A stretch of DNA of 35,742 nucleotides from Opitutaceae bacterium (GTDB lineage Bacteria > Verrucomicrobiota > Verrucomicrobiia > Opitutales > Opitutaceae). Every line of letters starts with the position of its first letter. The first letter of the stretch is position 1. The translations under genes were made by a program, and so were the position numbers. The notes under the pieces were generated by a model. That model was not told the DNA's origin. It saw only the letters and a program-made list of their open reading frames with translations, and ran no database searches. Location: the NCBI GenBank assembly GCA_014376585.1, contig JACMRG010000121.1, positions 1-35,742 on the forward strand, read 5' to 3'. Below, one piece after another: positions 1 to 35,742 of this stretch.

Positions 1-1
1 T

Positions 2-148
2 GCCGCCGTGCTCCCCGCCGGCCCTGCCCCCTTTTCGAGCCTCGTTTCGCTCAATGCCACCACCGCCGGTTGCTTCTACGAAAACGGCGAAAAGAAACCT
101 TACGAGCGCATCACCTTCGCCCGCTTCCCGGTCGCCGCCGCGCCCTGA
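2..148 (+). CDS. Sialidase (GH33-type exo-alpha-sialidase), C-terminal end only
   Basis: An open frame enters from the left edge and stops at TGA 146-148, giving 48 residues. It contains C-F-Y-E-N-G-E followed by Y-E-R-I-T-F-A-R-F-P. This resembles the last beta-strands of bacterial sialidases, where a 'YE...YE.I.F.RF' pattern closes the six-bladed propeller. The next gene, 29 bp downstream on the same strand, is a sialic acid lyase, which fits a gene that frees sialic acid from glycans. Only the tail is visible, so the catalytic residues, Asp-boxes and any signal peptide cannot be checked. Another BNR-propeller glycosidase is possible. Confidence 0.55.
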   Translation, partial: AAVLPAGPAPFSSLVSLNATTAGCFYENGEKKPYERITFARFPVAAAP

Positions 149-177
149 CCGCCTCCCTGCTCCTCCTCGTTTCCACT

Positions 178-1107
178 ATGCACTCCCGCTTCCGCGGCCT
201 CGTCGCCGCTCCCTTCACTCCCTTCAACGCCGATCGTTCTTTGAACCTCGACGTCATCCCCGCTTACGCGCGTTTCCTGCGCGATAACGGCGTCGGCGCT
301 GCCTTCGTCTGCGGCACCACCGGCGAGGGACTTTCCCTCACCCTCGACGAACGCCTGCGCGTCGCCGAGCGCTGGGCCGCCTGCGCCGACGAGCGTCTGC
401 GCGTCATCGTCCACGTCGGCCACACGTGCCTTGAAGACGCACGCACGCTCACCGCGCACGCGGCGAAAATCGGCGCCGCCGCCGTCTCCGCGCTGGCGCC
501 GATGTTCTTCAAACCCCGCAGCAACGCCGAGCTCGTCGAGTGGTGCGCCGCCGTCGCCTCCGCCGCGCCGTCGCTGCCGTTTTATTATTACAACATCCCT
601 TCGATGACGGGCGTCTCGTTTCCCGTCGCTGATTTTCTGGCCCGAGCCGCGGGCCGCATCCCCACGCTCGCCGGCGTGAAATACACCCACGAAGACCTGC
701 CTGATTACCGCGCGTGTGTGGCTTTCGATGGCGGTCGTCACGATATCCTCTTTGGCCGCGATGAACTTCTCCTCGAAGGCACCGCCGCCGGAGCGCTCGG
801 CGCCGTCGGCAGCACCTACAATTATGCCGCCCCGATTTATCTCCGCCTCCTCGACGCCCGCACCGCCGGGCGCGATGCCGAGGCACGCACACTTCAAGAC
901 ACCGCCATTAAGATGATCGCCATCTGCAACGGCATGGGCGTCACCCACCTCGCCGCGTCGAAGTCCGTCATGGCGATGCTCGGCATCGACTGCGGCCCCG
1001 TCCGTCTCCCGCTGATTCAGCCCGACGCCACGCAGCTCACCACGCTGCGCGCAAAGCTCACCGACCTCGGCTTCTTCGATTTCGCCTGCCGGCTGTCGCA
1101 ACCCTAG
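178..1107 (+). CDS. nanA: N-acetylneuraminate lyase (DHDPS/NAL aldolase family)
   Basis: A 309-residue TIM-barrel aldolase that should cleave N-acetylneuraminate to N-acetylmannosamine and pyruvate in the cytoplasm. Visible family features are the carboxylate-binding GTTGE at residues 46-50, the YYYNIP motif with catalytic Tyr138, and GVKYT with the Schiff-base Lys168. FGRDELLLEGTAAGALGAV (193-211) followed by GSTYN is much closer to sialic acid lyases than to dihydrodipicolinate synthases. The length is normal for the family. An in-frame upstream start would add 36 low-complexity residues, so the ATG at 178, where homology begins, is preferred. No Shine-Dalgarno is evident. The sialidase-like tail upstream and the NanM-like gene downstream support the substrate. 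No nanE or nanK is present in the window. Confidence 0.85.
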   Translation: MHSRFRGLVAAPFTPFNADRSLNLDVIPAYARFLRDNGVGAAFVCGTTGEGLSLTLDERLRVAERWAACADERLRVIVHVGHTCLEDARTLTAHAAKIGAAAVSALAPMFFKPRSNAELVEWCAAVASAAPSLPFYYYNIPSMTGVSFPVADFLARAAGRIPTLAGVKYTHEDLPDYRACVAFDGGRHDILFGRDELLLEGTAAGALGAVGSTYNYAAPIYLRLLDARTAGRDAEARTLQDTAIKMIAICNGMGVTHLAASKSVMAMLGIDCGPVRLPLIQPDATQLTTLRAKLTDLGFFDFACRLSQP

Positions 1108-1129
1108 TGGGAATTTCGCGGTTCCATTT

Positions 1130-2215
1130 TCACGATCCCACCCAAGCCATCGAACCGCCCGCCATAAATTTCGGCTGCAGCGCGCCCCGCGTCCGCACCA
1201 CCGGTTCGCGTGCTACGAGTTGCAGAAGCGGTCCGATCATCTTCTTCGCAAACGCGTGCGGACTCACGATGTAGCGCGCCGGCGCCGGGGCGAGGGATCC
1301 CAAAAACGGATCGTCGTCGCGCGAGATGAGCGAAATATCCTGCGGGATGCGCAGCCCGCGCTGCGCGAGTAAACTCGTTGTCGCCAGATAAGCGTAAGAG
1401 TTGCTCACCACGAGCGCCGTCGGCGGATTTTTCCGTCCCAATAATCGCGTCAACGCCTGACCGACGGAATCGACGTCGTCACGGTGATAGGCGACGTCTG
1501 CCACCGCGTCCGTGACCGACGACGTTCGCACGCCTTCTAAAAATCCCGCCTCGCTGTCCACATCCCCCGCGCGCCGCGACTCGCGATTCAGCAGCGCAAT
1601 CCGTCGGTGGCCCAGCCCCAGTAACACGCCCGCCGCGTGCCGGCAGATGGCGCGATAATCCAAATCGTAGTGCGGGAGCGCCACGTCCGCATACGTCGAG
1701 CCCGCGACCAGACACGGCAGCTTCCTCCGCGCGAACCAGCGCTGCATCACTTCCGACGACAGCGTGAGCACCCACGCGTCGTGCGTGTGTTGCCCCACGA
1801 GCCGCTCCAAGGCGCGCGACGGATTGCTCTGATAATATTGCTTCCCCTCGTGCACGCGCAGCCGGCAACCCTCCGCGAGCAACAAATCTTTTAGCTCGTC
1901 GATCCACAACGCGATCAATGGCCGCAGACTGCCAATGGGCTCGGGAATGAGCACGCCCACCGTCTTTGTGTCGCCCGCTTTGCCGATCCGTGGCGCCGCC
2001 GAGATGACTCGCGTGCCCAGCCCGACCAACGGCTCAACCACGCCTTCTGCGCGCAACTGCACCAGCGCCGCGCGCAGCGTATTACGGCTCGCCTGCACCG
2101 TCTCGCACAACGTCCGCTCACCCGGCAGCCAGCCGCGCCACGTGCCCTTCGCGATCTCCGCCCGCAGCAGCATCGCCACCTGACTCGCGACCGTTCTGTG
2201 GGGTATCAGCGTCAT
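1130..2215 (-). CDS. Chimeric transcriptional regulator: GntR winged helix plus LacI-type effector domain
   Basis: A 361-residue DNA-binding regulator. Residues 5-70 form a GntR-type winged helix: PGERTLCETVQASRNTLRAA (31-50) followed by LxxLRAEGVV and GLGTRV, the recognition helix and wing. Residues 85-355 resemble the periplasmic-binding-protein-like sensor of LacI/GalR proteins (TVGVLIPEP, then a GLGHRRIALLN core and an ALVVSNSYAYLATTSLLAQRGLRIPQDISLIS segment in two parts). The ATG at 2215 removes a 100-residue arginine-rich extension that overlaps the neighbouring gene. It lies 52 bp downstream of the NanM-like gene on the same strand and converges on nanA. It probably senses a sugar from the sialic acid pathway and controls this locus; effector and operator are unknown. 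Confidence 0.8.
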   Translation of the reverse strand: MTLIPHRTVASQVAMLLRAEIAKGTWRGWLPGERTLCETVQASRNTLRAALVQLRAEGVVEPLVGLGTRVISAAPRIGKAGDTKTVGVLIPEPIGSLRPLIALWIDELKDLLLAEGCRLRVHEGKQYYQSNPSRALERLVGQHTHDAWVLTLSSEVMQRWFARRKLPCLVAGSTYADVALPHYDLDYRAICRHAAGVLLGLGHRRIALLNRESRRAGDVDSEAGFLEGVRTSSVTDAVADVAYHRDDVDSVGQALTRLLGRKNPPTALVVSNSYAYLATTSLLAQRGLRIPQDISLISRDDDPFLGSLAPAPARYIVSPHAFAKKMIGPLLQLVAREPVVRTRGALQPKFMAGGSMAWVGS

Positions 2216-2267
2216 GGGGAAACAGCGCACAGCACACGCCGGCGTCCCACCGCAAGGCAACCCCGCT

Positions 2268-3386
2268 TTAACGTTTGTCCGGTGTGAATTTTGCGTCGCC
2301 ATCGAGCCACCACGCTTCGGGCGAGCGATAGCCAGGCTTCCGCTCGCCGCTCGCCACCACCCAGCCGCCGCGCCACGCCACGGTCGCCGCCGTCGCGCGC
2401 GAAACCGGCCCGCCGCCCACCTCGCTCCAGCGATCCGCCGACGGATCGTAGGCCAAAATATCCGTCGTAAACCCGGGATGATCCGGCCCGTTGAGATGCG
2501 CCCGCAGCCCATCATCGCCCGAAATCACGAGCAGCTTGCCCTCGCGCGTGAGCGGCGCGGGCGAAGGCGCCGCCGTCGCCGCGCGCGGTAGATCCGCGAG
2601 TTTTCTCCAACCGCCCGCCGCCGAATACGCATACGCATCGCGCAGCGGCGTGCGCTGCGCCCTGCCATCCGCCCCTGCACTCAGCGCCACCCCGCCAAAA
2701 AGATAAAACGTGTCCGCCGTCGCACCCGCCACCGCGAGCATCCGCGCCGGTCCCGGACACGCCGGCAACTCCTTCCAACCCGCTTCCGGTTGCGCCATAT
2801 CCAGCGCCCACAATGTCGCCAGCGCCGACGTCGCATCTGGCATCTCAATCCCGCCCGCCAGATAAAAAATCCCACCGACCAACGCCCCGCTGCCAAACGC
2901 ACACGCCCGCGGCAACGGCCGCAGCGCGCTCGTCTTCAATACTCGCCCTTCCCATGTGAGCAAAAAAACCTCCGCGAAATGCGTCTTCGCATCGCCGCCG
3001 CCCGCGCAGATCATCCCTGCCGGCGCCGACACCGCCACGCCATAGGCATTCGCCCGAGGCAACCGCCCTGCCTCGACCCACGCCCCGCTCGGCTCCGCCA
3101 GCGCGAACACGTAGTCATACCAAATCTTCGCGCCGCCCTCCCACGGTCGCTTCTCCGGAAAATTAGCCCCGCCCGCGACAATCAGTGCGCCGCCCGCCAC
3201 ACCGACAAACGGCGACGCGAACCCTTCATGATCCGGCAACGGAGCCAGTTGTTTCCAAGGGGATGACGACGGCATGGGTAAATGAGTCGTTGCCGCGCGC
3301 ACGCCGCCACCGAGCGCCAGCAACGCGACGCAACCGAGCCGGGGAAAATAAAACGCATTGGGGTTCAAGCGAAGCAAGTCACCCAA
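2268..3386 (-). CDS. NanM-like kelch-repeat mutarotase (N-acetylneuraminate epimerase family), exported
   Basis: A kelch beta-propeller protein whose N-terminus (WKQLAPLP, then LIVAGGANFPEKRPWEGGAK in the first blade) matches the NanM and cyclically permuted mutarotase family. NanM converts alpha- to beta-N-acetylneuraminate in the periplasm. Further blades show FYLAGGIE and FYLFGGVA. The start is uncertain. The first ATG (3275) begins right at the propeller, but the in-frame sequence upstream encodes a convincing signal peptide (RLGCVALLALGGGVRA) with no ATG. A TTG at 3386 preceded by the purine-rich GGAGAGGTAGGA is the start used here; TTG at 3413 or 3368 is also possible. The chimeric regulator gene follows 52 bp downstream, and the sialidase tail and nanA lie opposite. 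Function rests on family resemblance plus context. Confidence 0.72.
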   Translation of the reverse strand: MGDLLRLNPNAFYFPRLGCVALLALGGGVRAATTHLPMPSSSPWKQLAPLPDHEGFASPFVGVAGGALIVAGGANFPEKRPWEGGAKIWYDYVFALAEPSGAWVEAGRLPRANAYGVAVSAPAGMICAGGGDAKTHFAEVFLLTWEGRVLKTSALRPLPRACAFGSGALVGGIFYLAGGIEMPDATSALATLWALDMAQPEAGWKELPACPGPARMLAVAGATADTFYLFGGVALSAGADGRAQRTPLRDAYAYSAAGGWRKLADLPRAATAAPSPAPLTREGKLLVISGDDGLRAHLNGPDHPGFTTDILAYDPSADRWSEVGGGPVSRATAATVAWRGGWVVASGERKPGYRSPEAWWLDGDAKFTPDKR

Positions 3387-3505
3387 TCCTACCTCTCCGC
3401 CTCCCTCTGACAACCCGAGCCTTGTGGTTCTTTATTGGCACCAAGCCGGCTACGTTGCCCGGAGCCTGCAATACACTTTTTCGAAGCACACCTGAGCGTA
3501 GCACC

Positions 3506-3550
3506 GAGCTTCAGCCCGTGCTCTTCCGTTTCGGACGCGGGCTAAAGCTC
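3506..3550. repeat. Imperfect inverted repeat (hairpin 1 of the 3.4-3.97 kb intergenic region)
   Basis: The arms GAGCTTCAGCCCG (3506-3518) and CGGGCTAAAGCTC (3538-3550) pair over 13 bp with one mismatch around a 19-nt loop. It lies downstream of the MFS gene and upstream of the mutarotase gene on the - strand. It resembles short REP-like hairpins and could act as a transcript-end structure, though no T-run follows. Confidence 0.55.
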
Positions 3551-3613
3551 CGCGCCACCACGAGCATGGCCCACAAAGTGTATGATAGGCCCTAAACCGG
3601 AACCATTCATATG

Positions 3614-3767
3614 AACCACGGATGGACGCGGATAAACACGGATTCCCCGAGGCGCGAGTCGAAGGACGCGACTTCGGGCCGGGTTCACAAAAAGGTGCGT
3701 CACGGCGGCTCCGACATTGTCGGACCGTTCACTCCGAATCCGTGTCCATCCGTGTTCATCCGTGGTT
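3614..3767. repeat. Long imperfect inverted repeat built from CACGGAT units
   Basis: The left arm (3614-3645) and right arm (3736-3767) are about 32 nt and pair with roughly four mismatches. Each arm is itself a degenerate tandem of ACGGATGGAC/ACACGGAT-like 9-10-mers. The roughly 90-nt centre contains a second perfect palindrome, TCCGACA-T-TGTCGGA, at 3710-3724. No open frame in it looks like a gene. The size and nested symmetry suggest a non-autonomous repeat element or structured RNA rather than a simple terminator. Confidence 0.65.
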
Positions 3768-3821
3768 TCCGACTGCATCGTTCCGGCTGAATAGGGGTAG
3801 CGCGAGATTTCGGAATCAGAG

Positions 3822-3939
3822 TTTTGGCCACAAAAAGCACAAGGGGCTTTCACCCTGCGACAGAATCTCCATTGCGCCTATAGGCGCGCGGGCGACACGG
3901 AACGAAGCCAGAAAAATTTTGCGCCTTTTTGCGGCAAAA
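3822..3939. repeat. Imperfect inverted repeat with A-rich/T-rich arms
   Basis: The left arm (3822-3842, TTTTGGCCACAAAAAGCAC...) and right arm (3919-3939, ...CCTTTTTGCGGCAAAA) are complementary over about 19 of 21 positions when two one-base gaps and two A/G differences are allowed. It ends 33 bp before the stop of the MFS gene, so it may form the 3' end of that - strand transcript. Its base composition is visibly less GC-rich than the flanking genes. Confidence 0.5.
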
Positions 3940-3972
3940 CACCGTGAGATCGAAATCCACCCAATCGCCGCC

Positions 3973-5142
3973 CTACGAAATCCGATCCAGCTTCCATATC
4001 ACCCCGAGCAGCGCGGCCACACACCCGACGATCAGCCACGGGATCGTCTCCAGCGCGCTCCCCGCGAATGCGCCCGCCGCCGCCGGCATGATCGCCGCTC
4101 CCACGCCCGCCGCCCCCGCCTGCCGCCCGATGATCGTCTGCACCGCTCCCGGCGCGAACCGCCGCGGCACCTCGTGCATCATCCCCGGATACACCGGCGC
4201 AAAACCCAAGCCCATCAACACCAGCGCCACCACCGCCGCCGGCACCGACGCCGCTGCGGTAAACAACAGGGCCCCGCCCAACCCCACGGCCACGCCGAGC
4301 CCGACCATCCGCCGGTTACCCCACCGATCCACCACAAACCCGATCGCGATCCTTCCGACCGTGATCGACCCGTAATACGCCGCCGTTGCCATTGCCGCCG
4401 TCGCCGGCTCGAAACCCCGCGCCACGATCAAAATCGAGCCGGCCCACAACCCCGTCGTCAGCTCCGCCGCCACGTAAATTGCCAGAATCCCGGGCGACAA
4501 CCATCCCGCGAGCGACCTCGCCCCGAGCGTCGGCTCCACCTGCTCGTTCCCATCCGCCGCCACGTCCGGCGCCCGCTCTGGCGCCCGCGCCCAAAGCCCC
4601 AGCGTCACCAAAAATAGTCCCGCTAACGCGAGCTGCGCGCTTCCCAACGCGAGGTAGCCCCCGCGCCAGCCCGAGCCATGACCCAGCGCAAAACCGATCA
4701 CCAGCGGCCCGCTCGTCGCCCCGATGCCCCAGCACGCGTGCAGCCAATTCATCTGCCGCCCGCTGTAGTGCCGCGCCACAAACCCGTTGAGCGCCGCATC
4801 GACCGCCCCCGCGCCCAATCCCAATGGAAGCACCGCCAGCACCAACCCCGGGAGCCCACCCACCTGCGACAATGCCAGCAACGCCGACCCCGTCGCCGCT
4901 CCGCTCACGAGCACCACCGGCCCGGTGCCAAAGCGCCCCACCACCCACCCACTCGAAAACGCTGCCGTCGCCGCCAATGCCGTGATCACGACCATCAGCC
5001 CGCCCGCATAGCCGATCGGCAACCGCAGCTCCGGATACATCTGCGGCCACGCGACGCCCAGCGTGCCGTCCGGCAACCCCAGACTCACAAATCCCAGATA
5101 AATAACCGGGAGTAAAAAAATGGAATAACGCCGCCGCGACAT
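3973..5142 (-). CDS. MFS transporter
   Basis: A 389-residue polytopic inner-membrane protein with about 12 hydrophobic helices. It shows the MFS opening pattern VIYLGFVSLGLPDGTLGVAWP, split as a first helix and loop, followed by a GWVVGRFGTGP loop-2 motif. A DRWGNRR loop sits between the later helices. A polar linker near residues 190-210 separates the two six-helix halves. The start MSRRRY gives a positively charged cytoplasmic N-terminus. It lies on the - strand upstream of the mutarotase gene, separated by a repeat-filled 560-bp gap, so co-transcription is unclear. The substrate cannot be read from sequence; a sugar or sialic acid derivative is only a context-based guess. Confidence 0.85.
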   Translation of the reverse strand: MSRRRYSIFLLPVIYLGFVSLGLPDGTLGVAWPQMYPELRLPIGYAGGLMVVITALAATAAFSSGWVVGRFGTGPVVLVSGAATGSALLALSQVGGLPGLVLAVLPLGLGAGAVDAALNGFVARHYSGRQMNWLHACWGIGATSGPLVIGFALGHGSGWRGGYLALGSAQLALAGLFLVTLGLWARAPERAPDVAADGNEQVEPTLGARSLAGWLSPGILAIYVAAELTTGLWAGSILIVARGFEPATAAMATAAYYGSITVGRIAIGFVVDRWGNRRMVGLGVAVGLGGALLFTAAASVPAAVVALVLMGLGFAPVYPGMMHEVPRRFAPGAVQTIIGRQAGAAGVGAAIMPAAAGAFAGSALETIPWLIVGCVAALLGVIWKLDRIS

Positions 5143-5262
5143 CGCCCCTAGCCAGACACCAACCTGCTACCTCCGGCAACACCGCACCCACTCCGTCTGC
5201 TCGCGGCCCCGGCAAGAGCGCGCGCCGCAATGCCGACGCAAGGCCCTGCCTGCCCCTCCCAC

Positions 5263-6966
5263 CTACCGTTGGTTTGCCACCGCCCACTTCAGCCGATCGC
5301 GATCAATCTTGAGCCGTTCGTTGGCCGGGTGCGCCTGCTGAAGTTTCTCCGTCTCGGCCAACGCCACCAGCAACACCGGATCAGGTTTCCCGGGCGGGCC
5401 GAAATCGAAGCCCGTCAACGCCCCATAAAGCGCCTGGCTCTGCGGCATACTGCGCGAGACGACCGTCTTCACCGTCCCGCCCGTTTTCGCCGGTTCAGGA
5501 TCGGGCTGGACCGGGAGCAACGGCCCCTTCTCCAGCAGCGCCAGCAGCACCGCGTTGCGCCAGGTTAGCCATCGCCCCAGCTCTGCGGCCGGCGAGCGGT
5601 CGAGATCGATATCGTAAAAGAGGGTCGGCGGTTTGCGGGTCTGCATCGCCACTTGGTTCGAGCGATAGGCCCGTTCGAAATCGCCTGCCGCAAAGTCGAG
5701 CCGCGCCAAGTCGGCCCAGTTCTGAAACTCCGCCCCGTGGTAAAGCGCCTCCGCCCAAGCGCGGCGGGCCAGCTCGGGCTGCTTCCGTTTCTGCGCCCCC
5801 ATCGCCACCTCCACCAAATAATTGGCCCGGTTATATTCGCCCTCGGTGAGTTCAAACGCATCCACCGCCAGCACCGCGTGACGCGCGTCGCTTCCCGCCG
5901 GCAGCACGAGCGCCTGCGCGACCCGCAGCCGCTCGTGCGGGCGCGTGCCCGCCGTCTTGACCGCGAGGTCGAGCCACTTCTTGCACAGCGCCGCGTTGCG
6001 CCAGCGGAGCGCGCGCGAGACTTGGAGCGCCACCTCGCTCATGAGATTGGGGAAGCCCGCCGCCGCCCGTGCGATCGAAGCGTCAACACCCGCCCGCGCC
6101 TTGCGGTTGCCCTCATCGTCCGGGGCGGCCGCGCCCGCGCAATCCCGCACGGCGAAAAACCAGATCGCCAGCTTCGTTAACGACGTCGGCTCCCCCTCCA
6201 GCGGCCGCTGGCCGGGCGCCGTCAACAGCGGCTGCGCCAATGCCTCGAAGGCTTGGTATTTCTCCGCCATCGCCGGCCCGCCTTGCAGCAGGTAGACCAT
6301 CGCCACTTTCGCCGCCAACAACGCCTGTTCCAGCGCCGCCTCCGGATGCCCGGCTTTTTGCAAAGCGCCCAACAGCTCGCGGGCCGTCTCGATCCGCCGC
6401 GCCGGGGTGCCGCGCCAGGTCGGGCCGTAATCGGAGAAACTTTGCACCTGCAAAATTGCCGCCAGCGTGGCCTCGTCGTCCGGCGCGAGCGCGAAAGCCG
6501 CGCGCACATCGCGGTCCCGCTCCACTTCGAAAGGGTCATACAGCCCGGTCACGCGCCGCGGTCCGTCCTGCATCGCCCACGGATCGCGCCGCGAGACGTT
6601 GAACAGGTGGCCGTATTGCAGCGCTTCATCACGGCGGCCCGTCTTGTTATCTTCGAGAAACACTTCCGTGATCCCGTCCCACGCCTGCGCCCGCCCGGCA
6701 AAGGCGCGGGCGTTTTTGGGGTTGGCCGCGAGGGCCGCAGTCTCGGACTTGAGCCGTTGCGCTGATCGCGACGGAGCGAAAGTCCGGTTTACCTGGGCGC
6801 CGATGGCGTTGTTTGTCGTCCACCGCACGGCGATGTCCGGATCGGCCGGATTGGTCAGCGAGACGGCCCCATACTTGGTCACGATGCCGGCCAATAGCGG
6901 CGATTCCTCCGCACCACGGGCGGCGGTCAACAAAAGGACTCCCAAAAAGAATATGATTGGTTTCAT
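5263..6966 (-). CDS. Exported helical-repeat (TPR-like) protein of unknown function
   Basis: 567 residues. The N-terminus MKPIIFFLGVLLLTAARGAE is a clear Sec signal peptide. The rest is rich in Ala/Leu helices with TPR-like helix pairs, for example LARRAWAEALYHGAEFQNWA followed by LARLDFAAGDFERAYRSNQV. No catalytic motif was recognised. The ATG at 6966 was chosen because the signal peptide starts there; the frame extends 17 residues further to 7017. It is probably a periplasmic or lipid-free scaffold protein. It stands alone between the MFS gene (120 bp gap) and the PIN gene, both on the same strand. Confidence 0.7.
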   Translation of the reverse strand: MKPIIFFLGVLLLTAARGAEESPLLAGIVTKYGAVSLTNPADPDIAVRWTTNNAIGAQVNRTFAPSRSAQRLKSETAALAANPKNARAFAGRAQAWDGITEVFLEDNKTGRRDEALQYGHLFNVSRRDPWAMQDGPRRVTGLYDPFEVERDRDVRAAFALAPDDEATLAAILQVQSFSDYGPTWRGTPARRIETARELLGALQKAGHPEAALEQALLAAKVAMVYLLQGGPAMAEKYQAFEALAQPLLTAPGQRPLEGEPTSLTKLAIWFFAVRDCAGAAAPDDEGNRKARAGVDASIARAAAGFPNLMSEVALQVSRALRWRNAALCKKWLDLAVKTAGTRPHERLRVAQALVLPAGSDARHAVLAVDAFELTEGEYNRANYLVEVAMGAQKRKQPELARRAWAEALYHGAEFQNWADLARLDFAAGDFERAYRSNQVAMQTRKPPTLFYDIDLDRSPAAELGRWLTWRNAVLLALLEKGPLLPVQPDPEPAKTGGTVKTVVSRSMPQSQALYGALTGFDFGPPGKPDPVLLVALAETEKLQQAHPANERLKIDRDRLKWAVANQR

Positions 6967-7084
6967 TGTTTGAGCGAAAAAAGAGGTGAGGATTTCGAGC
7001 TTCCGAAACGTGGGCATTCAACCCGCAGAAGACTTCACTGGTCCGAGTTTCATCCGCGCGTTGTCATCGCCCGCAACGCCACGA

Positions 7085-7510
7085 TCAAGCGCGGATCGCC
7101 CCCGCGCTCACATCACGGATGAATGGGCTGCAGGCGCTCGTTGCGATTGCGACGATAAACCGAGAAGTCGTGATGATTTTGGCCTGCGGAAATCGCTCGG
7201 TCAGCCGAAGCACGCAGCCGTCGGCCACATTCATCTCGGGCCCGTATTTCGCCAGCGCGGTGCGGACCGAATTGGCCTCGGCCGCAAGCACCGGTTCGAC
7301 CCTCACCCGACTCTGTCCCGGCAAAACGAGCACGAGATCGACGGCACGTTGGGAGGGGGCGAGGAGATAACACGCCTCAGCCAACACGATTTCGCAGGTG
7401 ACGGGTGCCTCACCGAACGCATTCAAGACGTGTTGAGCCCAAAGATGATACTCGTCGGCGGCGTTGGCGACCAACGGGCCGGCATCGAGGATGTAGCGGC
7501 GACCAGCCAC
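7085..7510 (-). CDS. PIN-domain (VapC-like) RNase toxin, C-terminus displaced by a frameshift
   Basis: A 141-residue frame with the PIN nuclease acidic residues: YILDAGPLVA with Asp9, VLAEACYLL with Glu45, and MNVADGCVLRL with Asp97. PIN domains normally end with a fourth acidic residue in a T-T-D-x-D-F-x-V-Y-R-R pattern. Here the open frame reads KIITTSRFIVAIATS, but the adjacent frame encodes HHDFSVYRRNRNERLQPIHP and stops at 7113. A net loss of one base (or one modulo three) near 7165-7175 would explain this. The predicted start is a GTG at 7510. It is either a decayed toxin, a sequencing error or, less likely, a recoded gene. No convincing antitoxin precedes it. Confidence 0.65.
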   Translation of the reverse strand: MAGRRYILDAGPLVANAADEYHLWAQHVLNAFGEAPVTCEIVLAEACYLLAPSQRAVDLVLVLPGQSRVRVEPVLAAEANSVRTALAKYGPEMNVADGCVLRLTERFPQAKIITTSRFIVAIATSACSPFIRDVSAGAIRA

Positions 7511-7773
7511 GCATAAAACCTTCGCGCACGGAAAGGTCTCTTGGACCGCTCATGACGTCACAAAGCTCTGGCGCGAATCCGCTCCCGCCCTGCAGTTTCT
7601 TCACAGTGCGCGCCAAGTTGCCGGACTTCCTCGCTTGCTTCCGTCTTACCGCTGGAACTTTCCGAGGGGCTTTCATCGGTCGGAAATTGGCGGAAAGGAT
7701 GACGTGGTCAAGAATTCGACCGCGAAAGCCCGCCAAGGCGTTGCCGAGCGTAGATCTTCACTTCCGGCCAGCC
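7511..7773. other. Intergenic region upstream of the PIN gene; no secure antitoxin gene
   Basis: A minus-strand frame (7410-7676 if started at the ATG at 7676) encodes a lysine/arginine-rich peptide (VRRKQARKSGNLARTVKKLQ) and overlaps the start of the PIN gene. It sits where a VapB-type antitoxin would be, but no AbrB, Phd or RHH pattern is visible and it runs 100 bp into the toxin. It could be a decayed antitoxin. Nothing else was seen. Confidence 0.3.
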
Positions 7774-8778
7774 CTACAACTCATCATCGCTCGCCCCCGG
7801 CAGCGCCGTCGCATCCGGGTCGCTGCGCACGCGTCCCAACCAGTCCGCGATCAAGGTCTCCCGCGCCGTGATCGCCGCCGGCCACGGCGCCGCCACGAGA
7901 TCGATCACCCGCAGCCCGCCATCCACGCAACGCACAAAATTCCGCGCGTGCATATCCGCCACGAGAAACGCCCGCGGCTCCCCTCCCCCGCTCGCCTTGA
8001 GAAAAAATAATCTCGGGTGATCGCGGTTCGCCCGGAGAAACCGCGACGGGATTTCGATCAGCCCCGCTGGCAGCGTCAGCGACATGTCGTCGCCCTGCGC
8101 CAGCGGTTCGCCGAGCGCCTGCTTCGCCACCAAAATCCCCTCCGGCGTCACCGCCACCACTTCCGTCGCCATCCCGCCCAGCGCATGCACGAGGAGTAGC
8201 TTCTCCAACAGCCCGCGATAACTCCCCAGCCCCGCTTCGGCGCGCAACGTCGTCTCTTCACCCGCGCGGAATACAAACTCGCTCCCGATGCGGCTCTCCT
8301 CGCGGGGCAGATAAAATTTATACACCGAGTGGTCCGCCTCCGCCGCAAACGCCCACGCCTCCACGCCGCCGCCGATCCGCCGCAGCCGTGCATTTGATTC
8401 CTCGAGCGGATTCGACGCCTCAATTTCGACCGCGCCTGCGCCTTCCGCTTCCCCCTCGACCGGCACCAGCGGCGCCGCCGGAAACCCAAAATCTTCCAGC
8501 GGCCGCAACGGCAGCAGCGCCCGCAGCTCGCGGATCGCCGCGCCAAATACCGCCCAAGCCCCGCCCGCGCCTTCCAATAAACTTACTTCGTCTTCGGCGA
8601 GGAGGACGAGATCGCGGTCCGAATCTGCGCGGACACCGCATTCGGCTGCCGCCGCGCCGAGGCGATGGAGCGCCGCCAGTCTTCGCTCGTGATCGTATTG
8701 AAGATCGCGACGGTCTTGCTCGCCCGGGAGGAGGCGGCCTTGGATGCGGGTGAGCTGGCCGGTAAAGTGGTCTTGCAT
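7774..8778 (-). CDS. Protein-kinase-fold-like protein (polyvalent-kinase-like), function unknown
   Basis: 334 residues from the ATG at 8778. The first 120 residues are Glu/Arg-rich and helical. From about residue 138 the pattern resembles a minimal kinase fold: VEAWAFAAEADHSVYKFYLP with a candidate ATP-binding Lys154, a helix-C-like GLLEKLLLVHAL (Glu192), then VADMHARNFV with candidate catalytic Asp275 and Asn280, and VIDLVAAPWP with candidate metal-binding Asp293. This spacing is like phosphotransferase families associated with phage-type polyvalent proteins. It has no signal peptide and is probably cytoplasmic. It stands in an accessory patch beside a damaged PIN gene and a gene remnant, which fits acquired DNA. 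The kinase reading is an inference from motifs. Confidence 0.55.
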   Translation of the reverse strand: MQDHFTGQLTRIQGRLLPGEQDRRDLQYDHERRLAALHRLGAAAAECGVRADSDRDLVLLAEDEVSLLEGAGGAWAVFGAAIRELRALLPLRPLEDFGFPAAPLVPVEGEAEGAGAVEIEASNPLEESNARLRRIGGGVEAWAFAAEADHSVYKFYLPREESRIGSEFVFRAGEETTLRAEAGLGSYRGLLEKLLLVHALGGMATEVVAVTPEGILVAKQALGEPLAQGDDMSLTLPAGLIEIPSRFLRANRDHPRLFFLKASGGGEPRAFLVADMHARNFVRCVDGGLRVIDLVAAPWPAAITARETLIADWLGRVRSDPDATALPGASDDEL

Positions 8779-8999
8779 GGTTCCGCCATGCCCGCACCGT
8801 CCGCCGCCCATCCCGCGTTGGCAACGGGTTTTTGACCACAAGTTATTCGGAAGCCGGAATTCAAAAATTGAATCTGGAACTCAGGGAATCGGGACCGGAA
8901 ACGGCGGAACCTGAAATCGGGAGACCGCTTCTTCTCCGGCTCCTTCCATTCCTGATTTCCGGTAGTGGGTTAGTTTGAAATTGCCCTCGGCCACGTATC

Positions 9000-9129
9000 C
9001 GGCCGCTGACATCGCCCACGGGGTCCTGCTCCGCGCCGAGGAGATCAAGGCCGACGAAAAAAAATCTTCGGCTGGGTCGCCGAAGGAAAAACCGTCTCGG
9101 AGCTCACGGAAAAAGGCGGCTATTTCTGA
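9000..9129 (+). pseudogene. C-terminal remnant of a gene, frameshifted in an A-run (possibly RraA/aldolase-like)
   Basis: Reading ADIAHGVLLRAEEIKADEKK and then, after a one-base shift, IFGWVAEGKTVSELTEKGGY ending at TGA 9127-9129, gives a coherent helical C-terminus. The shift lies in a run of eight A residues (9057-9064); nine would restore one frame. The DIA..VL.RAEEI.ADE..I..W.AEG.....L pattern recalls the tail of RraA-type aldolase-like proteins, but this is a weak guess. The 5' part of the gene is missing. Confidence 0.4.
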
Positions 9130-9523
9130 GCCGCCGTCCCACGACGCCGTCCCACGATTGCACGTTCGCGGCGGCGGCCGAGCAGCGTCTTCGCTTCACC
9201 CGCACTGCGTTTGGCTGACGGGAAAATACGAATGTCCGCTCGTCACGATCTTCCACGGTTTAAAGCCGTCCCACATAGAAAGCCGCACCATTTTATACCA
9301 GCGCCACCTGACCTTTCAGGCTCTGAGTGAATTATGGTGGAGCCGAGCCCTTCGGGCCTAACTTAGAGGGAGTCTAAAAAGGTGGGGCACGACCGCTGGG
9401 CGCGCTTCAGTAAAGTTTCCGGTCTCTCGTAGAACCCGGCGGGTCCGGAGGTCCCGCCACTGCCCGGAAAAATCTAAAATTCATTGGCCGTCGGTATTAT
9501 TTAGTAGTGCTGCCCCGCATACT
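9130..9523. other. Gene-free region between the remnant and the PQQ dehydrogenase
   Basis: About 390 bp with lower GC than the flanks. No frame in it looks coding and no insertion-sequence ends or RNA gene were recognised. The only structure noted is the short hairpin at 9438-9458. Confidence 0.4.
9438..9458. terminator. Candidate transcript-end hairpin after the PQQ dehydrogenase
   Basis: GGCGGG (9438-9443) pairs with CCCGCC (9453-9458), with two more inner C-G pairs after a T-T mismatch. It lies 65 bp beyond the dehydrogenase stop on the - strand. There is no T-run, so this would be a rho-independent terminator only in a loose sense, or a REP-like repeat. Confidence 0.35.
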
Positions 9524-11719
9524 TCACCGGGCCGCCGGCAGCGCGAATGCCACGTAAGCATCGCCCACCGGCCCGCCGACTTTCCCTCCGCCGGTCGACG
9601 TGATCACGACAAACTGCCGGCCCGCCACTTCATAAACCGCCGGCGCGGCGGTGCCGCCGAAGGGCAGCTTTGCCTCCCAAAGTTCTGTGCCCGTATCCGC
9701 ATCAAACGCTCGGAGTTTCTCGTCGGCTGTCCCGGCGACAAATACCAATCCGCCCGCCGTCACCGTCGCACCACCGAGATTTTGCGCGCCCGTTTTCGCC
9801 CCACCCGATTTCGCCAGCGCGGCAATTTCGCCCAGTGGCACCCGCCATAATATCCTGCCGGAGTTTAAATCGTAGCAGTTGAGCAAGCCCCACGGTGGCT
9901 TGATGCCGGGGTGGCCTTCGTGGTCGTTCAAAAAACCAAATCCATCGAAGACGTAGCGCGGGGTTTCACTTGCGCCGCCCCCGCCACCGCCGGCCCTCGC
10001 GGCCGGTTGATTGCGGCGGAAAAGAAAATCCAGCAGTTCCCTTTTCTCTTTCGCATCAGTCACGAGATTCGGCGGCATCACCCCCTTGCCCTTCGCCAAC
10101 AGCTCAAGCACCGCGCCGTCGTCCATGCGCGTTTTCAAAGCGATCAGTGGCGGCACCATTCCGAGACCCAGCCGGTTTGGCCCATGGCAGGCCGCACAGC
10201 GTTGCGCATAAACCGTCTCGCCCGCCGAGGGCGGAAGCTTCGGGTCCCGCTCGCGCTCGTCGTTGGCGATCACCGTCACTTTTGAAACGAGCCGGTTTGA
10301 CGTCACATAAAGTCGGCCCGTGGGCACATCCACCGCCGCACCCGACCACTCCGCGCCACCGCGCGAGCCAATGAAGAGATTGGGTTTTCCCTCAACGAAG
10401 GGCTGGAAAAACCCATACGTGGCGTGCGCCACCTGTTGTTGGACAAATTCCCGCGCTGCGGGCGAACGGTCCGTGATGTCCGCGGGATCAAACGCCATCG
10501 ACGAGATCGGCTCCGGTAATTCCGGGTCCGGTTGATACGCCGCAGTGCGCTCACCGGGCAGGGTGGAAACCGGTGCGCGCCGCATCCGCACCGGAAAAAT
10601 CGGCCGGCCACTCACGCGGTCCAACACAAACAAATGCCCGGCCTTTGACATGCTCGTGACGGCATCGACGCGGCGGCCCTCGCGCACGACCGTGACGAGA
10701 TTCGGCGGGGCACAGACGTCGAGATCCCAAATATCGTGCCGCACATCTTGGAAATGCCACAGCCGCTTTCCCGTGAGCACATTCAGCGCGACCACGCAGT
10801 TGCTAAACAAATTATCGCCCAACCGACCGACGCCCACCATGTCCGGCCGCGGCGCGCCGAGCGCGATGAACGCAATCCCGCGCTGGTCGTCGATGGAGAG
10901 CCCGCTCCAGCCGTTCGCCCCGGCTTGCGGTCCGTCCCAAGTATCCGCGCCCACATCCCCGCCGCGCGCCACCGTGCGAAACCGCCACACTTCCACGCCC
11001 GTGCGCACATCGAAACCGAAGATGTCACCGTTGAGCCCGGAGATCACCAGCATCTTTCGATACACTGCGGCCGTGGCGGTCGCACCGGTGGGCACCGGCG
11101 TCCGCCCCGCCTGCCCGAAGCCCACCAGGGGCTCGCCCGTCTTCGGGTTTAGCGCGTAGAGCCAGTCGCCCGCTCCGACTAAAAGCCGCGCCTCGTGGCC
11201 GTCCCCGCCTGGCCAGTAAACCAGCCCGCGCCGCGCCGGCACGTCTTGCAGCCGGTTCCGTCCGCTGCCCTCAATCAACTGCCGGCGCCAAATTTCCCGC
11301 CCGGTCGCGGCGTCCAACGCGACGAGCGCGCGGCCCGGTGTCGGCGCGTAGAGCACGCCGTCGACGATGACCGGCGTGCACTGCACATTGGCCGCGCCGT
11401 CGCCGGCGCGAAACATCCACGCCACCTCGAGGTTGCGGACATTCTCCCGGGTTATCTGGGTCAGCGCAGAGTAACGCCGTGAGCCGTTGTCGCCCTGTGA
11501 ACGCGTCCACGACGCGAAACCGCCCGGCGCAAGCGGCGCAGCGGGGGCGAGTTCGCCGGCGGGCGCGGCCGGGATCGTTTGAAATTCCGGCAACGCCGCC
11601 CGTGCTGCCGCATCCTCCAACCCATTCGCCGCCATCGCCGGCCATGCCCAACCGAACGCGAGCACGGCACCCAGCGCCAAACCATGAGCACGCCGCGCCA
11701 AGTTTGGGAGAGGGTTCAT
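9524..11719 (-). CDS. PQQ-dependent dehydrogenase with embedded cytochrome c domain, periplasmic
   Basis: 731 residues from the ATG at 11719, which begins a signal peptide (AHGLALGAVLAFGWAWPAMA). It is a quinoprotein propeller related to membrane glucose/methanol dehydrogenases: GDNGSRRYSALTQITRENV, repeated TGxxxW blade ends (TGREIW, TGVEVW, TGKRLW), and HDIWDLDV at 328-335 where the family places its catalytic Asp. A class I cytochrome c domain is inserted around 497-570, with heme-binding C508-A-A-C511-H512 and likely axial Met548 (GKGVMPP). Propeller blades resume afterwards. It would oxidise an alcohol or sugar in the periplasm and pass electrons to the inserted heme; the substrate is unknown. 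It lies 132 bp downstream of FecR-A on the same strand, so it may be part of the sigma-A operon. Confidence 0.85.
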   Translation of the reverse strand: MNPLPNLARRAHGLALGAVLAFGWAWPAMAANGLEDAAARAALPEFQTIPAAPAGELAPAAPLAPGGFASWTRSQGDNGSRRYSALTQITRENVRNLEVAWMFRAGDGAANVQCTPVIVDGVLYAPTPGRALVALDAATGREIWRRQLIEGSGRNRLQDVPARRGLVYWPGGDGHEARLLVGAGDWLYALNPKTGEPLVGFGQAGRTPVPTGATATAAVYRKMLVISGLNGDIFGFDVRTGVEVWRFRTVARGGDVGADTWDGPQAGANGWSGLSIDDQRGIAFIALGAPRPDMVGVGRLGDNLFSNCVVALNVLTGKRLWHFQDVRHDIWDLDVCAPPNLVTVVREGRRVDAVTSMSKAGHLFVLDRVSGRPIFPVRMRRAPVSTLPGERTAAYQPDPELPEPISSMAFDPADITDRSPAAREFVQQQVAHATYGFFQPFVEGKPNLFIGSRGGAEWSGAAVDVPTGRLYVTSNRLVSKVTVIANDERERDPKLPPSAGETVYAQRCAACHGPNRLGLGMVPPLIALKTRMDDGAVLELLAKGKGVMPPNLVTDAKEKRELLDFLFRRNQPAARAGGGGGGASETPRYVFDGFGFLNDHEGHPGIKPPWGLLNCYDLNSGRILWRVPLGEIAALAKSGGAKTGAQNLGGATVTAGGLVFVAGTADEKLRAFDADTGTELWEAKLPFGGTAAPAVYEVAGRQFVVITSTGGGKVGGPVGDAYVAFALPAAR

Positions 11720-11851
11720 CGCCCAAAGAAAAGACCCGCGCAGGCCGAGTCCAAGAAAACAAACCGCCGACTGCCGCGGTGCGACGGCGTGCACGATCGC
11801 GCCGCAGGGCCGTTAAAACGAGTCCCACCGGCCCCTCCCCACCCCGGCGAC

Positions 11852-12925
11852 TTAGCGACCTTTGCGGAGGAGAATTTTTTTATCTCCCGCGCGTTCAGCC
11901 TGAACGCCGAATCCGGATTCGATCAGACGCACGAAACCATCGACGTTGTTCGAACGGAAAGAGGCACTGATGAGAACCTGCGCCAGCTCCTGATCGACGA
12001 GCAGCATCTGCACTTCGTTATGGCGGTTAAATTCGGCGACGATTTCGGCGAGTGGCGCCTTGTCGAAATCAAGGATTCGGCGCTGCCAGGCGAGCACGCG
12101 GTCGATCTGCGCGGGCGTGAGCGCCTCTATTTGCGGCGGGGAAATATGCTCCAGCGAGACAACTGCCCGTTGCCGGAGGTCCAGGGCCGAAACCATCCTG
12201 GCGCCGGCCAGCGGCGCGCCACCCGCGACCGCCCGGCTCGCGGCCCCGGGCGCAGGCGCCGTGACTTGCACGCGGCCCTCAGTGACGAGGACTTCCACCG
12301 CGGTGACATCGATTTTCACATTGAAGGCCGTGCCGACGGCGAACACATCCACGCCATTCGCGCTCACGATAAAGGGGCGGGTGGGATTTTTCGTCACGGT
12401 GAAGTGCGCCTCACCGCGCTCCAGACGCACCCGACGCTCGCCCGCTGTGTAGCGCGCGCTGACGACCGCACCCCGGTTTAATTCCACGACCGATCCGTCT
12501 TCAAAAACGCGGCGCGATTCTTCCTCTGGCGCAAAGTTTCCGGCCACCAGTGGCGCGACGCCGGAAAAGGCCCGCGGCGTCCGAAGATAAAGACCCAACA
12601 CAACGGCCGCAGCGGCGGCGGTCACCATGAGCGCGGCGGGCAGGAAGCGCACGATCTTGATCTGCAAGGGCGGTGCGAGCAGGTCTGCGTTTGGCCGCAC
12701 GCTGTGCTCGGGCCGCCATTGGCCAAGGCTGTCCAACCGGTTCCAATGCGCGCCGTGCCGCCGGAGCGCCGCACCATGCCGGGAATCTACTGCGAGCCAA
12801 TGCGAGAGCTCGTCCTGCTCGACGGCGGAAAGCCCGCGATCACGTCGCAACACCCAAGCCGCGGCCTGTTGCTCAATGCCCGGATCCCGTGACTCCGGAA
12901 AGATTTTCCCCCCACGATCGCTCAT
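11852..12925 (-). CDS. FecR-like anti-sigma factor (cassette A)
   Basis: A 357-residue transmembrane signalling protein. The cytoplasmic N-terminus (about 15-65) has the FecR_N pattern AAAWVLRRDRGLSAVEQDEL followed by HWLAVDSRHGAALRR. One membrane segment spans roughly 93-113. The periplasmic FecR domain includes FEDGSVVELNRGA, then RRVRLERGEAHFTVTKNPTR and VGTAFNVKI..AVEVLVTEGRV. An STN-like C-terminal domain (about 290-355) should touch the STN domain of the receptor. Its start overlaps the stop of the sigma gene by ATGA, which implies translational coupling. It should hold sigma-A inactive until the divergent receptor signals. Confidence 0.9.
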   Translation of the reverse strand: MSDRGGKIFPESRDPGIEQQAAAWVLRRDRGLSAVEQDELSHWLAVDSRHGAALRRHGAHWNRLDSLGQWRPEHSVRPNADLLAPPLQIKIVRFLPAALMVTAAAAAVVLGLYLRTPRAFSGVAPLVAGNFAPEEESRRVFEDGSVVELNRGAVVSARYTAGERRVRLERGEAHFTVTKNPTRPFIVSANGVDVFAVGTAFNVKIDVTAVEVLVTEGRVQVTAPAPGAASRAVAGGAPLAGARMVSALDLRQRAVVSLEHISPPQIEALTPAQIDRVLAWQRRILDFDKAPLAEIVAEFNRHNEVQMLLVDQELAQVLISASFRSNNVDGFVRLIESGFGVQAERAGDKKILLRKGR

Positions 12926-13464
12926 GAGGGGCGTCCTTGCCGCGGATCATGTTTTTCCAAAAACGCCGCGATCTTGCGCAGCCCGATCGTCCCTTGCGCC
13001 TCGATGGTGTGCTCCGCGAGCCCGAGTTGGGCGGCGACTTCTTTCTGAGAAATTCCGTAGATTTTTCGCAAGGTGATGATTTGGCGGCAGCGGCTGGGCA
13101 GCGATTGAATGGCCGTGGTCAGCAATTCAAGCTCCTGACTGCGGGCCAACGCGCTGGGAATATCCGTGCCATCATCCATGATGCCGACGGCGTCCATTTC
13201 CGCTAAAGAATCTGTGCGGGCCACGCGGCGATGGCGGATTTGCATCAGCACGACGTTGCGCGCGGTGGCGAAGAGGAAGGCTTTTGGGGAATCAACGACG
13301 CCCCGCCGATGGGCTTGCAGCACGCGGAGGTAAGATTCCTGCACGACATCATCAAGATCGAGACAGGTCGTAAACTGGCCCGCCAGCCAAGCGCGGAGCA
13401 TGGATTCGTGCGGCTGCAGTTTCTCGGCAAACCAGCGGGCTTGTTCGGCGTCTTGGGGAGGCAT
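12922..13464 (-). CDS. FecI-type ECF RNA polymerase sigma factor (cassette A)
   Basis: 180 residues. Region 2 (LDDVVQESYLRVLQAHRRG, then FLFATARNVVLMQIRHRR) and region 4 (LPSRCRQIITLRKIYGISQK, then VAAQLGLAEHTIEAQ) are typical of ECF sigma factors. The ATG at 13464 was chosen over 13491 because the resulting N-terminus (MPPQDAEQARWF) aligns with the other two sigma factors in this window, MPNSDPTRWF and MPPTDQARWF. It is co-transcribed with FecR-A and is divergent from TBDR-A. It would recruit RNA polymerase to promoters for the receptor and possibly the PQQ dehydrogenase. Confidence 0.92.
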   Translation of the reverse strand: MPPQDAEQARWFAEKLQPHESMLRAWLAGQFTTCLDLDDVVQESYLRVLQAHRRGVVDSPKAFLFATARNVVLMQIRHRRVARTDSLAEMDAVGIMDDGTDIPSALARSQELELLTTAIQSLPSRCRQIITLRKIYGISQKEVAAQLGLAEHTIEAQGTIGLRKIAAFLEKHDPRQGRPS

Positions 13465-13756
13465 GGGGCGGGGCGACCGGGGCACAGCCATTGCTGAATC
13501 GTGGCGGCGTGACGAGTCCTAACCCGCGCCTGCGGGTGGGATCCGCTGCGGTGGTTACATCACCGGGCACCGCGTGGAATTATCCCAGAAGGCACGGGTC
13601 ATACGAATCATCGCAAAGCTTTGCGCCGGGCGAGCGCCCCGCCCCAGTCTGTCCCTCCTTCAAAAAAAACCTTATCACTCCGAAAATAGCTTTAGCGGAA
13701 AGCACGGTCCACGACATCTCAACGGGCGACACCCCTCGCCATGACTCACCAACCCC
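13465..13756. promoter_or_regulatory. Divergent promoter region between sigma-A and TBDR-A
   Basis: The 292 bp between the divergent starts must carry the promoters for both. A short hairpin, ACCCGC-GCCT-GCGGGT, lies at 13522-13537. A GGAAA-type -35-like sequence (GCGGAAAG near 13696-13703), followed after about 16 bp by CATCTC, resembles FecI-dependent promoters and is oriented toward the receptor. That promoter assignment is a guess. The receptor ATG follows a C-rich leader (ACCAACCCC) with no Shine-Dalgarno. Confidence 0.45.
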
Positions 13757-16471
13757 ATGACTCCACCCTCCGCTTTATGTGCGACGGGAAAAGCGCTCGG
13801 CCCCTTCATACTGCTGGTCATTTTGCTGCTCTCCGCGCCCCAGATTTTTTCCGCGCCCGACCCGAGTCCACGGCAATTCGACCTGCCTCGCGGCGCGGCG
13901 GCGGAAACGCTCAAACGCTTCGCCGCGCAGGCGAACCGGGAAATTATGTTTCCCGCCGAACCCGTCGCGGGTGTGACGACGAATCCGGTTAAAGGCACCT
14001 TCGCTCCGCGCGAGGCTCTCGACCGGATGGTGGCCCGCACCGGGCTCCTCATCGTCGAAGACCCCTACTCCGGCGCGATCATGGTCGGCGCAGGCACGCC
14101 CGCCGACCCACTCAACCCATCCCGCTTAGAAAAGAAACCAACAAACCCCGTAGAAATGAAACGAACCCAAGCAACCACCCTCATCGGCAGCCTCATCGCC
14201 CTCGCGCTGGCGCCGGCCCACGCCGCCGACACCAGGCCCGGCCAGACGCCTGCGGAAGAAACAATCGAGTTGAATCCATTCACCGTGAGGGAGAGCAGCA
14301 ATGTCGGTTACCAGATGAGCGAATCCACCGCTGGTGGACGCGTGCGCGTCTCAACCTTCGAAACGACTCAACCCGTGAACGTGGTCAGCCGCGCTTTCAT
14401 CAACGACGTCGGCACCGGCCAAATCCTCGACGCGCTGAAATACGTCTCTGGCGTGACTCAATCCACCCAATCCGTCGGCGCAGACCGCATGACGATTCGC
14501 GGCTTCCAGATTTCCAATACCAACCTGATCGATGGCTTCGCGACCGGCGGTAACAACCACCAGGACGCCGCGATCTTTGATCGCTTCGAAGTGGTCAAAG
14601 GGCCGAACGCCATCATCTCGCCGGCCGGCGCGCCGGGCGGCACCGTCAACCTCGTGAGCAAGAGTCCCCTCCTTGGAAAAAACTCCACCACCGCCGAGGC
14701 GGAGATCGGCCTCTACGATTCCAATCGCGGTTTCTTGGACGCCAACCGCGTCCTCACCAAAGACCTCGCCGTGCGCCTCGTCGTCGCAGGGCAATACGAC
14801 GACGGCTACTACCACAACTACGAGCACAACCTGGCACTCCTTGGCGGCCTCACCTGGCGTTTTGGCAGCAGCTCCAACCTGACGGTGAAATACATTTACT
14901 CGCGCACCAACGTCCAAAATTTCGTCGGCCTGCCCATTAATCCGACCGCTGACACGAGCACCTCCAATCCCCAAATCTACCCGGGCCTAAAACGCGACGC
15001 CAACATCTTCAACTCGGATGACCTCCGTTTTTCCCGCCTCAACACCATCGAAGGTCTCTACACCCAAAAGGTGTTGGAAGGCCTCTCGACCCGCATCGCC
15101 GCCCAATACAATTACGAGAACAGCTATTTCAACCAGTTCGACACCCAGCTCACCGGCCCCGCCCAAGGTGACTACAACCCGCTCACGGGCGCCTGGGTGT
15201 ATGGCGTGATTTTCAACAAGAGCGCGCCCTATAACATCACCGGCCCGGCCGCCACGCCCACCTCCACCTACCAGCGCGGCACCTCTGGTCCGCAGCAGGG
15301 TTTCGGCCACGTCTACCGCAACGCCTTTCAGAACGACTGGGTCTACGACTATAAAAACACCGCCGTCTCCACCCAGACTTCCGCTGGCTACGCTTTCAAC
15401 GCTTCGCACTCACCCCACGACCTGAGCCTGTTTCTGATCCGCTCCACCGCCAATCCCTTGAACGGCGTCGACACCTTCGACATCTTCGGTCCTTACCGCG
15501 CACCGATCTCCGGCACGATCGCCGGTCGCGGCTATCGCAACAACGCGAGCAGCAGCACCACGACCAAGCAGCTTTATGCCAACGAAGTCGTGAAGCTCTT
15601 CAAAGATCGCCTGATTTTAAACGGCGGACTTTCGCAGTCGTGGTTCAAATATCACCTGATCGACAACGTGACGCCGGCCCGGACCTACGACACGAGCGTC
15701 AAGGGTAAGCTGCAGAAAACCTACGGCGCCGTGTTTGAACCCATGGCGACGACCGCGCTCTACTACGGCCACTCGGAAGTCACCAACTTCTCCTCCGCCG
15801 GTCTGCCGCCCGCGCCACAGACGCAGGACTCGAAATCGGACGAAGTCGGCGTTCGCCAGAAATTTTTCGAGGGCAAAGTGCTGGCCTCGGTCGCCTATTT
15901 CAACACGACGCAAAATAACTACAGCGTGCCGAATCCCCTGAATCTGGATCCGTCGCGCATCGGTTTGCCTCCTCTGCCCGGCCTGTTCTCGGACCGCACG
16001 GCCAAGGGCTGGGAATTCGAAGCCAACGCTTCGATCACGAAGGAGCTCTCGGTGGTGGCCAACTACACGTTTTTCAAAAATCGCGACAAGAACGATGTCG
16101 TGTTCCGCGGCACCGCCGAGAAGTCGGGCGCCTTCTGGGCCAAGTATGAATTCAAAGCCGGCGACCTCAAAGGCTTGGGTGTCGGCGTCGGAATCAACCA
16201 TCTCGACCGCCGCCCCGGTGACGCGCCGCGCGCCGGTTTCACGAGCGCCAGCACCGCCACCAATCAGATTTACAACCAGCCCACGTATTGGATTCCGGCA
16301 CGGACCGTGGCGGACGTGATCTTGTCCTATCGCTTTAACTCCCATTGGAACACCCGCCTGATCGTGAACAATGTTCTAAACAAGAAGTATATCGAGTCCG
16401 CGCTCAACCGCCAAGAGTTGGTCCTCGGGGGCAACACGAACTACCGCGCCCAAGTTACGTATTCATTCTGA
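13757..16471 (+). CDS. STN-domain TonB-dependent receptor/transducer (cassette A)
   Basis: A 904-residue outer-membrane receptor. In order: a signal peptide (residues 11-33), the STN signalling domain (about 39-110; RQFDLPRGAAAETLKRFAAQ opens it), a second signal-peptide-like stretch starting at Met134, a candidate TonB box ELNPFTV (171-177), a plug (LDALKYVSGV, RMTIRGFQISN, FEVVKGPNAI, GGTVNLVSK) and a 22-strand-type barrel ending in a terminal Phe. The plug resembles siderophore-type receptors, but the ligand could be a siderophore or an oligosaccharide. It is divergent from sigma-A/FecR-A, its expected signalling partners, and is followed by a terminator at 16510-16544. Confidence 0.92.
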   Translation: MTPPSALCATGKALGPFILLVILLLSAPQIFSAPDPSPRQFDLPRGAAAETLKRFAAQANREIMFPAEPVAGVTTNPVKGTFAPREALDRMVARTGLLIVEDPYSGAIMVGAGTPADPLNPSRLEKKPTNPVEMKRTQATTLIGSLIALALAPAHAADTRPGQTPAEETIELNPFTVRESSNVGYQMSESTAGGRVRVSTFETTQPVNVVSRAFINDVGTGQILDALKYVSGVTQSTQSVGADRMTIRGFQISNTNLIDGFATGGNNHQDAAIFDRFEVVKGPNAIISPAGAPGGTVNLVSKSPLLGKNSTTAEAEIGLYDSNRGFLDANRVLTKDLAVRLVVAGQYDDGYYHNYEHNLALLGGLTWRFGSSSNLTVKYIYSRTNVQNFVGLPINPTADTSTSNPQIYPGLKRDANIFNSDDLRFSRLNTIEGLYTQKVLEGLSTRIAAQYNYENSYFNQFDTQLTGPAQGDYNPLTGAWVYGVIFNKSAPYNITGPAATPTSTYQRGTSGPQQGFGHVYRNAFQNDWVYDYKNTAVSTQTSAGYAFNASHSPHDLSLFLIRSTANPLNGVDTFDIFGPYRAPISGTIAGRGYRNNASSSTTTKQLYANEVVKLFKDRLILNGGLSQSWFKYHLIDNVTPARTYDTSVKGKLQKTYGAVFEPMATTALYYGHSEVTNFSSAGLPPAPQTQDSKSDEVGVRQKFFEGKVLASVAYFNTTQNNYSVPNPLNLDPSRIGLPPLPGLFSDRTAKGWEFEANASITKELSVVANYTFFKNRDKNDVVFRGTAEKSGAFWAKYEFKAGDLKGLGVGVGINHLDRRPGDAPRAGFTSASTATNQIYNQPTYWIPARTVADVILSYRFNSHWNTRLIVNNVLNKKYIESALNRQELVLGGNTNYRAQVTYSF
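14156..14227 (+). other. Internal in-frame ATG with a second signal-peptide-like segment in TBDR-A
   Basis: Residues 134-157 read as a complete signal peptide: MKRTQ, a hydrophobic core (TLIGSLIALALA) and an AHA-A cleavage-like end. The ATG is preceded by a C-rich stretch (ACAAACCCCG). The TonB-box-like motif follows about 14 residues after the possible cleavage site, as in receptors lacking STN. This suggests a second translation start yielding an STN-less receptor, or a fused ancestral gene start. Confidence 0.6.
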
Positions 16472-16509
16472 GGTAAACGGACAGACCGTGGCGCGGTGTG
16501 CGCGCCTAC

Positions 16510-16544
16510 GCCCCTTGCTCTCAATCGGAGGCGAGGGGCTTTTT
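16510..16544 (+). terminator. Rho-independent terminator after TBDR-A
   Basis: GCCCCTTGCT (16510-16519) pairs with GGCGAGGGGC (16530-16539), a 10-bp stem with two G-U pairs and a 10-nt loop, followed directly by TTTTT. It lies 38 bp after the receptor stop and separates cassette A from cassette B. Confidence 0.75.
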
Positions 16545-16701
16545 ATTGGCAACGCCTCCGCACCCGGCCGGGCATTGCCGGATAATAATCCGGCGCGCGG
16601 GCCCACGCCGGGCGGCTCCCCTCCCTGAAATCCCTCGACTTCACGTCCGCCGCGCTGCACCGAACCATCCGCCCCGCGCGACTCCAGGCTTTCACCCCGC
16701 C

Positions 16702-17220
16702 ATGCCGAATTCAGATCCGACCCGCTGGTTCACCTCCGAGCTCGCCCCCCACGAGTCCGCCCTGCGCGCCTACCTGCACGGACTCGCCTCGCCCCCCGAT
16801 ATCGACGACATCGTGCAGGAAACTTACGCCCGCATCCTCCGCGCCCACGAGCGCGGCCCGATCTCCTCACCTCGCGGCCTGCTTTTTGCCACGGCTCGCA
16901 ACATCACCCGCGACCTCTTTCGCCGTCGCACCACCGCCAACACGTTTCCGATAGCGGAAATCGACGAGACCCGCGTCTTCGATGATGCGCCCAACGCAGC
17001 CGAGACTGCCAGCCGCCGGCAGGAGACCGACCTGCTCGCCCTCGCGATCGCCGAACTGCCCCCGCGCTGCCGTGAAATCCTCGTCCTCCGCAAATTTGAA
17101 AACCTTTCCCACCGCGAGATCGCCCAGAAACTCGGCATCTCTGAGCACACCGTCGAGGCCCAGCTCACCAAGGCCCTCCATCGCTGCGAAGATTTCTTCG
17201 GCCGCCACGGCCTGCCGTAA
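16702..17220 (+). CDS. FecI-type ECF RNA polymerase sigma factor (cassette B)
   Basis: 172 residues with ECF region 2 (DIDDIVQETYARILRAHERG, then LLFATARNITRDLFRRR) and region 4 (LPPRCREILVLRKFENLSHR, then IAQKLGISEHTVEAQ). The frame is open back to 16498, but the first part is arginine/proline-rich without homology. The ATG at 16702 aligns with the N-termini of the other two sigma factors. It is the first gene of a + strand run of sigma, FecR (26 bp gap) and receptor (66 bp gap), probably one operon. Its likely target is the operon's own receptor. Confidence 0.92.
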   Translation: MPNSDPTRWFTSELAPHESALRAYLHGLASPPDIDDIVQETYARILRAHERGPISSPRGLLFATARNITRDLFRRRTTANTFPIAEIDETRVFDDAPNAAETASRRQETDLLALAIAELPPRCREILVLRKFENLSHREIAQKLGISEHTVEAQLTKALHRCEDFFGRHGLP

Positions 17221-17246
17221 CTCCTAATCTGCCGCCTTCCCCGCCA

Positions 17247-18290
17247 ATGACACCCGATCCTTCACCCGACGCCATCCGCGCCGCCACCGCGCTCTGGTTG
17301 ATCCGGCGCGACCGCGGCCTTTCGTCGGCGGAATCGATCGAATACGAACTCTGGCTCGCCGCCGACGAACGCCATGCCGCCGCCCTGAATCGCTCCACCC
17401 GCGTCTGGTCGTTGCTCGACGGCATCCCCGCGCCGACCGCCGCCCCCGTTCTCGCCGCCGTCACGCGCCGCCGCTCATTTTGGCGCCAGACGCGCGTGTT
17501 CGGCGGCTTGGCCGCGGCCGCCGTGCTCTTTTTCGGCCTCATGGTCTGGCGCAGCCCGCTTGCGCCCTCCGCCCCCGACACGCCCTTGCAGGACCCAACC
17601 CCCGCCGGCCCGCGCACGGTTACTCTGACCGACGGTTCGCTGGTCCAGCTCAACACCGGCGGTGAAATCCTCGAACAATTCACCGCCGCGGAGCGCCGGG
17701 TCATGCTGGTCCGCGGCGAAGCGCATTTTAGTGTCACCAAAAATCCGGCCCGGCCCTTTGTCGTTCAAACCGGCACTCTTCTCGTCCGCGCCATCGGCAC
17801 GGCCTTCAACGTCAACCGCGCGCCCTTGGGCGTTGACGTGCTGGTGACCGAAGGCCGCGTCCAGCTCATCGACAGCCGGGCTCCCGCCCCGGGCTCCTCG
17901 TCCGCACCCGCCGCCGCCCTGCCTTCGCTCTCCGCCGGCGACCGCGCCGTCTTCCGCGGGGAACCCGAACAGCCCCGCGACCTCGCCCAGGCGTTGATCG
18001 TGTCGCACGCGGATACGACGGAGATCACCCGCACCCTTTCTTGGCGCGAGCCCCTCCTCCGCCTCGGTGGCGCCAGCCTCGCCGAGCTCGCCGCCCAGTT
18101 TGAACGCGGCACGGGCCGCCGCCTCGTGCTCGCCGATCCCGCCCTCGCGGAACTCCGCTTCGGCGGGCGTTTCCGCGCGGACGACATCGAGGGCTTTACC
18201 CATCTGCTCGGGACGACTCTGGATCTCGACGTGGAGCACGCCGCCGACGGCACGATTGTGCTGCGGAAAAAAAAGCCGGATTCACGATAG
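17247..18290 (+). CDS. FecR-like anti-sigma factor (cassette B)
   Basis: 347 residues. FecR_N at about 8-58 (ATALWLIRRDRGLSSAESIE, WLAADERHAAALNRS), a single membrane segment at about 84-101 (VFGGLAAAAVLFFGLMVW), a periplasmic FecR core (LTDGSLVQLNTGG, RRVMLVRGEAHFSVTKNPAR, AIGTAFNV) and a C-terminal STN-like module (LAELAAQFERGTGRRLVLAD to the end). It should sequester sigma-B and receive the signal from TBDR-B. A proline/alanine-rich low-complexity insert near 213-230 (APAPGSSSAPAAALPS) is absent from FecR-C. Confidence 0.9.
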   Translation: MTPDPSPDAIRAATALWLIRRDRGLSSAESIEYELWLAADERHAAALNRSTRVWSLLDGIPAPTAAPVLAAVTRRRSFWRQTRVFGGLAAAAVLFFGLMVWRSPLAPSAPDTPLQDPTPAGPRTVTLTDGSLVQLNTGGEILEQFTAAERRVMLVRGEAHFSVTKNPARPFVVQTGTLLVRAIGTAFNVNRAPLGVDVLVTEGRVQLIDSRAPAPGSSSAPAAALPSLSAGDRAVFRGEPEQPRDLAQALIVSHADTTEITRTLSWREPLLRLGGASLAELAAQFERGTGRRLVLADPALAELRFGGRFRADDIEGFTHLLGTTLDLDVEHAADGTIVLRKKKPDSR

Positions 18291-18356
18291 CGGATCCCGG
18301 CGCATGGTGCGTCTTCCCCGCGCCGCCGACCTCACGGTCCGTGGAAAACCCCATCC

Positions 18357-21300
18357 ATGTTTACCCTTTTACGCCAGTGTTTCAGGCCGCTCGGCCTGAG
18401 GCCGGCGCTTCTGCTGATCCTCTGCATGGGCGGGCCGTGTTTTTGTCTCTCTGGAGCTGAACCGGTCCGTCGCTCCTTCGCCATTCCGGCAGGAGATGCT
18501 GAGGCGACGCTGGAGGCATTTTCTGATCAGGCCGGCGTGCAAATCGTCTATCTGCTCGGCGATATGCGCGGTGAGAAGACCAACCCCGTCCAAGGCGTTT
18601 TTGCGATTCGCACAGCGCTCGACCGGTTGATCGGCAACACCGCGTTGAGGGTGGTCGTGGATGGGAAAACTCAGGCCTTCGTCATCCAGCGCAGCCGTTC
18701 GCGGCCGGCGTCGGCGGAGCTTCCCAAGAACCCGAACCCAACGCCACCCCCGCCCATGAAAAAATCCCTGACTACCCGGCTCGCTGCCGTCCTTGCCGCC
18801 GTTACTGCCTCCGTCCTCACCGCCCAGCCAGAGCCTGCCACCTCCGCCCCGACTGACGCCGCCAAACCCGGCGACGCGATTCGGCTCTCCGAATTCCGCG
18901 TCGATACTTCCAAAGACCGCGGCTACCTCGCCACCAATGCCACCACCGGCACGCGGCTCAACATGTCGATCAAGGAGATCCCTCTCCCCATCGAAGTGAT
19001 CACCCGCGAGTTCATCGACGATATCGGCGCCGTCGATATCAAGGAATCCCTCCGCTACAGCGCCGGCATCGTGCAGGACACGGTGACTACCTCGAACAGC
19101 TTTACGTTCAGCCCCTCCGGTTCGGGCAATGCCAACTCAATCAATCGGGACAGCGTGCAGATCAACATTCGCGGCTTCAACACCCGCTCTTTTCTTCGCA
19201 ACGGCTTTCGGCAGGACACGGTCACCGACGTCGTAAACATCGACCGTCAGGAAATCGCCCGCGGTCCGCAGGCGCTCCTTTACGGCGTGGCTGCGCTTGG
19301 CGGCATCGTGAACATCACGCCCAAATACCCGCGTAACACCCAGCGCACCACGGGGCGCTTCGCCATCGGCAGCGAGGATTTCTACCGTGCCGAACTCTAC
19401 AACACCGGCCCCATCCTCAAATCCCGCCCCAATGGCGACCGCTCACTGAATTACGGCATCGGCTTCGTCTACCAGAACCAGAGTTCCGCCGACGACTTCG
19501 ACGACCGGCGCCGCATCCTCATGACTCCGTCCCTCGACTTCCGGCCGTTCAAAAACACCAATATTTTTGTCGACGTCGAATACGGCCAGTTCCGCACCGA
19601 GGGCAACGGCTTCAAAGATATCAACGACGCCAACGCCGGGAACATCATCAACCCCTTCGGCCTGCGCACCCGGGAGGACATCAGCGTTTACAACGAGACC
19701 AAGACCGTCGCCCGCGACCGTTTCGGCAAAGGCCGTTTCTTCCGCTGGAGCGGCGGCGACACGTTTCAAAAAAATGAATATTTCAGCGGCACCGTCGAGG
19801 TCACCCAAAAGATTTTCGACGGCCTCACGGCGATCGTGGGGGGTAATTACAGCGATTCCCTCGTGACCAATCGTGGCCTCGATTCGCAGGGCATCGCGAC
19901 CGCCAACACCGCTAGTTCTGCCATCGTTCCCACCGGCTTGGGTATCTGGACCAACGTTGGAGCCAACCCGACCAATGCCGCTCAAAACTACTGGAAAACG
20001 GTAAACTACCAGTGGAACGACGCGCGGACGCACAAGCTCATCAAACAATTCCGCGCCGAGCTCACCTATGAATTAAACCTCTGGGGCAACAAACAGGTTA
20101 TCCTCCTCGGACGTCAGGAGCAGACGGTCGCGCAGATCAACCGAAGCACCGCTCAGGTCACGAGCAACATCACGGGTGGCTCCAACCGCTCGTATAAAGC
20201 ATTCGACGATCTCAGCTACATCGCCGACCGCGGCGAACAGACCCGCATCTTTCGCGAGACGCCGTTTTGGGAGTGGAACACGGGCGAATACGCCACCTAT
20301 CAGGGCAAGTGGTGGGAGAACAAGATCACGATCATCGGAGGCCTGCGTTGGAACCGCTACATGGTCCGCACCTACGACAATACCTTTGTGAAAGCGGACG
20401 CCACCCAGCCCGATTCCAACGTGGCTAATTGGGTCAAGCCCGCCGCTCCCGATCCAGGCAGTCTCACGAGCGCCGCCGGCCAGACTCCGGTCATCAACGG
20501 CTACCGGTTTGCCAACATCCCGCAGAAAGACACCAGCCCCACCGCTGGCGTAAGCTTCGCGCTCACCAAAGCGGTTTCTCTCTACGCTGTAACCGCCGGA
20601 GGAATATATCCCAACACCGGACAGCGCGACGGCGCGGCCAGTCCATTCCAAGCCGAGAAAACCAAGAGCAAGGAAGTCGGCGTGAAGTTTGATGTTTGGA
20701 AGGACAAACGCGGTCGCGACCGCATCTCGGCCACCGTCGCCGGCTTTCAGATCGATCGTGAAAATGCCATCTACAATCTTTTCTGGGCGCCCCAGCCGCG
20801 CAGTAACAACCAAGCGACACTCCGCGCTGGTTTCACGGCGAATGCCCCTGTCTCCGGCACCGGGCTTAACGCTTACACCGTGACAAACTCTGCCTTCACC
20901 ACCTTCCAAACCGCCAATCCCGTCACCTACCTCGTGCCCGTGACCTACGTGGCTGCCGTTGATCTTGCCAGCCCGCGAGTGACGGGTGCGCCACAGGCAA
21001 ATAACCTCATCCTCGTCGACTACGCCTCACTGGGCTCCGCCGCGACCGACCCACTCCGTCGCGCACTCGATGCGGCCGCCAATGACGCCAATAACCTCAC
21101 CGCACTCCAGAACGCCACAACCGGCAACGGCGCCGGCAATCTCAACGCCAACAACGGCTACGCGCTCAACCGCAATTCTGACACCTCCTACAACGACCAG
21201 ACGAAGGGCGTGGACATGCAGATCTATCTCAACCTCACCGACCATCTCACCACCGTGTTCACCTACACCCATCTTTACCAAGGCGTGACGGGCGGCTTTA

Positions 21301-21905
21301 AAGTCGTCGATCAGGTGAAGAGCACCGAGTATGACTCATGGTGGAACTACATGGGCATTCCCCTCGCTGATCGCGGGAAGAATCTCGATGAATCCACCTA
21401 TGATTTCTCGGGCCAGACGGTCGGCCGTCGCACCCTCGACAACCCCCGCAATCAGCTCTCGATTTGGAACAAATACGACTTTACGGATGGCGCATTAAAA
21501 GGCCTGGATGTCGGTCTCGGCGTTAATTTTAACGGCCCACGCCAGAGCGAAGCACTCCTCAACAACGGTGCCCGCACCACCGCCGGCGTGGAAAACATCC
21601 GCTATAAACCGCAATTTAAAGCCGACTACAAAATCAACCTCGGCCTCGGCTACCGCACTCAGCTGATACGCCGTAATTGGAACTTCCGGCTCAACGTGAA
21701 CAACGTGCTTAACGAGCAGAAGAAAATGGCGACGGGGTCCAGCTCGTTGTATGTTTCACCGGCAGATATCGCCGGGACCAATATCCTCGCGGGAAGTCTT
21801 GTTCCCTCCACCACGGCGGGCGCGCAGAAAATTACGGTGCCCGAACGCGTCGTGCGATATTTCGATCCCATCTCGTTTCGCTTCACCCTCAGCACGAGTT
21901 TCTGA
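18357..21905 (+). CDS. STN-domain TonB-dependent receptor/transducer (cassette B), unusually long
   Basis: 1182 residues. Signal peptide (about 13-33), STN domain (about 39-110, opening RSFAIPAGDAEATLEAFSDQ), a second signal-peptide-like segment starting at Met134, a candidate TonB box RLSEFRV (176-182), a plug (IKESLRYSAGI, QINIRGFNTRS, IARGPQALLYG, GGIVNITPK) and a barrel with terminal Phe. It is about 280 residues longer than TBDR-A. Part of the excess lies near residues 800-940, rich in Asn/Ala/Thr (ALDAAANDANNLTALQNATT), probably a large extracellular loop. The start has the C-rich leader AAAACCCCATCC before its ATG. A strong terminator follows. Confidence 0.92.
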   Translation: MFTLLRQCFRPLGLRPALLLILCMGGPCFCLSGAEPVRRSFAIPAGDAEATLEAFSDQAGVQIVYLLGDMRGEKTNPVQGVFAIRTALDRLIGNTALRVVVDGKTQAFVIQRSRSRPASAELPKNPNPTPPPPMKKSLTTRLAAVLAAVTASVLTAQPEPATSAPTDAAKPGDAIRLSEFRVDTSKDRGYLATNATTGTRLNMSIKEIPLPIEVITREFIDDIGAVDIKESLRYSAGIVQDTVTTSNSFTFSPSGSGNANSINRDSVQINIRGFNTRSFLRNGFRQDTVTDVVNIDRQEIARGPQALLYGVAALGGIVNITPKYPRNTQRTTGRFAIGSEDFYRAELYNTGPILKSRPNGDRSLNYGIGFVYQNQSSADDFDDRRRILMTPSLDFRPFKNTNIFVDVEYGQFRTEGNGFKDINDANAGNIINPFGLRTREDISVYNETKTVARDRFGKGRFFRWSGGDTFQKNEYFSGTVEVTQKIFDGLTAIVGGNYSDSLVTNRGLDSQGIATANTASSAIVPTGLGIWTNVGANPTNAAQNYWKTVNYQWNDARTHKLIKQFRAELTYELNLWGNKQVILLGRQEQTVAQINRSTAQVTSNITGGSNRSYKAFDDLSYIADRGEQTRIFRETPFWEWNTGEYATYQGKWWENKITIIGGLRWNRYMVRTYDNTFVKADATQPDSNVANWVKPAAPDPGSLTSAAGQTPVINGYRFANIPQKDTSPTAGVSFALTKAVSLYAVTAGGIYPNTGQRDGAASPFQAEKTKSKEVGVKFDVWKDKRGRDRISATVAGFQIDRENAIYNLFWAPQPRSNNQATLRAGFTANAPVSGTGLNAYTVTNSAFTTFQTANPVTYLVPVTYVAAVDLASPRVTGAPQANNLILVDYASLGSAATDPLRRALDAAANDANNLTALQNATTGNGAGNLNANNGYALNRNSDTSYNDQTKGVDMQIYLNLTDHLTTVFTYTHLYQGVTGGFKVVDQVKSTEYDSWWNYMGIPLADRGKNLDESTYDFSGQTVGRRTLDNPRNQLSIWNKYDFTDGALKGLDVGLGVNFNGPRQSEALLNNGARTTAGVENIRYKPQFKADYKINLGLGYRTQLIRRNWNFRLNVNNVLNEQKKMATGSSSLYVSPADIAGTNILAGSLVPSTTAGAQKITVPERVVRYFDPISFRFTLSTSF
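18756..18824 (+). other. Internal in-frame ATG with a second signal-peptide-like segment in TBDR-B
   Basis: Residues 134-156 are MKKSLTTR followed by LAAVLAAVTASVLTA, an excellent Sec signal peptide with a T-A-Q cleavage-like end. The ATG follows ACGCCACCCCCGCCC, the same kind of C-rich leader seen at gene starts in this window. The linker just before it is Pro/Asn-rich (PKNPNPTPPPP), as expected if a former untranslated leader is being read through. Confidence 0.65.
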
Positions 21906-21935
21906 TCCGCGCTACTTGGCTGCGGAATGTTCTCT

Positions 21936-21965
21936 GGGGATGCCGCACCCGCGGCATCCTTTTTT
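21936..21965 (+). terminator. Rho-independent terminator after TBDR-B
   Basis: GGATGCCG (21938-21945) and CGGCATCC (21952-21959) form a perfect 8-bp stem with a 6-nt loop, followed by TTTTTT (21960-21965). It lies about 30 bp after the stop codon. A textbook intrinsic terminator closing cassette B. Confidence 0.9.
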
Positions 21966-22265
21966 ATGCCCGGCCGCCGCCACGTGAAAAGCGACCACGG
22001 GTCCAAAGACGCGCCTGAAAATCGCATCTTGTCGTAGCGCAACGCGCGAGCCCTTCGTTCGCGGTTAGATGTTGTAGCCACAAAAGCTTCACGGCACCAG
22101 CCACGGAAAAAACAGGATTTTATTTTTGGGTCGCGACCAATTACGAACGCTTAATCCTGCGGAAGCGGGCGGATGCCTTCCCGTGAGCGCAGTGCTGTCG
22201 GCATCACGCGTTCGTTCCATCTTTACCCCGATTTACACCAACCTAGCGCGCATCACCCCACCACC
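21966..22265. promoter_or_regulatory. Probable promoter/operator region of the fourth receptor gene
   Basis: 300 bp without a credible gene, with lower GC than its flanks. It holds a perfect 10-bp palindrome GGTCGCGACC (22129-22138) directly followed by ATTACGAACGCTTAAT (22140-22155), which has ATTA/TAAT ends around a CG-containing core and could be an operator. An A/T-rich stretch precedes it (22105-22127). No clear -35/-10 pair was identified. The gene start is preceded by a C-rich leader (ATCACCCCACCACC). Confidence 0.35.
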
Positions 22266-25200
22266 ATGTTAAAACTTCCGCCCGCCTGCCTAGCCGCCTC
22301 GCTTGGCCTTCTCGCCGCCTCAACCCTCCTCGCGCAAACCAACCCGGCCCCGGTCGCACCCGCATCCCAAGTCGATTCTGTCGCCATTCGCAGCGACTCC
22401 ACCGGTGCCATCACCGGCCGCGTCTTCAACCCCGCCACCGGTGAATATATCCGCAACGCCCAGATCCGCATCGTCGAGACCGGCGTCACCGCCATCTCCG
22501 AAAACGAAGGTGCGTTCCGCTTTTCTTCAGTCCCCGCCGGCCGCGTCACCCTCGTCGTCACCTACACCGGCTACCGCTCCGTCACCTCCACGGTCGACGT
22601 CGCCGCCGGCAGCGCCGCGACGAAAAATTTTGACCTCATCAGCACGCTCCAGCCCACCGCCACTGCCGCCGCGGACGGCACCGTGAAACTCGAAGCCTTC
22701 ACCGTGAACAGCGAGCGCGAGGGCAGCGCCAAAGCCATCATGGATCAGCGCCGGTCCATGAACGTCACCAACACCGTCGCCTCCGACGCCTTCGGCGACA
22801 ATGCCGAGGGCAACATCGGCGAATTCCTCCGCAACATGCCGGGCGTCGAACTCGACATTGCCTACGGCGAGGTTCGCAACGTGCGCCTCCGCGGCCTCAG
22901 CTCCGAATACACCTCCGTCACCGTCGATGGCGTCTCCCTCGCCAGCGCCGACGCCAACGCCGGCGCCGCCGGCAACGCCCGCGCGTTCACTTTCGAAAGC
23001 GCCTCCCTCAACAGCGTCGAGGCCATCGAAGTTTCCAAGACCGTCAGCGCCGACGTCGACGCCAATTCCCCCGCGGGCACCATCAACCTTAAGACCAAGC
23101 GCGCCTTCGACCGCGCCGGCCGCCGCGTCACCTGGCAGGCCAACGTGGTCGCTCACTCCGAAGAATTTAACCTCAATAAAAGCCGCGGCCCCGATGATTC
23201 CGGCCGTTCCCATAAATTCCGCCCGGGCGGCATCTTCGAATACTCCGATATCTTCCTCACCCGCCGGCTCGGCGTCGTTTTCAACATCAGTGAATCCAAC
23301 GTCTATCAGGAGACCCTAGTCTCCACGTTAACCTACAACCGCACCACGACTCCCACCGATTCCCGTCCCGAGGTTCTCACCGCCCTCAGCTTCCAACACG
23401 CCCCGCGCTTCAACAAACGCTTCGCGACCACCCTCACCACCGATTTCAAGGTCACCAAGTCCCTCGCCCTCTCTCTCGGCCTCATCTACAATTACACCGA
23501 CCTCTGGACTCCCCAGCGCACCGTCACGTTCAACACCGGCGGACGCGCCTCCGTCGTCGGCGATCTCTACACGGATTTCACCACCACCACCGGAGCCACC
23601 GTCGTCTCCAATCCCGTCGCCGTCTCCAAGCTCGGCGAGTCCCTTACTATCCTGCCGAAGTTCGACTACAAAACTCCAAAATTCGATCTCGAAGGCAAAG
23701 TCGCCTACTCCGACGCCACCAGCTGGTATGATCCGCTCGTCCGCCGCCACGCCATCCGCGACGCCAACAGCCCCACCGCCACCGGCGTCAACTACCGCGC
23801 CACGCGCTCCTCCGCCCAGGACACCGATTGGAAATTCACCCAAATCTCCGGGCCCGACCTCGCCGACGGTGCCAGCTTCAGCAGCCCCGCCGTCAGTATT
23901 AACGACGGCCGTTTCTCCCGCTCGGTTTTTGTCAGCGGCGAATTGAACGCCACCCTCCGCACTCGCTTCCTCCGCCCCATCGTTTGGAAAACCGGCTTCA
24001 AGGACCGCTACGAACTCCGCAAATTTGAAGACGATCAGTTGTCCAAACGCGCCGATTACTTCGGCAGTGCCACCGGCACCACCCCCGTCAACCCCGGCGC
24101 CTGGGCCAACTACGCCTCCGCTTACCCCTACGATTTCGGCATCGCCAACGGCAACATCTCCTCTCTCTCGGGCCGCAACATCTTCATGCCCGACCTGGAG
24201 CGCATTGCCCGCCTCTACGACGCCCAACCCACCGCGTTCCGCCAGAACCTTCCTCCCGGCAATTACTACACCGCCTTCATCGCCAACAAAAAACGCTACG
24301 AGGAAGAAATCCGCTCCGGCTACGCCATGGCCGACACCGTCTGGGGCCGCTTAAAATTCCGCGCCGGCCTCCGCTGGGAAGAGACCCACACCGACTCGAC
24401 GGAATTCGATGTGCGCACGCCCGTCGAGGTGCGCACCGCCGGTTACACCGTCGTCAACGGCCGAGCCACGACCATCCCCGGCCTCGACTACCAATATTTC
24501 TCGCAGCCCAAAATCCATCGCACCGGCAAATACCATAATTTTTTCCCCAGCAGCTCCGTCAAACTGCTGATCACCGAAAATCTTAACCTCCACCTCGGCT
24601 ACAGCAGCACCATCAAGCGACCCACCTATCGTGACCTCGCCGGCGTCTGGTCCATCAACGACACCGCCCAAACCGTCACCGCGCCCAACCCCAACCTGAA
24701 ACCCGAAACCTCCCAAAACTACGCCGCCCGCTTCGCCTATTATTTCGAGCCCGTCGGCCAGCTCAGCGTCAGCCTCTTCCAAAATCAGGTGAAAGACCTG
24801 CACGTCACCAAGACCATCTCGCCGCAGGAGTTCGGCTACAACGGCGACGACGATCTTTCCAGCTACCTGTTCGTGACCACGGGCAACAACGTGAACCGCG
24901 TCCAGATCCGTGGCATGGAAATCGAATACAGCCAGGCGCTCTCGTTTCTTCCCGGCGTCTTCAAACGCCTCAACGTCCGCGCCGCCTACACCCGCAACTA
25001 CGCCGAGATTATCACGGCCAACCTCGCCCCGCACCAGCTCAGCGGCGGGCTCAGCTACTCCCTCGGCCGTTTCAGCACCAACGTGAACGCCACATGGTCC
25101 GACAACTTTCCCTTGAGCAACACCGGCCTCACCTATCGCCGCCACCGCACCAATCTCGACGCCGGCGCCGGCTGGCGTCTCTCCAAAAATCTCACCCTCA

Positions 25201-25331
25201 GCGCCAACGTCCGCAATCTTCTCAACACGCCCTACATCAACATGCAGGCCTTCGCCCCCAGCGCCCCCGTCTGGACTCGCAGCGAGATCACCGGCCTCTC
25301 CTGGACCTTCGCCATCAAAGGCACCTATTAA
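22266..25331 (+). CDS. TonB-dependent receptor with carboxypeptidase-regulatory-like N-terminal domain
   Basis: 1021 residues from the ATG at 22266, where the signal peptide begins (LAASLGLLAASTLLAQ). Residues about 47-124 form a carboxypeptidase-regulatory-like beta-sandwich (GAITGRVFNPATGEYIRNAQ, FRFSSVPAGRVTLVVTYTGY). A candidate TonB box KLEAFTV (141-147) follows, then a plug (IGEFLRNMPGVELD, VRLRGLSSEYTSVTVDGVSL, GTINLKTKR) of the Caulobacter-type glycan receptor class, and a barrel ending in Tyr. It has no STN domain and therefore should not signal through FecR. It is followed by two FAD oxidoreductases on the same strand, 55 and 28 bp apart, suggesting an uptake-and-oxidation operon. 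Ligand unknown. Confidence 0.92.
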   Translation: MLKLPPACLAASLGLLAASTLLAQTNPAPVAPASQVDSVAIRSDSTGAITGRVFNPATGEYIRNAQIRIVETGVTAISENEGAFRFSSVPAGRVTLVVTYTGYRSVTSTVDVAAGSAATKNFDLISTLQPTATAAADGTVKLEAFTVNSEREGSAKAIMDQRRSMNVTNTVASDAFGDNAEGNIGEFLRNMPGVELDIAYGEVRNVRLRGLSSEYTSVTVDGVSLASADANAGAAGNARAFTFESASLNSVEAIEVSKTVSADVDANSPAGTINLKTKRAFDRAGRRVTWQANVVAHSEEFNLNKSRGPDDSGRSHKFRPGGIFEYSDIFLTRRLGVVFNISESNVYQETLVSTLTYNRTTTPTDSRPEVLTALSFQHAPRFNKRFATTLTTDFKVTKSLALSLGLIYNYTDLWTPQRTVTFNTGGRASVVGDLYTDFTTTTGATVVSNPVAVSKLGESLTILPKFDYKTPKFDLEGKVAYSDATSWYDPLVRRHAIRDANSPTATGVNYRATRSSAQDTDWKFTQISGPDLADGASFSSPAVSINDGRFSRSVFVSGELNATLRTRFLRPIVWKTGFKDRYELRKFEDDQLSKRADYFGSATGTTPVNPGAWANYASAYPYDFGIANGNISSLSGRNIFMPDLERIARLYDAQPTAFRQNLPPGNYYTAFIANKKRYEEEIRSGYAMADTVWGRLKFRAGLRWEETHTDSTEFDVRTPVEVRTAGYTVVNGRATTIPGLDYQYFSQPKIHRTGKYHNFFPSSSVKLLITENLNLHLGYSSTIKRPTYRDLAGVWSINDTAQTVTAPNPNLKPETSQNYAARFAYYFEPVGQLSVSLFQNQVKDLHVTKTISPQEFGYNGDDDLSSYLFVTTGNNVNRVQIRGMEIEYSQALSFLPGVFKRLNVRAAYTRNYAEIITANLAPHQLSGGLSYSLGRFSTNVNATWSDNFPLSNTGLTYRRHRTNLDAGAGWRLSKNLTLSANVRNLLNTPYINMQAFAPSAPVWTRSEITGLSWTFAIKGTY

Positions 25332-25340
25332 CTTCTAAAA

Positions 25341-25364
25341 GTAGGGCGGACTTTAGTCCGCCTT
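25341..25364 (+). repeat. GTAGGG...GTCCGCC hairpin repeat, copy 1
   Basis: Seven perfect base pairs, GGCGGAC / GTCCGCC (25345-25351 and 25356-25362) with a TTTA loop, extended by a G-U and an A-T pair. It starts 10 bp after the receptor stop codon. Two more copies follow the next two genes. Possible transcript-end or mRNA-stabilising hairpin. Confidence 0.7.
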
Positions 25365-25386
25365 CACCGCCCCAGCCCTACCCGCC

Positions 25387-27066
25387 ATGCCCCTCCGCCG
25401 CCTCCTCGCCACCCTCCTCTTAGCCACACCCCTCACCGTTCGCGCCGCCGCCGCCGATAGCTACGACCTCGTGATCTACGGCGGCACCGCCGGCGCGGTC
25501 GCGGCCGCCGTGCAGGCCAAAAAAATGGGCAAGACGGCGGTCATCGTCAGCCCCGATAAACACCTCGGCGGCCTCTCCGCCGGCGGACTCGGCTTCACCG
25601 ACACCGGCGACAAATCCGTCATCGGCGGCGTCGCCCGCGATTTCTACCACCGCATCTGGCAGCACTACGACGTGGACGCCGCGTGGCGGCAGCAGAAGAA
25701 ATCCGAATACGGTAACAAGGGCCAGGGCACGCCCGCCATCGACGGCGTCAACCGCACCATGTGGATCTTCGAGCCCCACGCCGCCGAAAAAGTCTTCGAG
25801 GACTACGTCCGCGAATTTAAAATTCCCGTTCACCGCGACGAGTGGCTCGACCGCGCGAAAGGCGTCAAAAAATCCGGCGCACGCATCACTGCGATCACCA
25901 CGCTCAGTGGCAAAACCTACACCGGTAAGATGTTTCTCGATGCCACTTACGAAGGCGACCTCATGGCCGCCGCCGGGATCGACTATCACGTCGGCCGCGA
26001 ATCTCGCGCCCAATACGGCGAAGAACTCAACGGCGTGCAGACCGGTGTCCTCCACCACCGCCACCACTTCGGCGTGTTGCAGGGAAAGGTCAGCCCCTAC
26101 GTCGTCCCCGGCGATCCGAAGAGCGGTGTTCTCCCCCGCACCAATCCCGAGCACCCCGGCGAGTTCGGCGCCGCCGATAAAAAACTCCAAGCCTACTGCT
26201 TCCGCATGTGCCTCACCGACGACCCGTCGAACCGCGTGCCCTTCGCCAAACCCGCCGGCTACGACTCCGCCCAATACGAACTCCTCCTCCGCATCTACGC
26301 CGCCGGCTGGACCGAGACGTTCAACAAGTTCGACCCCATCCCGAACCACAAGACCGACACCAATAACCACGGCCCCTTCAGCACCGACAACATCGGCATG
26401 AATTACGATTATCCCGATGCCTCCTACGCGCGCCGTCGCGAAATTATCCGCGAGCACGAGACCTACCAGCAGGGCTGGCTCTACTTCATCGCCAACGACC
26501 CCCGCGTCCCCGCCGAGGTCCGCGAAAAAATATCCCGCTGGGGCCTCGCCAAAGACGAGTTCAAGGACAACGGCAACTGGCCGCACCAGATCTACGTCCG
26601 CGAAGCCCGCCGCTTGATCGGCTCCTACGTGATGACGGAAAACGAACTCGTGAAACGCCGCCCCACCCCTGAATCGGTTGGCATGGGCAGCTACGCGATG
26701 GATTCCCACAACGTCCAACGCTACATCACCCCCGAAGGCTACGTGCAGAACGAAGGCGACATCGGCGTCTCCACCCAAGGCCCCTACGCCATCGCGTATG
26801 GCTCACTCACGCCGAAGAAAGCCCAGTGCGAAAACCTCCTCGTGCCCGTCTGCGTTTCGAGCACGCACATCGCCTACGGCTCGATCCGCATGGAACCCGT
26901 TTTCATGATCCTCGGCCAGTCCGCCGCCACCGCCGCCGTCATGGCGATCGACGCAAAAATCGCCGTGCAGGACGTCCCCTACGCCGCCCTCCAAGCCCGC
27001 CTCATCGCCGACGGCCAGATTTTAGAAACGCCGCCAAAGCCCGCCGCTCCCGCTCCAAAAAAGTAG
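25387..27066 (+). CDS. Exported FAD-dependent oxidoreductase, tandem paralogue 1
   Basis: 559 residues. The N-terminus MPLRRLLATLLLATPLTVRA is a signal peptide, with an Arg-Arg pair that could allow Tat export. A Rossmann-type FAD motif follows (YDLVIYGGTAGAVAAAVQAK, then GKTAVIVSPDKHLGGLSAGG). FLDATYEGDLMAAAGIDYHV and the late GQSAATAAVMAI segment are typical of the FAD_oxidored family found in glycan loci of Planctomycetes and Verrucomicrobia. The substrate of this family is generally not known. It is paralogous to the next gene. Its TAG stop lies inside a degenerate hairpin repeat. Confidence 0.85.
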   Translation: MPLRRLLATLLLATPLTVRAAAADSYDLVIYGGTAGAVAAAVQAKKMGKTAVIVSPDKHLGGLSAGGLGFTDTGDKSVIGGVARDFYHRIWQHYDVDAAWRQQKKSEYGNKGQGTPAIDGVNRTMWIFEPHAAEKVFEDYVREFKIPVHRDEWLDRAKGVKKSGARITAITTLSGKTYTGKMFLDATYEGDLMAAAGIDYHVGRESRAQYGEELNGVQTGVLHHRHHFGVLQGKVSPYVVPGDPKSGVLPRTNPEHPGEFGAADKKLQAYCFRMCLTDDPSNRVPFAKPAGYDSAQYELLLRIYAAGWTETFNKFDPIPNHKTDTNNHGPFSTDNIGMNYDYPDASYARRREIIREHETYQQGWLYFIANDPRVPAEVREKISRWGLAKDEFKDNGNWPHQIYVREARRLIGSYVMTENELVKRRPTPESVGMGSYAMDSHNVQRYITPEGYVQNEGDIGVSTQGPYAIAYGSLTPKKAQCENLLVPVCVSSTHIAYGSIRMEPVFMILGQSAATAAVMAIDAKIAVQDVPYAALQARLIADGQILETPPKPAAPAPKK

Positions 27067-27084
27067 GGTAAACTTGCGTCCGCC
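27063..27084 (+). repeat. GTAGGG...GTCCGCC repeat, degenerate copy 2
   Basis: GTAGGGTAAACTTGCGTCCG and the next two bases align with the other two copies with about five substitutions, most in the left stem arm, so the hairpin is destroyed. The TAG of the first oxidoreductase is part of it. The next gene's ATG is only 11 bp further. Confidence 0.5.
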
Positions 27085-27094
27085 TCCGCGCCCC

Positions 27095-28765
27095 ATGCTC
27101 CCCCAAATCCGTCTCCCCCTCGCGCTCGGCGTCGCCGCCTTACTCGCCACCGCGATCACGGCTCCACTCCACGCTGACGCCGACGCCGCGGCCGCGCCCG
27201 CCTCCGCCCCCACGACTCCCAACCCTGGCCTGCGCTACCACTACCCGTTGCCCGCCGCTGCCACGCCGCAGATCTTGCGCGTCGACATCTGCGTCTACGG
27301 TGGCACGCCGGGCGGCGTGGGCGCGGCGGTGCAGGCGCGCCGCATGGGCAAGACTTCCGCGCTCGCCGTCTTCCGCCGCCACGTCGGCGGCCTCACCGCG
27401 GCGGGGCTCACCGCGGTCGATCTCGGCAAGAAAGAATCCATCGGCGGCATGGCCGAAGAATTTCTCAACCGCATGGGCAAATGGAGCGGCTTCCGCGCCG
27501 CCGACGCCGAGCAGACCATGCGCGCGATGCTCACCGAGGCCGATGTGCCCGTGTGGTTCGAACACCGCCTCGCCCGCGTCGAGAAATCCGACAACCGCAT
27601 CCGCGCCCTCGTCTTCGAAAACGGCGACCGCATCGAAGCCGCCATGTTTATCGACGCCACCTACGAGGGCGATCTCCTCGCTCGCGCCGGCGTGTCGTTC
27701 CACGTCGGCCGCGAGGGCAACGCCGCCTATGGCGAGGCCTTCAACGGCTATTTCATCGCCGACAAACATCAGTTCCGTTTCCCCGTCGACCCCTACCGCA
27801 CACCCGGCGATCCGCAGAGCGGACTTCTCCCCGGCATCTCCGCCGGGCCGCCACGCACCGAGGGCTCGGGCGATAAATGGGTCCAAGCTTACAACTTTCG
27901 CATGTGGCTCACCACCGCCGCCGCCGGCCGCGCGTTTCCCCAGCCCGCCGGTTACAATCGCGCCGACTACGCGCTCCTCGAACGCTATCTCACCTCGGCC
28001 CCCGCCGGCTTCGTGTGGGATTGGACCTACCGCAACGGCCCCGTGAAATTGAACCTCGGCGACTGCAACAACGCCGGCCCCGTCTCCACCGATTTCATCG
28101 GCGGCAGCAACCGCTGGCCCGAGGCCGATTACGCCGAACGCGAAAAAATCTTCCAGGCCCACGTCACTTATCAGCAGGGCATGATGTGGTTCCTCGCCCA
28201 CGATCCCGCCGTGCCCGAAAAACTCCGCGCTCACGTCAACACCTTCGGCCTCCCGGGCGATCAGTTCGAAGAAACCGCCGGCTGGCCGCACGAGCTCTAC
28301 GTGCGCGAAGGCCGCCGCTTGGTTTCCGATTACGTCATGACGGAACACGACTGTAAGGGCAAAGTCGTCGCCGCAGACAGCGTCGGCCTCGCCAGCTACA
28401 CCATGGATTCGCACCACACTTCACGCGTCGTCGTCGACGGCGTCGTCAAAGCCGAGGGCAACGTCGAGAAATCCACGCCGCAGCCGTTCCCTGTGAGTTA
28501 CCGCGCGATGATCCCCCGCGCCCGCGAGTGCACCAACCTCCTCGTGCCCGTCGCAGTTTCATCCTCGCACATCGCTTTCGGCAGCACCCGCATGGAGCCC
28601 GTCTTCATGCTTCTCGGCCAGAGCGCCGCCACTGCCGCCTCCCTTGCCATCGACGCAAAAACCTCCGTGCAAGCCGTCCCCTATCCCACCCTCCGCGCCC
28701 GCCTCCTCCAAGACCGCCAACGCCTCGTCTGGACCGCACCCGCCCCTGCGCCTGTTACAAAGTAG
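27095..28765 (+). CDS. Exported FAD-dependent oxidoreductase, tandem paralogue 2
   Basis: 556 residues from the ATG at 27095, which follows a CGCGCCCC leader; the frame extends to a TTG at 27074. The signal peptide is LPLALGVAALLATAITAPLHA, with no twin arginine. The FAD motif is VDICVYGGTPGGVGAAVQAR, followed by HVGGLTAAGLTAVDLGKKES. Shared family blocks are DATYEGDLLARAGVSFHVGR, NNAGPVSTDFIGG and GQSAATAASLAIDAKTSVQA. It is colinear with the preceding gene over its whole length, so the pair arose by tandem duplication, with divergence in the N-terminal region. Its TAG stop is part of hairpin repeat copy 3. Confidence 0.85.
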   Translation: MLPQIRLPLALGVAALLATAITAPLHADADAAAAPASAPTTPNPGLRYHYPLPAAATPQILRVDICVYGGTPGGVGAAVQARRMGKTSALAVFRRHVGGLTAAGLTAVDLGKKESIGGMAEEFLNRMGKWSGFRAADAEQTMRAMLTEADVPVWFEHRLARVEKSDNRIRALVFENGDRIEAAMFIDATYEGDLLARAGVSFHVGREGNAAYGEAFNGYFIADKHQFRFPVDPYRTPGDPQSGLLPGISAGPPRTEGSGDKWVQAYNFRMWLTTAAAGRAFPQPAGYNRADYALLERYLTSAPAGFVWDWTYRNGPVKLNLGDCNNAGPVSTDFIGGSNRWPEADYAEREKIFQAHVTYQQGMMWFLAHDPAVPEKLRAHVNTFGLPGDQFEETAGWPHELYVREGRRLVSDYVMTEHDCKGKVVAADSVGLASYTMDSHHTSRVVVDGVVKAEGNVEKSTPQPFPVSYRAMIPRARECTNLLVPVAVSSSHIAFGSTRMEPVFMLLGQSAATAASLAIDAKTSVQAVPYPTLRARLLQDRQRLVWTAPAPAPVTK

Positions 28766-28786
28766 GGCGGACTTCAGTCCGCCCTC
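28762..28786 (+). repeat. GTAGGG...GTCCGCC hairpin repeat, copy 3 (supplies a stop codon)
   Basis: A nine-bp stem AGGGCGGAC / GTCCGCCCT with a TTCA loop (28764-28785). The TAG that ends the second oxidoreductase is within the conserved GTAGGG head. The gene on the other strand ends about 37 bp further, so the hairpin may serve as a transcript end between convergent genes. Confidence 0.7.
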
Positions 28787-28822
28787 CGGCACTCGGCACC
28801 TCAAAAATTCCGCACCGGCAGC

Positions 28823-29989
28823 TCACTTCCCCTTCGGCCCAAGATTAAAAAAGATCCGCACGTTCTTCGTCTGCCGACCGGCGGCGACGATATCGAGGCG
28901 GCCATCACCGTCGAGATCGGCTAGTTTCAAATCCTCGACCGCGATTTCCGGCCCGCTGATTTCAAACGTCTGCCACGCCGCGCCCGCTGTCGCCCCAGGC
29001 GCATAGAGCCGGATACCCGGCGCCCCACGCGGATTCATCGCGCGCCAGCCCGCGACGATCTGCGGCGAACCCGTCCCGAGCAGATCCCCGACCGCCAGTG
29101 CGTGGCCATCCTTCAACGTCTCATCGAGAGCCTGCCGCGACCACAGCCCGCCGCCAGCCACCGGTTCCGTGTAAACCGCCACCGCGACCCCGTGCATCGG
29201 CTCGATCGTCGCAATGAAGCGGCGACCATCCGGCAACCGGCCGTCGCGGACTTCACCCGCCGGCTGGTCGGTAAACTGCCGGCGCTGCCATGCGCCCGTG
29301 CTCGCCCCAAAAAACCACACGCCCTCCTTCCCCGCCGCGATCAGTTCTTCCTCGGGATCGCCGTCCCAGTTGATCGACTGCAGATTGTGCGAGGCGTGCA
29401 TGAAATCGCCCACCACGCTGGTCTTCCATGGTTGCCGCGGATCCGCCGGCACCGTGTAGGCCAGCAACCGCGCACCAGCGCCTTCGCTGTTTTTATTGCC
29501 CCGCCCATGCAGCGGCTGCACCAGCAGTTCAAATACGCCCGCCCGATTCCGCAGCCACTGCATGCGATGCACGGTCGGCTCATGCGCGAGCCGCACCGGC
29601 TCCCATCGTTGCGTGCGATCTTTCGGCGCGATGAGAAAAAATACCGCGCCGCTGTTTACCGTGTCGCCCGGATTCCACTCGGCGCCCACCGCCACCTCGC
29701 AACGTCCGTCACCATCGATATCCGCCGCCGCGATGCACACGTTGTCTTTGTCGGTGAGATTCTCGGCGATGATGAACTTTTCCCACGTGGGGTTCCGATA
29801 CCAGACGACCTGGCGTTTGTCAGCGAGGAGCACGTCCGGCTTTCCGTCGCCATCCACATCGGCGACCGCGAGGCCATAGCCGATTTCGATCTTGGTATCG
29901 ATATCCACCGCACGAAACCGCGGTGCCGGAATCTCCGCTGCACGACCGACGGACCAGATGAGCAACAACACGGCGCAAAGGATTTTCAT
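28823..29989 (-). CDS. Exported FG-GAP/VCBS-repeat protein
   Basis: 388 residues from the ATG at 29989. The signal peptide is MKILCAVLLLIWSVGRA, with cleavage near AAE. Three calcium-binding DxDGDG loops are visible: DVDGDGKPDVLLA (44-56), DIDGDGRCEVAVG (90-102) and DLDGDGRLDIVAA near the C-terminus (358-370). This pattern marks integrin-like beta-propeller repeats, seen in surface or periplasmic proteins that bind glycans or other proteins. No catalytic motif was recognised. It is convergent with the oxidoreductase pair and divergent from cassette C, which starts 202 bp away. Confidence 0.8.
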   Translation of the reverse strand: MKILCAVLLLIWSVGRAAEIPAPRFRAVDIDTKIEIGYGLAVADVDGDGKPDVLLADKRQVVWYRNPTWEKFIIAENLTDKDNVCIAAADIDGDGRCEVAVGAEWNPGDTVNSGAVFFLIAPKDRTQRWEPVRLAHEPTVHRMQWLRNRAGVFELLVQPLHGRGNKNSEGAGARLLAYTVPADPRQPWKTSVVGDFMHASHNLQSINWDGDPEEELIAAGKEGVWFFGASTGAWQRRQFTDQPAGEVRDGRLPDGRRFIATIEPMHGVAVAVYTEPVAGGGLWSRQALDETLKDGHALAVGDLLGTGSPQIVAGWRAMNPRGAPGIRLYAPGATAGAAWQTFEISGPEIAVEDLKLADLDGDGRLDIVAAGRQTKNVRIFFNLGPKGK

Positions 29990-30191
29990 CGGCAGGAGAG
30001 GGAGTGCGCCCAACCTGGTTCACCCCCGCGCCGGCTCCAACCCTTTTCCGCCTCCCCTTTAAACGCGGCCGCTCAGCGGATGGGTTAGTCTTTTTTCGAA
30101 AAGTTTTGGCCGTCGGGATGGCACTCGACAGTCCTCGCCCGCCTTCAAATCGTTCCCCCCGCACGCCGCGTCCTCCGGCGCGATTTACCCC

Positions 30192-30746
30192 ATGCCCCCG
30201 ACCGATCAGGCCCGCTGGTTTTCCGCGCACGTCCAACCCTGCGAACCCGCGCTGCGCGCCTATCTGCAAAAACGCTTTCCCGCGCTGCCCGACCACGACG
30301 ACCTCCTCCAAGAAACCTACGTGCGCACCCTCCGCGCCTACGAAGGCGGCCGCGTCACCCACGCCCGGGCCTTCCTCTTCACCACCGCGCGCAACGCCGC
30401 CATCGACCTCTTTCGCCGCCGCCGCGCCCAGATCCACGAGGAAATTTCGGAAACCACCGCCCTGATGATCATCGACGAAAACCCCGGCCTCGCCGAATCG
30501 CAGGAGCGCGAACAACGCCTCGATCTCCTCCTCGAGGCCATCCTCGCCCTCCCCGAGCGCTGCCGCCAGGTGATGATGCTCCGCCACCTCGACGGCCTCG
30601 CCTACAAAGAGATCGCCGTGCGCCTCGGCATCTCGCCCGAGACGGTGAAAGTGCACATGATCAAGGGCGTCAAAGACTGCACCCGTTTCTTCCACCAACG
30701 CGGCCTCCTCGACGCCGGTCCGGGCACGGCGCGCCTCGTCTCATGA
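30192..30746 (+). CDS. FecI-type ECF RNA polymerase sigma factor (cassette C)
   Basis: 184 residues with ECF region 2 (DDLLQETYVRTLRAYEGG, FLFTTARNAAIDLFRRR) and region 4 (LPERCRQVMMLRHLDGLAYK, then IAVRLGISPETVKVHMIKGV). The ATG at 30192 follows a TTTACCCC leader. Its stop overlaps the FecR start (ATGA), so the two are translationally coupled. It is the first gene of the sigma, FecR, receptor and sulfatase run, which makes it the probable inducer of a sulfated-glycan uptake operon. Confidence 0.93.
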   Translation: MPPTDQARWFSAHVQPCEPALRAYLQKRFPALPDHDDLLQETYVRTLRAYEGGRVTHARAFLFTTARNAAIDLFRRRRAQIHEEISETTALMIIDENPGLAESQEREQRLDLLLEAILALPERCRQVMMLRHLDGLAYKEIAVRLGISPETVKVHMIKGVKDCTRFFHQRGLLDAGPGTARLVS

Positions 30747-31765
30747 ATCCGTCGCCCGCCGATTTTTCCGCCTACGACGACGCGATCGAGACCGCCGCCG
30801 CCGAATGGCTCATCGCACGCGAGGAAGGCTTTGCCCCCGGCCGCGCCGCGGAATTCGCCGCCTGGCGCGCCGCCGATCCGCAGCACGACGAGGCCGCCCT
30901 GCGCACCGAGCGCGCCCTCGACCTCATCGGCGAAATGCCCGCCCTCCGCGCCCCGCTCCAGGCCCGGCTCGCCGTAGAAACCAAGATTACCCGCCCCGCG
31001 TTCTTTCACCCGCCCGTCTGGACCGCCGGCCTCGCCGCCGCCTTCGCGCTCGCCGCCGTGGTCGGGTGGTTCCTCCCGTCCCGCGACGCCGCTACCCGCC
31101 ACTACACCACCGCCGCCACCCGCCAGCAGCAGATCGCACTGGTGGATGGCTCGATCGTAAATCTCAACGTCAGCACCGACGTCCAAGTCGCGCTCACGCC
31201 TGCCGCCCGCCGCGTCACCCTCACCGCCGGCGAGGCCCACTTCGCCGTCGCACACGACACCGCCCGCCCCTTCATCGTCACCGCCGGCGGCGTCTCGGTG
31301 CGCGCCGTCGGCACCGCCTTCAGCGTGCGCCTGGGCGACCAAGGCGTCGAAGTCCTCGTCACCGAAGGCAAGGTCGAGGTCGCCCGCGACGACCCCAATT
31401 CCGCCCCGGCGACCGCGTTGCCCGCCGAGCACCCGCTCCTCGTCGCCGGCGAACGCACGCTTATCCCCCGCACCGCCGCCCCCGCGATCGAACGCGTCTC
31501 GGCCGATGCCCTGCAAATCGCCGTCCGCTGGCACAGCCCGGTCATGACGTTTTCCGATCTCCCGCTGCGCGACGCCATCACCCTGTTTAATCGCCGCAAC
31601 GCGACCCAGCTCATCCTCGCCGATCCCGCCCTCGCCGGACGCAAAATCGGCGGCACCTTCGCCGTGGACCAGGTGGAGGCTTTCGTGCGCCTGCTCGCGG
31701 AAGACGGCGAGATCACCGTCGAGCGTCGCACCGCCACCGAGATCGTCCTGCGCCGCGCGCCGTGA
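30743..31765 (+). CDS. FecR-like anti-sigma factor (cassette C)
   Basis: 340 residues. FecR_N at about 15-60 (AAAEWLIAREEGFAPGRAAE, WRAADPQHDEAALRTER), one membrane segment at about 92-111 (VWTAGLAAAFALAAVVGWFL), a periplasmic FecR domain (ALVDGSIVNLNVST, RRVTLTAGEAHFAVAHDTAR, AVGTAFSVRLGDQGVEVLVT) and an STN-like C-terminus (LRDAITLFNRRNATQLILAD to the end). It overlaps the sigma gene by 4 bp. It would keep sigma-C inactive until TBDR-C engages its ligand. Confidence 0.92.
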   Translation: MNPSPADFSAYDDAIETAAAEWLIAREEGFAPGRAAEFAAWRAADPQHDEAALRTERALDLIGEMPALRAPLQARLAVETKITRPAFFHPPVWTAGLAAAFALAAVVGWFLPSRDAATRHYTTAATRQQQIALVDGSIVNLNVSTDVQVALTPAARRVTLTAGEAHFAVAHDTARPFIVTAGGVSVRAVGTAFSVRLGDQGVEVLVTEGKVEVARDDPNSAPATALPAEHPLLVAGERTLIPRTAAPAIERVSADALQIAVRWHSPVMTFSDLPLRDAITLFNRRNATQLILADPALAGRKIGGTFAVDQVEAFVRLLAEDGEITVERRTATEIVLRRAP

Positions 31766-31869
31766 AGCGGAGCGAGCACGCGGCGCGCTGCGCCCAGCAC
31801 GTCGGCTTCATCGCCGCACTAACCCATTTCGTGCGCCGGTGCGTTCTAGGAGTAGCTCGGCTTTCGCTC

Positions 31870-34416
31870 ATGACGCATCGTCTCGTTACCCCGCCCCGTC
31901 TCGTCGCCACGGCTTTCTGCTGTGCGATGTCCGTGTCGGTCGTCTCGGGCGCGGCGGCCGTCGAGCAGAAGCGGAGCTACAACCTCCCCTCCGGCGACGC
32001 CGCCGCCACCCTCAACCAATTCGCCGGAGCCTCCGGCCAGCAGATCATTTTTATGATGGATAAGGTGAGTGGCCAGCGGACCAATGCCGTGTCCGGCGAC
32101 TACGCCGCGCGCGACGCGCTGGACCGCATGTTGGCGGGCACCGGCCTGAGCGCCGCGCGCGATCCCGCGACCGGCGCCTTCGTCGTCAGCCGCAAACGCA
32201 CCGCAAGCGACGCGCCTCAGCGCCAGGGGAAGGTGGGACCCGTTTCCGATCCGCAACCCAAACTCAGAACCACACCCATGAAATCCCCCCGCACCTTGTT
32301 CGCCGCCGTCGCCGGCTGGCTCGCCCTCGGCTCCATTGCCGACGCCCAAACTTCCACTGGCACCGCGGAAACCCCCGTCGTGCTTTCGCCGTTCACCGTC
32401 CAGTCTGGCGAGAACACCTACACCGTCGCCAACGCCATGACCGGCACGCGCATCAACACGCCTCTCGTCGACGCGCCGTTTGCGGTGCAGGTCGTCACCG
32501 ACCAATTCCTCCGCGATGTCGGCGCCGGCAACATGACCGAGGCCCTGCGCTACGTGAGCAGCGTCCGCTCCAGCGCCAACAATTCGGAGAACTTCTCCAT
32601 CCGCGGCTTCAACACCGGCGCGCCGCTGCGCAACTATTTCTCCGTGCTAAACGCCACCCGCACCCGCACCGAAAACGCCGAATACGACCGCATCGAGGTC
32701 CTCAAAGGCCCGTCCTCCCTGCTCTATGGCATCGGCGGCCCCGGCGGCCGCATCAACACGGTTACCAAACAGCCGCTCGCGGTCACCCGCCACTCCGTCG
32801 AGCTCGAGACCGGCAGCTACGACCACTACCGCGCCGCCATCGACCTCACCGGTCCACTCGCGGCCAAGCCCCTCGGCGGCGAGTTGCTCTACCGCGTGAT
32901 CGCGGTGCACCAGGACAGTGAGGGCTTTCGCGACTTCGAATTTACCAAGCGCGATTTTCTCAACACTCAGCTCCTGTGGCGCAATTCGCGGCTCAGCCTG
33001 CGCGCCGAATTCCGCTTTCTCCGCCAAGACGAAAACGAGACGTTTATCCTGATGCCGATCGATCCCGGCACCGGCCGCATCGCCTCGCCCGAACGCTCCT
33101 ACAACACCTCGGGACCGAACACCTACGCCAACTTCCGCGAATACAACGGCTACACCGAAGCCCTGTGGACCATCAACGACCGCTGGTCCCTCCGCAACGG
33201 CTCCACTTACGGCGAGCAATACTACGACGCCCTTCGCCGCGTCGGCGCCGGACTCGTCGCGCCGGCGTTTACTCACGTCCGCAACTCAGGCAACTGGCAC
33301 AGCGACCGCACCCAGGGCTTCGCCTCCCAGACCGATCTCACGGGTAAAATTATGACCGGCCTCGGCCCACTCACCCTCGTGGCCGGCCATATCCACGAGG
33401 CTAACCGCGGCCGCCTCCAACGCCGTGACAACAGCAACCTGCCCTCCGCGCTCTTCCCCGTCTTCGACAAACCCGCCCGCGTTTACTCCGTCGGCAATCT
33501 CTCCGACTACGTCCTCGCCCAATACGATGACTCCACGGGTAACGCTTCCCGCCTCTACGGCATGGCCCAGCTCGCACTCTTTCGCGAACGCCTGCTCCTC
33601 CTCGTCGGCGCCGGCCGCATCAGCTCTGAAAACCGACTCGTCAACCGCGTGCCCGCTGCCGTCACGAACACCCTTACCGACATCACCAAAACCGTTCCCC
33701 AAGCCGGCCTCTCCTACAAACTCGCCGCCGGTGCCAGCGTCTACGCCATGTATGGCGAAAGCTTCGCCCCTAATTCCCGCTTTCCCGGCCAGCCAGAGCA
33801 GGGCAAATCCTACGAACTGGGTCTGAAATTTGCCGGCGAGCGCGTGAGCGGCACGCTGGCCCTCTTCGATACCAAGCGGGAAAATATTCCCGCCAACGTC
33901 TTCGACTTCGCCACCAACACCACGGTCTTCGGCGTGGGCGGCAAAGAGTCGTCCCGCGGCCTCGAAGCGGATTTCTATTTCAACCCCGCGAAGCGCGTCG
34001 ATGTCATCGCCTCCTACGCTTACCTCGACACCGAGGTCGTCACTTCCGACAACGAGATCACCCGTCCCGACCGCAAGGGCACACCCCTCGCCAACGCCCC
34101 GGGTCATCAGGGCAAACTCTGGGTGAAACACACCGCCGCCAGGTCGGTGTTCGGTTTCGACCAACCCTGGGCCGGCCTCGGCCTCGTCTATGTCGGCTCC
34201 ATGCGGCCCGACAGCGATCCCAGCCGCTACAAACTCATCGCCCCCTCCTACACCCGCGTCGACTTCGCGCTCGGCGGCACCCGCAAACTCGGCGAAAAAT
34301 TCCGGCTCGACGGCCGTATCGGCGTCGAAAACGTTTTCAACCGGGACTACATCGACAAACAGATCACCCGCGGCGCCCCAACCACGCTGAAGGTTTCGGC
34401 GGCGTTAAGATTCTAA
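31870..34416 (+). CDS. STN-domain TonB-dependent receptor/transducer (cassette C)
   Basis: 848 residues from the ATG at 31870, which starts a good signal peptide (LVATAFCCAMSVSVVSGAAA). The frame also opens at a GTG at 31762 that overlaps the FecR stop (GTGA), but the extra 36 residues are not signal-like. AGGAG lies 17 bp before the ATG, rather far. In order: STN domain (about 36-108), a second signal-peptide-like segment at Met137, a candidate TonB box VLSPFTV (171-177), a plug (MTEALRYVSSV, FSIRGFNTGA, IEVLKGPSSLLYGIGGPGG) and a barrel with terminal Phe. The sulfatase starts 36 bp downstream, suggesting uptake of a sulfated or related ligand; the plug itself looks siderophore-type. Confidence 0.9.
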   Translation: MTHRLVTPPRLVATAFCCAMSVSVVSGAAAVEQKRSYNLPSGDAAATLNQFAGASGQQIIFMMDKVSGQRTNAVSGDYAARDALDRMLAGTGLSAARDPATGAFVVSRKRTASDAPQRQGKVGPVSDPQPKLRTTPMKSPRTLFAAVAGWLALGSIADAQTSTGTAETPVVLSPFTVQSGENTYTVANAMTGTRINTPLVDAPFAVQVVTDQFLRDVGAGNMTEALRYVSSVRSSANNSENFSIRGFNTGAPLRNYFSVLNATRTRTENAEYDRIEVLKGPSSLLYGIGGPGGRINTVTKQPLAVTRHSVELETGSYDHYRAAIDLTGPLAAKPLGGELLYRVIAVHQDSEGFRDFEFTKRDFLNTQLLWRNSRLSLRAEFRFLRQDENETFILMPIDPGTGRIASPERSYNTSGPNTYANFREYNGYTEALWTINDRWSLRNGSTYGEQYYDALRRVGAGLVAPAFTHVRNSGNWHSDRTQGFASQTDLTGKIMTGLGPLTLVAGHIHEANRGRLQRRDNSNLPSALFPVFDKPARVYSVGNLSDYVLAQYDDSTGNASRLYGMAQLALFRERLLLLVGAGRISSENRLVNRVPAAVTNTLTDITKTVPQAGLSYKLAAGASVYAMYGESFAPNSRFPGQPEQGKSYELGLKFAGERVSGTLALFDTKRENIPANVFDFATNTTVFGVGGKESSRGLEADFYFNPAKRVDVIASYAYLDTEVVTSDNEITRPDRKGTPLANAPGHQGKLWVKHTAARSVFGFDQPWAGLGLVYVGSMRPDSDPSRYKLIAPSYTRVDFALGGTRKLGEKFRLDGRIGVENVFNRDYIDKQITRGAPTTLKVSAALRF
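32278..32346 (+). other. Internal in-frame ATG with a second signal-peptide-like segment in TBDR-C
   Basis: Residues 137-159 are MKSPR followed by TLFAAVAGWLALGSIADA with an ADA-Q cleavage-like end. The ATG follows AGAACCACACCC, again a C-rich leader. The position relative to STN and TonB box matches the two other receptors within three residues. Confidence 0.65.
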
Positions 34417-34452
34417 AGGTTAAAGAAGACCCCCCAACCCCATCCACCCGCC

Positions 34453-35742
34453 ATGAACTTCATCCCGTGCGTGCACTTCGTTCTCTTCGCGATTCTCGGT
34501 CTGGGCGCAGCGCAAGGGGCCACGCCGGCGCGGCCAAATCTCGTCGTCATCCTCGCCGACGACCTCGGCTACGGCGACGTCTCCTGCTACAATCCTGCGT
34601 CAAAAATCGCCACGCCCCGCATCGACCGACTCGCCCGTGAAGGGATGCGTTTCACGGACGCGCACACTGCCTCCGCCGTCTGCACCCCCACGCGTTACGC
34701 GCTCCTCACCGGCCGCTATCCGTGGCGCACCCGCCTTCAGAACGGTGTGCTCGGCGGCTTCTCCCCTCCCCTCATAGCGCCGGGTCGCCTGACGCTCGCC
34801 TCCCTCCTCCAACAGCAGGGCTACGCCACCACCGCCGTCGGCAAATGGCACCTCGGCATGACGTGGCCCACCCGTGACGGTGCCCGTTTCTCCGACCGCA
34901 TTCAGGGTCGGGAAAACGACGCGGCCGAGCACATGAGCCAGGTGGATTGGCAGCGGCGCATCCCCGACGGGCCGCTTGCCTTCGGCTTCGATTCTTTTTT
35001 CGGCATCGCTGCGTCGCTCGACATGCCGCCCTACGGTTTCATCCGCGACGATCGCATCGCCCCCGCACCTACCGTGGAAAAAAAATGGATCCGCACGGGC
35101 CCGGCCACCGCCGGCTTCGAGGCCGAAGACGTCCTCCCTGCATTAACCCGGAACGCCGTCGACTGGCTCGGTCAGCGGGCCAAAGAATCCAAGCCGTTTC
35201 TCCTCTATCTCGCGCTGACCTCGCCGCACACACCCATTCTGCCAACCGCTGAGTTTCGGGGAAAAAGTAATTTCACGGCCTACGGTGATTTCGTGATGGC
35301 GACCGACGATGCCGTTGGAAAAATCCTCGATGCCCTCGAGCGCAACGGCCTTGCGGAAAACACCCTGGTGATCGTGACCAGCGACAACGGCTGCTCGCCC
35401 GCCGCAAACACCCAGGAGTTGCTCGCCAAAGGGCACTTCCCCTCGGGCCCGTGGCGCGGCTTCAAAGCCGACATCTGGGAGGGAGGCCACCGGGTGCCGT
35501 TCGTCGCCCGCTGGCCTGCGCGCATCCGCGCCGGTTCCACCAGCGACCAGACCATGACGCTCGGAGATATCGTCGCCACCGCCGCTGAGTTCACCGGCAC
35601 CGCGTTACCCGACGATGGCGCGGAAGACAGCGTCAGCCTCCTGCCCGCCCTGCTCGGCAAACCCGCCACCGCCTCCCCACGGGCCGCAACCGTCCAACAC
35701 TCGATCGACGGGAAATTCGCGGTGCGGCAGGGCGACTGGAAA
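34453..35742 (+). CDS. Exported sulfatase (type I, formylglycine-dependent), truncated by the window end
   Basis: The frame is open from the ATG at 34453 to the last base, 430 codons with no stop. Signal peptide at 1-22 (VLFAILGLGAAQGA). RPNLVVILADDLGYGD supplies the metal-binding Asp36/Asp37. The C-T-P-T-R motif at 77-81 (SAVCTPTRYALLTGRYPWRT) carries Cys77, which is converted to formylglycine. GKWHLG, TSPHTP and VTSDNG are further active-site motifs. It belongs to the arylsulfatase A-like class acting on carbohydrate sulfate esters; the exact substrate is not readable. The start has a C-rich leader (CAACCCCATCCACCCGCC). It lies 36 bp after TBDR-C and is probably in the same operon. Confidence 0.93.
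   Translation, partial: MNFIPCVHFVLFAILGLGAAQGATPARPNLVVILADDLGYGDVSCYNPASKIATPRIDRLAREGMRFTDAHTASAVCTPTRYALLTGRYPWRTRLQNGVLGGFSPPLIAPGRLTLASLLQQQGYATTAVGKWHLGMTWPTRDGARFSDRIQGRENDAAEHMSQVDWQRRIPDGPLAFGFDSFFGIAASLDMPPYGFIRDDRIAPAPTVEKKWIRTGPATAGFEAEDVLPALTRNAVDWLGQRAKESKPFLLYLALTSPHTPILPTAEFRGKSNFTAYGDFVMATDDAVGKILDALERNGLAENTLVIVTSDNGCSPAANTQELLAKGHFPSGPWRGFKADIWEGGHRVPFVARWPARIRAGSTSDQTMTLGDIVATAAEFTGTALPDDGAEDSVSLLPALLGKPATASPRAATVQHSIDGKFAVRQGDWK

Follow-up and report, generated by a model that had tools for sequence, protein, structure and literature searches.

At the right-hand end of an Opitutaceae contig, a sigma factor of the FecI type, a FecR-like partner and a TonB-dependent receptor lead into a sulfatase gene. 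Does a system of the kind known from iron uptake control a sulfated-sugar locus here, and how are its genes divided into transcripts and products? The reading we favour, as reasonably probable, is a Fec-type surface signalling unit with one transcript for sigma and FecR, another for receptor and sulfatase, and a receptor gene that carries two in-frame starts.

Gene content of the locus

The window analysed is the whole contig (JACMRG010000121.1, 35,742 nt), and the sulfatase gene is therefore incomplete at the contig end. The locus and its left-hand neighbour comprise the following features.

28823–30013, minus strand: secreted FG-GAP / AUDH-type propeller protein (PF13517, 67.6 bits; PF22301, 38.6 bits)
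30192–30746, plus strand: sigma-C, FecI-like ECF sigma factor, 184 aa (Pfam Sigma70_r2, 47.3 bits; r4_2, 56.9 bits)
30743–31765, plus strand: FecR-C, FecR-like membrane anti-sigma factor, 340 aa (PF04773, 69.8 bits)
31870–34416, plus strand: TBDR-C long product, 848 aa (Pfam STN, 34.7 bits; Plug, 60.4 bits; barrel, 130.8 bits)
32041–32160, plus strand: STN signalling domain of TBDR-C (Pfam match)
34417–34452: 36-bp gap between TBDR-C and the sulfatase, with neither a terminator-like site nor a TAAC-N18-CGT[TC] site
34453–35742, plus strand: S1-type sulfatase, 430 aa visible, truncated by the contig end (PF00884, 185.5 bits)

The Pfam matches bear out the gene set proposed in an earlier note on this DNA (sigma-C, FecR-C, a TBDR-C with STN, Plug and barrel, and the sulfatase), and the terminator-free spacing of 36 bp before the sulfatase holds as well. 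The Verrucomicrobiota lineage suggested there agrees with the named relatives, which are Opitutaceae and Verrucomicrobia metagenome-assembled genomes. The locus has the make-up of a Fec-type system: ECF sigma regions 2 and 4, an adjoining FecR-family anti-sigma factor, and a receptor with an N-terminal STN domain (PF07660, above the cut-off of 28.4 bits). FecR-C overlaps sigma-C by 4 nt, and its DUF4880 match falls just under the Pfam cut-off (22.7 versus 25 bits).

The long product of TBDR-C runs from signal peptide 1 through STN, a linker and signal peptide 2 to the TonB box/plug and the barrel. It probably begins at ATG 31870; the GTG at 31762 given in the list of open reading frames is an unlikely start, and we rejected it, as the N-terminus that it adds is promoter-like DNA conserved in relatives. 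AlphaFold modelled TBDR-C with a fair barrel, a low-confidence STN and, at the second signal peptide, a short helix of low confidence (mean pLDDT 69.3); this predicted model settles nothing about the link between STN and receptor.

Candidate promoter sites and transcription units

Two promoter-like sites flank the sigma-FecR pair.

30062–30087, minus strand: divergent TAACCCAT-N14-CGTT site upstream of sigma-C, facing the FG-GAP gene (exact match)
31820–31845, plus strand: candidate sigma-C-type promoter of TBDR-C (−35 TAACCC at 31820–31825, −10 CGTT at 31842–31845)

The earlier note had read everything from sigma-C to the sulfatase as a single operon, and the four genes do share one strand, with the first two overlapping by 4 nt and intergenic regions free of terminator-like sites. 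However, the TAAC-N18-CGTT site between FecR-C and TBDR-C has the shape and place of an ECF promoter, and it would be a plausible candidate for use by sigma-C. Among 127 upstream regions, TAAC-N18-CGT[TC] occurs in 31 cases at a gap of 18, as against 0–2 at every other gap, and sites of this type recur at the equivalent position in three other Opitutaceae loci (L247, L248 and L249). Because a conserved ECF-type site separates FecR-C from the receptor, the single operon does not stand as stated; it is probably wrong, and we give it little credence. Separate sigma-FecR and receptor-sulfatase units are likely, as in E. coli fecIR/fecA, where fecI and fecA each have their own promoter according to the available text of PMC9249621. 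Read-through from sigma-FecR may add to transcription of receptor and sulfatase. The TAAC-N18-CGT[TC] motif would offer a readable promoter for regulon prediction in uncultured Opitutaceae.

The TAACCCAT-N14-CGTT pattern has two exact sites in the window, versus a chance mean of 0.08, and its strict form has just three in the 5.24-Mb genome of this bacterium, all beside sigma-C-type genes. The position of the divergent site is kept in L247, L248, L249 and contig C229 of the same genome. Five loci share the site, but no conservation extends to what lies behind it; the site possibly drives the FG-GAP gene.

With two units, sigma-C and FecR-C would be produced from their own transcript. In the outer membrane TBDR-C would bind its ligand, for which a sulfated sugar is the likeliest candidate. 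The periplasmic STN domain of the ligand-bound receptor would then signal to FecR-C and cause the release of sigma-C. The free sigma factor may in turn transcribe from the TAACCC-N16-CGTT promoter before TBDR-C, yielding more receptor and, from the gene 36 bp downstream, more sulfatase.

A second signal peptide and a portable cassette

Between STN and plug, the TBDR-C gene encodes another signal peptide, which has a start codon of its own.

32278–32346, plus strand: internal ATG and second signal peptide MKSPRTLFAAVAGWLALGSIADA (then Q), a hydrophobic segment of the linker
32278–34416, plus strand: putative short product, an STN-less receptor with its own signal peptide (internal start signature)

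The folding energy of the mRNA at ATG 32278 is −0.2 kcal/mol, compared with −6.7 kcal/mol for synonymous versions, only 1 of 500 of which is equally open. A second signal peptide is present in 91 of 129 STN open reading frames sampled in Opitutaceae, a biased count that is not a frequency because the search profile behind the sample included the second signal peptide; six of 97 automatic calls were false (L119, L127, L141, L145, L228 and L232) and were removed by eye. The start codon is ATG in 74 of the 91 genes, GTG in 13 and TTG in one, and is absent in three (L073, L156 and L204). Compared with its synonymous versions, the mRNA at the internal start is more open in 87 of 88 genes, by +4.5 kcal/mol on average, and in 49 of 50 once the set is thinned at 70% nucleotide identity. 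As controls, other in-frame Met codons are more open in just 253 of 549 cases and linkers that lack a second signal peptide in 14–20 of 37, while true first starts show a like downstream effect (+1.61 versus +1.83 kcal/mol). TBDR-B, also in the window, shows weak openness, with 203 of 500 synonymous versions equally open.

Kept start codons together with mRNA opened by synonymous choice point to internal translation initiation at signal peptide 2, so that the TBDR-C gene probably makes two receptors. Translation from ATG 31870 would yield an STN-bearing transducer, and translation from ATG 32278, in the same frame and at the head of a further complete signal peptide, a plain transporter without STN. 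Open codons in signal peptides might also serve purposes other than initiation.

Cleavage of the long protein at the second signal peptide, releasing STN from the receptor, would be another way to two forms. It fits the A-x-A-Q cleavage-like end found in most of the 91 genes, and would write into the gene itself the STN cleavage that has been reported for P. aeruginosa FoxA, which has been seen with and without its signalling domain and whose cut is proposed as a requirement for signalling in the available text of a 2024 study (PMC11637429). Cleavage leaves the kept start codons and the open mRNA unexplained, however. By established topology rules, moreover, when a signal peptide comes after a domain that has already been exported, its positive end lies in the periplasm, on the wrong side for signal peptidase, and we consider this route improbable. 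Similarly doubtful is the view that signal peptide 2 is no longer used and survives as a relic from an old event in which an STN module was fused to an entire receptor gene. STN-less relatives do start near the same point, with a signal peptide of their own, but signal peptide 2 of TBDR-C resembles the second signal peptides of cassette relatives and not the signal peptides of barrel relatives, and for this reason appears to have been carried along with the cassette. The retention of a start codon in 88 of 91 genes and of open mRNA in 87 of 88 also speaks against a relic.

That cassette is recognizable beyond this locus. Compared with the orthologs in L247, L248 and L249, sigma-C is 82–88% identical and FecR-C 65–79%; sigma, FecR and STN travel together at 65–88% identity while the attached barrels are unrelated (26–37%). 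By sequence comparison, then, sigma, FecR and STN are a portable sensing cassette across unrelated barrels. Its cargo is not fixed, because in L247–L249 the receptor gene is not followed directly by a sulfatase. We give roughly even chances to the wider proposal that an Opitutaceae cassette of sigma, FecR, TAAC-N18-CGT[TC] promoter, STN and signal peptide 2 has become linked to numerous unrelated receptor genes, each of which would yield by internal initiation a sensing STN transducer and an import-only plain transporter. The approximately 90 sampled receptor genes that keep a second start and export signal would offer a natural test of signalling versus transport.

Profile A2 matched in 20 of 337 genomes of the phylum, all of them Opitutaceae and none outside. 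Outside Opitutaceae, most STN hits listed for the phylum sample come from frames about as long as those of secretins. A literature search, with most subscription papers outside its scope, returned no paper that describes an internal signal peptide in an STN receptor.

Ligand and comparison with known systems

The sulfatase combines a Sulfatase domain with a formylglycine-type C-x-P-x-R motif (CTPTR, frame residues 77–81). Its nearest solved chains, all at low identity, include S1_15A/B and a GalNAc-6-O-sulfatase (6s20, GalNAc-6-O-sulfatase, 4.1e-67; 9bas, S1_15A, 1.6e-61). The five receptors nearest TBDR-C in the barrel all adjoin PF00884 sulfatase genes, and their neighbours also include esterase, sugar MFS, LacI and GH1 genes; genomes of these relatives hold roughly 17 (G040) and 4 (G095) PF00884 genes. 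Within the same genome as the window, contig C315 carries a second sigma-FecR-TBDR-sulfatase run with 67 bp between receptor and sulfatase, and contig C152 has a TBDR, another gene and a sulfatase arranged divergently to sigma-FecR. As a general rule, TBDR-sulfatase pairing was rejected: a TBDR lies directly upstream in just 2 of the 29 best sulfatase relatives.

A sulfated sugar as the ligand of TBDR-C is supported indirectly, by its own sulfatase neighbour 36 bp downstream and by the sulfatases beside its nearest receptor relatives. A role in iron uptake may also fit, because TBDR-C is nearest to siderophore receptors in both sequence (enantio-pyochelin receptor, FpvA, FoxA/CntO and FhuA among solved chains) and fold (FoxA, enantio-pyochelin receptor and FhuA). 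It also scores 217.6 bits on TIGR01783 (TonB-siderophore), just under the cut-off of 223.5. These likenesses would suit an iron or siderophore uptake system with the sulfatase as a mere neighbour, a reading weakened by the gene neighbourhoods of the five nearest barrels and by the C315 run; we regard it as unlikely, though with an appreciable chance. Of the claim that a Fec-type pair governs a glycan locus, the Fec-type system with STN receptor and sulfatase cargo, probably ligand-induced, stands on the C315 run, the C152 genes and the nearest barrels, and the ligand may belong to either glycan or iron uptake. The locus suggests that sulfated-sugar loci in Opitutaceae can be under Fec-type control.

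The sialidase-like tail seen at the other contig end is real: frame 2 of bases 2–145 matches the C-terminal part of a sialidase of the same genome at 24 of 29 residues, and NanA-like, NanM-like and MFS genes follow it, about 25–30 kb from the TBDR-C locus. The use of mucin or sialoglycans once drawn from these genes has no link to the locus beyond position on one contig. We rejected a sialoglycan locus, as the sialic acid genes lie at the opposite end and have no site in common with it. Sialidase-type matches of the genome are on other contigs.

Among known systems, E. coli FecI-FecR-FecA is alike in its ECF sigma factor, membrane FecR, STN receptor and separate promoters before fecI and fecA (PMC9249621, available text). 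The TBDR-C locus differs in its sulfatase cargo and in a receptor that has two signal peptides, and its scores on the NCBIfam equivalogs of E. coli FecI and FecR are far below threshold (69.9 of 260 and 81.1 of 385). According to the available text of PMC3878776 and PMC10766802, glycan loci in Bacteroides are governed by anti-sigma factors that contact SusC-like receptors. Unlike those SusC-type loci, TBDR-C is siderophore-type, and sigma-C, FecR-C, TBDR-C and the sulfatase include no SusD match and thus no SusC/SusD pair. The system of PMC5615132 is alike in having TBDRs next to carbohydrate genes and numerous sulfatases; 'sigma factor' and 'FecR' are absent from its main text, which accordingly describes no such control. 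P. aeruginosa FoxI-FoxR-FoxA shares the STN receptor and anti-sigma partner, and FoxA likewise occurs with and without its signalling domain (PMC11637429, available text). The short FoxA form is ascribed there to protease cleavage, whereas the short form of TBDR-C, predicted from sequence like the long one, would come from the internal start. If so, the two-form state proposed for cleaved FoxA would be hard-wired in the gene.

The sigma-C locus and its promoter-like sites

The source genome (G000) comprises 5.24 Mb in 435 contigs, and the window is one complete contig, C389. Named records matching the receptor TBDR-C are Opitutaceae and Verrucomicrobia MAGs, and the family sampled for comparisons is taken, by inference, as Opitutaceae. 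Pfam confirmed the four genes named in the earlier note: the FecI-like sigma factor sigma-C, the FecR-like anti-sigma factor FecR-C, TBDR-C, and a sulfatase. The sigma-C and FecR-C genes share 4 nt, the sulfatase contains a CTPTR motif and is truncated by the contig end, and the claimed 36 bp spacing between TBDR-C and sulfatase was recovered, with no terminator-like site found in this gap.

TAAC and CGT[TC] at a fixed spacing are common to the DNA upstream of the family's STN-receptor genes. A gap of 18 occurs in 31 cases among 127 upstream regions (11 CGTT, 20 CGTC), which come from related sequences and are not independent events, against 0–2 cases at each of the remaining gaps between 8 and 24. 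The window holds two copies of the strict form, TAACCCAT-N14-CGTT (chance mean 0.08; no shuffle contained two):

31820–31845 (+), exact strict-form match before TBDR-C
30087–30062 (−), exact strict-form match before sigma-C, divergent

Genome-wide, TAACCC-N16-CGTT has nine occurrences, and the same pattern read backwards has four. The form with AT is found only three times, at the two window sites and next to a C229 paralog of sigma-C whose frame is broken. Three loci with sigma-C and FecR-C orthologs (L247, L248, and L249) retain both sites in equivalent positions. From the conservation of these sites in the window, its own genome, and L247–L249, we read two putative transcription units, sigma-FecR and receptor-sulfatase. 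The single four-gene operon proposed earlier is probably wrong, since a promoter-like site precedes TBDR-C; read-through from sigma-FecR into receptor-sulfatase may nonetheless occur.

The promoter-like divergent site (30062–30087, −) faces away from sigma-C and is conserved in five loci, including L247, L248, and L249, though conservation does not extend to the DNA behind it. The second sigma-C/FecR-C/TBDR copy on C229 (L056:10325–13287, −) is broken in several frames and still has a divergent TAACCCAT-N14-CGTT. At L247:7562–7587 (−), the site of a second sigma-C-like gene reads CGTC, not CGTT, and this −10 variant may distinguish sigma groups.

The second signal peptide and its proposed internal start

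TBDR-C is ordered as signal peptide 1, STN, linker, MKSPRTLFAAVAGWLALGSIADAQ, TonB box, and plug. This layout with a second signal peptide recurs in receptors on C12, C229, and C398, and in two further receptors of the window, each adjoining its own sigma/FecR pair; it is absent from receptors on C315, C52, and C152 of the same genome.

13757–16471, TBDR-A, with second signal peptide
18357–21905, TBDR-B, with second signal peptide

A separate run (22173–28765) holds a carboxypeptidase-regulatory-type TBDR (22173–25331) and a tandem pair of similar secreted oxidoreductase-like genes (25387–28765).

A profile of the STN, linker, and second-signal-peptide segment matched 161 of 252 family genomes and 35 of 49 genera (E ≤ 1e-12); in a phylum sample it matched 20 of 337 genomes, all 20 within the same family. 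The profile and earlier searches yielded, across 74 genomes, 129 distinct open frames with an STN domain, a sample biased towards genes with a second signal peptide. An automatic rule assigned this element to 97 frames, six of which were false by reading and were dropped, leaving 91, with siderophore-type or, in some, carboxypeptidase-regulatory-type receptors behind it. Linker hydrophobicity is bimodal among the 76 frames with a plug in reach (65 at ≥1.25, 11 at ≤0.82). A plain STN search gave 29 new loci, three with a second signal peptide by reading (L126, L138, and L146).

A start codon opens the second signal peptide in 88 of the 91 genes (74 ATG, 13 GTG, 1 TTG; absent in L073, L156, and L204), although these and the following counts come from related sequences. 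Valine at this position is encoded by GTG in 13/13 cases, concentrated in few lineages, whereas across 65 of these frames GTG makes up 823 of the 2309 valine codons. The 51 nt around the internal start have a mean fold of −1.95 kcal/mol, and in 87/88 genes this stretch is less structured than the average of the gene's remaining windows. Because linker amino acids alone already favor open RNA, each window was set against randomly drawn synonymous versions, and the native sequence was more open in 87/88 genes, by a mean of 4.5 kcal/mol, and in 49/50 after thinning to <70% nucleotide identity. Among controls, other in-frame Met codons were more open in 253/549 (mean −0.27), and in linkers lacking a second signal peptide 14–20 of the 37 positions were (means −2.0 to +0.24). 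On either side of the internal start the effect declines, to +0.4 at −30 codons and +1.2 at +30. True first starts, testable for the coding half only, gave +1.61 (69/86), and the same half of the internal start +1.83 (78/93, uncurated set). Synonymous versions were as open as the real sequence in 1/500 for TBDR-C, 0/500 for TBDR-A, and 203/500 for TBDR-B. Open mRNA and a kept start codon are what selection for initiation at the internal codon would predict, short of proving a product.

The cassette, the receptor barrel, and the ligand

Relative to L247–L249, sigma-C is 82–88% identical, FecR-C 65–79%, and signal peptide 1, STN, and linker of TBDR-C 75–86%, versus only 26–37% for its plug and barrel. 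The second signal peptide in TBDR-C looks like its counterparts in the cassette relatives and not like the signal peptides of the barrel relatives, and receptors with the closest barrels have no part of the cassette. Together, these patterns suggest that sigma, FecR, the promoter, STN, and the second signal peptide have been transferred jointly from one receptor to another.

The five nearest barrels (L246, L069, L082, L070, and L086 at 53, 51, 41, 41, and 39% identity) have no STN match, and all adjoin PF00884 genes. They represent ~3 independent receptor-sulfatase cases, as L246/L250 look like one locus in related genomes and two receptors share one sulfatase:

L246 and L250 (contains L069), receptor divergent beside sulfatase, with LacI and sugar MFS
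L253 (L070), neighbors esterase, sulfatase, and MFS
L251 (L086, L082), gene order TBDR-carboxylesterase-sulfatase-TBDR

In the source genome, C315 carries a second sigma-FecR-TBDR-sulfatase run, in which the receptor and sulfatase genes are 67 bp apart; on C152, three genes (TBDR, one other, sulfatase) are divergent from sigma-FecR. This genome has 13 FecR and 31 sulfatase matches, several of the latter being pieces of one gene; by our reading of the match table, G040 has ~17 sulfatase genes and G095 ~4. Counting against a sulfated ligand, just 2 among the 29 best-matching relatives of the sulfatase have a TBDR directly upstream. The nearest solved relatives of the sulfatase include GalNAc-6-O-sulfatase and S1_15A/B enzymes, among others, from which specificity cannot be assigned.

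Iron is held open as the ligand of TBDR-C, which scores 217.6 of 223.5 bits against a siderophore-receptor model, is nearest by sequence to a siderophore receptor (3qlb, 4.7e-36), and has a predicted fold nearest to FoxA, the enantio-pyochelin receptor, and FhuA. A sulfated sugar is favored over iron from gene neighborhood, as all five nearest barrels adjoin PF00884 genes and C315 repeats the four-gene run.

At the far end of the window, positions 2–145 encode the C-terminal tail of a sialidase, as the earlier note had suspected, sharing 24/29 residues with a sialidase on C242. NanA-like, NanM-like, and MFS genes follow.

Two putative receptor forms

Two starts in one gene would give rise to two forms of TBDR-C: a long form acting as a classical transducer, whose STN would meet FecR-C, and a short form serving as a transporter without signaling. 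The STN part of the AlphaFold model is weak. Cutting of the long receptor at the second signal peptide would also separate the two parts, and is less likely because membrane topology argues against cleavage at a second signal peptide. That this element is a mere relic is likewise less likely, because start codons are kept and the mRNA is open.

The two-unit reading of the sigma-C locus resembles E. coli, where fecIR and fecA each have their own promoter (PMC9249621). Two receptor forms, with and without the signaling domain, have been observed for P. aeruginosa FoxA, whose cleavage is proposed as part of signaling (PMC11637429); in TBDR-C, by contrast, two forms would arise from two starts.
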